DNA from: a virus
Direction: 5' to 3' (one strand)
Virus record (IMG/VR): IMGVR_UViG_3300036985_008405
Span: 1 to 47,878 of that record
DNA: 47,878 nucleotides
In this document: piece after piece, positions 1 to 47,878 of the stretch
How positions within the stretch are numbered: position 1 is the stretch's first letter
Layout: every line of letters starts with the position of its first letter
The notes under the pieces: generated by a model
What the model was told of the DNA's origin: nothing
The model's database searches: none
What the model saw: only the letters and a program-made list of their open reading frames with translations
Translations under genes and position numbers: made by a program

Positions 1-652
1 GCAACGCAGTGACCTGTCCGCCGTCGATGCCGATGTACGCCTGCCCCGCGTACTGGTTGAGCACGACCACGCCCGCGTCCACGAGGTTGACGCCGACCGT
101 GTTGCTCACGGTGACCGAGCCGATGGAACCGCCGTCAGGGAACCACGTCGCGGGGAAGTTCAGGACGTAGACACCTGAGTCAACCAACTGCACGGTCCCG
201 ATGGAGCCGCCGTCGGGGAACCAGCCGGTGAAGCTGCCACCGCCTCCACTCGACCCCCCGTCGAGGATGATGACGTACAGCGGACTGGCCTGCGTCAGCT
301 CAACAGCCCACGGCACGCCGCCGTCACTCGAGGCGCCCTGCGTCACGGCACCGCCGGAACCACCGCTCGAGTTCACCGTGTAGACCTCGAGCGGCCCGCC
401 GTCGGACATCCGCATGAAGCCGATGTTGCCGCCGTCGGGGAACCACGAGGTCGAGTTGATGGTCAGGCCGGCGTCGCCCATGTTGATGGTGGCGGCGCAG
501 CCCGAGATGCAGTTCACGTTCAGGCCGCGCTGCGCCCCGACCGTGGTGACGCCCGCCTGCTTCGTCATGTCGGAGGGGTCGGTGATCTTCACCGCTGTCG
601 ACTGCGCAAACACGGTGGTGGCGAACAGGGACAGCATGGCGATCAGGCGCAT
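1..652 (-). CDS. Signal-peptide-bearing repeat protein, partial (runs off left edge)
   Basis: The reading frame is open from ATG at 652 to the window edge, giving 217 codons with no stop. Residues 1-16 look like a Sec signal peptide (MRLIAMLSLFATTVFA, then Q), with small residues V and A at the -3 and -1 positions. The rest is rich in Gly, Ser, Asp, Val and Thr. The block WFPDGG recurs at residues 70-75, 144-149 and 170-175, the last two within WFPDGGSIG, and shorter SDGG, LDGG and IDGG turns occur between. This looks like a beta-rich fibrous or adhesin-like protein. It sits beyond the tail fibre gene, so an appendage or receptor-binding accessory role is an inference. An exported signal on a virion protein is unusual; it could instead be a phage-encoded secreted protein. 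The C-terminus is missing. Confidence 0.75.
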   Translation of the reverse strand, partial: MRLIAMLSLFATTVFAQSTAVKITDPSDMTKQAGVTTVGAQRGLNVNCISGCAATINMGDAGLTINSTSWFPDGGNIGFMRMSDGGPLEVYTVNSSGGSGGAVTQGASSDGGVPWAVELTQASPLYVIILDGGSSGGGGSFTGWFPDGGSIGTVQLVDSGVYVLNFPATWFPDGGSIGSVTVSNTVGVNLVDAGVVVLNQYAGQAYIGIDGGQVTAL

Positions 653-665
653 GTGGGTCTACCTA

Positions 666-938
666 TCAGGCCGTGGTGTACGCCGCGAGTCGCGCGGCCG
701 CCGCGCCGCCGGACTGCTTCACCCAGACCTTCTTCTGCCGGGTCCAGATGATGAGCGGGTAGGTGTCGGTCGCGCGCACCAGCCCGTGATCCTCCACCCC
801 ATCGAACGAGAACGTGTAGCTGCCGGAGTCGGCGCGGAACACGAGCTGCGTCGGCTCGAAATCGAGTGCGAGGTCGGGAACGGTGGCCGCGGCGTACGCC
901 ACCGGCACCACAGCAACGAGGGCCATTTTCGCCGTCAT
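666..938 (-). CDS. Small protein with hydrophobic or signal-like N-terminus
   Basis: This is a 90-residue protein starting at ATG 938, with a strong AGGAGG Shine-Dalgarno six bases upstream. The N-terminus MTAKMALVAVVPVAYAAATV resembles a short signal peptide with a possible AYA cleavage site. The remainder is predicted beta-rich and ends in a basic, aromatic WTRQKKVWVKQ stretch and an Ala-rich tail. It starts one base beyond the stop of the gene above it (940-1209) and is followed after 13 bases by another protein with a signal-like N-terminus. I do not recognise a family. It may be a tail-fibre accessory or an exported protein. Confidence 0.7.
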   Translation of the reverse strand: MTAKMALVAVVPVAYAAATVPDLALDFEPTQLVFRADSGSYTFSFDGVEDHGLVRATDTYPLIIWTRQKKVWVKQSGGAAAARLAAYTTA

Positions 939-939
939 C

Positions 940-1209
940 TCAGGCCTCCTTCTCTTCGACGACCACCGGCTTCGGGGCGCGCTTGATGGTCCCGTCGGCA
1001 GCGACCTCATCGCTCGGCTCGAGCTGGTACGCGTCCTTCATGTTCGCGAACAGCGCATCATCTTCGCGCTTCGCCGCGCTCATCTCCGCATCGAGAACGC
1101 GCATCGCGGTGTTCAGGTTGTGGGCGTCAGCGCGCATCCGAAGCTGACGTTCTTTGGAGAGCTGCATGCGCAGCCGATCCATCTCGGACAGCTTCAAGAG
1201 GTCACTCAT
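940..1209 (-). CDS. Small coiled-coil protein downstream of the tail fibre
   Basis: The protein has 89 residues (ATG at 1209; a GTG at 1218 is an alternative). It is strongly helical and charged over residues 1-60, with heptad-like Leu, Met and Ala spacing, then has a Pro/Lys/Val/Glu-rich tail ending VVVEEKEA. No enzyme motif is visible. Its place directly after a long tail fibre gene would suit a fibre chaperone or assembly factor, but that is inference from position only. Confidence 0.65.
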   Translation of the reverse strand: MSDLLKLSEMDRLRMQLSKERQLRMRADAHNLNTAMRVLDAEMSAAKREDDALFANMKDAYQLEPSDEVAADGTIKRAPKPVVVEEKEA

Positions 1210-1213
1210 GGCG

Positions 1214-1241
1214 GGCACCCTACCGCCGAGGGCAGGGCGCC
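1214..1241 (-). promoter_or_regulatory. Hairpin between tail fibre gene and coiled-coil gene
   Basis: On the minus strand an 11-bp stem (arms 1231-1241 and 1214-1224, two G-T wobbles) closes a six-base loop in the 42-base gap after the fibre stop. There is no T-run, so it is not a clear intrinsic terminator. The only purine-rich stretch that could act as ribosome binding site for the ATG at 1209 (GGTAGGG) lies inside the 3' arm, so translational control is possible. Confidence 0.4.
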
Positions 1242-1251
1242 GCCAGAGCCG

Positions 1252-3846
1252 TCAGAAGATCTCCGCGTCCGCGGCCCAGTGCCCAAAAAAGAGGGTGCTC
1301 GCGTGCGCGGTGCCCGGCGTGGGGATGAACCCGTTTTGCCCAACGCTCACCGCGGACATCGTCACCGTCCCGGCGGATGCCCCATAATCCCAGAGCGCGG
1401 TGGCCGACACCGCGTATCGATAGAACGTGATCGCCGGGTCCTTGTACTTGCGCGCCTTGAACCAGATGGAGCTCAAGGCCGCCCCCGACGCATCCGAGAT
1501 TAGCTGCGCCATACCCGGGGTAGAGAACGTCCCCGGCACCGTCCCTACGTCGTAGCTCTTCTCGTAGAACGCCGCGCACGCGGCGAACTCCGCCGCATAG
1601 CTCGACTCCATGCGCTGCCACGGGGGGAGAACCGTCGACACGCTCTCAGTCAGCATCACGTTCGCGACTTCGAGGGAGCCGTCGGTCACACCGCTGGAAG
1701 CACCGAGGTCAATGATCTCGATCACCAGTGCCATCGTCGTCACGGTGGAGCCGACTACGCCGCCCGCCTGAAACCGCGTGAAGGTCGTACCGATGTTAAA
1801 AACCTCTTCGACACCCGTATCCGCAACAGTAGCCGCCCCGGTGTACCCGTCCGTGTACGTCTGCGTCTCCGTTACGCTGGTCCCGGTCACCAACTTCACG
1901 GAAACACCCGGCCCGGAACTGAACCCGACGTTGCGCAGCCACGCGCTCACGTTCACGCTCTTCCCACGCAGTTGCCGAACGACTCGCCGGTCGATCTCCT
2001 GCACCAGAGCCACCTTGGCGATGACATCGTACGGAGCGCTGGCGCTGTACGACACCCGGGCGCACCAGTCCCCGTTGGACAGCCCGTTCGCCAGACCGAA
2101 CTGATCCACGCTCACCGTGCCGCCGTCGCCGGGGTTGTCTGAGACGCTCCCGCCGTACCAACGGTCGGCCGTCCACCCACGGCTCCACACGTTCCCACCC
2201 GCCGCGTGCCCGGTAAAAAACGACCCCCCGCGCTGCCAGAAATCGAAGCCGGAGTTCAGGACGTAGTTCTTCGCCCGCGCCACCTCGTGCAGGTACTCCG
2301 TACCGACCGCGTCCGCGACAGCAGCCGGTCGGTCGATGTTCCCAATGCGGTCCTTGTTCAACGACTTGAGCAGGCCGCCCGCGTCGATCTGCCACTCAGC
2401 GACCGAGTTCAGGGTGAACTGCAAGGGGTTGTTCCCCGTGCCGACGCCCGCCATGCCCGCGATGGCCGTCATCCGAACGAAGCTGCCGACCGTCGCAGAC
2501 ATCGCCATGAGCAGCACGCCGGCCCCCGCCCGCTGCATCGACAGGTAGTCCCCGGCCGTCCCCGAGATGACGCGGAACTCGGTCGCGCCGATCTCCGAGA
2601 GCGTCCAGTCCGGCCACCCGATGACTCGAGCCGCCGCGTTGAACGTGAGGTCGCCGTCCTTGTCGATCACCGTCAGCGCCGCCCCCGCGCTGCTCTGCAC
2701 CTCGAACAGGTTCGCCGTCTGCCCCGCGAAGCCCTTTGCGATGAGCGCCTGCGTCCCGACAGCCGACGAGACGGCAACCGGCGTCACGAGCTGCCCGGTA
2801 GCGTTCACCGACAACAGCACCGCGTTGGTGCTGCTCAACACCTCGAACAGGTTCGCCGTCTGCCCCGCGAAGCCCTTCGCCGTCAGCGGGGTGGTACCAA
2901 CCGCACCGGACGCGAAGCGGAAACCGACGGTGCTCGGGTCCGCGTTGGTGCCGTCCGTCCGCACCCCGTTCACCAGCGCGCCCTTCGCCCCGTGCACGAG
3001 GTAGGCGCGGTCGATGGGCGTCAGGTCGATGTCCGCGCCGCCCACCCCGTTGAACCACACATCGAAGGTCGCGCCCGCGCTCATCGCGGAGCCGACGCGG
3101 CGCCGCACCGTCCCAACCGTCAGGGACAGCGCGCCCACATCGTTCACGAACACGGTGTCGCCCACAGCCGCGACGCCCCCCGGCGTCTGCGCGGCGAGCC
3201 GCCCGATGTACCGCACGCGCATCAGCCCGCCGTTGGCGATGCTGGTCGTCACGCCGTCAGGGGCGTACTCGACGACCGCGAGAAGCTCATCGAGCTCCGC
3301 CAGCACGTTCGCGTGCGCCACGCTGAAGCCGGGCACCGTCTCCTGCCCCGGCAACGTCGACTTGATGACGCTCGCCGCCGAGCAGCGCACCACCTGCCCG
3401 CGCGTCAGCGCGCCGCCGCTCGCGTTCACACCGACGATGATGCCGGGGTCCGACAGCAGCCCGTCGATGCGCCGCAGCAGGCTGTCCATCGACACGGCCC
3501 ACCCATCCGCCGTGTCCGCCTCGAGCACCTCGCCGGCTGCCGGGATGCGCTCGAGCGTCTTGAGCTGCTGCACCGCCGCGATCACCGTCTGCGACTGCTC
3601 GGTGACCAGCCCAGCGTTCACCGTCAGCTTGAGGAGGTACGTGCCCTCCTTCTTCGGGGTGAACGTCGGGTTCTGCAGGCTGGCCGACGACAGCACGTCC
3701 GCGGTGAGCGGCGGCTGATCGAGAATTTCCCACGCGTACGAGAGCTCGCCGCCGATGTTCTGGTTGTCGAGCTGGACGAGCGTGTTGATCGGGAGCGCCA
3801 ACTTGCTCCCGACCACGGCGTTGATGGTGATGCTGGCCTGCGGCAT
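1252..3846 (-). CDS. Tail fibre / receptor-binding protein
   Basis: This 864-residue protein is the largest virion adhesin in the window. Residues 1-90 resemble an Ig-like (PKD-type) beta sandwich, with a typical GELSYAWEILDQPPLTADVL core. A long beta-rich shaft follows and contains two copies of KGFAGQTANLFEV (about residues 323-336 and 370-383), a motif common in trimeric phage fibres. From about residue 525 a module opens with NYVLNSGFDFWQRG and later WTADRW, the usual start of a carbohydrate-binding jelly-roll in phage fibres. It would bind a surface receptor at the end of the baseplate. It is followed by small accessory genes. Confidence 0.85.
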   Translation of the reverse strand: MPQASITINAVVGSKLALPINTLVQLDNQNIGGELSYAWEILDQPPLTADVLSSASLQNPTFTPKKEGTYLLKLTVNAGLVTEQSQTVIAAVQQLKTLERIPAAGEVLEADTADGWAVSMDSLLRRIDGLLSDPGIIVGVNASGGALTRGQVVRCSAASVIKSTLPGQETVPGFSVAHANVLAELDELLAVVEYAPDGVTTSIANGGLMRVRYIGRLAAQTPGGVAAVGDTVFVNDVGALSLTVGTVRRRVGSAMSAGATFDVWFNGVGGADIDLTPIDRAYLVHGAKGALVNGVRTDGTNADPSTVGFRFASGAVGTTPLTAKGFAGQTANLFEVLSSTNAVLLSVNATGQLVTPVAVSSAVGTQALIAKGFAGQTANLFEVQSSAGAALTVIDKDGDLTFNAAARVIGWPDWTLSEIGATEFRVISGTAGDYLSMQRAGAGVLLMAMSATVGSFVRMTAIAGMAGVGTGNNPLQFTLNSVAEWQIDAGGLLKSLNKDRIGNIDRPAAVADAVGTEYLHEVARAKNYVLNSGFDFWQRGGSFFTGHAAGGNVWSRGWTADRWYGGSVSDNPGDGGTVSVDQFGLANGLSNGDWCARVSYSASAPYDVIAKVALVQEIDRRVVRQLRGKSVNVSAWLRNVGFSSGPGVSVKLVTGTSVTETQTYTDGYTGAATVADTGVEEVFNIGTTFTRFQAGGVVGSTVTTMALVIEIIDLGASSGVTDGSLEVANVMLTESVSTVLPPWQRMESSYAAEFAACAAFYEKSYDVGTVPGTFSTPGMAQLISDASGAALSSIWFKARKYKDPAITFYRYAVSATALWDYGASAGTVTMSAVSVGQNGFIPTPGTAHASTLFFGHWAADAEIF
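2698..2877 (-). repeat. 39-bp direct repeat, 141-bp spacing, inside the fibre gene
   Basis: Positions 2698-2736 and 2839-2877 are identical over 39 bases, 141 bases (47 codons) apart and in the same frame. They encode the two KGFAGQTANLFEV blocks of the fibre shaft. The spacing implies a 47-residue structural repeat. Near-identity at DNA level points to recent duplication or gene conversion. Confidence 0.8.
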
Positions 3847-3866
3847 GGCGCACTCCTAGGTGTTGC

Positions 3867-5018
3867 TCAGTACCGCTTGATGATCCCGTGCAGGTCGAAG
3901 ACGAACGGGTTGCTCGGGTTGCCGGTCACGCCCGCGTTCTGCGACCACGCTTGGCAGGCGACCATCAAGTACGGGGTGCCGATGGCGAACGTCTCTGCGT
4001 CGCTGGTCTGCCCAGCGCCAGCGAGCAGCGCCTGAATGCCCGCGTCGACGACCCCGACCACCATGTCGACGACCGACAGGTTCTCGAACGGCGGGCCAGC
4101 CACAGCCGTCAACACGCTGCCGGAGGCGTGACCGCGAATCGGGGTGGCCCCGCCGATGAACCAGACGGTGAACTGCGTGTTGTCCCCGTCGATGGTCTTG
4201 TGCACCAGCGCCTGCATGCCGGCCGGGAGATCCTGCAGGACCGCCGACGGGGGCGTGCCGGCGGTGCTCGAGATGGTGCCGCGCACCGCGACGCGCTGCA
4301 GGCCGTCTTGGCAGAGGGGGACGCGCAGGTCGCTGATGTTCGCCTTCGTGATGGTGGTGGCGGCCGCAGCCACGCGCACCGAGGCGATCTTCACGTAGCC
4401 AGCCGTCACCGCGGGCTCGGCCGGGACAGCCGCCGGGACGCCCTGCTTGTACGAGAGGGCCATCACCGAGTTCGACGGGCTGCTCACCACGCCGGACGAC
4501 CCGTCCTGCGTGAAGGCGAGGGTCTTGTTCACTGAGGTAGCGACGAACGTCCCGGTCCCAGCGTCGAGCACATCCCGGGAGAGCGGGTTGCCGACCACGC
4601 GATTCATCCGAACCTCGATGATGTCGATGCGGGGGTTCGTCGCGTCCCCGGCGGAGATGCCGCTCAGGGTGGCGTCCGCCAGCAGCGACAGCGGCTTGTA
4701 CTCGCTCCGGTCATCCAGCCCGCTGATGGAGCTGATCGCCGCCGGGACATCGCTTGGGAGGTACTGGAAGCCCTGCCCCTTCGACAGCACCACCGACAGA
4801 CCGGGCACCGCGCTCGCGCGCACCTTGAAGCCGTCCCCGAAGAAGCCGGAGGGCGGGTTGCCGGAGAGGTCGCTGACGCCAGAACCGACGCGCCCGGTGA
4901 AGAAGCTCTTCAGCACCTCACGGATGGAGCGGTCGATCTGGCTCTGCAGCGTGTTGATGTCGCTCGAGAGCGGGCGCTCGCGGGTGTTGATGATGGTGCG
5001 GTCGAATTGGTTGTTCAT
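3867..5018 (-). CDS. Baseplate- or fibre-associated structural protein
   Basis: The product has 383 residues and starts at ATG 5018, two bases after the stop of the baseplate gene above. The N-terminus MNNQFDRTIINTRERPLSSD, followed by a helical segment with DINTLQSQIDRSIREVL, looks like an attachment helix. The rest is beta-rich and full of Ser, Thr, Val and Gly, ending FVFDLHGIIKRY. The layout fits a fibre adaptor or baseplate periphery protein between the baseplate and the main fibre. No catalytic motif is seen. Family assignment is by context and composition. Confidence 0.7.
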   Translation of the reverse strand: MNNQFDRTIINTRERPLSSDINTLQSQIDRSIREVLKSFFTGRVGSGVSDLSGNPPSGFFGDGFKVRASAVPGLSVVLSKGQGFQYLPSDVPAAISSISGLDDRSEYKPLSLLADATLSGISAGDATNPRIDIIEVRMNRVVGNPLSRDVLDAGTGTFVATSVNKTLAFTQDGSSGVVSSPSNSVMALSYKQGVPAAVPAEPAVTAGYVKIASVRVAAAATTITKANISDLRVPLCQDGLQRVAVRGTISSTAGTPPSAVLQDLPAGMQALVHKTIDGDNTQFTVWFIGGATPIRGHASGSVLTAVAGPPFENLSVVDMVVGVVDAGIQALLAGAGQTSDAETFAIGTPYLMVACQAWSQNAGVTGNPSNPFVFDLHGIIKRY

Positions 5019-5020
5019 GG

Positions 5021-6253
5021 TTACGCGCCTTCCAGCTCAACAGCCGCGGAGATGCCGGCCGCCTTGATTGCCTGCATGGTGTCCCAGACGCCCTTGTATA
5101 CGGCCTGCCGCGCCAAGTCGAAACCGTCGTACCCGCCGACGCCGACAACCGTGAAAGCACTCGTCAGGTCGTACGCGCCCAGCGCGCGGGTGCCCGTCGC
5201 CGTCGGCAGCCCGAACGTGCCGGACGCCGTGTCGTCGTACGCGAACCCGACGTCGGTGATCGCGGGCAGGCTCGACATCACCACGATGAACGCCCCGCGG
5301 TAGTCCGTTTCGTCCAGCCACCTGTTGCGGAACGGCGCCGCGCTGCGCGGGTCATCGAAGCAGAAGAGGTTCGGGTTGAAGTTGCTGCCCGCGATGAAGT
5401 CCACCGGAGCGTCCCAGCACGTCTGGTACACGACGTCCCACGTCTCGATGAAGTCGTAGGTGAGAGGGTAGCTCGCGCTAAACTGGATCATCGCGCGGTC
5501 CACGGCATCGGGGCTGATGTTGTCCGGCAGTGCACGGACACGCCCGCGGTAGGCCGCATCGAGCTCGTTCGGGAGCCGGTAGACGGTCCGGTCAGCACCG
5601 TGTTGATCGAGCGCCGGGTCAGCCCCGCCCGCCGTCGCGGCCCCCGTCTGCCGCACCAGAATGGTCGCGTCCCCGAAGTCTGGCGACTCGACGAGCCGCT
5701 CGATGGTGTCGACCTCGCCCTCGAGCGACTCCCCGTCAGCGGCCAGCAGTGGCCCCGGCTCGTTCCACGCGTAGTCCTTCACCACCGCGGTGATGCCCAC
5801 CGAGAAGGGGCCGAGCGCCGCCGCAGGGAAGGTCACGTCGGCCGCGGTCGCGAAGATGCGACCGCCCTTCGACGAGCGGACGAGGGAGCCGGCCTTCACC
5901 ACGACGTCGATGCCCTCCGCGTTCGCCCCCGGGCGGTAGAGCTCGACGGTGCCGGTCGCCAGCGAGCCGCCCGTCGACGAGAGGATCTGCGACATGCACC
6001 CGAGCCGGGCCACCGCCAGCGACATGCGCGCGGCGAGCGCGGCGAACGCCTGCAAGGCCTCGTACCCGGGGCCGGGGGACTTCAGCGGCTCGATGTACGC
6101 GGGCGGCAGGATGCGGTCGAAGAGGTCGAGGAAGTCCTGCTGCGTCATCGCTTCGATGGGGCAGGGGAGCAGTGGCGAACCGGACGTTGCTCCGGCGACA
6201 ACGCTCGAGCCGACCGGAGGCGTCAGCAGCGTCCACGAGAACGAGGAGGGCAT
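5021..6253 (-). CDS. Baseplate protein (tail protein I / late baseplate-like)
   Basis: This is a 410-residue protein starting at ATG 6253, immediately after the TGA of the LamG gene. An N-terminal helical region around residues 36-85 (DFLDLFDRILPPAYIEPLKSPG, then ALQAFAALAARM) is typical of proteins that follow gpJ in contractile-tail baseplates. A beta-rich middle and a C-terminal region with PFRNRWLDETDYRGAFIVVMSS follow. I infer a baseplate rim or fibre-mount role. The order gpJ-like, appendage genes, this gene, fibres supports that. I cannot name the family more exactly. Confidence 0.65.
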   Translation of the reverse strand: MPSSFSWTLLTPPVGSSVVAGATSGSPLLPCPIEAMTQQDFLDLFDRILPPAYIEPLKSPGPGYEALQAFAALAARMSLAVARLGCMSQILSSTGGSLATGTVELYRPGANAEGIDVVVKAGSLVRSSKGGRIFATAADVTFPAAALGPFSVGITAVVKDYAWNEPGPLLAADGESLEGEVDTIERLVESPDFGDATILVRQTGAATAGGADPALDQHGADRTVYRLPNELDAAYRGRVRALPDNISPDAVDRAMIQFSASYPLTYDFIETWDVVYQTCWDAPVDFIAGSNFNPNLFCFDDPRSAAPFRNRWLDETDYRGAFIVVMSSLPAITDVGFAYDDTASGTFGLPTATGTRALGAYDLTSAFTVVGVGGYDGFDLARQAVYKGVWDTMQAIKAAGISAAVELEGA

Positions 6254-7246
6254 TCAGGTAATCCCGGTGGCGATGATGCGTGGAGAGGCAGGCCACCCCT
6301 GTTGCCGCAGCAACGTGTACCTGAAGCCGCCGGTGATCGCGGTGCGGCTGCTCAGGGCGGCGTATGCGGGGGCGAAGCTCGTACCGTCGTGAACGACCTC
6401 GTAGGTCGACAAGCCGGGAAACGAGGCGGAGATCAGCGCGGTGGCCTGCGTCACGTCAACGACGATAGGGGTTGTGGATGAGATGCCTTCCGTCACCGCC
6501 GGCGACACTACGGTGACGGTGGGGACGATCCCGGAACTGAACCCTCGATTGAACGACTCGAGGATCTCCTCGTCGCTGCGCGCAACCGACGAGAGGCGGA
6601 AGTCCGCCATGTGTCCGAAGTAGAAATCGCGGGGACCGCTCGGCCAAGACCACATGCGCAAATGGCCGCCGCTGTACTGCGCATCCGGTCCTGCCAATTG
6701 CTTTCCCGGGTAGCTGATGTCCAGCACGCCGTTGATGAAGAAGTCCACTGTTCTGGTGATGCCGGCGACCGTCTTAACGCGCACGGCGATGTGCCGAGTC
6801 CCGAACTCAGGCAGCGCGGTTGCCGCGTACAGGTCGTTGCCGACGCCGTCGGCGTCCCACCAGCTAAACAACAAGCGTCTCGGGAACGCGGGATTGATCA
6901 GCAACAGACACAGCCCATTCGTCCCAGCGCCATCACCGATGTTGTGAAGGAAGATGTTGCTCCAATCGCCGGGGTAGCGCCCGTCGAAGTCACTCCAGAA
7001 CTCAAGAGTGTAATCGCCGCGAAGGACTGTTCGCAGCGCGAGGTCTGACGCGCGGGTCATCGCCTGCCCACCCGTCACATGCCGCCCATACTGCGAGATG
7101 AGGCTGTAGCTGCGAACTTGGGAGGTTCCGTAACTCGCCGCGAGCGTGCGCCCGCCGTCCGTCGCATCGAGAAGGTCGCCGCCACCCGGTTCGTCCATTC
7201 GCCACAGCGCGAACGTGTTGGCGTCGAGGATGTGCCCCTGTCCCAC
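6254..7246 (-). CDS. LamG/concanavalin-like appendage protein
   Basis: This 330-residue protein starts at GTG 7246 with GGAGGG seven bases upstream. Residues 1-230 have the hallmarks of a LamG-type jelly-roll: LWRMDEPGGGDLLDA at the start, YTLEFWSDFDGRYP, TRHIAVRVK, VDFFINGVL and DFYFGHMADFRLSSVARS at the end. These domains bind sugars or cell-surface ligands. A separate C-terminal domain (about residues 245-330) contains SFPGLSTYEVVHDGTSF and TLLRQQGWPASPRII, and is clearly related to the C-terminal part of the next upstream gene (7326-7796). It probably forms part of the host-recognition apparatus. Confidence 0.75.
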   Translation of the reverse strand: MGQGHILDANTFALWRMDEPGGGDLLDATDGGRTLAASYGTSQVRSYSLISQYGRHVTGGQAMTRASDLALRTVLRGDYTLEFWSDFDGRYPGDWSNIFLHNIGDGAGTNGLCLLLINPAFPRRLLFSWWDADGVGNDLYAATALPEFGTRHIAVRVKTVAGITRTVDFFINGVLDISYPGKQLAGPDAQYSGGHLRMWSWPSGPRDFYFGHMADFRLSSVARSDEEILESFNRGFSSGIVPTVTVVSPAVTEGISSTTPIVVDVTQATALISASFPGLSTYEVVHDGTSFAPAYAALSSRTAITGGFRYTLLRQQGWPASPRIIATGIT

Positions 7247-7249
7247 GGG

Positions 7250-7315
7250 TTAGCCCTCCACAACGACGAAGGCGTCGATGGAAGGCGTCAGGGGGCTGAA
7301 GCGGCTAGGCGTCAT
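7250..7315 (-). CDS. Possible 21-residue mini-ORF
   Basis: ATG at 7315 is preceded by AAGGA at seven-base spacing and opens 21 codons ending in TAA at 7250, four bases above the GTG of the LamG gene. The Shine-Dalgarno of that gene lies inside the last codons. The peptide is MTPSRFSPLTPSIDAFVVVE plus G. It may be a real tiny gene or simply a translational coupler that delivers ribosomes to the next start. Confidence 0.3.
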   Translation of the reverse strand: MTPSRFSPLTPSIDAFVVVEG

Positions 7316-7325
7316 GGGCGGTTCC

Positions 7326-7796
7326 TTACACCAGCGTCCAAGCGTAGATCACGCTGTCGACTGGGTTCATGTTTCCGTACTCGTCGACGGCCATCGGGAT
7401 GATGCGCGGGCTCGCCGGCCAGCCTTCCTTCCGCAGCAGCGTGAAGTAGACGGCGTCACCGACGACGGTGCGCGAGTTGCCGAGGCGCAGCGGGTAGCTT
7501 TCCGAGAACGCCGCGCCGTCATGCGCCACCTCGTAGGTGCTCATCATCGGGAAGCTCACCAGCACGATGACGCGCTGCAGGGTCGCTGGCGCGACGGGCT
7601 GCACCATGAACGAAAGGGGCGTGATGGAACCGATGGGGGAAGCGAGCGAGGGGGAGAAGCCGGCCACCACAGGCGGGGCAGTTGGCGCGGGCGGCGCGAC
7701 GGTGCCGAGCAGCTCATTCAGCGACCAGACCTTGAACGCACGGACGACCGCGTCCAGCGGCAGGAGCTCGAGCTCGTTGGCGTCGTAGGCTGCCAT
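7326..7796 (-). CDS. Appendage protein sharing a domain with the LamG protein
   Basis: The protein has 156 residues. A 30-residue helical N-terminus (DANELELLPLDAVVRAFKVW) leads into a Pro/Ala linker and then a beta-rich domain (about residues 45-150) with SFPMMSTYEVAHDGAAF and TLLRKEGWPASPRII. That domain aligns with the C-terminus of the LamG gene downstream, so the two are paralogues by partial duplication. It is likely a baseplate-attached structural piece; no enzymatic residues are recognisable. Confidence 0.65.
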   Translation of the reverse strand: MAAYDANELELLPLDAVVRAFKVWSLNELLGTVAPPAPTAPPVVAGFSPSLASPIGSITPLSFMVQPVAPATLQRVIVLVSFPMMSTYEVAHDGAAFSESYPLRLGNSRTVVGDAVYFTLLRKEGWPASPRIIPMAVDEYGNMNPVDSVIYAWTLV

Positions 7797-7799
7797 GAC

Positions 7800-8789
7800 T
7801 TACATGCTCGGGACGACGCCGAAGGGGACCAGCAAGTTGCTCATGACCGCGCGTTTGACGGCCCCGGTACTGGGGTCAACGCTCCCGTTGGGGACGGCTC
7901 CGCCCACGCCCCAGATGTCGGGGATCCGGCCCCGGTTCTGTGCCGATGAGAAAACCCACGAAGGCATGGGGAAGGCGTCCAACTTCCCGTCGAGCACGTT
8001 CGTCGTGCTGATGATGTTCCAGAGGGCGGTGCCCGACAGGTACATGGTGAGCATTCGGCTCCCCCCGCCCATCGCTGCCGTCCCGTTCGACAAGAGTCCC
8101 AAGGGGGACGCGGTTCCGTTCCCGGCCAGAGTCTGCCCAGCGCCGGGGTAGCTCGGATCGTAGTTCCCGTAGACGACAAACCGCGCCACGTCACCTGTTG
8201 CACGTGCCTCCGCGAGCGAAGACCCCACGAGCAAGAAGTCGGGCCACCCACGCCCGTTTCGGCTTGACCAGAACCAGAAATTCCCGTCAGCATCCACGAC
8301 GAGGTGGTTCTTCCCGGCGGTGAGCGTCCCTGCCATGACGCCGATGCCTGTAGAGGCTTGCACCGGCCCCGTCGGGTCGGTGGTCAGCGTGCCCCCGGTT
8401 GGGGCTGTTTTGGTGAGTGCCCACCCCGCGTTGTTGGCACTCACCAGAGACACGATGAGGTACCACGGACCATCAAGGACGGTCGCGGGGCTTTGCAACA
8501 CGAACCATGTGTGCGGCGTACCGGCGCTAGCGGGAACCCAGTTCGCGGGCGTGAACGTGGTGAAGTTGATGTTGTCCCCGAGCCCTGCTGTCGCGTGCCC
8601 GTCGCTCGAGGAGTAGAGGCTCCAGCGAGACGAGAGCGGCGGCGCACCGTCCGAGCCGTTCTCTCCAGTGAGCGTGCCCGTAAGCAGCCCCGCGAAGCCG
8701 AACCACATGCTGGCGTGAGCCATCGTTGCCGATGTCACGTCGTCGAAGGGGCGGTTCGCTGCGGTGTAGTAGACGCGGGAAAGGGGCAT
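7800..8789 (-). CDS. Structural appendage protein, beta-rich
   Basis: This is a 329-residue protein starting at ATG 8789, directly below the gpJ-like gene. It is rich in Gly, Ser, Thr, Trp and Tyr with many short beta segments (HTWFVLQS, GPWYLIVSLV, FWFWSSRNGRGWPDFLLV). Three methionines and TSATMAHASMW lie near the start. I do not recognise a family. Composition and place among baseplate genes suggest a receptor-binding or baseplate-decorating protein. Confidence 0.65.
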   Translation of the reverse strand: MPLSRVYYTAANRPFDDVTSATMAHASMWFGFAGLLTGTLTGENGSDGAPPLSSRWSLYSSSDGHATAGLGDNINFTTFTPANWVPASAGTPHTWFVLQSPATVLDGPWYLIVSLVSANNAGWALTKTAPTGGTLTTDPTGPVQASTGIGVMAGTLTAGKNHLVVDADGNFWFWSSRNGRGWPDFLLVGSSLAEARATGDVARFVVYGNYDPSYPGAGQTLAGNGTASPLGLLSNGTAAMGGGSRMLTMYLSGTALWNIISTTNVLDGKLDAFPMPSWVFSSAQNRGRIPDIWGVGGAVPNGSVDPSTGAVKRAVMSNLLVPFGVVPSM

Positions 8790-8792
8790 GGC

Positions 8793-10007
8793 TCAGGCTC
8801 CTGCGAGGGTGTACGCGTCGGGGTTGGTCCCGGTGATGACCGGCTGATCGTTCTGCGCGGCGGTCGCGGCAACGAGCCCGAGGCTCGTGCGGAGCACCTG
8901 CAACGGCTTCGCGGCGACGTTGCCCGGCGGGCTCGCGATGATGCTCCCGCTCGGAAGCAGGCCGGAGACGGCGCGCAGCTTGGCGGACGCCGCGTCGTAG
9001 TTGAAGGCGGCCCCGGGGCTCAGGCCGTTCATGTAGTTCACGACCGCCGCGCGAGCGCGCAGGGCGGCGTCCTGCACATCGACACCGGCGGAGAACGTCA
9101 GGGAGAGCTGCACAGCCTGCAGAATCACCGTGGCGACCTGCACCTGCACGTAGACCCCCGCGGGCCTCGCATCGGACAGGGCGTTGAACACGAGCGTCGA
9201 GAGGTACTGGCTCTGCACCTCGTACCGGGGCGGCACCGTGTCGAAGAGGGCGAACTGCTCGGTGAAGGCGTCGCTCACCACGAGCTGCACAAGCCGAGCG
9301 GGGCGGCCGAGCGCGTCGACGACCTCGAACGCCGCAGCCGAGCGCACGCCCGGGACACCGAGCGCCGCTTCCTCGAGCGCCCCAAGCGTCCCCCGACGCA
9401 CCGTCGTGAAGTACCGGCGCGCCCGCTCGCGCAGGCTGTCGTTCGACTCGGTGCTGTCGCCGCCGGCCGTCGCGAAGGGGTTGACCACGACGAGGTCAGC
9501 CGGGCGGCTCGGGAACGAGCTGGTGATCGACGTGATGGAGCCGGACTTCGCGTTCTGATCGCTCCCCGCGAGCACGCTCCGCACCGTCGTGGCGAGCGGG
9601 CCGACGGTCCCCGCGGTGAAGATGACGTTCTGCGTGGTGATGAACTCCCGCCCGTCAGCCGTCCGCAGCAGGGTGCCCGACGGGATGGTGAACGTCACCG
9701 GGGCGCCAACCGTCGTTGAGAACTGCGCGGTGCCGAGAGACGCCGCCGCCGACTTCCGCACGAGCCCGTAGCGATCGAAGGCAAGCCGGTCGAGGGCTTC
9801 ATCCTCCGCCGAGTCGAGGAACATGCCCGCCGCCAGCTCCGCGAGCTGTCCGATCACCTCATCGCCAGCAGCACACGCTGCCGCGAGGAGGATGTTCGCG
9901 TCCATCCCGTCGCGCTCCACAGCGTCGCGGCTGATGCGCCCGTTGCGCAGGAGCACTTCGTCACGCGCAACTCGGAACAGGTCGTTGAATGTCGGAAAAT
10001 CAGGCAT
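8793..10007 (-). CDS. Baseplate J-like (gp47-type) wedge protein
   Basis: This 404-residue protein starts at ATG 10007 with GAGGAGG upstream. It has the usual gpJ layout: helical N-terminus (DLFRVARDEVLLRNGRISRD), then LAFDRYGLVRKSAAAS with a beta domain FTIPSGTLLRTADGREF, and the family signature NPFATAGGDSTESNDSLRER followed by ARRYFTTVRRGTLGALEEAA at about residues 175-215. gpJ proteins form the baseplate wedge that links hub and sheath initiator in contractile tails. The gp25-like gene lies directly upstream, the standard order. Confidence 0.9.
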   Translation of the reverse strand: MPDFPTFNDLFRVARDEVLLRNGRISRDAVERDGMDANILLAAACAAGDEVIGQLAELAAGMFLDSAEDEALDRLAFDRYGLVRKSAAASLGTAQFSTTVGAPVTFTIPSGTLLRTADGREFITTQNVIFTAGTVGPLATTVRSVLAGSDQNAKSGSITSITSSFPSRPADLVVVNPFATAGGDSTESNDSLRERARRYFTTVRRGTLGALEEAALGVPGVRSAAAFEVVDALGRPARLVQLVVSDAFTEQFALFDTVPPRYEVQSQYLSTLVFNALSDARPAGVYVQVQVATVILQAVQLSLTFSAGVDVQDAALRARAAVVNYMNGLSPGAAFNYDAASAKLRAVSGLLPSGSIIASPPGNVAAKPLQVLRTSLGLVAATAAQNDQPVITGTNPDAYTLAGA

Positions 10008-10016
10008 GCCGCCTCC

Positions 10017-11078
10017 TCATAGCACTACGTCACTTGGGCTGTACGAGACGCTGATGTCCTGCCCCGTTGCGCGAAGCCGCGCACGCACTCTGCACGTCAG
10101 CACACCGTTCGACGACATCGTCACCTCTGCCGAGACGGACTCCACTTCCGGTTCCTCGAGCGCCTGCGCTTCGATGGCCGTCTTCAGCTTTCCGATGTCG
10201 GAGATGCGCAGCGGCTCCTTCTCTTCGAGCCCGAGCCCGTAGTTGGGCAGGTGGAAGAAGTCCCCGGGCTTGGTCGTGAGCCGCCGGAGCAGCAGCTTCT
10301 TCACCAGCTCCGCCCCGGACACCGTCTCGTAGTCCCCGCCCGCGTTCACGACCAGCGTGCTGCCCTCCGCCGTCACCCGCGCGTTAGCGTAGTCCCGCTG
10401 GGCGTGCTTCCGCGTCGCCAGCTTGGCGGTGTTGGAGGCCATCGCCGCATCGAGCAGCCCGAGGAACGCCGCCTGTCGAGGGGTCCCCAGCAGGGAGCCC
10501 CCGGCGGTGCGGAGGCTCGCGGTCATGGCGAGGTGGCCGGTGCTGGCGGGGCCGAGCTCCAGCAGCGTCTGCAGCCGATAGGTGTTCGTGCCGACTTGGG
10601 TGACCCCGATGACGGTCAGGTACTCGAGCGTGTCGAGCCGCTGCACGTTCCACGTCGAGGGGTTCAGCGCATCGCCGTCGACGAAGGGGGAGTTGTCCAT
10701 CACCCCGCCCGTCAGCACCACGTCCACCTCGCGCGTGGAGATCGCCAGCGCCGAGGCCATCGACACCGAGCCGGACATGCTCGCACCGAAGCTGCTGACG
10801 CCGTACCCCGCCTTCCCCCATCCACCGGGGGCCAGCACGGTGAACACCTCTGCCACCGAGCTCAGGTCGGGGTTGAGGACGGTCAAGTCCTGCACCTGCG
10901 CGCCAACCAGCGGAACCCGGACGCGCAGCTCCGTCGCGCTCACGAAGACCACATAGGCAGCGAGCGTCGTGCCGAACGTGACGCGCGGCGTCGCAACGAA
11001 GTCTGTTCCGCGCACCGTCAGCAAGGTGCCCGGCTGCCCACTGGACGGCGTGATGGATGTGATGGTCGGAAGCGGCAT
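10017..11078 (-). CDS. TIG-domain plus gp25/gpW-like baseplate wedge fusion
   Basis: This is a 353-residue, two-part protein. Residues 1-80 match an IPT/TIG immunoglobulin-like fold (TITSITPSSGQPGTLLTVRG, later LRVRVPLVGAQVQDLTV). A middle region of unknown fold follows. From about residue 250 the sequence LLLRRLTTKPGDFFHLPNYG with LRISDIGKLK and QALEEPEVES is characteristic of gp25/gpW-type sheath-initiator proteins. The usual gp25 is about 130 residues, so this is a fusion. The C-terminal part would anchor in the wedge while the TIG domain faces outward or contacts other baseplate parts. Confidence 0.8.
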   Translation of the reverse strand: MPLPTITSITPSSGQPGTLLTVRGTDFVATPRVTFGTTLAAYVVFVSATELRVRVPLVGAQVQDLTVLNPDLSSVAEVFTVLAPGGWGKAGYGVSSFGASMSGSVSMASALAISTREVDVVLTGGVMDNSPFVDGDALNPSTWNVQRLDTLEYLTVIGVTQVGTNTYRLQTLLELGPASTGHLAMTASLRTAGGSLLGTPRQAAFLGLLDAAMASNTAKLATRKHAQRDYANARVTAEGSTLVVNAGGDYETVSGAELVKKLLLRRLTTKPGDFFHLPNYGLGLEEKEPLRISDIGKLKTAIEAQALEEPEVESVSAEVTMSSNGVLTCRVRARLRATGQDISVSYSPSDVVL

Positions 11079-11080
11079 CG

Positions 11081-11455
11081 TTAGCTCACGATGGCGCGGT
11101 CGGTCACCCGGCGCCAGTTGGTACCGTCACTGAACGCCGGGACGGCCCCGCCCGTCTCGTTGGAGACGAAAATCAGGAAGCCGGCCTTCCCCGCGGCGGC
11201 GGGAAGCCCCGTCTTCACGAAGCTGGGCAGGGGAACGCCGTTCGTCGGCGGGATGGTGTTGCCGGCCAACGCCTGCAGTCCCGCGAGGAAGGCGATCTCG
11301 TACAGGTCGAGGACGATGCCGGGGAGCGCGGTGAGCGCGATGGGGCCGGGAAGCGTGAGGCCCCCGCTCGTACCGAGCTTGAGGGCATCGTCGAGCTTCG
11401 CGCGCACGGTCGCCCCAAGGGCGGCCTCGAGAACGGTGACGGAGAGAGCGGGCAT
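11081..11455 (-). CDS. Small tail or baseplate structural protein
   Basis: The product has 124 residues and starts at ATG 11455. The first half is helical and hydrophobic; the second half carries FLIFVSNETGGAVPAFSDGT and NWRRVTDRAIV. This short beta module occurs at the ends of many phage structural proteins. The position between the spike-like gene and the gp25-like gene indicates a baseplate component. The exact role is unknown. Confidence 0.65.
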   Translation of the reverse strand: MPALSVTVLEAALGATVRAKLDDALKLGTSGGLTLPGPIALTALPGIVLDLYEIAFLAGLQALAGNTIPPTNGVPLPSFVKTGLPAAAGKAGFLIFVSNETGGAVPAFSDGTNWRRVTDRAIVS

Positions 11456-11463
11456 GGTTGCTC

Positions 11464-12231
11464 CTACTTCGTGTTGCTGTGGGTCGAAAGGTACGTGTCG
11501 TACGCGGCGCTGAAGGCGGTGGCCGCGGAGGTGATGGTCGCGGCGGCGCCGGTCATGCTTGCCCCCGCCGCCGCCACAATGGGACCAGCGGCATTCGGGG
11601 ACGCCACCATCAACGCTCCGGCTGCGGAGAGCGATGCGCCTGCCGCCGTCAGCGTCGCCGCCGCTGCGTTGAGCTGGGCGAGGAACTGCTGCTCGGCGCC
11701 CTTGTACGTGTTACCGAGCACCAGCTTCTCGGTCGCATCCTCCGCGCCGAGCCGCACCTTGGGGCTCTCCAGCGTCACGGTGTCGGCGCTCTTCACGTAC
11801 GCCTTCCCGCTGCCGCTGGTGATCAGCCGCAGGTGCTTGTCCTTCTGCACCACGAGGACGACGTCCTCCGGGTTCGCCACCGCCTCGTCGGGCGGCTTGT
11901 CCCGCTTGTTCCACAGCCGCCGAACCACGACCGGCCCCTCCGCCGGGTCGCCCCGGGGGATCTCGATCAAGAGCTCGTCGTTCTCGTAGATCTTCGCGTA
12001 CAGCCCAAAGCCCTTCCCCGCGTACTCCGCTGGTACGCGGGCCGTAAGGCTGTCGCCGTGCGGCAACAGCACAACGTCCACGAACATCCCATCGTCTGCA
12101 ACGACCGAGTCCCCCTCGGCGTACGCAAGGGAAGACCATACCCGCGTGTCCATCCCCGGGCGCTGAAGCCCGTGGCTCATCCGGCCAAGGTCGATCGCGC
12201 TCGACTTCCTGATGGGGTTCTTCCGGCTCAT
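11464..12231 (-). CDS. Baseplate spike / gpV-like protein
   Basis: This 255-residue protein has ATG at 12231 overlapping the TGA of the hub gene (ATGA). The N-terminal half contains an OB-like beta region (AYAEGDSVVADDGMFVDVVL, then GFGLYAKIYENDELLIEIPR), as in gpV/gp5-type spikes that plug the hub. The repetitive TVTLESPKVRLG stretch resembles the start of a beta-helical spike. The last 90 residues are an extremely Ala-rich helix. There is no lysozyme motif or obvious metal-binding HxH tip. Order hub, spike, gp25, gpJ supports the call. Confidence 0.7.
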   Translation of the reverse strand: MSRKNPIRKSSAIDLGRMSHGLQRPGMDTRVWSSLAYAEGDSVVADDGMFVDVVLLPHGDSLTARVPAEYAGKGFGLYAKIYENDELLIEIPRGDPAEGPVVVRRLWNKRDKPPDEAVANPEDVVLVVQKDKHLRLITSGSGKAYVKSADTVTLESPKVRLGAEDATEKLVLGNTYKGAEQQFLAQLNAAAATLTAAGASLSAAGALMVASPNAAGPIVAAAGASMTGAAATITSAATAFSAAYDTYLSTHSNTK

Positions 12232-13997
12232 AGCTTGGAGATGTCCAGTGGCTTCCACGAGACGGAGCCCAAAGTCTGCCCCGGCTTGTCGGCCTGCAGC
12301 GCAGGGTTCAACTCGCTCACGCTCCCGAGGATGTGCGCCTCGGAGTCATCTCCGTACCGGGCCTCGATGTAGTTCTGGAAGTCAAAGTCCACGGCGAGCC
12401 CGCTCGAGACGTCCCACGAGTACTTCACCGTCTGCACATGGAAGAAGTCCTGCAGGCCTTGGAACTGGCCCCGGGACGTGCCGACCAGCAGCTCCGCGAG
12501 GTCACGATCTCCGAGCCGCTCCGCGAGGTCCGCGGTGGCTTCCTCGGGGCTCTTCGCGGCCATCAAGTTCGCATCGGAGATGATCGGCGGGTACGCCCGG
12601 AGCCCGGACGCATCGACGAGGAACTCCACCGGGTCACCGGGCCGCAGGCGCAGCAGGTCCGCGTCGGAGTTGTCGCCGGCCAGCGACGCCAAGTCCTTCG
12701 TCGAGGTGGAGCCGGAGAGCTCCCCGCGGGCGATCTCTTCGTACATCGCATGCGCGATCTGCTCGAGGCGCACCTGACTCTTGATGCCGTAGACCGGCAC
12801 CGTCATCAACTCCTGCTGCGACTCCCCACCGTTCGCGGCCACGTTCGTCGTCTTCTGCTTGCTCGCCGCTTCCTTCGGGGGCCACTGGGCCTCGAGCACC
12901 TGCCCCTTGCCGCCCTCCGCCGCGTCCGGGTCGTTGCACACGACTCGGATGGTGGGCAGCTTCGACGCCCCCGCCAGCTTCCGCGACATCTTGAAGTTGA
13001 GCAGGTTCCGCCCGTAGACCATCCGGCGAAGGCTGAACGACTCGGAGCCCACCTGCGTCTTCACCGTCCGAGGCTTGCTGTTCTTGAACGGGGTGACGCC
13101 CGACTTCGCGAGGGCCTTCCGCTGGTACAGGCTCACCGCCGGGCGGATTCGCAGCGTGTGCCCCTCGAAGTACGGGACCGCGCCCACGAGGAAGCAGAAG
13201 TTCGTCACGATGTCCCAGAAGAGCACGGTGCTCGAGTCCCCCTTCGTGGGCGACGCGGCCTTCGTTCCGTCCTTCCCCTTGTTGATGCGCGTCACCACGT
13301 CCTTCGACGCGACGTGGGGGATGACCCCGCCCGGCCACGTTGAAGCCGGGTCGCAGGTGATGGGCACCTTCCCCGACAGGCCGGCGCGCGTCAGCAGGAT
13401 GACCACCAGCTCGTTGATGGGGAGCTCGACAGGCAGGTCTTTCAGGGTGTCGGGCACGATGCGCGCGTCGAGGAAGAGGCCCTGCAGGCCGCGCCCCTCG
13501 ATGCTGATCTCGCTCCCCCTCTCCCCGAAGTCGGTGCTGATCGTGTCGGCGGTGCCGACCATCAGCAGGTTCTCGGGAACGGTCAGCAGCTTCGCCCCCA
13601 GCGCCCCGCCCCGGTCCTTCACCAGCATCGACCGGGAGAAGTCCTCGCTGCTTATCGCTCCCACGTAGATCTCCACACCGAGCGCGCGCACGGCGCGCGG
13701 GTCGAGGGGGAGGTCTTTCCACAGCAGCGTCATGCTGAACTTCGGAGCCTGCCGGTAGCCGGGGAGCTCGAAGCTGCACGTCTTCGGGACGATGCCGACC
13801 GCCCGCGACAGCCGGTCAGCCGCCCCGGACAGCAAGGCAATCTTGGGCGACGCCGGGCCGACGAAGGACGACGTCTTCGCGTCCACTGCCAGCATCGTCA
13901 CGTTCTTCGGCGGCGGCGTCTTCGAGCCCGTCAGCAGGAGCTCATCGAAGCGCAGCGTGAACCGCACGGCCAACGCCGGGTAGTAGACGCCGCTCAC
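12228..13997 (-). CDS. Tail hub protein (gpD/gp27-like)
   Basis: The protein has 589 residues and starts at GTG 13997, overlapping the TGA of the LysM-like gene (GTGA). The N-terminal half has the gp27-like sequence style with SFELPGYRQAPKFSMTLLW, EIYVGAI, STDFGERGSEISIEGRGLQG and LPINELVVILLTRAG. A Pro/Asn insert precedes EQIAHAMYEEIARGELSGS and LRPGDPVEFLVDASG, typical of hub C-terminal domains. It would form the trimeric hub between tail tube and spike. It is larger than P2 gpD (about 390 residues). Confidence 0.8.
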   Translation of the reverse strand: MSGVYYPALAVRFTLRFDELLLTGSKTPPPKNVTMLAVDAKTSSFVGPASPKIALLSGAADRLSRAVGIVPKTCSFELPGYRQAPKFSMTLLWKDLPLDPRAVRALGVEIYVGAISSEDFSRSMLVKDRGGALGAKLLTVPENLLMVGTADTISTDFGERGSEISIEGRGLQGLFLDARIVPDTLKDLPVELPINELVVILLTRAGLSGKVPITCDPASTWPGGVIPHVASKDVVTRINKGKDGTKAASPTKGDSSTVLFWDIVTNFCFLVGAVPYFEGHTLRIRPAVSLYQRKALAKSGVTPFKNSKPRTVKTQVGSESFSLRRMVYGRNLLNFKMSRKLAGASKLPTIRVVCNDPDAAEGGKGQVLEAQWPPKEAASKQKTTNVAANGGESQQELMTVPVYGIKSQVRLEQIAHAMYEEIARGELSGSTSTKDLASLAGDNSDADLLRLRPGDPVEFLVDASGLRAYPPIISDANLMAAKSPEEATADLAERLGDRDLAELLVGTSRGQFQGLQDFFHVQTVKYSWDVSSGLAVDFDFQNYIEARYGDDSEAHILGSVSELNPALQADKPGQTLGSVSWKPLDISKL

Positions 13998-15139
13998 GAG
14001 GCCCTGTCCTTGTAGGTCAGCTTCGGAACGAGCACGAGGTCACCCGCGATCAACCTGCTCGAGCGGAACCTGTTGTAGCTGCGGAGCCGGCGCCACTGCT
14101 CCTGCGTCCCGTAGTACTCCATCGACACGTCGCGCAGGTCCGAGTTGTCCCGCGCGATGAACGCCGCCAGCAGGTCGTCCATGTTCAGCAGGGCGCGCAG
14201 CTTCTCCATCTCCTCCGCCGCCACGAGCTCGAGGGACCGCGCGGCTGCGCGCACCCCCCGGACCCAAGTGGTCACGCGCATCGTGTTCCCGACCTCGGCC
14301 ACGACCGGCGTGTTCGCCACCTCCGCCGCCTGCAGGCGCAGCGCCGCATCGTTCTCGATGAGCATCGCCGGGACGCTGTCCACGAGGGAGACGACCTTCC
14401 CCGCGCTCTCCTTCATCGTCACGACCGACGACAGCACGCGCTTCACCGCGTCCTGCGGCGTGGAGATCAGCCCGGCGAGGTTCACCGCGGTGCTGCTCAC
14501 GGAGGAAGCCGCCGCGTCGATCTCATTCAGCAGGTTGTCGAGGGCACGGTTGAAGCCGGCCACCACCTCGAACACCGGGGCTGCCTTCTCGAGCAGGTCG
14601 TCCGTCTTCGCGCGCAGCGTCGTGCTCACGGTGTCGACGGCGGGGGTGACCGCGAAGGTGGTCGGCTGCGCCGGTTCACCCCGGGACGTCCACTGGAACT
14701 CCATCTCCCACTCGACGTCTTCGCGGCGATGCCACGTCTGCTTGAAGCGAAGCAGGATGCCCTCGCGCACCTGCTCATCCCACTTCATCTGCAGGAGCTG
14801 CCCGCCGAGACGGAGCTGCTCGACAGCGAGGGTCAGCGCGAGGGCGTCTTCAGGACGCTGCCCGTTCCACAAGGCCATCGCCTGCGGTGAATCGACATCG
14901 ATGCCCGCCGCGGTGGTGGTCTTGAGGAAGCGGTCCTTCCAGTACCCGCTCAACGTGGACGGGGACTCCTCCGTACCGAGCATCTGTACGGAGGCGCGGG
15001 GGTTGCCGGGGTACCACGTGAACTCCGCCCGCTGCTTCCCCTCGAGCGTGAACGTGTCCTTCGGAAGAGCCCGCCCGCCGAGCTCCAGCGTGCGCCTTTC
15101 GCCGGTGAGCTCCGTCAGCTTGAACGTCGTAGCAGCCAC
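13994..15139 (-). CDS. LysM-like tail/baseplate protein (gp53/gpX-type)
   Basis: This is a 381-residue protein (GTG at 15139). The N-terminal region contains FTLEGKQRAEFTWYPGNPRA, typical of proteins that follow the tape measure in contractile tails. The last 50 residues (DNSDLRDVSMEYYGTQEQWR through LIAGDLVLVPKL) form a LysM-like module with the standard initial D-x-L, the central W and the final LVPKL. In phages this domain joins tube end and baseplate. The middle is a long helical linker. Confidence 0.75.
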   Translation of the reverse strand: MAATTFKLTELTGERRTLELGGRALPKDTFTLEGKQRAEFTWYPGNPRASVQMLGTEESPSTLSGYWKDRFLKTTTAAGIDVDSPQAMALWNGQRPEDALALTLAVEQLRLGGQLLQMKWDEQVREGILLRFKQTWHRREDVEWEMEFQWTSRGEPAQPTTFAVTPAVDTVSTTLRAKTDDLLEKAAPVFEVVAGFNRALDNLLNEIDAAASSVSSTAVNLAGLISTPQDAVKRVLSSVVTMKESAGKVVSLVDSVPAMLIENDAALRLQAAEVANTPVVAEVGNTMRVTTWVRGVRAAARSLELVAAEEMEKLRALLNMDDLLAAFIARDNSDLRDVSMEYYGTQEQWRRLRSYNRFRSSRLIAGDLVLVPKLTYKDRAS

Positions 15140-15142
15140 GGG

Positions 15143-16966
15143 TCACCGACCGATCGCGAACGGGTGGTTGAAGCCGGAGGACACCTTGTGCTCCCCGAGC
15201 GCGGCGAGGTCTTCGGAGAAGGCCACCGCGATGCGGTCCGGGTCGAAGCCCTCCGCGAAGTTCTGCGTGATGTCGAAGCGCGAGCCGCTGAAATCGAAGT
15301 TGTTGGGGGCGGGCTTCTTGTCGCGCGCATCGTCGCCGCGCTCCCCGCTCTTCACGTTCTCCTTCACCCGGCGCTCCGTCTGCTCCGCCGTCTTGTTCCA
15401 GTGCTTCATGAACATGTCGGCGGGGGCCTTCAAGAGCCCGAGGTCGAGGTCTTTCACCGACCAGCCCGCCTCGCTCGCGCGGAAGCCGAGGTACTGGGCG
15501 AGGCGCGAGTTCGCGATCTTGTTGTAGAGCCCCATCACGGTTTCACCGACGACGTTGATGCCCTTCTGCAGCCACTTCATCGACTCCATGAATGGGTCGG
15601 TGACGTACTCCTGAAACCAGTTCACACCGAAGATTTCGATGAACTGCGTGTGCAGCTCACCGAAGAACGAGATCAACGTCTGCACGACGTGGATGGTGAA
15701 GTCGAAGACCTGCACGAGCTTCTCGAACGCGAGCCCCATCAACTCCCCCACCGAGCTCACCTCGAGCATGCCTCCGAACACGGCATTGAACAGGGACGAG
15801 AGCCCCTCGCCGATAAGCTCGAACCGCGCGGCGATGGTGTTGAAGAGCGCGGTGATACGGTCCTTCAGACCGCCGACGTTCGCCTCGATGGCCTTGTAGC
15901 CGAGATAGATGAGGCCGATTGCGGCGGCGATGCCGACGAGCAGCGGTAGCGCCGCCCCGAAGGCGACGGAGATGAGCTGGAACTGAGCGAAGACGCCCTT
16001 CAAGCTGGACACCATCCCGCCGATGCCGCCGCCCAACCCGCCAGACGCCAGCTTCCCGATGATGCCCGACGGGGAGCTCATCATCGTCAGGGTGTTCAGC
16101 AGCTTCTTCGCCGTCATCACCGCGACGAACACCTTCGCCGCAGCGACGATCTTGTCCATGTTCTTGGCGAGCCACTCCCCCATCGCCACCGCCTTGGGGA
16201 CGAGCGCCTCGATGCGGTCTGCGAACTGCTCCGCGAACGCAGCGACCACCGGGAGGAACTTCGACATCACCATCACGCGCAGCCGGTTGAACCCATCGTT
16301 GATGCGGTGTTGGGCGTCCTCCAACTTGGCGAAGTCCGAGATGTCGTCACCGCTCACAAGCCCGGGGCCTCCCTTCTTCGCGCCGGCCAACTCCGCCTTG
16401 TCGAGGTTCTCGAGGAAGCCCTTGAAGTCATTCACCTGATCCCGGGGGATCTGGAACTGCTGCATCAGCTCGTCTGCGCCGACCTTCCCATTCTTCACCG
16501 CATCGCTCATCGACGCGAGCGACTGCACCGGCCCCTTCGACATGTCGACCCCGAGCCGCTGGAACTTCTTCGCGAGCCCGGGGACATGCTGGCCGTTGGC
16601 GGTTGCCATCGAGGACTCGAGCGCGGCACCGCGCTTCGACAGCCGGAACATGATGTTGTTCATCTGGCTGTATTCGACGCCCGCCTTGCGCGCCGACGAG
16701 AAGAGGAAGTCCGTCTCGGAGGCCGTGGCGCTCGTGAGCTCGGACACCTCCTTGATGGTCTTCAGGTACTTCTCAGTGCTCTCCCACGCGGAGTGCAACG
16801 AGAAGGCGGTCCCGAGGATGCCGCCGACACCAACGGCTGCCATGATGCCGCTCTGCAGGCCACCGAACGCGCTCTCCGTCTGCGCGGCCTGCTGGGCGAT
16901 CTTCCCCATAGGCCCGGTGATCTGGTCTTCAAGCGACAGCCTCGTTGTAACTTCTGCGTCGGCCAC
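15143..16966 (-). CDS. Tail tape measure protein
   Basis: I chose GTG 16966 (AAGGGG upstream) because the sequence VADAEVTTRLSLEDQITGPM is a typical tape-measure opening; the frame is open to 17041. This gives 607 residues. The protein is long, helical and Ala/Gly/Lys-rich with a hydrophobic stretch at about residues 331-356 (LISVAFGAALPLLVGIAAAI) as in other tape measures. It follows the chaperone genes and precedes the baseplate set. If length scales at about 0.15 nm per residue, the tail would be around 90 nm. Confidence 0.9.
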   Translation of the reverse strand: MADAEVTTRLSLEDQITGPMGKIAQQAAQTESAFGGLQSGIMAAVGVGGILGTAFSLHSAWESTEKYLKTIKEVSELTSATASETDFLFSSARKAGVEYSQMNNIMFRLSKRGAALESSMATANGQHVPGLAKKFQRLGVDMSKGPVQSLASMSDAVKNGKVGADELMQQFQIPRDQVNDFKGFLENLDKAELAGAKKGGPGLVSGDDISDFAKLEDAQHRINDGFNRLRVMVMSKFLPVVAAFAEQFADRIEALVPKAVAMGEWLAKNMDKIVAAAKVFVAVMTAKKLLNTLTMMSSPSGIIGKLASGGLGGGIGGMVSSLKGVFAQFQLISVAFGAALPLLVGIAAAIGLIYLGYKAIEANVGGLKDRITALFNTIAARFELIGEGLSSLFNAVFGGMLEVSSVGELMGLAFEKLVQVFDFTIHVVQTLISFFGELHTQFIEIFGVNWFQEYVTDPFMESMKWLQKGINVVGETVMGLYNKIANSRLAQYLGFRASEAGWSVKDLDLGLLKAPADMFMKHWNKTAEQTERRVKENVKSGERGDDARDKKPAPNNFDFSGSRFDITQNFAEGFDPDRIAVAFSEDLAALGEHKVSSGFNHPFAIGR

Positions 16967-16970
16967 GGTG

Positions 16971-17162
16971 TCACCCCTTCGCTGCTTCGGCCTCCCTGTC
17001 GAGAAGGTCCCCGGTAGCGCCGGCCAACCGAACGAGGTCATCCACCGGCAGCCTCAAGCTCACATCAGCCGGTTGGTGCGCGTACCTCCCAAGGAACGCC
17101 ACCAGCTTCCAAATCCGAGACGGGTACGACCCATGACGAGCACGCAGGCGATCAAGCGACAT
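16971..17162 (-). CDS. Second frame of tail assembly chaperone (gpGT-like extension)
   Basis: This ORF encodes 63 residues from ATG 17162, but its frame is open upstream to 17219. A -1 shift from the first chaperone ORF would join them into a product of about 201 residues. The extra upstream residues are acidic (SEEPEDPGELAGSTLSTLA). The body SLDRLRARHGSYPSRIWKLV has the style of tape-measure-binding T domains. Its place between the chaperone and the tape measure is the standard position for the frameshifted partner in lambda-like and P2-like tails. It may also be started independently at ATG 17162, but no convincing ribosome site was seen. Confidence 0.65.
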   Translation of the reverse strand: MSLDRLRARHGSYPSRIWKLVAFLGRYAHQPADVSLRLPVDDLVRLAGATGDLLDREAEAAKG

Positions 17163-17188
17163 CGCCAGCGTGCTCAGGGTCGAGCCCG

Positions 17189-17575
17189 CTAGCTCACCCG
17201 GATCTTCCGGCTCTTCAGAAAAGACCGCGCGTCCTCATCCTTCGCGGCGTGCAGCTCCGCGTAGCCGCCGAGCACGAGCTGGCGCACGCGCGGATCGAGG
17301 CTCTTCCAGAAGATGTCGACCGACCCATCGGCCAGCGACAGCTTCTTCGCCGCGCCCGCGGTGTCGACCACCTCGACGATGCAGGTCTTCGCCAGCTCGT
17401 TCGCCAGCCGAGCGCTGTCCCCGTTGGCGCGCTTGTACGCGGCCAGTTCCTCGTCGGCGGAGAGCGTGATGATGCCGACCTCGGCAACGTCGTTCTCCAT
17501 GAGGTGCGCCGGGATGGTGAAGAAACTCACCGTCCGGCTCTTGCTCTGCTTCTCGCCCATTCCGTCCTGCGCCAT
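17189..17575 (-). CDS. Tail assembly chaperone (gpG-like)
   Basis: This 128-residue, mostly helical protein starts at ATG 17575, after the tail tube gene. It has a beta N-terminus (SKSRTVSFFTIPAHLMENDV) and a conserved-looking helical end DPRVRQLVLGGYAELHAAKD. Size and position between tube and tape measure identify it as the chaperone that coats the tape measure during assembly. A TCTTTTC stretch ten codons before the stop allows a -1 shift into the next ORF. Confidence 0.75.
   Translation of the reverse strand: MAQDGMGEKQSKSRTVSFFTIPAHLMENDVAEVGIITLSADEELAAYKRANGDSARLANELAKTCIVEVVDTAGAAKKLSLADGSVDIFWKSLDPRVRQLVLGGYAELHAAKDEDARSFLKSRKIRVS
17218..17224 (-). promoter_or_regulatory. Candidate -1 frameshift site TCTTTTC
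   Basis: On the minus strand the zero-frame codons are TCT-TTT-CTG. A Phe tRNA on TTT (17221-17219) can re-pair one base back on TTT, moving into the -1 frame. The -1 frame has a TGA shortly upstream and is then open to 16971, so any shift must fall in a window of roughly 45 bases. The TTTT run is the only plausible slip site in it. Confidence 0.55.
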
Positions 17576-17590
17576 GTGCTGCTCCCTCCG

Positions 17591-18022
17591 TTAGAGAGCG
17601 CGAACGTCCGCGCCCTTGAAGTTGAGGCTCACCGAGCCGTAGTCACCGCGCGAGCCGAAGTTGAGCGGGATGCTGTCGAAGAACGCGTCGAGCATCATCA
17701 CCGTGCGCTTCTCGCCGCTCGGGTAGTTCAGCGTCGCCCGGATGTTGATCACCGTCCCGGGCGTGCGCCGCTGGGCGCGATCCTGCACCGCCTGCATCAG
17801 GTCGAACACGGCCGGGTCCGCGGTGTGGACGTCCAGCTTGCCGCTGTACCCCTTGTAGAACTCGTCGTAGCGGTTCGCCGTCTCCCCGAGGTAGCCCTCT
17901 TCGGTCGACTCGAGCTCGCGCACCACCTCGAAGTTCTGCACCTCGGTGATGGTCTTCAGCTCGCTGCCGTCGACCGTCAGCATGATCGAAACTTCCTGCC
18001 CTTTGATTCGTTGGTTCGCCAT
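17591..18022 (-). CDS. Tail tube protein
   Basis: This 143-residue protein (ATG 18022, AGGAGG upstream) fits contractile-tail tube proteins in length and position after the sheath. The sequence shows alternating beta strands (VSIMLTVDGSELKTITEVQN, YSGKLDVHTADPAV, TVINIRATLNYPSG, VSLNFKGADV). It would stack in hexameric rings to form the inner tube around the tape measure. Confidence 0.8.
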   Translation of the reverse strand: MANQRIKGQEVSIMLTVDGSELKTITEVQNFEVVRELESTEEGYLGETANRYDEFYKGYSGKLDVHTADPAVFDLMQAVQDRAQRRTPGTVINIRATLNYPSGEKRTVMMLDAFFDSIPLNFGSRGDYGSVSLNFKGADVRAL

Positions 18023-18052
18023 CTGACGAGGCCTCCTATGGCCCTGAACGCA

Positions 18053-18091
18053 GAAAAGGCACGGCGGCCCCGGTAGTGGGAACGCCGTGCC
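18053..18091 (-). terminator. Intrinsic terminator upstream of the tail tube gene
   Basis: On the minus strand a perfect 9-bp stem GGCACGGCG/CGCCGTGCC (arms 18083-18091 and 18058-18066) encloses a 16-base loop and is followed by TTTTC. It lies in the 134-base gap between the stop at 18157 and the tube start at 18022. It would end or attenuate transcription from the sheath side. Confidence 0.6.
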
Positions 18092-18156
18092 CTATCCGCC
18101 CCACGAGGGGTGTGCGGCACGTTGAGGCTACACGATGCCCTCGAGAGGGCTACCCG

Positions 18157-18879
18157 TCAAGGCACCAGCGACGTGGTGATGTTCGCGAGCAGGAAGTACG
18201 TGGTCGCGCTCGGAACCGTGGTCGGGGTGAACCCGTCGTAGGTGGCGTCGAGGGTCACCGCCTCCGCCGTCGCGCCGACCATCAGCATCGCGGCGCCGGC
18301 CGCGAGGTCGATGCCGGCCCCGACACCGATCTTGTCGCCGGTGCCGATGGAGCACACGTTGGCGGTCGCGCCGACCGCCGACCGAACCGCCGCGGTCACG
18401 GTCTTGAACACCTTCACGCCGACCTGCGTGGAGGCCGCCGTCCCGGTGAAGACCTCGGAGATGACGTCGCCGTTCTGGTCCGTGCCGGTCACCGTCACGT
18501 TCCCGCCGTCGTAGCTGGCCGCGAAGGTCAGACGCAGGTTGCGCGGGGAGACGGGGCTGGTGAACGGCCCGGGGAACGCCACCGCGGCGTTGCCCGCGAG
18601 GTTCGCATGGACGTCCGCGGCGCCCTTCGCGGCGATGGGACCGATGCTCATCAGCTTCGACTGCGGCAGCGCGTACGTGCCGTTGACCGGGTTGTTGAGC
18701 AGCTCGCTGTCCGCGACGTCCAAGACGTCGACCGCGAAGCCCGCCTGCGAGCCGAGCCGCGCCGTGACGACCGCCGGAGTGCCGGGCACCACACACGACC
18801 CACCGGGCGGCAGGATGCCGCTGTAGGGGAACGGCAGGGTGAGGGACTCGCCGCGCTTGTTACGAATGAGAGACGCCAT
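18157..18879 (-). CDS. Virion-associated protein of unknown role between sheath and tube
   Basis: This is a 240-residue, beta-rich protein. The pattern NVTVTGTDQNGDVISEVFTG with GVKVFKTVTAAV recurs in phage structural proteins of unknown function. Normally sheath and tube genes are adjacent; here this gene separates them. No transmembrane or catalytic features are seen. It may decorate the tail or be a tail-fibre-like accessory. Confidence 0.65.
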   Translation of the reverse strand: MASLIRNKRGESLTLPFPYSGILPPGGSCVVPGTPAVVTARLGSQAGFAVDVLDVADSELLNNPVNGTYALPQSKLMSIGPIAAKGAADVHANLAGNAAVAFPGPFTSPVSPRNLRLTFAASYDGGNVTVTGTDQNGDVISEVFTGTAASTQVGVKVFKTVTAAVRSAVGATANVCSIGTGDKIGVGAGIDLAAGAAMLMVGATAEAVTLDATYDGFTPTTVPSATTYFLLANITTSLVP

Positions 18880-18911
18880 GATGTGCTCCTGCAGAGGTGA
18901 TGCGGTGGGGG

Positions 18912-20924
18912 TTACACGGAACGGGTGATGACGACGCCTTCACCGACTTCGGTCTGGAACACGATGTAGTCCGCGGTCGGGGTGGTCCGCACGCGACCGA
19001 TGATCACGTGCACACCCTGCGCGGACATCGCGGGGGTGTTCCCGCTCACATCATCCACCGAGTAGTCATTGATGCGCGCGGTGGCCTTGTTGTTGGGCGA
19101 CTTCAGCCCGTTCAGGAACGCATCGACCTCCCCGAGCATCGACTCCTTCAGCCCCTCGGTCAGCGGTTCCTTGCTGTACTGCACGAGCCGCTGCGACACC
19201 GAGTCCTGAATGAAGTCCGCCATGCGGCGCCGGGCGACCGTCTTCAGGCCGGCGACGAGCGAGGTGGTCACGCCCGACTGGAAGATGGGGCCGCTGGTCC
19301 GGTCCATGCGCAGGCCGCAGATGCCCGCCGCCTTGAGCGCGATGTACTCGCTCATGCCGAGCACCGGCAGGTTCCGCTGGAAGCCGGCCACCGTCGACAT
19401 CACCTCGGGGACCGGGGCCGACGCCTGCCCGGGGTTGCGCTCAGGCGGGAGGTTCGAGAGCAGCGACGCGAGGCGGACGTCCGCCGCAACATCGAGCATC
19501 CCGTCCAGCGTGGTGACGCTGGCGGCCGTCATGGTCGCCACGTTCACGGCCTCGGGCACGTACGTCTTCTCGCCGGGCCACGAGTAGAACACGCGCTCAT
19601 CGCGGTTCGCCCCGACGCCGGGGGCCGTGTCGCCGGTCACCGTGGAGACGGAGACGGTGGTCAGCGGGGGGGCGATAACGGCGATCCGCCCGACGCCGAG
19701 GCCGGACGCGGCCAGCACATGGCTCTTCAACTTGGCCGGGATGCTGGGCAGCGACACCGTGCCGGTGCGCGCGGAGACGAGGATGTTCACGTCCCGCTGG
19801 GGGGCCTGATCCCCGAGCAGCCCGTCGATGGCGGTCGCGTAGAGCGCGTCGATGGTGGCGTCGTTCACCGCGTTCGGGGCCTGCACCGTCGCGGTGTAGA
19901 TGAAGCCCGCCGAGACGTGGCTTCGCAGGGTCAGCCCGGAGAGGGGGTCCCAGCCCGAGGCGGTACCGGCGGACGGAACCACCGTCGGCGTGCAGGAGAG
20001 CCCGGACGCGATGGTGGCCGCGGTCGGGCGGCACGGGAGCTTGTAGCCCGAGGTGTCCGCCAGCGCGGCCTGAATCCCATCGAAGCCGCCGCTGTCCGCG
20101 TCCGACTGCGGGTGGATGCGGAACGGCTGCACGGTGCCGGTGGTGAGGAAGAAGCTCGAGCCGTCCAGCTTCTCGAGGGTCAGGGTGGTGTCCACGGTGG
20201 CCGCCGCCTGCACGCGGTAGGTACCCGCGTTCGTGCCCAGCGCACCCGCGCCGCCGATCTGCCCGATGACGACGATGGCGCCCTTGGGGATCGGCCCTCC
20301 GTTGTACCCGGTCAGGAAGCCGCCGCCCGCGCTGGTCCACGTCGCGGTCGCAGCAGGCGCGCCCGTGGTGGAGGCCCCGTCGATGGCGCTCTTGTAGTGG
20401 CCGAGCGCGGTGAAGTTCACCAGCTTGCCGAGGCGCACGGGGTTCGCTGCGTTGCGGAACTCACGGCCCGCGCTCACGCTGCCCCCGGACATCGGCACCA
20501 CCGGCTGCGCCTGCGTCGCGCTCAGGTTGGTGGGGAGGTCACGCCACGCGCGGCCGGCACCGGCCGACGCGAGGTTCACGGGCACGAGCACCAGCCGGGA
20601 GAACTTCTTGTTCCGCAGGGCGATGAAGCCGTTGCCCCCGGTGATGCCGGTCGACCCGAGCGTGGCGTCGAACCCACCCACCTTCGCCACCATGTCCGCG
20701 CCGGACATCACCTCGACCGGGACAGCCTTCGTGCTCACGACGCCGACGGAGTCCACCGAGGTGGCGTAGGTCATGTCGGGAAACTCCCCGACCAGCGCGA
20801 CCACGCCGCTGCTCACACCGGAGATCGAACCGGGCGGCGGAAGGTCGAGGATGATCACGCCTTCGATGAGGGTGATCGTCTCAAGACCGGGGACGTAACC
20901 GAACCTGCGAATGAAACCAGCCAT
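18912..20924 (-). CDS. Tail sheath protein
   Basis: This 670-residue protein has a clear sheath C-terminal domain: ERVFYSWPGEKTYVPEAVNV, GLRMDRTSGPIFQSGVTTSL, and ARRRMADFIQDSVSQRLVQY near residues 560-590, ending with the strand QGVHVIIGRVRTTPTADYIV that links subunits. The N-terminus GYVPGLETITLIEGV is also sheath-like. The inserted middle domain (about residues 90-330) is Gly/Thr/Ala-rich and variable, as in large sheaths. This gene is the main evidence that the particle is a myovirus. Confidence 0.9.
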   Translation of the reverse strand: MAGFIRRFGYVPGLETITLIEGVIILDLPPPGSISGVSSGVVALVGEFPDMTYATSVDSVGVVSTKAVPVEVMSGADMVAKVGGFDATLGSTGITGGNGFIALRNKKFSRLVLVPVNLASAGAGRAWRDLPTNLSATQAQPVVPMSGGSVSAGREFRNAANPVRLGKLVNFTALGHYKSAIDGASTTGAPAATATWTSAGGGFLTGYNGGPIPKGAIVVIGQIGGAGALGTNAGTYRVQAAATVDTTLTLEKLDGSSFFLTTGTVQPFRIHPQSDADSGGFDGIQAALADTSGYKLPCRPTAATIASGLSCTPTVVPSAGTASGWDPLSGLTLRSHVSAGFIYTATVQAPNAVNDATIDALYATAIDGLLGDQAPQRDVNILVSARTGTVSLPSIPAKLKSHVLAASGLGVGRIAVIAPPLTTVSVSTVTGDTAPGVGANRDERVFYSWPGEKTYVPEAVNVATMTAASVTTLDGMLDVAADVRLASLLSNLPPERNPGQASAPVPEVMSTVAGFQRNLPVLGMSEYIALKAAGICGLRMDRTSGPIFQSGVTTSLVAGLKTVARRRMADFIQDSVSQRLVQYSKEPLTEGLKESMLGEVDAFLNGLKSPNNKATARINDYSVDDVSGNTPAMSAQGVHVIIGRVRTTPTADYIVFQTEVGEGVVITRSV

Positions 20925-20937
20925 GAGGTGTCTCCCT

Positions 20938-21627
20938 CTACGAAGTTGTGAGATTAACTACCACGTCCACATCGGTGTCGATAGCCGCAAGCGTGAAGCG
21001 CGGCTTCGCAAGAGGAGCACTCACCATCTTGGTGAGAGGCACCACAGCGCCAAGCGTGAAAGTGGCCTTGCGGTAGCGGCGCATCGCGTTCTCTTCGTTG
21101 TCGTCGTACGCGCAGTCCTTCATCGTGAAGACCGCTCGCTGGTTGTAGTAGTGCGGCAGGTTCAACCGAAACCCGTACATCCACGACACCGGGTTGAACG
21201 CGTCCTCGAGCATCATCACAAGCGCAGAACGCTCGGGGATGTCGGTCGCCCACAGCTCCACTGCGATGTCCTGAACGAAGTCACACGACGAGCTCACGAA
21301 CCCGAAGCCGGGAACGGCGACACCGAGGTTCGGGGTGAAGCGGCTCGAATCGTAGGTGGCGGCGCCCTTCGTGTAGAGCGCGCAGGCCGGGTACTTCGCG
21401 AGCTCTTCCGGCTCCGCCCACTGCTCCATCGTCTTCTTGAAGCGCACCTTGCGCCCGCCGATGGCCTCGAACTCGAGCTGCTCGATGTACTCCGCGACGC
21501 CGCGCGTCAGCGCGTCCCGCACGTTCGTCTCGCGCCGGCCGCTCAACACGATGGGCTCGCGCGCGTTCGTCTGGAGCGTGGTGCGCCCCTGCGAGGGGAG
21601 GTTGATGCCGTCGACCGGGTTGTTCAC
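20938..21627 (-). CDS. Tail terminator / neck protein
   Basis: The protein has 229 residues and a GTG start at 21627 overlapping the TGA of the gene above (GTGA). It sits between the gp10-like tail completion gene and the sheath, which is where tail terminator proteins occur. It contains helical VRDALTRGVAEYIEQLEFEA and beta segments such as DIAVELWATDIPERSALVMM and FRLNLPHYYNQRAVFTM. The latter recalls tail-terminator folds that read out tube diameter. The function is inferred mainly from order. Confidence 0.6.
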   Translation of the reverse strand: MNNPVDGINLPSQGRTTLQTNAREPIVLSGRRETNVRDALTRGVAEYIEQLEFEAIGGRKVRFKKTMEQWAEPEELAKYPACALYTKGAATYDSSRFTPNLGVAVPGFGFVSSSCDFVQDIAVELWATDIPERSALVMMLEDAFNPVSWMYGFRLNLPHYYNQRAVFTMKDCAYDDNEENAMRRYRKATFTLGAVVPLTKMVSAPLAKPRFTLAAIDTDVDVVVNLTTS

Positions 21628-22124
21628 TTGACCCCTCGAGCGAAGACAGCCCCGCCAGCGGCGGAGACTTCCGCCTTCACCTCTTCGAGCAGGAAGCGCC
21701 GGATGGTGCTCTCCGCGTCACGCAGGATGTGCTGGGCCGGGATGCCGTCTCGGGCGATCTTGCGCGCGATGAGGAAGGCGATGCTCTGTGACTCCTCCCG
21801 GGACTTGCCGAGCTTCCGCTGAACCCACCGCGCGATGGGCTCCGACGGGGGCTGCCGCGCGCCCTTGCGCCGGCCGTACTCGATCACCCCGGCGTAGGGG
21901 GCGTTGTTGAAGATCTCCGCCCCGACATCGATCGCGCGGCTCCGCCAGTTGCGCCGGAAGTTGCCGGTGTTCACGCGCCCCGTCGCATCGCCCGCCGCGA
22001 CAAGGTGCGGGATCGACCGAGCAGCAGCCGCAACCGCCCCGCGGCGCGCCGCCACCCAGAAGGCGTTGCCCATCGAGAGCATGGCCGCGCGCCACTGCTT
22101 CATGTTCAGCTTAACGGTGCTCAT
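21624..22124 (-). CDS. HK97 gp10-like tail completion protein
   Basis: This 166-residue protein starts at ATG 22124, overlapping the preceding TGA (ATGA). It shows the gp10 pattern: TGNFRRNWRSRAIDVGAEIF then NAPYAGVIEYGRRKG, IARWVQRKLG, and an Arg-rich helix followed by DGIPAQHILRDAE. These proteins join head connector and tail. The context of connector genes upstream and terminator downstream agrees. Confidence 0.75.
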   Translation of the reverse strand: MSTVKLNMKQWRAAMLSMGNAFWVAARRGAVAAAARSIPHLVAAGDATGRVNTGNFRRNWRSRAIDVGAEIFNNAPYAGVIEYGRRKGARQPPSEPIARWVQRKLGKSREESQSIAFLIARKIARDGIPAQHILRDAESTIRRFLLEEVKAEVSAAGGAVFARGVK

Positions 22125-22648
22125 CCCGAGTCCCCGTTCCGCATCCGGTCCTCGGATGCCTTCTCGAGGTTCACTGACCACTGCAACCCACCGGGGTTGT
22201 AGTTGGGGACGCCGCGAATGAAGAAGCGCCGCTTGATGGACGGGCCACCGTCCACGCGGGGGAACTCGACCTCGTAGTAGATCTCGGTGTCCGGCCCAAC
22301 CTCGGTGCCGTCCGCCTCGAGGCCCCGGAGCTCCTCCTCCGTGTACCGCCCGCTGATCTCCGAGAGCTCGGCGCTGCCGACCTCATCCAGACCGATGGGC
22401 TGCACGATCTCCGTCAGCGAGCTCAGGTCGCTCATCTTCGGCGTCGGCAGGATGGGGACGACGGAGATGATCTCGACCGCGCCGACGCCGCGCTGGCCGC
22501 CGCTCCACCGCTCGCGCACGATGGACACCCGGTAGGTCCGCAGACCGAACTTGGTCAGCAGGTCGCGCAGGCTGTCCGCCAGCGGCACGAACTTCCGCGC
22601 CAGCGTCTTCTTGAGCTGCTGCGCTGTCACCACCGTGAACTTCGCCAC
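22121..22648 (-). CDS. Head-tail connector / head closure protein
   Basis: The 175-residue product starts at GTG 22648 with GGAGG five bases away. The N-terminus is helical (TAQQLKKTLARKFVPLADSL). A beta-rich body follows, with GAVEIISVVPILPTPKMSDL and YYEVEFPRVDGGPSIKRRFF. It lies third after the capsid gene in the place of the stopper or closure protein. The family call is by position; no distinctive motif was recognised. Confidence 0.6.
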   Translation of the reverse strand: MAKFTVVTAQQLKKTLARKFVPLADSLRDLLTKFGLRTYRVSIVRERWSGGQRGVGAVEIISVVPILPTPKMSDLSSLTEIVQPIGLDEVGSAELSEISGRYTEEELRGLEADGTEVGPDTEIYYEVEFPRVDGGPSIKRRFFIRGVPNYNPGGLQWSVNLEKASEDRMRNGDSG

Positions 22649-22658
22649 AGAGCCTCCT

Positions 22659-23066
22659 TCAGCCCGAGACGGTCATGTTCGAGATGCGCCCGGCCCCGCC
22701 GCCCATGTAGCGCATCGAGTACGGGTACACCGGGCTGCCGATGATGTCCGCGAGCCGGTACCCCCACCGCTGGTACTCCGCCTCCAGCATGTCGGGCTCG
22801 TTCTCTCGGAGGTGCAGGTCGGAGAGCTGGGTCGCAGCAAGGCGGTCCTGCGCCTCGATCAACTTCGTCTCGATGCCGTCCATGCACGCGACGATGGCGC
22901 GCACCTGCGGCAGCGACTCCTCAAGCAGCCGGTTCAGCGCGTTCTCCACGAGGAAGTTCGTCTGCGTCAGGGCCGGAACGCCGAGCTGAATTGACGCCGC
23001 GGTGGAGAGCGACGGGTAGCCGAGGTGGTACCGGGCGCGCTGCTTCTCGCCATCGCTCAGGGGCAT
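22659..23066 (-). CDS. Head-tail adaptor protein
   Basis: This is a 135-residue, helical protein (ATG 23066). It opens SDGEKQRARYHLGYPSLSTA, a start often seen in connector proteins of myoviruses, and continues with heptad-patterned LLEESLPQVRAIVACMDGIE and KLIEAQDRLAATQLSDLHLR. It probably binds the portal ring from below. It lies four bases from the gene above, within the neck cluster. Confidence 0.6.
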   Translation of the reverse strand: MPLSDGEKQRARYHLGYPSLSTAASIQLGVPALTQTNFLVENALNRLLEESLPQVRAIVACMDGIETKLIEAQDRLAATQLSDLHLRENEPDMLEAEYQRWGYRLADIIGSPVYPYSMRYMGGGAGRISNMTVSG

Positions 23067-23069
23067 CGG

Positions 23070-23378
23070 TCAGTCCTCCAGCTTCTCGAGGGGGACGCCG
23101 CTGTCGAAGATGCTCTGCATCCCGTCGTGCCCGTAGCTCGCGGCGCTGACGATCGTGTCCACGGGGAGCACGATGAGCTGGCCCTGCAGGCTCATCGTGG
23201 TGCGCGCGGTCACGCGGTACCGCTCCAGCTTGCCCGGGGCCTGCGGCGGAGGCGGAACGATGGACAGCATCGGGGGCGGTGCGGGCGGCAGCGGGGCGAC
23301 GACCGGGACCACCGACGGGGCCTTGGTGATCTTCGCCGCTTCCATCGCATCGAGCTTCTTCATCGGGGCAGGCGCCAT
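23070..23378 (-). CDS. Small Pro-rich virion protein of unknown function
   Basis: The product has 102 residues (ATG 23378, AGGAGG upstream). Residues 20-50 are Pro/Val/Ala-rich with runs such as PLPPAPPPML. The C-terminal half is a compact beta domain with YRVTARTTMSLQGQLIVLPV ending SGVPLEKLED. The gene starts only 11 bases below a strong terminator that follows the capsid gene, so its expression depends on read-through or an internal promoter. Confidence 0.65.
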   Translation of the reverse strand: MAPAPMKKLDAMEAAKITKAPSVVPVVAPLPPAPPPMLSIVPPPPQAPGKLERYRVTARTTMSLQGQLIVLPVDTIVSAASYGHDGMQSIFDSGVPLEKLED

Positions 23379-23389
23379 GACGACCTCCT

Positions 23390-23433
23390 AAAACAAAAAC
23401 AGCGGGGCGGGCCACTTGCGCCCGGCCCCGCTG
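23390..23433 (-). terminator. Strong intrinsic terminator after the major capsid gene
   Basis: Twenty-five bases after the capsid stop, the minus strand forms a 9-bp CAGCGGGGC/GCCCCGCTG stem plus four more pairs past a single-base bulge, with a seven-base loop (arms 23420-23433 and 23400-23412). The stem is followed directly by TTTTTGTTTT (23399-23390). This is the best terminator in the window. It would limit expression of the neck and tail genes relative to capsid. Confidence 0.85.
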
Positions 23434-23458
23434 CGATGAACTGCTGGTGAACGACGGC

Positions 23459-24868
23459 TTACTCGCCGTGCTCGATGACCACCGCGCGCTTGTAGTACGC
23501 GATGTCGCCGCTGGTGGCGTCGGTGCGAACCGGCCAGTCACCGATGAACTTCCACGCCGTGGACACGACGTCCTGCAGGCGGTTCAGCGGCGAGCGGATG
23601 ATGAGCTGGACGCGGTCGGCGTTCACCTCGATGCCGTTGTTGCTGATGCGGGGCTCGGCCACCTTGCCCGTCAGGCCGGCCTCGGTGATCAGCGCCGAGA
23701 GATCCTGATGGTACTCGTGGATGAAGCCCTGCCCGCAGAAGAGCGGGCGGTGCACGCGGACACCGCTGACCGCGCCGGTGTTGAACAGCTCACCCGCGAA
23801 GTTGTCGTCCTGCGAGAACGTCGCGGTCTGGCCGCCGGTGACCGTCTCGGGGAGCGGGCACTCGCTGTTGCGGAAGAACACGGTGTTCAGCAGCACGCCG
23901 AGCGCGAACTGCCGGTACATGTAGTAGTCCGGCAGCGAGGTGAGCAGCCGCTGGAACTCGGCGTCCGCGAAGATCTGCGCCTGCGACGTGGGGTCGAGGT
24001 GGGCGTGGAAGTACCCGTCGGCGTGCTCGGGGACGTTCATCGACCAGAAGCGGGCGACGGCCGCGCGGATGTCCGCGAGGCGCAGCAGGTCGGTGGAGCC
24101 GACGTCGTCGACCTTCTTGCCGCCGCCGACGCGCACCAGCGAGGTGCGGTTGTCGGAGATGACGTACGCGCGGTCGAGGACCGTCACGGCGCCGCCAGCG
24201 ATGGTCAGCGTGCCGGGCCCGATCTCATCGCCCACGGTGTCGGGCGTGTACCCCGTCACGGTGCGCGAGACTTCCGCGGGACCGGCGTTGTCGAAGATCT
24301 TGATGGGGAGCGGGTTGTTCGACGACACCGAGTCGAAGCGCACGGGCGAGCCGGCGGCGAGGTCGGGGCGGCGAGCGCGGGTGAAGCCCATCAGCCGCTT
24401 CACGCGCAGCGTGGTCACCGCGGCCTGCGCACCGTCCGCGACGGTGTGACCCGCGAGGCCGGCGTTGTAGAGCTTGTTGCGGACCAGCCGGTTCATCGTC
24501 AGACCGGCCGACAGGCCGAGCTGCTGCGCGTTGCGCAGGAACATGTTGGCGATGGCCGAGATGCTGGTGGGCATGTGGGTGTCGATCGCGTCCCCGTACT
24601 GCTGGAGCTGCGCGTCCCACTGCTCGGCACCGAAGCTCGAGGGGGTCGGGTCGACGCCGGGGGTCAGCGGGCGCATCTTCGGGGGGATGAGCCCCGCGCC
24701 GGTGAAGACCATCCGGTCACCGACGTTCGCGGGCCACTGAACCGGCGACGCTTCGCCGCGGAACAGGAGGCGGGGGAAGAGGGCATCGTGGAAAGCGCGC
24801 TCGAGGATGTTGTCCTGCACCATCGAGCGGATTTCGGGGGCCTGCAGGATCGTACTGAAGTCGGGCAT
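23459..24868 (-). CDS. Major capsid protein
   Basis: This 469-residue protein follows the scaffold gene. The N-terminal segment MPDFSTILQAPEIRSMVQDN and the capsid-like stretches ADGYFHAHLDPTSQAQIFAD and FQRLLTSLPDYYMYRQFALG fit HK97-fold capsid proteins of the N4 gp56-like kind. So does the later NNGIEVNADRVQLIIRSPLN. No protease-cleaved delta domain is obvious, which agrees with a separate scaffold. ATG 24868 has GAGGAAG six bases upstream. The leader carries a long inverted repeat. Confidence 0.85.
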   Translation of the reverse strand: MPDFSTILQAPEIRSMVQDNILERAFHDALFPRLLFRGEASPVQWPANVGDRMVFTGAGLIPPKMRPLTPGVDPTPSSFGAEQWDAQLQQYGDAIDTHMPTSISAIANMFLRNAQQLGLSAGLTMNRLVRNKLYNAGLAGHTVADGAQAAVTTLRVKRLMGFTRARRPDLAAGSPVRFDSVSSNNPLPIKIFDNAGPAEVSRTVTGYTPDTVGDEIGPGTLTIAGGAVTVLDRAYVISDNRTSLVRVGGGKKVDDVGSTDLLRLADIRAAVARFWSMNVPEHADGYFHAHLDPTSQAQIFADAEFQRLLTSLPDYYMYRQFALGVLLNTVFFRNSECPLPETVTGGQTATFSQDDNFAGELFNTGAVSGVRVHRPLFCGQGFIHEYHQDLSALITEAGLTGKVAEPRISNNGIEVNADRVQLIIRSPLNRLQDVVSTAWKFIGDWPVRTDATSGDIAYYKRAVVIEHGE

Positions 24869-24876
24869 CGCAGCTT

Positions 24877-24965
24877 CCTCGTCTTGTGAAGGGCGCTGTT
24901 GCCGCCCGTGGGTGGATTTCTACAACTACCTGCTTGCAGACGCCAGACCCTTCGGCAAGACGAGG
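24877..24965 (-). promoter_or_regulatory. Long inverted repeat in the capsid-gene leader
   Basis: Within the 110-base gap between scaffold stop and capsid start, 24877-24886 (CCTCGTCTTG) is a perfect inverted copy of 24956-24965. The match continues imperfectly through a GAAGGG/CCCTTC core, giving arms of about 22 bases (24877-24898 and 24944-24965). In the mRNA the 3' arm contains the GAGG of the capsid Shine-Dalgarno. Folding would therefore mask the ribosome site, or form a processing site between scaffold and capsid messages. Confidence 0.55.
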
Positions 24966-24978
24966 AGCAGCACGCGGA

Positions 24979-25857
24979 CTACTGGTTCGCGTTCAAACCG
25001 CGCTTGCGAAGGAGCTCTTGGAACTCCTGCGGATTCATCTTCTTCGCATCGAGCTGCGAGTTCGCGGCGGTCTGCTGGTTCACCGCGGCGGCGCGCGGGG
25101 CAGCAGGAGCGGACGCGGTGCCCGGCCCGGTGTTCGCGGGGCGGATCGTCTCCCCGAAGAGGTACGGCTTCGACGCGCGGAGCGAGCTGAAGAACGCCCC
25201 TTCATCGAAGGCGACGAGCTCCTCCTCCGACTTGTTCTCGAGCTCGCGGGTGAGCAGGCGAAGCGCGTAGTCGACGTCCTTCACGCCGCTGCCGACCGCC
25301 GTTTCACGCAGCGACATCTCTGCGTCCTTCGCGTCCAGCGACTCCTGCAACTGCGTCGTCTGGCTCAGCGTCTCGTTGTATTGCCTCTGGAACTGGTCGC
25401 GCTCGCGCGTCAGCTTCTCCATCTGGCGCTCGTACCGCGACAGCTCGCGACGAGCGTTCTTCACATCGAGGGCAGGGTCACCGTTGTCGGTGGGCTCCTG
25501 CGCGTACTGCGGCTGCTGGGCGGGCTGCTGCACCTGCCGCGGCTGCACCTGCTGCCCGCTCTGTCCACCAGCGCGCAACTGCGCGAGAGCGGCGGACAGC
25601 TCTTCGGCGTCACCGTAGCCGGCCTGCTGGGCCAGTGCGTTGAGCGCCTCGCTGCGACCCGACTCCCGGGCCTCGTCCTTGATCCGCTTCATCGCGGCGG
25701 TCGGGACCGTCATCGTGGTCGGCTCGCGCTGGACCGACTGGTCGTAGCGCGTCTGCGGCGCCTGCGCGGGCTGCTGCCCCTGCGCGGGCGGGGTGGAGCC
25801 CAACGGGCCTCCGACATCAACTGCTCCAACGGGTTCTGCAATCACTGGATCGGGCAT
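24979..25857 (-). CDS. Capsid scaffold protein
   Basis: This 292-residue protein has the usual scaffold layout. A Pro/Gln-rich disordered N-terminal third (many QQPAQ and PQ units) is followed by a long coiled coil at about residues 130-185 (ARRELSRYERQMEKLTRERD). Next comes the characteristic DVDYALRLLTRELENKSEEE with SLRASKPYLFG near residues 190-235. A basic C-terminal helix ends NPQEFQELLRKRGLNANQ, the type that docks onto capsid subunits. It lies directly upstream of the capsid gene. Confidence 0.8.
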   Translation of the reverse strand: MPDPVIAEPVGAVDVGGPLGSTPPAQGQQPAQAPQTRYDQSVQREPTTMTVPTAAMKRIKDEARESGRSEALNALAQQAGYGDAEELSAALAQLRAGGQSGQQVQPRQVQQPAQQPQYAQEPTDNGDPALDVKNARRELSRYERQMEKLTRERDQFQRQYNETLSQTTQLQESLDAKDAEMSLRETAVGSGVKDVDYALRLLTRELENKSEEELVAFDEGAFFSSLRASKPYLFGETIRPANTGPGTASAPAAPRAAAVNQQTAANSQLDAKKMNPQEFQELLRKRGLNANQ

Positions 25858-25930
25858 GGCTTCTTCCTCGTGCTGTCTCCGACTGATTCACCGCTTGTCG
25901 TCTGCGTGGTGAGGTGTCGAAAGCTGCGCC

Positions 25931-26014
25931 TGTAATTCCCGCCGACGCTGCGCGGTACGGTTGAACAGCAAAGAGGCGCTGGCGAAGGAACGCCAGCGCC
26001 TCGAGGGAATTACA
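25931..26014 (-). repeat. 10-bp inverted repeat flanking the scaffold-leader terminator
   Basis: TGTAATTCCC at 25931-25940 and GGGAATTACA at 26005-26014 are perfect inverted copies, 64 bases apart, with a 12-bp hairpin nested between them. The right copy includes the stop codon of the gene at 26010-26471. The arrangement could be an operator pair or an alternative RNA pairing that competes with the terminator. Confidence 0.6.
25965..26002 (-). terminator. Hairpin terminator upstream of the scaffold gene
   Basis: A perfect 12-bp stem (GAGGCGCTGGCG and its complement, arms 25991-26002 and 25973-25984, six-base loop) lies eight bases after the stop at 26010. The run after the stem is only TTTGCTGTT, so termination may be partial. 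Together with the terminator at 23390-23433 it brackets scaffold and capsid. A promoter for that pair would have to lie between 25858 and 25964; no convincing -35/-10 was found. Confidence 0.6.
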
Positions 26015-26471
26015 CCGCGCCGGGGGCGAAGCGGTCGGTCAGCAGCGCGTTCTTCGGGGCCGCGATGTAGCGGACGACCACGCGGGTCACGGTGTTCGGC
26101 AGGGTCACGCCGGTGATGGTGCCGACGCCCGTGAGGCCGGCGCCGGGGGCCGCGATGCCCTGCACCGAGCAGATGCCGACCGCGGTGTTCGCGCCGCCGG
26201 GGGGGAGCAGCGGGGTCGAGGCGCTGTTGCCCGGGAGGTAGTGGCCGACCGAGGCGGCGGTGCCCGACGAGATGACGTGCACGCTCTGGATGGCGAGCGC
26301 GCCCTCGGGGAGCAGGATGGCCGCGGCGGCGGTGATCACGCCCGAGTCCCACTCCTTCGCCTGCAGCATGTTGCCGAGGTCAACCTTGCGGAGCGCGTCC
26401 GCGATGTTGTCCGGGTCGGCCTTGGTGAGGACATCCTTCAGCGTGGGAACGGCAGTGGAAGTGGTCGGCAT
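26010..26471 (-). CDS. Head-associated protein, possible decoration protein
   Basis: The product has 153 residues (ATG 26471). A helical N-terminus (VPTLKDVLTKADPDNIADAL) precedes a beta-rich, Gly/Ala/Thr-rich body ending VRYIAAPKNALLTDRFAPGA. It sits immediately upstream of scaffold and capsid, where decoration or capsid-stabilising proteins are often encoded. No family was recognised. Confidence 0.6.
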   Translation of the reverse strand: MPTTSTAVPTLKDVLTKADPDNIADALRKVDLGNMLQAKEWDSGVITAAAAILLPEGALAIQSVHVISSGTAASVGHYLPGNSASTPLLPPGGANTAVGICSVQGIAAPGAGLTGVGTITGVTLPNTVTRVVVRYIAAPKNALLTDRFAPGAV

Positions 26472-26498
26472 CGATCTGCTCCTGCTTGGGGTGGGGTG

Positions 26499-26876
26499 TT
26501 ACGCCTTCTCCGCGAGGAAAACGCGAACGGTGGTATCCACACCGGCCACACGCGTCAAGGTGATCGCGGTGACGGGCACGGAGTCAGACATCAGAATGAG
26601 GTAGGTGTCGAATGCCACCACCTGCGCAGCGCCGGCCGCGCTCGTGATGCGCGCCTCGCACTTCCCGGTGGCCTTCAACAGGACGATGTGCGCGTTCAGC
26701 ACGCCACCGAACGGAACGGAAACGGCCGGGTCCGCGATGATCAGCAGCTCCGAGAGCTCCTTCGCCTTGATGCTCTTCGGCTCGTCAATGACCGCCTCGA
26801 GCGACGGCGCGAACGACAACGCGCTGCCCAGCGGGGTCACGGTGTAGCCACCGAGCAACTTGAACGCGTCAGCCAT
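26499..26876 (-). CDS. Head-region beta-rich protein, unknown role
   Basis: This 125-residue protein (ATG 26876, GAAGGTG upstream) is made largely of hydrophobic beta strands: AVSVPFGGVLNAHIVLLKAT, AAQVVAFDTYLILMS, VPVTAITLTRVAG. It has one Cys and no long helices. It could be a trimeric decoration or virion-surface protein like its neighbour. It is preceded by a hairpin at 26895-26932. Confidence 0.6.
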   Translation of the reverse strand: MADAFKLLGGYTVTPLGSALSFAPSLEAVIDEPKSIKAKELSELLIIADPAVSVPFGGVLNAHIVLLKATGKCEARITSAAGAAQVVAFDTYLILMSDSVPVTAITLTRVAGVDTTVRVFLAEKA

Positions 26877-26894
26877 TTCGCACCTTCAACTTGT

Positions 26895-26932
26895 CCCGCC
26901 CGCGACGTCGGAGGGTACCCATCGCGGGCGGG
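26895..26932 (-). promoter_or_regulatory. GC-rich hairpin without T-run
   Basis: An 11-bp perfect stem (arms 26922-26932 and 26895-26905, 16-base loop) fills the gap between the DPSPF gene and the gene starting at 26876. No T-run follows on the minus strand. It may stabilise or process the mRNA rather than terminate it. Confidence 0.45.
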
Positions 26933-26939
26933 CGGGGGC

Positions 26940-27140
26940 TTACTTCGAGCCCGACGAGGTGGGACCGAGGGTGAAGGGCGAGGGGTCGGTGCCCATCGGC
27001 ATCGAGGCGGTGCCCAGCTTCGACTCCTGATTCGTCTCGGCGTCGACGGCGTCCTTGTAGACGCCTCCGGCGCGCTCGAGCGCGCCTTTGGGGTCCGTCT
27101 CCGACTGCTTCGCCATCGCGTTCAGGTCAAGATCAGCCAT
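26940..27140 (-). CDS. Small acidic head-region protein with DPSPF motif
   Basis: This is a 66-residue protein starting at ATG 27140. It opens MADLDLNAMAKQSETDPKGA, has a short helix, and ends with TDPSPFTLGPTSSGSK. The DPSPF block is shared with the neighbouring genes at 27328 and, as DPKPF, at 27156. It is last in a run of four small genes placed before the capsid genes. No known family is recognised; capsid binding through the motif is a guess. Confidence 0.65.
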   Translation of the reverse strand: MADLDLNAMAKQSETDPKGALERAGGVYKDAVDAETNQESKLGTASMPMGTDPSPFTLGPTSSGSK

Positions 27141-27155
27141 TTGCGGTGCTCCTCT

Positions 27156-27317
27156 TCAGAAAGGCTTGGGGTCCAGCTTGGTGGCGGGGTTCGTGTCGGT
27201 CGGGTTCTTCTCCGCCGGCTTGTACGTCCCGTGCTTCGAGTCGTAGATCTCCACGACCGTCTTCTCTTCGCCGGCCGACTTCACCAGCTCGCTGTTGGGG
27301 GCGCTGTTCTCGGGCAT
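27156..27317 (-). CDS. 53-residue head-region protein ending DPKPF
   Basis: ATG at 27317 has an AAGAGAG ribosome site six bases upstream and opens 53 codons to TGA at 27156. The peptide is Lys/Glu/Pro/Asn-rich. It starts MPENSAPNSELVKSAGEEKT, passes VVEIYDSKHGTYKPAEKNP and ends ATKLDPKPF. The final DPKPF matches the DPSPF motif of its neighbours, and the tight spacing (10 bases to the gene above, 15 to the one below) supports it being real. Confidence 0.65.
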   Translation of the reverse strand: MPENSAPNSELVKSAGEEKTVVEIYDSKHGTYKPAEKNPTDTNPATKLDPKPF

Positions 27318-27327
27318 GGGCGCTCTC

Positions 27328-27558
27328 TTACTTCGAGGTGATCGAGAAAGGCGAGGGATCGAACTTCGCGCCGGACTCGGTGGGGGTCGTGGTGACGTTC
27401 TCGGAGTACTGGTCGTTCTTCAGACCGTTGCCGAGCGGGTGGCCGCCCTGATTGTTGTAGCCCTTCTGCTCCGCGAAGCCCTCGGCGTCCGCGCCGATGT
27501 CCTCCGCCTGCGTGCGCGAGGTGCGGCCACTCTGCGGACCTGTCGTGCCTTTGAACAT
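27328..27558 (-). CDS. 76-residue head-region protein with C-terminal DPSPF
   Basis: The ORF starts at ATG 27558 with GGAGA upstream. It is polar and probably disordered (GPQSGRTSRTQAEDIGADAE, then GGHPLGNGLKNDQYSENVTT). It ends GAKFDPSPFSITSK, the clearest copy of the motif. Its composition, with almost no hydrophobic core, suggests a flexible peptide that binds another protein. Function is unknown. Confidence 0.65.
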   Translation of the reverse strand: MFKGTTGPQSGRTSRTQAEDIGADAEGFAEQKGYNNQGGHPLGNGLKNDQYSENVTTTPTESGAKFDPSPFSITSK

Positions 27559-27567
27559 GGTGTCTCC

Positions 27568-27870
27568 TTACTTCTTGATGCGGAAAGGCGAGGTGAGACA
27601 GGCGCTGCCGCTCCAGTCCGAATCGAAGCCTTCGGGGGTCAGCAGCATCGTGCCTTCGATGGGCGCGGGGCGGGCGCGCGGGTCCACACCGCTGCCGCTC
27701 GAGTTGAACGGGTTGCCGAAGGCGCGTGACGACTCACGCACTTCGACGCCGGACGCGCTGTCCGCAAACGGCTCATCACGCGGAGGGGGCCACGGCTCCG
27801 ACGAGAGCTCGTACGGGTCACGCACCTTCTCGACCGTCGGGGACTTGGGGTTGAAGAGTTGAATCGTCAT
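27568..27870 (-). CDS. 100-residue Pro/Ser-rich head-region protein ending SPFRIKK
   Basis: The protein starts at ATG 27870. It is Pro-, Ser- and Asp-rich with ELSSEPWPPPRDEPFADSAS and a C-terminus GSACLTSPFRIKK. That end is a divergent form of the DPSPF tail of the three following genes. It is the first member of this four-gene run. No catalytic or membrane feature is seen. Confidence 0.6.
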   Translation of the reverse strand: MTIQLFNPKSPTVEKVRDPYELSSEPWPPPRDEPFADSASGVEVRESSRAFGNPFNSSGSGVDPRARPAPIEGTMLLTPEGFDSDWSGSACLTSPFRIKK

Positions 27871-27917
27871 CGCGTTTCGATAGTAGGGCCGCGTTCACGA
27901 GGAACGCAAGCGGCTGC

Positions 27918-28373
27918 TCAGTTGCCGCCGTCGGGCGGACGAGTCAGCGCGGTGGTGCCCTGCTGGTACTTCCCGGTGAGCACCGTGTTGATGAGGAACT
28001 CGAAACGCTTGCCGTCGCGCTCCTCCTTCAACGCCGCCTGCTGCTGCACCTCCGCGATGTCCGCCTTCAACTCCGCGACACGCGCATCGAGGTTCGCTTG
28101 CTGCGCGGCGGAGGACCGCTTCAACGCCTCCGTCTGCTTCTCCTCCGAGGCCTTGATGATCGGCTCGACGCGCTTTTGTGCGACCGCGCCGACCCACCCC
28201 TCGGCGTGCGCGGTGCTGATGATGGCGCCGATGCCGCCGACGAAGAGCAGCACCAGCGTCATCAGCGCCTCCCGCTTGAAGATGCGGTCGGGAATCAGCT
28301 TCACCGCGTCAGCGACCGTCAGGGACTTCTTCTCACCGGCAGGCTCAACAGAGGAGTCGTGCAAGTCGCTCAT
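27918..28373 (-). CDS. Membrane-anchored coiled-coil protein
   Basis: This 151-residue protein starts at ATG 28373. Residues 1-36 are charged and helical, residues 37-54 form a single membrane span (LMTLVLLFVGGIGAIIST), and residues 66-120 form a long charged coiled coil rich in Ala, Gln, Glu and Lys. The C-terminus is Thr/Pro-rich. The topology resembles an inner-membrane spanin (Rz-like) or a single-span holin, but no outer-membrane partner gene or endolysin is visible and it lies among head genes. It may equally be an ejected virion protein. Confidence 0.6.
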   Translation of the reverse strand: MSDLHDSSVEPAGEKKSLTVADAVKLIPDRIFKREALMTLVLLFVGGIGAIISTAHAEGWVGAVAQKRVEPIIKASEEKQTEALKRSSAAQQANLDARVAELKADIAEVQQQAALKEERDGKRFEFLINTVLTGKYQQGTTALTRPPDGGN

Positions 28374-28409
28374 GGGTCACCCGGTATCCCCCATCTTGGG
28401 GAGGCCTGT

Positions 28410-28706
28410 CTAGTCCTTGACGTAGACCTTCTCTCCGCTCTCGCTCATGAAATACTTACCGCCTCGCGCGCCGGTTTCAATGGCGTGTTTCTCCGCGCGG
28501 TCAAGTGCCTTCACCGTCGCCTGTGCACGCAGGTTGTCGCCTTGCTTCGAGAGGCGCGACTTCGTCTGCGCCTCCTTCGATGCCGACGCGGCGGACGCGC
28601 GCTCCTGCGCGCGCATCTTCATCGCGCGACCGAACGCCGCGAGGGTGTAGAGCCCATCCGGTTGTGCGTACCTCGACTTGAGCCGTTCGTACCCTGCGGA
28701 GTCCAT
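28410..28706 (-). CDS. Small basic helical protein with C-terminal Gly-rich tag
   Basis: The protein has 98 residues (ATG 28706). A basic, Ala/Ser-rich helix covers residues 20-72. The last 24 residues (IETGARGGKYFMSESGEKVY then VKD) match the C-terminus of the next upstream gene and the N-terminus of the plus-strand Zeta-type protein. The tag looks like a beta hairpin, TG[AP][KR]GG then SG.K.Y. A virion or capsid-docking role for the tag is inferred. Confidence 0.7.
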   Translation of the reverse strand: MDSAGYERLKSRYAQPDGLYTLAAFGRAMKMRAQERASAASASKEAQTKSRLSKQGDNLRAQATVKALDRAEKHAIETGARGGKYFMSESGEKVYVKD

Positions 28707-28718
28707 CGCGCGTTCCCC

Positions 28719-30617
28719 TTACTTCCCACCGATGTAGCGCTTGCTGCCGCTCGCGGTCAGGATGTACTGCCCGCCCTTCGCGCCCGTCTGGACAGACTTC
28801 GACGCCTTGTTCGCGGCTGCTGCGGCCTGCCCGCTTTCTGCGGCGGAACCCGTCTCGAATTTCTTCGCGGCGTCGCGATGCAGCTTCGCCGCATCGGCAT
28901 GACTCCCCTGAGCGCCCGCACCGAGGTTCCTATTCCTCGCCTGAGCGGCGTGCTCCTTCGCCTGAGCAGCGTGGAAGTCAACCGACGCCTGCCGGGACAT
29001 CGGGGCGCCCTTCTTCGCCTGCGCCAGACGCGCGAGGGGGTTCTGCGACTTGCCGCCGAGCACCGTCGCCACGCCCTTCTCGTTCAGCATCGACTCCCCC
29101 GACTTGGCGCGGTCCCGCATCGCCCCGACGAGGCGATCCGCCATTCCCATCGCGGCTGCCGCCTTCGGGCCGATGGGGGAGGCATTCTCGTTCGGCTTGC
29201 CGATGATCCCACTCCCACGGCGCTCCGGGTCCAAGTCGCTGTCCTTCTCTTCCCGCGCGGGACGCATGCCGGCATTCGCCGTGGCGGTACGTGCCGACTT
29301 GGACGCGGCGTCACTGGGATTCTCTGCCGCCCGCGCATGCGCGGCCGCCGCCATCGCGTGCCGCCCCGCGACGGGATGGCCCTCACCATGCTCTTTCGAC
29401 AGGCGGGCCGCCTCCGCCACATGGCGCTCTGCGGACGTCGCGTGCTCCGAAGCCTGCTTTGCCGCAGCGACCTTCGCCGCATCGCCGGGGTTCTTCGCAG
29501 CCGCCTCATGCAGCTTCGCGGCGCTCTCATGCCCACGCGCGACACGCCACTTCGCCTTCGCGTCCTCGACGTCCTTCTGGCTCAGGCCGGACCAGTGCTC
29601 GTCCTCCATCACACCGCCGGCGTAGTCATGCTTCGCGTGGAAGTCATCGCTCGCCGCGGTGTGCTTCGCGGCAGCGGCGATGTGCTCATCGCGCCCATCC
29701 TCGTGCTTGGTGATGGCGGCCGACGCTTTCTTCATCGCCTCCTTGCCGGCAGCACGCTCCTCCGGGGTGCTGCCGTACTTCATCCGAGCGACGCCGTCGG
29801 CGTGCTTGTCGAGGTGCTTCTCGAGCTCACGGTCAGCACCGCTGCTCCGCTTCGCCTTCGCATCCTTCTGCGCCCGTTCCTGCCCCTCGAGGATGGCCAC
29901 ATGCGTGGCGTGGTCCCCTTCTGCGAGACCGTCCCAGAACTCCTCGTCCTCGTAATCGAAGGTGCCGGCCTTGCCGTGCTCCACCGTCTCCGCTTCCGAC
30001 GTGGCACCGTGCGCCTCGCGCGAGAGCTTCTCCGCGTCCTTGCCGCCAGAGGCATGGGCTTCAGCGGCGGCGGCGTGCTTCTTCGACGCGGCATCGAAGC
30101 GCTCGGCGCGCTTGGGGTCGAAGTCGCTTCCCTTCTTCCGCTCATGCGCCGCGCGGTCGCGCATCCCCTTCGCGATGTTCGCGTGCAGCTTCGCCGTGTC
30201 GCTCGGCTTGAACGACTCGTCGCGGTAATCGCTCGAGTCCCCTTCGGGGGCCTTGGGCATCTCTTCCACCGGGCCTGACCCGCGATCGCCGCCAGAGCTC
30301 GACTTCGACTTCGCCTTCTTCAACCTCGCCAGCGGATTGCCCTTCATGCGGGACTCCTTTGCCATCTGCTTCAGTTCGGCGACCTCATCCGGGTCACTGT
30401 TCGGCTCGTTCTCTGCCTGCTTGATGACGTTGCGCTCGTGCCGCTCAATCGAGCGCGCGTCCTCATCAGCCGAGACGCCCGGAGGCTTCACCCCGCGGGC
30501 GCGGTTCCTCGCGACGATGCTGTCGAGCTTCGCCTGCGCGGCGGCCAGCTTGTCCTTCGCAGCGGCGTGCCGGACGAGCGCGTTGTCCAGCGTCTTGAAC
30601 GTCTTCTTCAGGGCCAT
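28719..30617 (-). CDS. Large His/Ala/Lys-rich helical head-region protein with Gly-rich tag
   Basis: This 632-residue protein starts at ATG 30617. It consists mostly of helical segments with repeated H-x2-3-A-A spacing (AAKLHEAAAKNPGDAAK, SAERHVAEAARLSKEHGEGH, GRHAMAAAAHARAAE), so His occurs at a very high rate. Two similar basic motifs, NPLARLKKAKSK near residue 93 and NPLARLAQAKKG near residue 525, flank the repeats. The last 27 residues carry VQTGAKGGQYILTASGSKRY followed by IGGK. No enzyme motif is present. It is probably a structural or internal head protein that may contact DNA or capsid through its many basic residues. Confidence 0.65.
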   Translation of the reverse strand: MALKKTFKTLDNALVRHAAAKDKLAAAQAKLDSIVARNRARGVKPPGVSADEDARSIERHERNVIKQAENEPNSDPDEVAELKQMAKESRMKGNPLARLKKAKSKSSSGGDRGSGPVEEMPKAPEGDSSDYRDESFKPSDTAKLHANIAKGMRDRAAHERKKGSDFDPKRAERFDAASKKHAAAAEAHASGGKDAEKLSREAHGATSEAETVEHGKAGTFDYEDEEFWDGLAEGDHATHVAILEGQERAQKDAKAKRSSGADRELEKHLDKHADGVARMKYGSTPEERAAGKEAMKKASAAITKHEDGRDEHIAAAAKHTAASDDFHAKHDYAGGVMEDEHWSGLSQKDVEDAKAKWRVARGHESAAKLHEAAAKNPGDAAKVAAAKQASEHATSAERHVAEAARLSKEHGEGHPVAGRHAMAAAAHARAAENPSDAASKSARTATANAGMRPAREEKDSDLDPERRGSGIIGKPNENASPIGPKAAAAMGMADRLVGAMRDRAKSGESMLNEKGVATVLGGKSQNPLARLAQAKKGAPMSRQASVDFHAAQAKEHAAQARNRNLGAGAQGSHADAAKLHRDAAKKFETGSAAESGQAAAAANKASKSVQTGAKGGQYILTASGSKRYIGGK

Positions 30618-30618
30618 G

Positions 30619-31701
30619 TCACATCACCCCGCCGCGCGGCTGCGCGTTCGGAAGAGCGGGCTTCGGCTTCGGAGGAGCTGCAGCGCCGGGGACGGCGGCC
30701 GCCACGTTGCCACCCATCGCCTTGTAGACGTGGGCCACGACGTCGTAGGGCTTCTGGTGGCTCGCCCACGTCGGCCCGACAGCCTGCTTCGCCTGCGCCC
30801 AGAGGTCCGCGTCGGGAGCCCACTGCGGCGGGTCCCCATCGCGGGTCGGGTCGTACGCGGCGAGCAGCGGGGCCAGCGCCGGGTCGGGCGCGGTAGCCGC
30901 CTGCTGAACGGCCTGCTCGACGAGCTCAACAGCGGGGCTCTCCCCCGCCTCGTGCACCGCGCTCTCGCCGGGCTCGGGCTCCTGCTTGCCCTCCATCGGA
31001 CTCGGGGGGCGCGCTGCCGGAGGAGCCGCCTTCGCCGCCGGAGGGGCCGCGGGGGCAGGCGGGGCCGCCGGCTTGCCTCCGACCGGGTGCGTCTTCGCCT
31101 TCGCAGCGGCCAGCTTGCCGGCCGCGTCACGCACGTCCTCCGCGCCGATCTTCTCGACGCCGTCCGCCTTGGGGGCGGCCTCGCCCTCGGGAGCCGCGCC
31201 TTCCTCGAGGCCGGCCACCGGCCCGCCCATCGAGCGGTAGAGGTAGGCGACCACGGCCAGCGGCTCGTCGTAGCGGTCTTCGTCGAGCGCGCCGATGCCC
31301 ACGGCCTGCAGCGCGGCCTGCCACTTCTGCGGGTCGGTCGCCCACGCTGGGGCGTCGATGCCGCCGGCCTTGTACATCTCGGGCAGCAGCTCCTCGAGGG
31401 CCGGGTCAGCCGCCGACTCCGCGGCCTGCGCCGCCGCCTCCACCATCGAGGCCATGTCCTGCTGCGGTGCACCGGGGGCTCCGCCGGGCCGAGGCGCGGC
31501 AGGCTTCGGGGCCGGAGGCTTCACCGCGACGGGCGCGGCAGGGGCAGCGCCCGTCGCGGCCGCCACAGGGGCAGGCGCGGGCGCGAGGGGCGCGCCGGGG
31601 GCCGGAGGCGCCCCCTTCTTCTTCAGCGCGAGCGCAGGAGGTACCGCTGGCGTCTTCTGCTTCTTCGAGAACGCACTCAGCTTGTTCGGATCGAGGGCCA
31701 T
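30619..31701 (-). CDS. Ala/Pro-rich head protein with duplicated domain
   Basis: The ORF starts at ATG 31701 with GGAGGA upstream (a longer frame to 31737 lacks a good site), giving 360 residues. Long Ala/Pro linkers, likely extended, separate two copies of a 60-65-residue domain at about residues 99-163 and 273-334. Each copy has DPALxxLL, then a Trp before two or three helical turns, AVG, and VVAxxYxxMGG. The N-terminus MALDPNKLSAFSKKQKT is basic. The domain is not one I recognise. The layout suggests a flexible two-headed adaptor in the head. Confidence 0.65.
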   Translation of the reverse strand: MALDPNKLSAFSKKQKTPAVPPALALKKKGAPPAPGAPLAPAPAPVAAATGAAPAAPVAVKPPAPKPAAPRPGGAPGAPQQDMASMVEAAAQAAESAADPALEELLPEMYKAGGIDAPAWATDPQKWQAALQAVGIGALDEDRYDEPLAVVAYLYRSMGGPVAGLEEGAAPEGEAAPKADGVEKIGAEDVRDAAGKLAAAKAKTHPVGGKPAAPPAPAAPPAAKAAPPAARPPSPMEGKQEPEPGESAVHEAGESPAVELVEQAVQQAATAPDPALAPLLAAYDPTRDGDPPQWAPDADLWAQAKQAVGPTWASHQKPYDVVAHVYKAMGGNVAAAVPGAAAPPKPKPALPNAQPRGGVM

Positions 31702-31733
31702 GCAAAATCCTCCGCCTGCAGAAGTAGCACAGC

Positions 31734-32069
31734 TCAATTACGCTGTCGCTTCGTGAACGCCGTCAAGCGGCGAGCGCGAAGCATGGCGTCGGCGTCGGAA
31801 ACTGCGGGCTTGCCATCTTCCCCGCCGTAGTCCCACGAATCCTTGTCGACCTCATCGAGCGTCTTGTCCGCGCACTCCGCGAGATCGCTGGTGGAGAGCT
31901 CACCCATCGTGAAGCGCAGGTGGTCAATGGCGCGCGTCACTTCCTCGTCGCCGGGGTCGAGCGCGCGAAGCGCCGAAATCGCTTGCTCAATTGCTTCCGC
32001 AGGGGCGCCTTCCAAGATGAGCGAGTCGGCCTGCATGATCAACGGAGCCATTTTCGAGAACGGAATCAT
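31734..32069 (-). CDS. Acidic helical protein, head region
   Basis: The product has 111 residues and starts at ATG 32069, overlapping the TGA of the protease-like gene (ATGA). It is acidic and helical with ADSLILEGAPAEAIEQAISA and TRAIDHLRFTMGELSTSDLA, ending in a basic TKRQRN. Translational coupling to the upstream gene suggests a partner role. No family is recognised. Confidence 0.6.
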   Translation of the reverse strand: MIPFSKMAPLIMQADSLILEGAPAEAIEQAISALRALDPGDEEVTRAIDHLRFTMGELSTSDLAECADKTLDEVDKDSWDYGGEDGKPAVSDADAMLRARRLTAFTKRQRN

Positions 32070-33763
32070 CGCTTCCCCTTGGGCACTCGCATCTTGCGAA
32101 CCTTCTTGATGCACTCGACGACCTTCATATCGAGCGCGTCGGAACGCGCCCCGTTGTCCCAAACGCGCATCACACCGCTCGATGCGTCAACATCGAGCTT
32201 CGTGCCGTTCGCCATGTGCTTGCGCAGGATGTTGCCGACCAGCTCGCGCGCCTTCCCGAAGTGCGCGTGCGTGCGCGGGAGATGGTTCGAGATGATGCCG
32301 TCCGCCAACCGATTGAAGCGCATCGACCCGCGGGTGTGCTTGCACGCCAGTGACCACTTCTCGAGGTCGGCGGCTCGGCCCTCCGGTGTCGTCGCGTTCG
32401 ACGCGAGGGCGACGGCTCCGATGAAGCGCCCGGTCCAGTTCATGTACGCGCTCGAGCGCCCCTGCTCCCAGCCCTGCACGGACACCGACTTCCCGTGACG
32501 CTCCGTGAGGTACGACCCCGCCCCGACGACGAGGCTCGAGTGGTGCTGCCCGGTGTTCACCAGACCGATGTGGTTCGCGACACGCGCTGCTGTGAGCTGG
32601 GCAAGCACCTCGGTCGTGGCCTCTTCCATCGCCTTGTGCGGTGCGTTGTCGTTTCGCACCTCGTACTTGTAATCGGGGTGCGACCCCGCGTGACCGAGCT
32701 CGTGCGCCAGCACACGAATCGCTTCACCCTGCGGAGTGCCCGCGTTGTAGGTCTTCGCCTTCATCGCGGAGATGAGCGACGACGCCATGCGCGTGGTCAG
32801 CGTCAGCTTCCCCTCCGCGGAGCGGTACCAGCCGACGGCGGTGTCACGGCGCGGCGCCACGCTGATCGCGACGAGCCCGACGGGGCGGTACTCGTGCCCG
32901 GGGATCGCGCGGGAGAACTCCTGCACGACGTTCTGCAGCCGCTCGCGGATGGCCGGCTGGTCCAGCCACCGCTCCATGAGGACGTTCGACTCAGCCTCCG
33001 CCCGCTTCGCCTCGGGGGACGACTTCATGTCGTACTGGCCGTCGCCGAGGTACTCGACACGCCCCACCGCCGCGAACACCTCCAAGTTCTTGATCGACGT
33101 CCCCTCGATCTTCCCGTCCGGGTCGAGGGTGTGCGCGATGTGCGCGCGGGCTGCCTTGACGAAGTCCGATTCCGCCTGAGCGCCACGCTCCCCATGCTCC
33201 GCGACGCCCCCGGGCAGCTTCCCTCCGACCTTGTCGAGGGAAGCGTGCCACTCGGCTTCGTCATCGAGCTCCGCGATGCGCGCCACCATCGCGTCCTTCG
33301 CGATGCGCGCCACCATCGCGTCCTTCGCGGTCGCCAGACCCCACGAGTCGAACTTCGTTTCCTCGAGACGGGCGTACGTCTTCGCCAAGTCTTTCAGCAG
33401 GGTGTCCTTCGGGTACCGCGCGAGCGCGTCGGCCCCAAAGTCCCCTGTCTGCTTCGGCTTCACCGGCTCAGGCTTCGGGGGAGGCGGAGGCGGTAGCGGC
33501 GGCTTCTCGAGGACGGGCTCAGGCAGCGGCGGCGGCGGGTCTTCCGGCTTCTTCGCCGTCCCGTCCGCCTTCTTCTTCGCGCGGAACCTGTCCTCGTAGA
33601 CCTTCCGCTTCGCGCGCTCGGCCTTGAACTTGTCGATCACCGCGGTGTCGGTGACCTCCTTGTCCCCCGGCTCCCGCTCCTCCGGCTTCACCCACTGCTT
33701 GCGCCAGAACGTCGTGCCGGCGCGGGTGATCTCGCGCTCGACGAGAATCAGGTCGCCGCTCAT
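32066..33763 (-). CDS. Head-region protein with gluzincin metalloprotease motif
   Basis: Start ATG 33763 gives 565 residues. The N-terminus VEREITRAGTTFWRKQWVKP is a basic, aromatic strand-rich segment. A Pro-rich linker follows (residues 75-103). From about residue 285 there is a globular domain with IRVLAHELGHAGSHPDY, where HELGH lies at residues 354-358. MEEATTE at about 379-385 could supply the third zinc ligand. This is the HExxH plus Glu layout of gluzincins. Most phage head maturation proteases are serine enzymes, so it may be an ejected effector rather than a maturation protease. An AKDAMVARI unit is duplicated at residues 146-163. Confidence 0.65.
   Translation of the reverse strand: MSGDLILVEREITRAGTTFWRKQWVKPEEREPGDKEVTDTAVIDKFKAERAKRKVYEDRFRAKKKADGTAKKPEDPPPPLPEPVLEKPPLPPPPPPKPEPVKPKQTGDFGADALARYPKDTLLKDLAKTYARLEETKFDSWGLATAKDAMVARIAKDAMVARIAELDDEAEWHASLDKVGGKLPGGVAEHGERGAQAESDFVKAARAHIAHTLDPDGKIEGTSIKNLEVFAAVGRVEYLGDGQYDMKSSPEAKRAEAESNVLMERWLDQPAIRERLQNVVQEFSRAIPGHEYRPVGLVAISVAPRRDTAVGWYRSAEGKLTLTTRMASSLISAMKAKTYNAGTPQGEAIRVLAHELGHAGSHPDYKYEVRNDNAPHKAMEEATTEVLAQLTAARVANHIGLVNTGQHHSSLVVGAGSYLTERHGKSVSVQGWEQGRSSAYMNWTGRFIGAVALASNATTPEGRAADLEKWSLACKHTRGSMRFNRLADGIISNHLPRTHAHFGKARELVGNILRKHMANGTKLDVDASSGVMRVWDNGARSDALDMKVVECIKKVRKMRVPKGKR
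33272..33327 (-). repeat. 27-bp perfect tandem duplication in the metalloprotease-like gene
   Basis: The unit at 33274-33300 is repeated at 33301-33327 and duplicates nine codons (AKDAMVARI) in frame. The copies show no base differences, so the duplication is recent. Confidence 0.85.
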
Positions 33764-33795
33764 CGCTTGCACCGTCGGAAACGCATGCCTGCTTC

Positions 33796-34749
33796 CTACA
33801 ACGGAACTCGACGACCCCCCAAGTACTGCCACCCCGGGATGCCCCACCGCTTCATCCACGGCGACATCACGCTCCGGTCGTTGGGGCGGTTCGGCGGGAA
33901 CTCCCACGAGCGACCCACCAACGACTTGGGCACGTCGGTCTTCCCCTTCGCATCGGGAAAGGGCGACGTCGCGGGCATCGTGAAGAGCCCCCCGACCGCC
34001 GCCACCTGCCCGTGCATCGCGATGGAATCGACCCCCACGCGGTCATCCATCGGCTCGCCGTCCGCGTCGCAGTACTCCTCCCACCGCTGCCGGATGTCCG
34101 GGAAGTCCTTGCTCATGTCGCGCAGCCCGTCCGAGATGGCCGCGTTGTCGGCCCACGCGAGCTCGGTGCGGACGATGCGCTCGCCCTGCCACCACTCGCC
34201 GCCGATGGTGTCCATCACCGCGTCGATGGCGTCGTCGGGGGTGCTGCCCGTCATCAAGCTCTGCGCGAGGTTGTCCTCCAACGCCATGACGACGTGCACG
34301 CCGTACCGCTGCATCGAGCTCGTGTTCATCGCCAGCAGCGACGTCTCCCGCTGGTCAATGACCCCCGCGAACCGCGACGCCTTCTCGATGGGCACGGTGA
34401 TCTCCGCCCCGGTGAACTTCTTGTGCAGCCGGGTCACGTCCTTCACCAGCCCATGCAGCGCCCCGCTCTGCGCCTTCTTCAGGGCCGGCTTCATCGCCTT
34501 CGCCATGTGCGTCGCGATCTCCGCCTGCCCATGCCGAAGCTGGGTGAGGACGATCCGCGCCTGATGCGCAGTGAACGACTCCCCACGCCCCGCCCTCATC
34601 GCCTTCCTGAGCTTGCTCTCCACCGCGGCCTGCGACGTGTCGTAGAGCTTCTTCAACCGCCCGGCCGTCTGGTTCGACAACTGGTCGTGCAACCGCGCTC
34701 GGTGCTCGGCTACGGCGGAGTGGAAGGCGTGAGGGACTTTGGGCGCCAT
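33796..34749 (-). CDS. Mu F-like minor head (head morphogenesis) protein
   Basis: This 317-residue protein (ATG 34749) has the MuF core: a helical N-terminal half, then QGERIVRTELAWADNAAISD at about residues 188-207. The terminal signature SWEFPPNRPNDRSVMSPW lies at residues 281-298. These proteins bind the portal inside the head. The portal gene lies three genes upstream in transcription. No C-terminal toxin domain is fused; the protein ends 19 residues after the signature. Confidence 0.85.
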   Translation of the reverse strand: MAPKVPHAFHSAVAEHRARLHDQLSNQTAGRLKKLYDTSQAAVESKLRKAMRAGRGESFTAHQARIVLTQLRHGQAEIATHMAKAMKPALKKAQSGALHGLVKDVTRLHKKFTGAEITVPIEKASRFAGVIDQRETSLLAMNTSSMQRYGVHVVMALEDNLAQSLMTGSTPDDAIDAVMDTIGGEWWQGERIVRTELAWADNAAISDGLRDMSKDFPDIRQRWEEYCDADGEPMDDRVGVDSIAMHGQVAAVGGLFTMPATSPFPDAKGKTDVPKSLVGRSWEFPPNRPNDRSVMSPWMKRWGIPGWQYLGGRRVPL

Positions 34750-34753
34750 GTTC

Positions 34754-34942
34754 TCACCCGCGCTTCGCGAAGGACTCCATCAACGTGTTGGCCATCGGCT
34801 GAATCTGGTCGTGCAGCGCCCGCGCGATCTCATCGCACGAGGTCTTCGTCCCCTCGATGGTGAACATCATCGGGGCGCTCGAGGACAGCGGCTCGTCGGC
34901 GCGGTCCACGATGACGGCGATGCGAACGATGTACCGGCTCAT
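34754..34942 (-). CDS. Small protein between portal and MuF genes
   Basis: The ORF has 62 codons and starts at ATG 34942, overlapping the TGA of the previous gene (ATGA). The N-terminus MSRYIVRIAVIVDRADEPLS is a beta strand pair, followed by a helix CDEIARALHDQIQPMANTLM. No family is recognised. Confidence 0.6.
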   Translation of the reverse strand: MSRYIVRIAVIVDRADEPLSSSAPMMFTIEGTKTSCDEIARALHDQIQPMANTLMESFAKRG

Positions 34943-35358
34943 CCCTTCACCCCCAACGACTGCACCATCGGCGCGAACGTCTTGCCAAGCCCCTGCCTGT
35001 CGATCTCGACGATGGCCCACGACGGTCCCTTCGCCGCTTCCTTCTCACCGTCCGTCTTGCAGATGTCGCAGAAGAACACGTCGCTCACCTTCACCATCGG
35101 CCCGTAGGTGGTCGGGATGGTCGGGACGAACGGTCCCTCGGGGTTGCTCGCCACGATGCCTGCTACGTACTCGGGGCTGCGCGCGACCAGCTCGGCGAGC
35201 TGCATCAGCACCCGAATCCGAATCGCCGGCTTCCCCTTGCACATGGCGCACTTCGCCTTCGGGCCGTACGCCTCCTGCCGGTGCATCTCGTCAGGCGTCC
35301 TGCGCCCGCCGTCGAACTTCTTCATGTGAATCACTTCGCCGCGCTGCATCTTGCTCAT
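34939..35358 (-). CDS. Zinc-binding protein with two CxxC pairs
   Basis: This is a 139-residue protein (ATG 35358, ATGA overlap with the gene above). It has CAMC and CDIC pairs about 60 residues apart, separated by a helical segment RIRVLMQLAELVARSPEYVA, which suggests one zinc ribbon. The C-terminal part is Gly/Lys-containing. It is part of a translationally coupled set after the portal gene. Function is unknown. Confidence 0.6.
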   Translation of the reverse strand: MSKMQRGEVIHMKKFDGGRRTPDEMHRQEAYGPKAKCAMCKGKPAIRIRVLMQLAELVARSPEYVAGIVASNPEGPFVPTIPTTYGPMVKVSDVFFCDICKTDGEKEAAKGPSWAIVEIDRQGLGKTFAPMVQSLGVKG

Positions 35359-35645
35359 GTCGTTCTCCCGACCCACGTCTTGTTCTTCCTGCGCTTTCCT
35401 CGCTGCGTCAGCCCCTGCTCATTCAACATCGTGCGGAGCCATGCGTGGTAGATCCGCTGGTAGTTCCGCAGGCACTCGGCGCGCCGACACACGAGGGCGC
35501 CAGCTCGGTGCAGCGCCTCTTTGCAGAAGAGGCAGAAGCCCTCCGCGACCTTGAGCTGCAGGTCACGGAGGGCGGGGCACTTCGAGATGCGCCTACTCGG
35601 GCTGCTCGGGGAACTCGTACTGCTCATCGAGTTGCTGCTGCTCAT
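35355..35645 (-). CDS. Small Cys4 zinc-finger-like protein overlapping the portal 3' end
   Basis: I use ATG 35645 (GGGGGA upstream), which overlaps the portal gene by 53 bases; ATG 35627 is an alternative. The first 20 residues are Ser-rich and low in complexity because they overlay Gln-rich portal codons. The conserved-looking part is CLFCKEALHRAGALVCRRAE and CLRNYQRIYHAWLRTML, a CxxC...CxxxxC knuckle followed by an Arg/Tyr-rich helix. It could bind nucleic acid. The start is uncertain. Confidence 0.55.
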   Translation of the reverse strand: MSSSNSMSSTSSPSSPSRRISKCPALRDLQLKVAEGFCLFCKEALHRAGALVCRRAECLRNYQRIYHAWLRTMLNEQGLTQRGKRRKNKTWVGRTT

Positions 35646-37353
35646 CGAATCCCCCGGTCATGCCGCCGAACATCTGCTGCTGCTGCTGCTCGGCGGCAGA
35701 GGCAGCCGCCGCCTGAATCTTCTGGATCATCGCGGTCACGTTATCGACCGAGAAGAAGGGCGCGGCGAACTTGATCGCCGTCTCCTCATCGATCAGCCCG
35801 GCCGTCTTCGCGTCCCCGGCGGCCTTCACCGCGGCGGACGTGTCGTCCAGCGACGGCGGGAAGTAGTCAGGCCACTGCAGCCGAATCGACCCGCCGCTGC
35901 CCGGCTGGAGCTCGGTCTTCACCTGCATCCCCGTCATGGGGTCGACGGAGATCTGCGGGGGCAGCTTCAGCACCGACTTCACGATGCCGATCGGCTGCCC
36001 CGTGACCGGGTCGACGGCGGGCTGCCCGGTGGCCGGGTCCACCTGCTCCACCGGCTGCGCGAGCGCGGACGCCGCCTTGAACATCATCTCCAGCAGCGGC
36101 TTGATGCACCGCTCGCCGTACTGCTCGCGCATCACGTCCGTCTTCTGCAGCATGCTCATGTACGTCCGCGTCACCTCGGTCGCGGTGCGCCCGCCGCCCG
36201 CGTCACCCGGGTGTTCGAGCACGCACTGCGCCACCTCGAGGGCGAACTTCCGCAGCGACTCCGCCTGCTCCATCGCGGCCTTCGGGCCGGACGCCTGCAT
36301 CTCGAGGTACTGCGCGCTCGACCCCTCCGGCAGCTTGATGGCGTTGTCGCTGCCCTTCTTGATGTCCGACCCCATCTCGCCTTTCGACGTGATGATCAGG
36401 GTCGGGTCGCAGTTGGCGATGATGCCGCGGTTCGCCTGCGAGATGAGCGCGTCGATCTGCTCGACCACCTCGTAGATGCCGTGGCAGTCCGGGTCCCCGT
36501 CGATGTCGTCCTCGACGGGCATGTTCTGCACCCAGACGACGGGGCAGAACCCGAAGCCGTGGGCGACCTGCTTGTCGATCTCCCACTTCGGCTCTTCGCC
36601 GTCCCCCACCTCGGCGGGCTTGAAGACGGTGTCCATCTCCATGTCGATGATGCGGCGGTACCAGTACTGCTTCGTCTCGAACCGCCCGGTGGCCGGGTCA
36701 CGGACCTCAACCGGGTGCAGGTACCGCTTCTCCACCTTCTCCAGCAGCAGGGAGGAGCGGTCGGAGAAGGCGGGCTGGACCCAGCGGGGGTCGTGCACCT
36801 CGACGACAGGCTTCCCGTCGACGAACTGGAACCCGATGCAGGCCGACCCCGTGGCGCCGCCGAACGTCCGCACGCGGATCATCGCCTGCCACAGCCGGGA
36901 GACGTCGACGACGGCGCGCAGGTAGTTCGCGCTCATCTCGTCACCGTCCACGTTGATCTCGGGGCTCTGGTTCTCGCTGAAGAGCAGCCCGGTGAACCTG
37001 TCCACGCACACCTTCACCAGCGCGTAGGGGGAGCTCGGCCGGCGGAACTTCAGCGGGGTGCCCTGCCCGCCGACGTCGATGAACCCGGGCGGGATGGAGC
37101 CCCGCGAGGCGACGGCCTCGAGCTCGAGCGGCTCCATGTTCTTCTTGCCGTTCCAATCGAGGGCGCGCGCCGAGTAGTTCATGCAGCGGTACCAGCCCCA
37201 CAGCCGGTTCAGCTCCTGCTGCCGCGGCGACATGCCGAGCCGGGCGATGCGGTCCATCGGCCCGGAGCCCGAGTCCTTCCCGCCCGTGCTCCCCTTCGAG
37301 CTCAGTTTGTTCATCAGGGAACCGATGATGCCGGGGGATGCGGAAGGTGCCAC
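35593..37353 (-). CDS. Portal protein
   Basis: This 586-residue protein starts at GTG 37353 with AGGAGG four bases upstream. It shows portal features: a helical N-terminus, RFTGLLFSENQSPEINVDGD, a beta wing region (RTFGGATGSACIGFQF), EQIDALISQANRGIIANCDP leading to the long central helix, and ATEVTRTYMSMLQKTDVMRE. A Pro/Val/Gln-rich linker VDPATGQPAVDPVTGQPIGI and a Gln-run C-terminus (AEQQQQQMFGG) follow. It forms the dodecameric DNA gate. The terminase lies further upstream and MuF downstream, as expected. Confidence 0.9.
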   Translation of the reverse strand: MAPSASPGIIGSLMNKLSSKGSTGGKDSGSGPMDRIARLGMSPRQQELNRLWGWYRCMNYSARALDWNGKKNMEPLELEAVASRGSIPPGFIDVGGQGTPLKFRRPSSPYALVKVCVDRFTGLLFSENQSPEINVDGDEMSANYLRAVVDVSRLWQAMIRVRTFGGATGSACIGFQFVDGKPVVEVHDPRWVQPAFSDRSSLLLEKVEKRYLHPVEVRDPATGRFETKQYWYRRIIDMEMDTVFKPAEVGDGEEPKWEIDKQVAHGFGFCPVVWVQNMPVEDDIDGDPDCHGIYEVVEQIDALISQANRGIIANCDPTLIITSKGEMGSDIKKGSDNAIKLPEGSSAQYLEMQASGPKAAMEQAESLRKFALEVAQCVLEHPGDAGGGRTATEVTRTYMSMLQKTDVMREQYGERCIKPLLEMMFKAASALAQPVEQVDPATGQPAVDPVTGQPIGIVKSVLKLPPQISVDPMTGMQVKTELQPGSGGSIRLQWPDYFPPSLDDTSAAVKAAGDAKTAGLIDEETAIKFAAPFFSVDNVTAMIQKIQAAAASAAEQQQQQMFGGMTGGFDEQQQLDEQYEFPEQPE

Positions 37354-37361
37354 GGTGCCTC

Positions 37362-38009
37362 CTAAGCGAGCTGCGTGAAGTCCCGAGCAGCCGGGCTTTC
37401 CATCTTGTACCGCAGGCCGCGCTTCTTCGCCCTCGTGTACTGCTTGCGGAGCACGTCACGCTTCAGCACCGACAGGTGATCGACCAGCGTGATGCCGTCC
37501 AGATGCTCGATCTCGTGCTGCAGGCACGCCGCCAGATGCCCGTCGCACTCGATGTCCACCCGCGCGCCCGTCTCATCCCACGCCTCGACGCGCACCGCCG
37601 CGAACCGCTTGATGGCCGCATTCAGGCCGGGGAATGAGAGGCACCCCTCTTCGCCCATCACGAGCTCAGGCTTGTTGTCGTCGCCCAGCGTGTACGCGGC
37701 CGCCTTCTCCGCCGACCGCAGCGGGATGACCACCGGGTTCACCAGCTTCAGCACCACATGCTCCGCGGAGTCGACGCGCTTCGCGACCACGACGATCAAC
37801 CGCAGGGAGAACCCGACCTGTGGGGCGGCGAGCCCGATGCCGCGCACCGCGTGCATCGTCTCCTCCATGTCGTTCAGCAGGGCACGCACCCCATGCCACG
37901 GGTCTTCCCCGCCAAGCGCAGCGGCGGCTCCACTGGCGAGTGGTGCCGGCACCGCCTCACAGCGTCGGGAGAGGATCGAATCAGGCCAGATGACGATGGG
38001 TCGCTTCAT
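37362..38009 (-). CDS. def: Peptide deformylase
   Basis: This is a 215-residue protein (ATG 38009, AAGGCG upstream). All three deformylase motifs are intact: GIGLAAPQVG at residues 57-66, EGCLSFPG at 121-128 with metal-ligand Cys123, and QHEIEHLDG at 164-172 with His165, catalytic Glu166 and His169. The enzyme removes the formyl group from N-terminal formyl-methionine on new proteins. Unlike the short forms reported from some phages it retains a C-terminal helix (VLKRDVLRKQYTRAKKRG), and it has an insert at residues 22-45. It sits immediately upstream of the portal gene in the same operon, so it is expressed with late genes. Confidence 0.92.
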   Translation of the reverse strand: MKRPIVIWPDSILSRRCEAVPAPLASGAAAALGGEDPWHGVRALLNDMEETMHAVRGIGLAAPQVGFSLRLIVVVAKRVDSAEHVVLKLVNPVVIPLRSAEKAAAYTLGDDNKPELVMGEEGCLSFPGLNAAIKRFAAVRVEAWDETGARVDIECDGHLAACLQHEIEHLDGITLVDHLSVLKRDVLRKQYTRAKKRGLRYKMESPAARDFTQLA

Positions 38010-38041
38010 GGTGTGTACGCCTTCTGCGGTGCTGCGCGTTT

Positions 38042-38353
38042 TCACGCGTCGATCATCTGCCCGTTCTGGATGAACCCGTGCCAGTCGCCCGGGATGTTGA
38101 TGCTCGGGCTCAAGGTGAGGGTCGCGAGCGACTCCCCTGAAACCTGCCAGCGGGCGAGCGGCTGCGCCTCGGGCGGGACCGGGGGGGTGCCCGAGGGGTT
38201 GGAGAACCACACGACGATGCGGTGGGAGCACCCGGGCTTCGGGCAGCGGAACAGCACCCCCTGCGCCCCGTTGATGTTCGGCAGCAGGTGCAGCCCGCCG
38301 ACGGTGTACTCCCCAACGAACGACGGCTCGAGCTCGGTCAGCATTCGCGGCAT
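38042..38353 (-). CDS. DUF6527-like protein
   Basis: The product has 103 residues (ATG 38353). It contains LFRCPKPGCSHRIVVWFSNP, then RWQVSGESLATLTLSPSINI, and PGDWHGFIQNGQMID. The sequence of CP..GC, a W, LSPSI and a WHGFI..G end fits the DUF6527 pattern of phage and bacterial small proteins. The family has no established function. The two Cys plus His residues may bind a metal. Confidence 0.6.
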   Translation of the reverse strand: MPRMLTELEPSFVGEYTVGGLHLLPNINGAQGVLFRCPKPGCSHRIVVWFSNPSGTPPVPPEAQPLARWQVSGESLATLTLSPSINIPGDWHGFIQNGQMIDA

Positions 38354-38391
38354 GGGGGTGGTCTACCAAGAAGCGGAGGCATGCGTCGAGG

Positions 38392-38631
38392 TCACCGCTC
38401 GAGCGCCTCCTGCAGCCCCCTCATCAGCATCAGCACCTTCTCGAGACCCGGCTCGTCGTACTTCTTCGCCAACGCCAGCCACTCCGCGTCCGACGACGGC
38501 TCTTCCACCACAACCGCATCGCCGGAGGTCATCCGAATCACCTCGAGCCATTCGGTGTCGTGGAACACTTCCGTCAGCGCACTCATCAGGTCGTGCGCCA
38601 GCTCTCTCGTAATCGTCACCGGCTCGCTCAT
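38392..38631 (-). CDS. Small acidic helical protein divergent from the Zeta-type gene
   Basis: The ORF is 79 residues long from ATG 38631 (AAGG upstream). It is acidic and helical with ITRELAHDLMSALTEVFHDT and DAEWLALAKKYDEPGLEKVL. Its start lies 62 bases from the ATG of the plus-strand gene, head to head. It could be checked as an antitoxin candidate, but nothing in the sequence matches the epsilon family and the arrangement differs from epsilon-zeta operons. Confidence 0.6.
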   Translation of the reverse strand: MSEPVTITRELAHDLMSALTEVFHDTEWLEVIRMTSGDAVVVEEPSSDAEWLALAKKYDEPGLEKVLMLMRGLQEALER

Positions 38632-38693
38632 GCCGAACGCCTTGTGCACGCGCCGCTCTTTTCGATGAGGTGCCACGCTGCTACAAGCGCAGC

Positions 38694-39863
38694 ATGAGCG
38701 ACGACCCTGTGCAGACTGGCCCCCGTGGCGGGCAGTTCATCGAAACTCCCAGCGGAACCAAGCGCTACGTCGGCAAGGAGGGCGCCGCCGCCGCCAAGCA
38801 GGTGGGCGAGCAGGTCGAAAAGCTCCTCAAGGGAACCCTCGCCAAGCTCGCCGCAACCGGGTGGAAGGGCGGCGAGAAGGGCGCCCCGACCGTCCGCACC
38901 CAGAAGGCCAAGCTCAAGACCGCGCACGAGGACGACGTCGGCCGCATCGCGAAGCTCCCCAAGGGCGAGCAGCGAGCGGCCTTCAAAGAGCTCGCGGAAA
39001 CCACGCAGGCGGACATCGAGGCCGGGAAGCTCAAGCCCGAGGGCGGCAAGGCGCAGGAGTGGCTCGAGGGGGACGAGAACAAGGACGCGTGGAAGGTGGC
39101 CGACAAGGACACCTCGTGGGCCAAGTACTACTCGGCCGACTCCAAGCCGGGCGACCCCAAGGCCGTGCCGACCGACCCCGCGCGCAAGCTCATGCAGGAG
39201 GAGGCGAAGAAGGTCTTCGTCGGGAAGAACTCCGTCGCCAAGCCGGGCGAGCAGAAGATCGCGATCATCATGATGGGTGGGCCGGGCTCGGGGAAGACCA
39301 GCTCGCTCCCCAAAGACCTCGACTGGAGCAAGTTCGCCAAGGCCGACGCCGACGGGCTCAAGGGGCACCTGCCCGAGTTCCGCGACGGCGTGAAGGCGAA
39401 GTCCATGCGCAGCGCGGGCATCGCGCACGAGGAGTCCAGCGCGATGTCGAAGCAGGTTGTCGCGCAGGCCATCGAGGAGAACCGCCACCTCGTCATGGAC
39501 GGCACCGGCGCCACGCTGAAGTCCTACGACGACGCCATCAAGAAGCTCAAGGACGCCGGCTACCACGTGCAGCTCAACTTCGTGCACCTGCCCTACGAGA
39601 AGGCGGAGCCGCGCATGTTCTCCCGCGCGGAGGGTGTCGGCCGCTTCGTCCCGCTCGACGACGCGAAGCAGAAGCACCGCGACGTTCCGTCCAACTTCGA
39701 GCACTTCGCCAAGCAGGTGGACCGCGCGATCATGTACGACAACGACGTGCCGATGGGCGAGCCCATGCGCCGCATCGCGGAGTACGGCGGCGGCAAGGTG
39801 GACAAGATGCACCACGACGACTTCTACGCGGACTTCAAGAAGAAGTACCCGCAGAAGGACTAG
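38694..39863 (+). CDS. Zeta-toxin-like kinase with N-terminal Gly-rich tag
   Basis: This is the only plus-strand gene. ATG 38694 gives 389 residues; GTG 38670 is possible, and neither has a good ribosome site. Residues 6-28 form a tag (VQTGPRGGQFIETPSGTKRY then VGK) shared with two head-region proteins. A Lys/Glu-rich helical linker follows. A kinase domain starts near residue 187 with Walker A GGPGSGKT (195-202), then DADGLKGHLPEF (218-229), HEESS (245-249), HLVMDGTGA (265-273), AGYHVQLNFVHLP (288-300) and Arg307/Arg311. This order matches Zeta/PezT-type enzymes, which phosphorylate UDP-N-acetylglucosamine and block wall synthesis. The tag suggests virion loading, which is inference. It converges with the minus array and shares a CTAG with it. 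Confidence 0.8.
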   Translation: MSDDPVQTGPRGGQFIETPSGTKRYVGKEGAAAAKQVGEQVEKLLKGTLAKLAATGWKGGEKGAPTVRTQKAKLKTAHEDDVGRIAKLPKGEQRAAFKELAETTQADIEAGKLKPEGGKAQEWLEGDENKDAWKVADKDTSWAKYYSADSKPGDPKAVPTDPARKLMQEEAKKVFVGKNSVAKPGEQKIAIIMMGGPGSGKTSSLPKDLDWSKFAKADADGLKGHLPEFRDGVKAKSMRSAGIAHEESSAMSKQVVAQAIEENRHLVMDGTGATLKSYDDAIKKLKDAGYHVQLNFVHLPYEKAEPRMFSRAEGVGRFVPLDDAKQKHRDVPSNFEHFAKQVDRAIMYDNDVPMGEPMRRIAEYGGGKVDKMHHDDFYADFKKKYPQKD

Positions 39864-40078
39864 AGCCCGCCGTCGTCCATGCCGACGTCGGCCCCGTTCT
39901 CGGGGTCGGCGTTGTTGCGCTGCACCTGCTTCTCGAACGCGCGCTGGAACTGGCTCAGGAGAGCTCCGCCCGTGGCTTCGAGGTGTTCGTACTCCGGGAG
40001 GATCTCCGGCTCGGACTTCGCCTCCTTCGGCATCTTGTCCTTCGCCCGCTTCAGCTTCGCCAACGTGTTCTTGCTCAT
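39860..40078 (-). CDS. Small basic/acidic protein with NTLAKLKRAK start
   Basis: This 72-residue protein starts at ATG 40078. MSKNTLAKLKRAKDKMPKEA resembles the two NPLARL..AK motifs of the His/Ala-rich head protein (28719-30617). An Ala/Gly-Gln helix and an acidic end (DPENGADVGMDDGGL) follow. Its stop overlaps the stop of the plus-strand gene by four bases (CTAG). Function is unknown. Confidence 0.6.
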   Translation of the reverse strand: MSKNTLAKLKRAKDKMPKEAKSEPEILPEYEHLEATGGALLSQFQRAFEKQVQRNNADPENGADVGMDDGGL

Positions 40079-40103
40079 GGTGTCTCCACTCTAAGCACAG
40101 GGC

Positions 40104-40355
40104 TCAGGACTTCGCACTGGCCTGCCGCGCCTCCCGCACCATCTGCCGCAGGATTCGCGTCACCATCTCCAGCGTGTGCGGCTGCTTGCGCATGTGGTTC
40201 TTCTGCTTGCGGAAGTACGCCCGGATGAACACCGTCTTCTCCGGGTCAGGCAGGGCAGCGCCGCCGTACTCGAGCCACTGCTCGCGCAGCCCACGCGCCC
40301 GCCGCTGACCACACGGGGCGCAGTCACAGCCCTTACCGCTTCGGTGGGCGCTCAC
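40104..40355 (-). CDS. Small basic protein with CDCAPC cluster
   Basis: The ORF starts at GTG 40355 within a GTGA overlap and encodes 83 residues. The N-terminus SAHRSGKGCDCAPCGQRRAR has three Cys and one His and may bind a metal. A basic helix KTVFIRAYFRKQKNHMRKQP follows. It may bind nucleic acid; no family is recognised. Confidence 0.6.
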   Translation of the reverse strand: MSAHRSGKGCDCAPCGQRRARGLREQWLEYGGAALPDPEKTVFIRAYFRKQKNHMRKQPHTLEMVTRILRQMVREARQASAKS

Positions 40356-40585
40356 GCGTCCTCCACCTTCCGCCCCGCCCCGCGCACCAGCTCGGCCACC
40401 TTGTCCAGCGTGTCGGGGCTCCACTCCTTCCCCGACAGCTCCTCCGCGATGCTGTTCAGCACCACCTTGTCGACGCTGGCCTCCTGCTCAACCGCCTTCG
40501 CGATCCGCTCCAGCGCCGTCGCGATCCGCGGCATCGTCCCCTCAAAGAACTGCAGCCCCATCCTCGTCATGTAGAAGTCGGCCAT
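40352..40585 (-). CDS. Small helical protein of unknown function
   Basis: The protein has 77 residues from ATG 40585. It is entirely helical with GTMPRIATALERIAKAVEQE and TLDKVAELVRGAGRKVED. It has no Cys motif. Its stop overlaps the next GTG (GTGA), so it is coupled to the gene below. A 46-base gap separates it from the gene above. Confidence 0.6.
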   Translation of the reverse strand: MADFYMTRMGLQFFEGTMPRIATALERIAKAVEQEASVDKVVLNSIAEELSGKEWSPDTLDKVAELVRGAGRKVEDA

Positions 40586-40621
40586 GCGAAGCGCCTTGTT
40601 CGGGATGCCTCGATTTCAGAG

Positions 40622-40664
40622 GGGCGGAGCATCATCCGGCGGGCGGAGCATCATCCGGCGGGCG
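40622..40664 (-). repeat. 19-bp tandem duplication at the 3' end of a small gene
   Basis: A 19-bp unit (40622-40640) is repeated at 40641-40659, with five further matching bases. The unit length is not a multiple of three, so the second copy is read in another frame and provides the stop codon of the gene ending at 40632. Confidence 0.8.
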
Positions 40665-40973
40665 CAGGCTCACCGCGGTGCTCACCGCATCGAGCTCACT
40701 CTGCGAGAACGCCCTCGGCTTGGCCTCCGTCTTCCGCATCAGCCGCAGCAGGGTCGCGAGCCGCGAGCTGTAGCCGGTGTTCCCGGCGGAGGACAGGTCC
40801 ATGTCGGAGATCAGCCCGCGCAGCGCACGCTCCGCATCGTTGTACTCCGTCTGCACCGTCTTCAGCCGCACCGCCTTCACGAGCAGCTCCTCGTACTCTT
40901 CCTGCAGCGTCAGCATCACGTCGATCAACGCGATGACCTTCCGGCTGGCTCCATCGTCGATGGGCGTTCTCAC
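40632..40973 (-). CDS. Small helical protein of the overlapping gene array
   Basis: The GTG at 40973 overlaps the upstream TGA. The protein has 113 residues with a strong helical heptad region (VIALIDVMLTLQEEYEELLV, EYNDAERALRGLISDMDLSS). The C-terminal end RPPDDAPPAG is generated by the 19-bp tandem duplication. No family is recognised. Confidence 0.6.
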   Translation of the reverse strand: MRTPIDDGASRKVIALIDVMLTLQEEYEELLVKAVRLKTVQTEYNDAERALRGLISDMDLSSAGNTGYSSRLATLLRLMRKTEAKPRAFSQSELDAVSTAVSLRPPDDAPPAG

Positions 40974-41230
40974 ACGCCCTCCCCATCAGCTCGAACGAAC
41001 TGGAGCATCTCCGCCGAGTTAAGGTCGTGCACCGGCTTGTCGACGTGCTTCGTCAGGTAGCGCAGCACCAGCATCAGCGTGTGCTCCTGCACGAAGCCCG
41101 CGAGCCGAATCATCTCCGCCTCGGCCCCAAGCCCGCGAGCTGCGTCGGCCAGCCCTCGCGCACGTCCCGCCTCGTACGCCACAAGCTGGTCTGCCGTCAT
41201 AAATGTACCGCTCTCGCCTTGCTCGCTCAT
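40970..41230 (-). CDS. Small helical protein of the overlapping gene array
   Basis: This 86-residue protein (ATG 41230, ATGA overlap) is mostly helical: TADQLVAYEAGRARGLADAA then MIRLAGFVQEHTLMLVLRYL. An acidic C-terminus (LQFVRADGEGV) follows. There are no Cys motifs. Function is unknown. Confidence 0.6.
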   Translation of the reverse strand: MSEQGESGTFMTADQLVAYEAGRARGLADAARGLGAEAEMIRLAGFVQEHTLMLVLRYLTKHVDKPVHDLNSAEMLQFVRADGEGV

Positions 41231-41532
41231 GTCATACCCTCAAGTGCTTCGATGGTGTCCTGCGCCGCCGTCTTGTGCGTGAAGCACTCCTGCAGCTCCT
41301 TCGACACGCGCTTCCCAAATGCGTTCACCAGCAGCACGACGCTGTCCGGCCTCAACTTTCCGCCCGGCACCTGCTCCACCTCCCACAGAGTCAGCTCAGT
41401 CCTCGAGGACCACGCCCACAGCTTCTGCCCCTCGCTTGCCGTCAGCGGAGGGTTGCCGACGAGGTAGTGCTTGCGCGCATCCGCGGACACGGCTCGCGGC
41501 TTCGTCTCTCGGGGCCGGGGCGTGAAACTCAT
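41227..41532 (-). CDS. Small basic protein of the overlapping gene array
   Basis: This 101-residue protein starts at ATG 41532 in an ATGA overlap. It has a Pro/Arg-rich basic N-terminus (SFTPRPRETKPRAVSADARK) and then a mixed domain with KLWAWSSRTELTLWEVEQVP and LRPDSVVLLVNAFGKRVSKE. Family unknown. Confidence 0.6.
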   Translation of the reverse strand: MSFTPRPRETKPRAVSADARKHYLVGNPPLTASEGQKLWAWSSRTELTLWEVEQVPGGKLRPDSVVLLVNAFGKRVSKELQECFTHKTAAQDTIEALEGMT

Positions 41533-41723
41533 GCCTCGGGCCTTGTGTCCGAGGCCGCGCTTTCCACGCGCTCGATGCGCAGGGGCAGCGTGAAGGGCAG
41601 CTTCCGCCGCAACACGCGCACCTCGAGCAACTCCAGCACCATGCGGAAGTCGCGGTAGCGCGTCACCCCCGACTTCACCTCGACACCCGCGGCGTCACGA
41701 ATCACGTACCGAGCGAGGCTCAC
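41529..41723 (-). CDS. Small basic beta-rich protein of the overlapping gene array
   Basis: GTG 41723 overlaps the upstream TGA; a GTG at 41735 is also possible. The product has 64 residues with two beta hairpins, SLARYVIRDAAGVEVKSGVT and VLRRKLPFTLPLRIERVES. It is basic. Function is unknown. Confidence 0.55.
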   Translation of the reverse strand: MSLARYVIRDAAGVEVKSGVTRYRDFRMVLELLEVRVLRRKLPFTLPLRIERVESAASDTRPEA

Positions 41724-41911
41724 GGCTTCACCCACTCACCAGCCTTCGGGGCGTACTCCCCATGCACGCTCGTCTCGTGCTGCGGAAGATAGATGTCGCC
41801 GCACCAGCAGCACACACGCCCCGGGTCCTCGGCATGCCCGGGAGGGAGGTCGTGCAGGCAGCATGACTCCTCACCACTGCACCGCTTGGAGTTCTCTTCG
41901 CACCGCGTCAT
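41720..41911 (-). CDS. Small Cys-rich protein (zinc-finger-like)
   Basis: ATG 41911 overlaps the previous TGA. The 63 residues include seven Cys (MTRCEENSKRCSGEESCCLH, then GRVCCWCGDIYLPQHETSVH) with several His residues, likely binding one or two zinc ions. It continues the run of short Cys-rich genes. No family is recognised. Confidence 0.6.
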   Translation of the reverse strand: MTRCEENSKRCSGEESCCLHDLPPGHAEDPGRVCCWCGDIYLPQHETSVHGEYAPKAGEWVKP

Positions 41912-42261
41912 GGAATCACCTCCCCTGCCCGTAGCTCGCTTCGTTCCGTCATCAGGTACTCGAGCGTCATCGTCTGAATCTCCTCGTACCTGAGCTCGCA
42001 CTCGCCGCACAGGTGCAGCCACTTCGCGCCGAGATGCAGGTACGCCCACCTGACTGCATCCCGTGACGGACCCAACTTCGACACGCGGCACACGTCGCAC
42101 TCCGTCCGCGTCGGGAAGCAGGCGACGACGCCTTGTCCGGGGCACGCCACTTTTTTGCGACCGAGGCATCGCCGCCCGTACCGCCCCTTCCGATGGTGCA
42201 TGCCGCACCGGGCGCAGATCTTCCCCGTGCCCTCGCAGACCGCGCACGTGTGGATGGTCAT
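41908..42261 (-). CDS. Zinc-finger protein with DnaJ-like CxxCxGxGxxC repeat
   Basis: This 117-residue protein (ATG 42261, ATGA overlap) starts MTIHTCAVCEGTGKICARCG, a CxxCxGxGxxC unit as in DnaJ cysteine-rich domains. It is followed by a basic RKGRYGRRCLGRKKV stretch, then CDVC and CGEC pairs. It has at least nine Cys and several His. It probably binds two zinc ions and perhaps nucleic acid or a chaperone partner. It is the largest Cys-rich member of the array. Confidence 0.65.
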   Translation of the reverse strand: MTIHTCAVCEGTGKICARCGMHHRKGRYGRRCLGRKKVACPGQGVVACFPTRTECDVCRVSKLGPSRDAVRWAYLHLGAKWLHLCGECELRYEEIQTMTLEYLMTERSELRAGEVIP

Positions 42262-42446
42262 GCGTCCTCCGGTGCGGGAGTCACGACGACCAACCGAGTA
42301 GAGCCACTACGCTCACGCCAGCCGTTGATCCGCCGCGCGCAATCCAACCCATCGCAGCACACCGGGCGGAAACCGAACTTGGTGAAGGCGAGCTCCATCG
42401 CGTGGGAGCCCGCGCCGCAGACGTGGCAAAGCGCCTCCGCGATCAC
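42258..42446 (-). CDS. Small Cys4 zinc-binding protein
   Basis: GTG 42446 lies in a GTGA overlap; 62 residues. Cys pairs LCHVCGAGSHAM and RPVCCDGLDCARRING suggest one zinc site. The rest is basic and beta-forming (RSGSTRLVVVTPAPEDA). No family is recognised. Confidence 0.6.
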   Translation of the reverse strand: MIAEALCHVCGAGSHAMELAFTKFGFRPVCCDGLDCARRINGWRERSGSTRLVVVTPAPEDA

Positions 42447-42634
42447 CCCGTCACCAGAGGTGTCTCGCGCACGATGGTCAGCAGGGCGTCCGCGGCGAAC
42501 TCCCCCGTCAGCTCCGCGAGGTCGTTCAGGTGCTTCGCGCACGCCTCACGCTGGCGCTCCGCCGCTTCCGAGAACGTCGACAGCGGGCCGACACCCTGCA
42601 GGGCCTCTTCCACATCGCGAGCGCGCAGGCTCAC
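42443..42634 (-). CDS. Small helical protein of the overlapping gene array
   Basis: GTG 42634 overlaps the upstream TGA. The 63-residue protein is a single acidic helix (STFSEAAERQREACAKHLND, LAELTGEFAADALLTIVRE). There is no CxxC pair. Function is unknown. Confidence 0.55.
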   Translation of the reverse strand: MSLRARDVEEALQGVGPLSTFSEAAERQREACAKHLNDLAELTGEFAADALLTIVRETPLVTG

Positions 42635-42855
42635 GCCGTCACCACCATCGGCGCGCCGCGCTTCGCGGCCAGTGCGACGAGGCGGCGGCACAGTCCGCAC
42701 CGCGTTGCCGCGCCCTCGGGCACCCACGCGGCGAGCCGCACGACTCCGCACTCGGAGATGGTCGACGGGTAGTGGCCGAGCGGATGCGTCATCCGCCGGA
42801 CGAGATGGGCGCGGCCCGTGGTGCCCGCCCGGCGCCAGTAGTGCTCGGCGCTCAC
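42631..42855 (-). CDS. Small His/Cys protein of the overlapping gene array
   Basis: GTG 42855 is in a GTGA overlap; 74 residues. The pattern RRMTHPLGHYPSTISECGVV with RCGLCRRLVAL gives a Cys, a CxxC and three His residues, a plausible zinc site. The C-terminus is basic. Family unknown. Confidence 0.55.
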   Translation of the reverse strand: MSAEHYWRRAGTTGRAHLVRRMTHPLGHYPSTISECGVVRLAAWVPEGAATRCGLCRRLVALAAKRGAPMVVTA

Positions 42856-43124
42856 TCGACCCCCGCGAGGGCGGCAAGCGCCTTCTCCCGAAGGTCGTAG
42901 CGCATGTACTCAGGGGCGTCGTTTTCGATGATGTCACTGAGCAGTTCTTCCAGCCGCGCGACCTTCGCGCGCTCGGCGGCAAGCAGACCCTCGACGCGGA
43001 TGCGCTCGTCGTCGCACTGAGTGAATCGCTCGCTCATCGTCACCAGCCGCGACTTTGCGTCGCACGCGAGACACAGGCGTCCCGCACCAGAAAATCCGTT
43101 ACACACTACGCACCATCCGCTCAC
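42852..43124 (-). CDS. Zinc knuckle plus coiled-coil protein
   Basis: I choose GTG 43124 because GGAGG lies five bases upstream and the GTG overlaps the TGA of the frameshifted ORF above; an in-frame ATG at 43136 would give a longer start. The protein has 90 residues, with WCVVCNGFSGAGRLCLACDA as a Cys4 finger at the N-terminus and a coiled coil (EGLLAAERAKVARLEELLSD) after it. It may be a small nucleic-acid or protein-binding dimer. Confidence 0.6.
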   Translation of the reverse strand: MSGWCVVCNGFSGAGRLCLACDAKSRLVTMSERFTQCDDERIRVEGLLAAERAKVARLEELLSDIIENDAPEYMRYDLREKALAALAGVE

Positions 43125-43251
43125 GTCTTCCTCCATTTCTTGACCCGCAGGTCGGTGATTCTCAGGATGCGCTCCCACGCCTCGGCCTCGTCGCAAAAGG
43201 CCCGCACCGCGAGATGCCGCCACCAGCGGCGTACCAGACGACCTGCTTCAC
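43121..43251 (-). CDS. Small gene split by a -1 frame change at TTTT
   Basis: GTG 43251 overlaps the TGA of the gene above (GTGA) and opens MKQVVWYAAGGGISRCGPF, but that frame stops at 43162. The -1 frame continues from the TTTT run (43198-43195) as CDEAEAWERILRITDLRVKK and then WRKT. It stops at 43121, where its TGA overlaps the next GTG (again GTGA). The two ends therefore fit the array perfectly, but in different frames. Joined, the product would be 43 residues. Either a base is missing or extra in the sequence, or the gene uses a -1 shift or is a recent frameshift mutant. Confidence 0.55.
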
Positions 43252-43679
43252 GGCCTCGCTCCGAGCGCGCGAATCACTTCGCCCTGCAGGTCCAGCCCGT
43301 AGGTCCGCGCCTCGACCCACTCGCTCTCGCCTTGGTAATCGAGCCGCTCGGCCGTCACCAGCATCAGCCCGCCACCGAACTCCCCGGGGCGCGCCTTCGA
43401 GCAGGTGTCCGCCCAGCGCAGCAGCCAGTACTTCTTCGGCTCGAACTTGATGAAGTACTGGCGCACGTACTCCCCGAGCTGATCCACATCGCCGCTCTCG
43501 CCGTCATCCGAGAAGACGATGCAGTCACCATCAGCCGGTCGCCACTCGAAGTTCACCATCGGGACGCCGTCCGCGTCCTCCTTGCCAGCGTTCTCTTTCA
43601 GCAGCTCCGTCAGCCACTTCAGGCCCGCGGGGTCCAGAGGGCCGAACGTCTCCGCGAACTGCCTGTAGTTGTTTGCCAT
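43248..43679 (-). CDS. Small acidic protein of the overlapping gene array
   Basis: ATG 43679 (TAGGTGGG just upstream) gives 143 residues. An N-terminal helix (ANNYRQFAETFGPLDPAGLK) leads into an acidic domain with DGDCIVFSDDGESGDVDQLG and strands RLDYQGESEWVEARTYGLDL. One Cys lies in each half. Family unknown. It is the largest intact protein within the array apart from the gene at 43694. Confidence 0.6.
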   Translation of the reverse strand: MANNYRQFAETFGPLDPAGLKWLTELLKENAGKEDADGVPMVNFEWRPADGDCIVFSDDGESGDVDQLGEYVRQYFIKFEPKKYWLLRWADTCSKARPGEFGGGLMLVTAERLDYQGESEWVEARTYGLDLQGEVIRALGARP

Positions 43680-43693
43680 GCCCACCTACTTGT

Positions 43694-44158
43694 TCAGCCG
43701 CGTCCGTTTTTCGGGGTCGGCGAGTACTTCCTCTCGTGCGTCCGCCGCATCGCCCACTCCTCCGCGAAGTCGGGCTCGTTGAACCGGGAGCTCTCGCTCA
43801 AGTCCCACGAGCCAGCGCCTTCCGTGAACAGGTTGTCCGCGCCTTCCTCATCCCACGGCACGAGGCCCGGGTGCCCGTTGTGCCCCTCGTAGTCAGAGGG
43901 ACCGCTTCCGGGGGCCGGTCCGCGCACGACCTTGAAGAGCTGATCGCGGTGCGCGGCACACGCCTCGCTGCAGAACAGAAAGGCGTCCTCGTGCTGGCCG
44001 GCCGACAGGGACCGCTCGAACGGAACGTCATCCCATGCGCAGAGCGCGGTGTAGGAGCGCCGCGCGCTATCGAAGCTGCTCGCGCGCAGGCGATTCAGCC
44101 GCGCCTCGAGCCGCCTCACCTGCTCCCGAACGCTTCGCGAGGCACCGCGGCGCGTCAT
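43694..44158 (-). CDS. Protein of unknown function, TGATG junction
   Basis: ATG 44158 shares a base with the upstream TGA (TGATG); 154 residues. A basic N-terminal coiled coil (RSVREQVRRLEARLNRLRAS) is followed by CAWDDVPFERSLSAGQHEDA and FLFCSEACAAHRDQLFKVVR, a Cys/His cluster that could bind zinc. An acidic Gly-rich stretch and a basic tail follow. No family is recognised. Confidence 0.6.
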   Translation of the reverse strand: MTRRGASRSVREQVRRLEARLNRLRASSFDSARRSYTALCAWDDVPFERSLSAGQHEDAFLFCSEACAAHRDQLFKVVRGPAPGSGPSDYEGHNGHPGLVPWDEEGADNLFTEGAGSWDLSESSRFNEPDFAEEWAMRRTHERKYSPTPKNGRG

Positions 44159-44448
44159 CAGTACGCCCTCTGCGAGGAGCGAAGCTCCGCACATCGCTCC
44201 GCCATATCTTCGTTGTCCAACGCTTCGTGCTCACCGCACGCCTGCATGAGGTTCGACAACGCGTACACGTACTGCGTGTCCCTGCGAAAGATGCTCGGCA
44301 CCTTGGTGCAGCCCGGGTACCTGCACACGCCGCTCTGCAGCTCTTCGATGGCTGCTGTGTCGCAGCACGCCTCGACGAACTGCTCCGGGGTGAGCACGAA
44401 CAGCCCGAGCTCCGCCAGCAGCTCGGGCCCCGGCATCGCCGCCCTCAT
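44158..44448 (-). CDS. Cys-rich small protein of the overlapping gene array
   Basis: ATG 44448 is in an ATGA overlap; 96 residues. VEACCDTAAIEELQSGVCRY with PGCTK, plus later Cys residues (MQACGEHE, ERCAEL), suggests a zinc-binding unit followed by a helical C-terminus. No known domain is recognised. Confidence 0.6.
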   Translation of the reverse strand: MRAAMPGPELLAELGLFVLTPEQFVEACCDTAAIEELQSGVCRYPGCTKVPSIFRRDTQYVYALSNLMQACGEHEALDNEDMAERCAELRSSQRAY

Positions 44449-44753
44449 GGCGGGATGTACCCAGCGACCGCCAACCGCTCACGCAGCATCGCGGCACACA
44501 ACGCGCACAGCGTCACCTCGACTCGGTTGCAGAGAGCGTCTTCCTCGAGCCGCATGGTCAGCCGAACCGCACCGCGCTTCAGCGAGAACGCCGTCGGGTC
44601 ATTGGGGCCGCACACGCTCCCGTCCGCGTTCAGCGCCTGCACCTCGCCACACCGCCTGCAGTCCGTCACCCGCCGGCGCCGCGGCACCCGCCGGCGCCGC
44701 GGCACCAACGCTTCCGCCGTCTCCTCCGCAGGCGTCCTGATGAAGGGCTCCAT
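44445..44753 (-). CDS. Small basic zinc-binding protein with duplicated Arg-rich segment
   Basis: The ORF (ATG 44753, 102 residues) contains VPRRRRVPRRRRVTDCRRCG, where an 18-bp tandem duplication doubles the Arg block. The CRRC pair is matched by CALC near the end (VTLCALCAAML), giving a Cys4 site. The Arg-rich arm could bind nucleic acid. Confidence 0.6.
   Translation of the reverse strand: MEPFIRTPAEETAEALVPRRRRVPRRRRVTDCRRCGEVQALNADGSVCGPNDPTAFSLKRGAVRLTMRLEEDALCNRVEVTLCALCAAMLRERLAVAGYIPP
44668..44706 (-). repeat. 18-bp tandem duplication (Arg-rich codons)
   Basis: The unit at 44668-44685 is repeated at 44686-44703 with a further partial copy. It is in frame and duplicates six codons (VPRRRR). 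The sequence is almost entirely G and C. Confidence 0.8.
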
Positions 44754-44755
44754 CG

Positions 44756-44998
44756 TCACTCCGCGCGAACGCGCACCACCATGAAGACCTCGAACTCCTC
44801 CATCGCCACCGGCGTCGGGAAGGGGCGCAGCGGCTTGCGGCCCTTCCTCCGCTCGCGGTTCTTCGCGCGCTCCCGCGCCTGCTGCGCCTTGCTCTCCTTG
44901 AAAGCCGCCTTGCGCGTCGTGTGGTGGAACGTCGACCACATGCCCTGCTCGCTCCACCCGCCGTGCTCCCACGTCACCCCTGCTCTGCGCGACATCAT
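44756..44998 (-). CDS. Small Lys/Arg-rich protein
   Basis: ATG 44998 lies in an ATGATG/TGA overlap; 80 residues. The protein is basic with a helix HHTTRKAAFKESKAQQARER and a second basic block NRERRKGRKPLRP, followed by a beta C-terminus (MEEFEVFMVVRVRAE). The layout suggests a nucleic-acid contact. Family unknown. Confidence 0.6.
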   Translation of the reverse strand: MMSRRAGVTWEHGGWSEQGMWSTFHHTTRKAAFKESKAQQARERAKNRERRKGRKPLRPFPTPVAMEEFEVFMVVRVRAE

Positions 44999-45300
44999 CG
45001 CGGCTCCGGGGTGCTCAACAGCTTCCCGATGGGCGGCAGGCCCGTGCGGTTCGTCTCCAGCACGTCCAGCCTGTCCTGCAGCCGGCTCACACACGCATCC
45101 AGCGAGTCGTGCTCCCGCTGCACCTTGGAGAGCTGCTCTGAAATCAGCGCCTCCCGCTCCAACATCACCATGAGCACCGCCTTCTTGACGAACTCGCTGC
45201 CGCAATCAGGGCACGCCCATCGCTCGGTGAACGACCCGTCCTCGTTCCGCACAGGGTTGTACTCGGGGTTCCGGCACGCGCACGAAGCTCCATCACTCAT
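44995..45300 (-). CDS. Zinc ribbon plus coiled-coil protein
   Basis: ATG 45300 overlaps the upstream TGA (ATGA); 101 residues. The N-terminal zinc ribbon (CACRNPEYNP, then WACPDCGSEFVKK) is followed by a long coiled coil (EREALISEQLSKVQREHDSL, DACVSRLQDRLDVLE). The same ribbon-then-coil layout appears in the gene at 42852-43124. Function is unknown. Confidence 0.6.
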   Translation of the reverse strand: MSDGASCACRNPEYNPVRNEDGSFTERWACPDCGSEFVKKAVLMVMLEREALISEQLSKVQREHDSLDACVSRLQDRLDVLETNRTGLPPIGKLLSTPEPR

Positions 45301-45485
45301 CGCGGCTCCTTCCAGACGGCGACGGTGAAGCCGCCCTTGTCGGTGTGGTACTCGGTCGGGCCGTGCATCGACACGGCCCCATCGTGGTCGGAGAGCTCGA
45401 TGGTGTCGAGCTGCAGGGCGCTCTCCGCGCAGGCCGTCTGCAGCAGCACGAGGGCTTCCCAAACTTTCGGGGGTAGGGGGTTCAT
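45297..45485 (-). CDS. Small protein directly after the terminase
   Basis: ATG 45485 (GAGGGAGAGC upstream) encodes 62 residues. A helix (KVWEALVLLQTACAESALQL) and a strand pair (ELSDHDGAVSMHGPTEYHTD, GGFTVAVWKEPR) are seen. It is the first gene of the coupled array, 30 bases below the terminase stop. Family unknown. Confidence 0.6.
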   Translation of the reverse strand: MNPLPPKVWEALVLLQTACAESALQLDTIELSDHDGAVSMHGPTEYHTDKGGFTVAVWKEPR

Positions 45486-45515
45486 GCTCTCCCTCTTGTT
45501 CGCCCCGCTCGTCTT

Positions 45516-46979
45516 TCAGCGGCTCATCAGGTCCATGTTGCCGCTGACGACCTTCTGGTCCCCGAGGCGTGCGCCCTCCCGAGCGAACCACGAGGCCATC
45601 AGCCGGTCGCCTGTGTGGGCGGTGGGGTCGTAGTAGAGCATCTCGCTAACCCACGCATCGACCTCGGGAGCGCAGCGTCCTTCGCTGCTCGGGATGATCC
45701 ACTTCCCGCCTGCCATCTCCGCTGCGATGGACTCGATGCCGAACTCGGGGTGCGCCTTGTTGCGGCCCGTCGTGAAGGGTCGAATCGGGACAGCGAACAT
45801 GCCCCGCGCGAACTGGATGATGAAGTCCTGCGCTGCGTTGTTCTCGACGATGGCGATGCTGAAGAACCGCCGGTGGTGGTCGATAATCTTCGCCACGATT
45901 TCAGGCCCCGCCCACTTCCCCGCCTCGATGCACAGCACCTCGCGGTCCCCGTTGGGGTGCACCGCGATGGTGAACAGCACCGTGCTGTCCGCGGCGCTGT
46001 GCTGCTGCACAGCGAGGTCGACCCCTGTGTACGTCTTGATGCCGGGGGGCAGCACCGAGAGCCCGAACGCGAGGCTCCGCCCGTTCCCTCGGAAGAGGCA
46101 CCTGTCGATCCACTCCCTCTTGAAGCGCGCGCTCGAGTCATCGCGGGCGATGCACAGCATCTGCCGACTGAACTCCATCGGCCCGAGGGCGATGCGCTTC
46201 TTCGCGATGCGGTCCAGCGGCCACCGCTCGGGCCACCGCGAGCTCCCATCATCGTTCATCACCGGGTAGCGGAACGCCTTCCACCCCGGGGCGCGGGCGA
46301 AGCGGTGCAGCATGTCGTCCGGGTGGTACGCGGTCCCGACCACCGTCACCCGGCCACGCTTCGTCAAGCGGCCCTCGAGCGTCGCGTGGTACCAGTCCCA
46401 GAGGTCGTCTCGCTGCTTCTTCGACTTGGTGTTCTCGTAGTCAAGGACGTCGTCAAGGATGACGCGGTCCAGACGAGCCCCGAGCACGTTGCCGTGGATG
46501 CCGAACGCCTGAATCGAGGGGTCCTTCGAGACGAAGGGGCGCCGCACCGTCAGCTTCGTCGACGTCCACTGGTCCCCGGGGATGAGGTTCGGGAACACCG
46601 CATGGAGCGCATCGCTGCTCTCGATGTACTTCGAGATGGAGCGCACAATCTTCTCCGCCTGCCCGTGCGTGTTGCTCACCACGGCGATGCGCTTCGTCGG
46701 GTCGCAGCCGATTTCCCACAGCGTTCGGGCCACCGAGAGCTGTGTCGTCTTCCCGTGCTCGATGGCGCTCCACAGCAGCAGGCGCTCATTCTCATCGACG
46801 AGCTTGTGCCACATCTGGTGCAGCTTCGCCTGTCGCAGCGGGAAGCCCGTCTCCTCATCACGCAGCACCGACGTCGCGAACGCGTTCACGTCCACACGAG
46901 CGAGCTGCGTCAGCCGGGCACGAAGGGCGACCCGAGGGTCAATTGATGTTGAGCGGGCCGACAGGGACGGTGGTGCCAT
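45516..46979 (-). CDS. terL: Terminase large subunit (packaging ATPase and nuclease)
   Basis: This 487-residue protein starts at ATG 46979, overlapping the small subunit by 41 bases. The ATPase has a Walker A of unusual form SAIEHGKTT (residues 71-79), Walker B DRVILDDV (171-178) and the coupling motif VVGTAYHPDD (213-222). The C-terminal nuclease has GVDLAVQ with Asp321, IVENN with Glu379, and TGDRLMASW with Asp458 as likely metal ligands. The protein drives DNA into the procapsid at the portal and cuts the concatemer. Confidence 0.9.
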   Translation of the reverse strand: MAPPSLSARSTSIDPRVALRARLTQLARVDVNAFATSVLRDEETGFPLRQAKLHQMWHKLVDENERLLLWSAIEHGKTTQLSVARTLWEIGCDPTKRIAVVSNTHGQAEKIVRSISKYIESSDALHAVFPNLIPGDQWTSTKLTVRRPFVSKDPSIQAFGIHGNVLGARLDRVILDDVLDYENTKSKKQRDDLWDWYHATLEGRLTKRGRVTVVGTAYHPDDMLHRFARAPGWKAFRYPVMNDDGSSRWPERWPLDRIAKKRIALGPMEFSRQMLCIARDDSSARFKREWIDRCLFRGNGRSLAFGLSVLPPGIKTYTGVDLAVQQHSAADSTVLFTIAVHPNGDREVLCIEAGKWAGPEIVAKIIDHHRRFFSIAIVENNAAQDFIIQFARGMFAVPIRPFTTGRNKAHPEFGIESIAAEMAGGKWIIPSSEGRCAPEVDAWVSEMLYYDPTAHTGDRLMASWFAREGARLGDQKVVSGNMDLMSR

Positions 46980-47808
46980 TCGACTTCTCCAGAGTGGTGT
47001 CCGCTTCAGCCTTGCGGTCCTTCATGCGAGCGAGCGCCTCGTGCACGGCATCGAGCTCGATTTCCATCTCCTGCACCACCTGCTCTTCCGTCGCGTCTAC
47101 CGATGCGATGCCGAAGATCTCCGTCGGCTTGCCCACGCGGCGACGCTCGTTCTCCAGCGACTCCCGCACGGCTTCGTTCGCCTGCTTCGTCAGCGCCGTC
47201 AGCATCTGCCCGGCCTTCAACGCCTGCGCGGGGGTCCACTCCGCCTGCTCGAACGCCTTCTGGAACTTCTCCGCGATCAGCTTCGCGTTCTGGAAGAACG
47301 AGGCGGCGATGAAGACCGAGCCCATCGCGGCCTTCCGCCCCATCTTCGTCATGTTCGCTTCGTCGCCCATCGTCTCGAGCGCATCGACCTTCGCCTTGTC
47401 GAGCAGCTCGTTGTAGCGGGCCTTCGCCTTCGACTCCGCCTCTTCCATCCGCCGGGCGACGTAGGTGTCCGCGTCCGCCTTCGCCACCATCGAGGCCTCG
47501 AACGCGATGTTCGCTTCTTCCAGTTTACGCACCGCGTCAGACTCGATCTCCGCCAGCTTCACCGCGACGAGCTGGTCCGCTTCCTCCGCGGCGAGCTGCC
47601 GGGCCGCGCGCAGGTAGACGTGTTCGTCCTTCAGCACGTTCTGAATCGGCGGCGCCCACTCGTAGGGCCACCCCTTCTCCCACCCCCGCTTCGCCGTCGC
47701 CCGGTCGCAGCCGGCCTCCTTCGCCGCCCTGAAGTGGTTCCCGGGCATCTCCCGGTAAGCAGCCGTCAACCTCGTGTAGAATTCGAGCGTAAGGGCGCGT
47801 CGGGCCAT
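46939..47808 (-). CDS. Probable terminase small subunit
   Basis: I chose ATG 47808; a TTG at 47844 is also in frame. The 289-residue protein opens with a helix-turn-helix-like segment (YREMPGNHFRAAKEAGCDRA, then TAKRGWEKGW), the kind that recognises packaging sites. Residues 60-170 form a long charged helix, probably a coiled-coil oligomerisation region. The C-terminal part EWTPAQALKAGQMLTALTKQ is also helical. Its position and 41-base overlap with the large subunit support the call. It is longer than most small terminases. Confidence 0.7.
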   Translation of the reverse strand: MARRALTLEFYTRLTAAYREMPGNHFRAAKEAGCDRATAKRGWEKGWPYEWAPPIQNVLKDEHVYLRAARQLAAEEADQLVAVKLAEIESDAVRKLEEANIAFEASMVAKADADTYVARRMEEAESKAKARYNELLDKAKVDALETMGDEANMTKMGRKAAMGSVFIAASFFQNAKLIAEKFQKAFEQAEWTPAQALKAGQMLTALTKQANEAVRESLENERRRVGKPTEIFGIASVDATEEQVVQEMEIELDAVHEALARMKDRKAEADTTLEKSNGTTVPVGPLNIN

Positions 47809-47878
47809 TGACACAAGATGCACCTCTATACCCCTCGGCGTCAACGGTGCTCTCCCCGCTGTGGGATTCCCTCCTGTG

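What the first reader, a model, noticed from the sequence alone, without database searches (positions are those of the whole stretch)
38694..39863. Zeta-type kinase wears the same Gly-rich tag as two head-region proteins
Residues 6-28 of the plus-strand kinase (VQTGPRGGQFIETPSGTKRY) align with the C-termini of the products at 28719-30617 (VQTGAKGGQYILTASGSKRY) and 28410-28706 (IETGARGGKYFMSESGEKVY). The tag sits N-terminally on the kinase and C-terminally on the others, so it behaves as a movable module. Zeta enzymes poison wall-precursor synthesis. A shared docking tag would let the phage carry the kinase in the virion and inject it, or target it to the capsid. I recall short Gly-rich segments of this kind at ends of phage proteins but cannot name a family.
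Basis: partly seen in the sequence, partly recalled or inferred. Interest (0 to 1): 0.8.

Follow-up and report, generated by a model that had tools for sequence, protein, structure and literature searches.

The report
Swappable tag on a phage kinase
A bacterial virus encodes a toxin-like kinase that starts with the same 22-residue tag found at the ends of two proteins from its head-gene region; related viruses put such short tags on many unrelated enzymes, and one relative has the kinase with a different tag, so the tags look like exchangeable address labels, probably for loading enzymes into the virus particle.

Summary
A 22-residue motif, TG-x-(R/K)GG-x-(Y/F)-x5-G-x-K-x-Y, sits N-terminally on the plus-strand zeta-type kinase and C-terminally on two minus-strand products. 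A profile built only from outside sequences scores the three copies 51-65 bits; the next best site in the window scores 2 and 30 random surrogates reach at most 9. The closest family is Pfam PF08789 (PBCV basic adaptor), matched below cut-off here and above it in one relative. In related phages the tag also sits on a RelA/SpoT synthetase, a GNAT-like protein, metallopeptidase-like and ParB-like proteins, almost always between the terminase/portal and major-capsid genes. Viral zeta kinases elsewhere are fused to MuF or carry other short headers. One co-linear relative has the kinase with an unrelated header. Kinase headers recur on a neighbour in the same locus in 8 of 18 cases versus 2 of 306 cross-locus pairs. 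I read the tag as a virion-targeting header on an injected effector, like T4 capsid-targeting sequences. Against this: the motif is common on secreted Bacteroidota proteins, the kinase is transcribed opposite to the head genes, and virion presence is untested. The wall-precursor target is also unproven.

The parts
38694..39863 (+). stand-alone zeta-type kinase (389 aa) with N-terminal tag; gene opposite in orientation to the head genes
   Evidence: Pfam Zeta_toxin PF06414 E 1.6e-22; AF2 model pLDDT 83 matches epsilon/zeta, PezT and AvrRxo1
38709..38774 (+). tag on kinase, VQTGPRGGQFIETPSGTKRYVG; modelled as a beta-hairpin followed by a helix and a floppy linker
39276..39653 (+). kinase active-site motifs: Walker A GGPGSGKT (aa 195-202), ADAD (217-220), HEESS (245-249), DGTG (269-272), RAEGVGR (311-317)
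28719..30617 (-). Ala/His-rich basic protein (632 aa, pI 9.3) with C-terminal tag
28728..28793 (-). tag VQTGAKGGQYILTASGSKRYIG
28410..28706 (-). small basic protein (98 aa, pI 9.8) with C-terminal tag
   Evidence: PF08789 E 0.0083
28416..28481 (-). tag IETGARGGKYFMSESGEKVYVK
35593..37353 (-). portal protein
   Evidence: SPP1_portal E 2.9e-8; phrog_145 E 3.6e-10
33796..34749 (-). MuF-type head morphogenesis protein
   Evidence: phrog_2468 E 7.1e-6; relatives in 13 further records
32066..33907 (-). metallopeptidase-like protein with a different header, REITRAGTTFWRKQWVKPE; the likely start is inside the listed ORF
   Evidence: MPTase-PolyVal E 0.0045, below cut-off; header seen on ART-like proteins of record G024
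23459..24868 (-). major capsid protein
   Evidence: phrog_1357 E 1.1e-14
45516..46979 (-). terminase large subunit
   Evidence: phrog_38 E 3.3e-61

Best explanation
The gene encodes a zeta-family kinase that works as a virion-carried effector, and its N-terminal PF08789-like hairpin is a detachable targeting header. During head assembly the header binds a partner shared with the C-terminally tagged proteins (the head core, portal/MuF region, packaged DNA or the tags themselves). This loads the kinase into the head, and it enters the next cell with the genome, where it phosphorylates a nucleotide-linked metabolite. Shown here: tag homology, terminal placement, clustering with head genes, cargo diversity, tag swap in a relative, and header matching within loci. 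Inferred: loading into the virion, injection, the binding partner and the substrate.
For: (1) The tag is a real, separate module: kinase residues 138-384 match a relative's kinase while residues 4-46 match only tags on unrelated proteins of related phages; in the model a floppy linker (55-78) separates hairpin and helix from the kinase domain. (2) Placement: 33 tagged proteins of other viruses have it near an end; 18 of 20 tags lie within 7 kb of MuF, P = 4.6e-9 treating tags as independent; tagged genes also lie close to unrelated portal families. (3) Cargo: N-terminal tags on RelA/SpoT (E 8e-16), GNAT-like, metallopeptidase-like and ParB-like proteins; C-terminal tag on a tail-completion/Neck1 protein. 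Zeta and RelA/SpoT domains are known as MuF fusions in phages, and polyvalent proteins are proposed to be packaged and injected (PMC5512222). (4) Equivalence: viral zeta kinases are MuF fusions or carry other short headers; closely related loci have MuF-header-kinase as one gene (L324) or as MuF plus header-kinase (L319, L328). (5) Tag swap: record G031 resembles the window's phage (TerL 54%, portal 50%, MuF 45%, capsid 66% identity) and has the kinase (35%) with header HPRAEGGRW. (6) Matching: 8/18 same-locus versus 2/306 cross-locus, p 7e-10. (7) Precedents: PBCV-1 kinases A278L and A282L, with basic adaptor domains, are in the virion and found with its DNA (PMC3281028); T4 CTS and the P1 DarB N-terminal 30 residues direct cargo into heads (PMC9026906, PMC9024508).
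Against: No virion proteomics exists for this uncultivated phage. The kinase runs opposite to the head genes, and no sigma-70-like promoter or clear ribosome-binding site was seen. The motif is common on secreted Bacteroidota proteins, so it does not by itself specify virions. P1 Dar proteins show no common tag (PMC9024508). Header matching could partly reflect local duplication, and clustering tests treat related phages as independent.
Confidence: 0.6

Rival explanations
1. The tag is a general basic adaptor that binds nucleic acid or another polyanion. It is selected on any protein that profits from such binding; in the phage it keeps proteins on packaged or replicating DNA rather than docking them to a head protein.
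For: Tag mean charge +3 per 22 residues and most tagged proteins are basic; PBCV-1 tagged kinases were recovered with virion DNA; the motif also occurs on secreted proteins outside phages.
Against: Plain DNA binding does not predict that header type is matched within a locus and differs between phages, nor clustering around MuF. Window tag charges are only +1 to +3.
Confidence: 0.2
2. The tags are linkers or recombination joints: remnants of fission and fusion of long polyvalent/MuF proteins, spread by local duplication, without a targeting role.
For: Headers also occur inside long proteins, as in the neighbours in L269, L290 and L273 and in L324, and as fragments inside tagged proteins (L044, L109).
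Against: The tag is conserved at protein level with third positions least conserved against the kinase copy, and PF08789-type tags were terminal in all phage proteins tallied. The same motif recurs in unrelated phage groups and in bacteria.
Confidence: 0.12
3. The kinase is an ordinary accessory toxin gene (moron or toxin-antitoxin type) expressed in the infected cell or lysogen; the tag has a role there unrelated to the virion.
For: Single gene on the opposite strand; in G001 the tagged RelA/SpoT is also on the opposite strand, 25 kb from the terminase gene, next to an HD-domain gene.
Against: No neighbouring gene gave an antitoxin family match. Zeta kinases of other viruses are fused to MuF. 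The header is shared with head-region proteins.
Confidence: 0.15

Closest known systems
Pfam PF08789 PBCV_basic_adap (chlorovirus virion kinases A278L/A282L)
   Same: Same short Gly-rich basic motif, attached to a kinase, in a dsDNA virus; the chlorovirus proteins are virion-packaged (PMC3281028)
   Different: Window copies score below the Pfam cut-off; the kinase is zeta-type rather than a protein kinase; here it is on phage proteins
T4 capsid-targeting sequence (IPI-III, Alt) and P1 DarB N-terminal signal
   Same: Short terminal signals that bring unrelated proteins, including effectors, into the head for ejection (PMC9026906, PMC9024508)
   Different: No sequence similarity seen to P1 Dar N-termini; T4 signals are N-terminal and cleaved, these occur at either end and cleavage is unknown
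Phage polyvalent and MuF-fused effectors
   Same: Same effector kinds (zeta, RelA/SpoT, metallopeptidase, ParB, ART-like) in head-gene context (PMC5512222)
   Different: Separate small proteins that share a tag instead of long multidomain chains or MuF fusions; 'basic adaptor' is not mentioned in that paper
Epsilon/zeta and PezAT toxins; AvrRxo1
   Same: Same kinase fold and active-site motifs
   Different: No antitoxin found beside it; extra N-terminal tag and helical region; substrate unknown

Membership tests
PF08789 PBCV_basic_adap | profile match above gathering score | tested here: not met
   98-aa protein 16.7 bits vs cut-off 20.4; kinase and 632-aa protein not listed. A relative's protein (G010) passes at 25.2 bits. 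Filed as PF08789-like only
PF08789 PBCV_basic_adap | conserved TG..GG.Y ... G.K.Y core, basic, fused to other domains | tested here: met
Zeta_toxin PF06414 | profile match and P-loop kinase motifs | tested here: met
   E 1.6e-22, 80.4 bits vs 22.3; Walker A, D, R and GR conserved; fold match
epsilon/zeta toxin-antitoxin system | adjacent cognate antitoxin gene | tested here: not met
   none of the nearby genes scanned matches an antitoxin family
epsilon/zeta toxin-antitoxin system | phosphorylates UDP-N-acetylglucosamine | not testable with these tools
   needs enzyme assay; AvrRxo1 is an equally close fold match
capsid-targeting sequence | short terminal signal shared by unrelated proteins of one phage | tested here: met
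capsid-targeting sequence | needed and sufficient for entry into the head | not testable with these tools
   needs virion proteomics and reporter fusion
polyvalent proteins | two or more disparate domains in one chain | tested here: not met
   kinase has one recognised enzymatic domain

The most novel reading that the evidence does not exclude
Tailed phages use a repertoire of short, mutually unrelated but interchangeable header motifs as virion address labels. Each phage uses a matched set: core or structural proteins and injected effectors wear the same label, so effectors can be exchanged between phages by swapping the label.
Probability: 0.4. Interest if true: 0.85.

Novelty: new variant of a known kind. 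Interest (0 to 1): 0.62.

Why it matters
Capsid-targeting signals have been shown experimentally in T4 and P1; how most other phages choose which proteins enter the head is little known. A searchable tag would let virion-carried effectors be predicted from sequence, give a direct test of head loading, and explain how MuF-fused and stand-alone effectors relate.

Tried and rejected
Chance similarity: rejected. tblastn of two consensus tags and of the 98-aa protein in isolate phages gave no match, so no cultivated phage with this tag was found. Solved structure of the tag: only spurious short hits. P1 Dar N-termini as the same header: no resemblance. Single-sequence structure prediction was poor (pLDDT 41) and was replaced by the alignment-based model. 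Literature on the basic adaptor: one relevant paper found. Recent horizontal insertion of the kinase gene: no sign, GC is the same as the surroundings. L340 in the header-matching test may be a mis-called start; without it 7 of 17, p 1e-8.

Full report
WHAT WAS CHECKED. The window is an IMG/VR virus record of 47,878 bases. The head genes run on the minus strand: terminase 45516-46979, portal 35593-37353, MuF 33796-34749, major capsid 23459-24868; a tail-sheath gene follows at 18912-20924. The kinase is on the plus strand at 38694-39863, between terminase and portal. The two other tagged products are on the minus strand between MuF and capsid. All quoted residues are present.

IS IT MORE THAN CHANCE. 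A position-specific matrix from 29 tags of other viruses scores the three window copies 65.3, 53.8 and 51.4 bits; the next site in six frames scores 2.0 and the best of 30 surrogates 8.8. Third codon positions are the least conserved in the comparisons with the kinase copy.

WHAT THE TAG IS. Pfam finds PF08789 (PBCV basic adaptor) below its cut-off in the 98-aa protein (E 0.0083) and above it in a protein of relative G010 (E 1.8e-5). A pattern scan of viral contigs gave 110 stretches. Nearly all hold the tag in frame near a protein end, in two broad classes: small, often Cys-containing proteins with other residues before TG, and a phage-rich class with Q/E before TG. In bacterial genomes the Q/E class is mainly on proteins with signal-peptide-like starts from Bacteroidota, at the C-terminus, although a Hymenobacter tail-completion-like protein (L237, judged by eye) also has it. 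So the module is general and phages are one of its users. In the structural model the tag is a beta-hairpin (residues 14-17 and 23-26), then a helix, then a low-confidence linker before a confident kinase domain.

WHERE PHAGES USE IT. Whole-record searches of 30 virus records show one to four tags each in 28 of them. About half of these records share the window's portal, MuF, capsid or terminase families; 18 of 20 tags in the eight longer records with MuF (window included) lie within 7 kb of it, 5.6 expected (related phages counted as independent). Records with unrelated portal families also have tagged genes close to the portal. Cargo: RelA/SpoT domain (E 8e-16), GNAT-like, metallopeptidase-like and ParB-like proteins with N-terminal tags (only the RelA/SpoT match is above its Pfam cut-off), and basic Ala/His-rich or tail-completion proteins with C-terminal tags. 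Nearby untagged genes include ADP-ribosyltransferase-like (DRAT) proteins with a second header type that the window's own 32066-33907 protein shares.

ZETA KINASES ELSEWHERE. Eighty viral loci with relatives of the kinase were fetched. None has the PF08789-like tag. Some are MuF fusions; stand-alone ones carry other short headers: HPR..GGR(F/W), TRNGQTFEETYYV, GKTYQKVAKDKWEPV, HGSHDQSTHG, GGPGSGNFGHRGRPG and RKVITNKKGRRQTVYV. In one lineage MuF-header-kinase is a single gene (L324, L327) or split into MuF and header-kinase (L319, L328). Record G031 carries the same head genes (terminase 54%, portal 50%, MuF 45%, capsid 66%) and has the kinase on the opposite strand as here (35% identity), but between portal and MuF and with the header HPRAEGGRW. 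The window kinase is thus two modules with separate relatives. Of 18 kinase clusters with short N-terminal regions, 8 share that region with another protein of the same locus, versus 2 of 306 cross-locus pairs, p 7e-10; without one doubtful case 7 of 17, p 1e-8. In L269 the partner is a DarB-like protein, and P1 DarB has an experimentally shown N-terminal head-targeting signal (PMC9024508), though of different sequence.

HOW IT MOST LIKELY WORKS. The header docks the kinase to a partner shared with the tagged head-region proteins, it is packaged, and it is ejected with the genome. Matching of header type within a phage favours a specific partner or tag-tag pairing over plain DNA binding; the PBCV-1 precedent (PMC3281028) keeps DNA binding open. 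Docking, packaging, ejection and substrate are inferred. The kinase fold is as close to AvrRxo1 as to zeta toxin, so the wall-precursor target is not established; nearby genes show no antitoxin family.

LIMITS. No virion data; transcription opposite to the head operon with no recognised promoter or clear ribosome-binding site; incomplete records; header classes other than PF08789 were recognised by eye before the unbiased N-terminal comparison; the local-duplication rival is not fully excluded.

Noticed in passing
window 37362-38012 (-): Peptide deformylase gene (PF01327, E 4.2e-37) just upstream of the portal gene.
   Followed up: no
window 38042-38353 (-): DUF6527 protein (E 7.9e-8) between deformylase and kinase.
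   Followed up: no
L144 7690-8610 (-) and 6831-7475 (+): Tagged RelA/SpoT synthetase beside an HD_4 domain protein in convergent orientation, possibly an alarmone toxin with its hydrolase.
   Followed up: partly
L148 15734-16567 and 16560-17453 (-); L151 9185-10321 (-): DRAT-type ADP-ribosyltransferase-like proteins in the head region; the two in L148 share an N-terminal header with window 32066-33907.
   Followed up: partly
L319, L324, L327, L328: MuF and zeta kinase fused in some members and split in others of one phage lineage, with an RDAGGRF header at the junction.
   Followed up: partly
L273 N-terminal region of the kinase and 8830-13968 (+): Cys-rich header (CGVGYGCGSTCISRAKDCR) shared by a zeta kinase and a 1712-aa neighbour.
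   Followed up: no
L204, L241, L246, L247: The tag ends large RHS-like proteins (judged by eye) of Flavobacteriaceae-type genomes.
   Followed up: no
L275 8999-11731 (+): 910-aa protein with a metallopeptidase-type match (PF07737, E 1.3e-6) that shares an internal header with the adjacent zeta kinase.
   Followed up: no
L145 10918-11361, L147 6775-7242, L268 9466-9939: A small HAD-like protein recurs next to the portal gene in this phage group.
   Followed up: no
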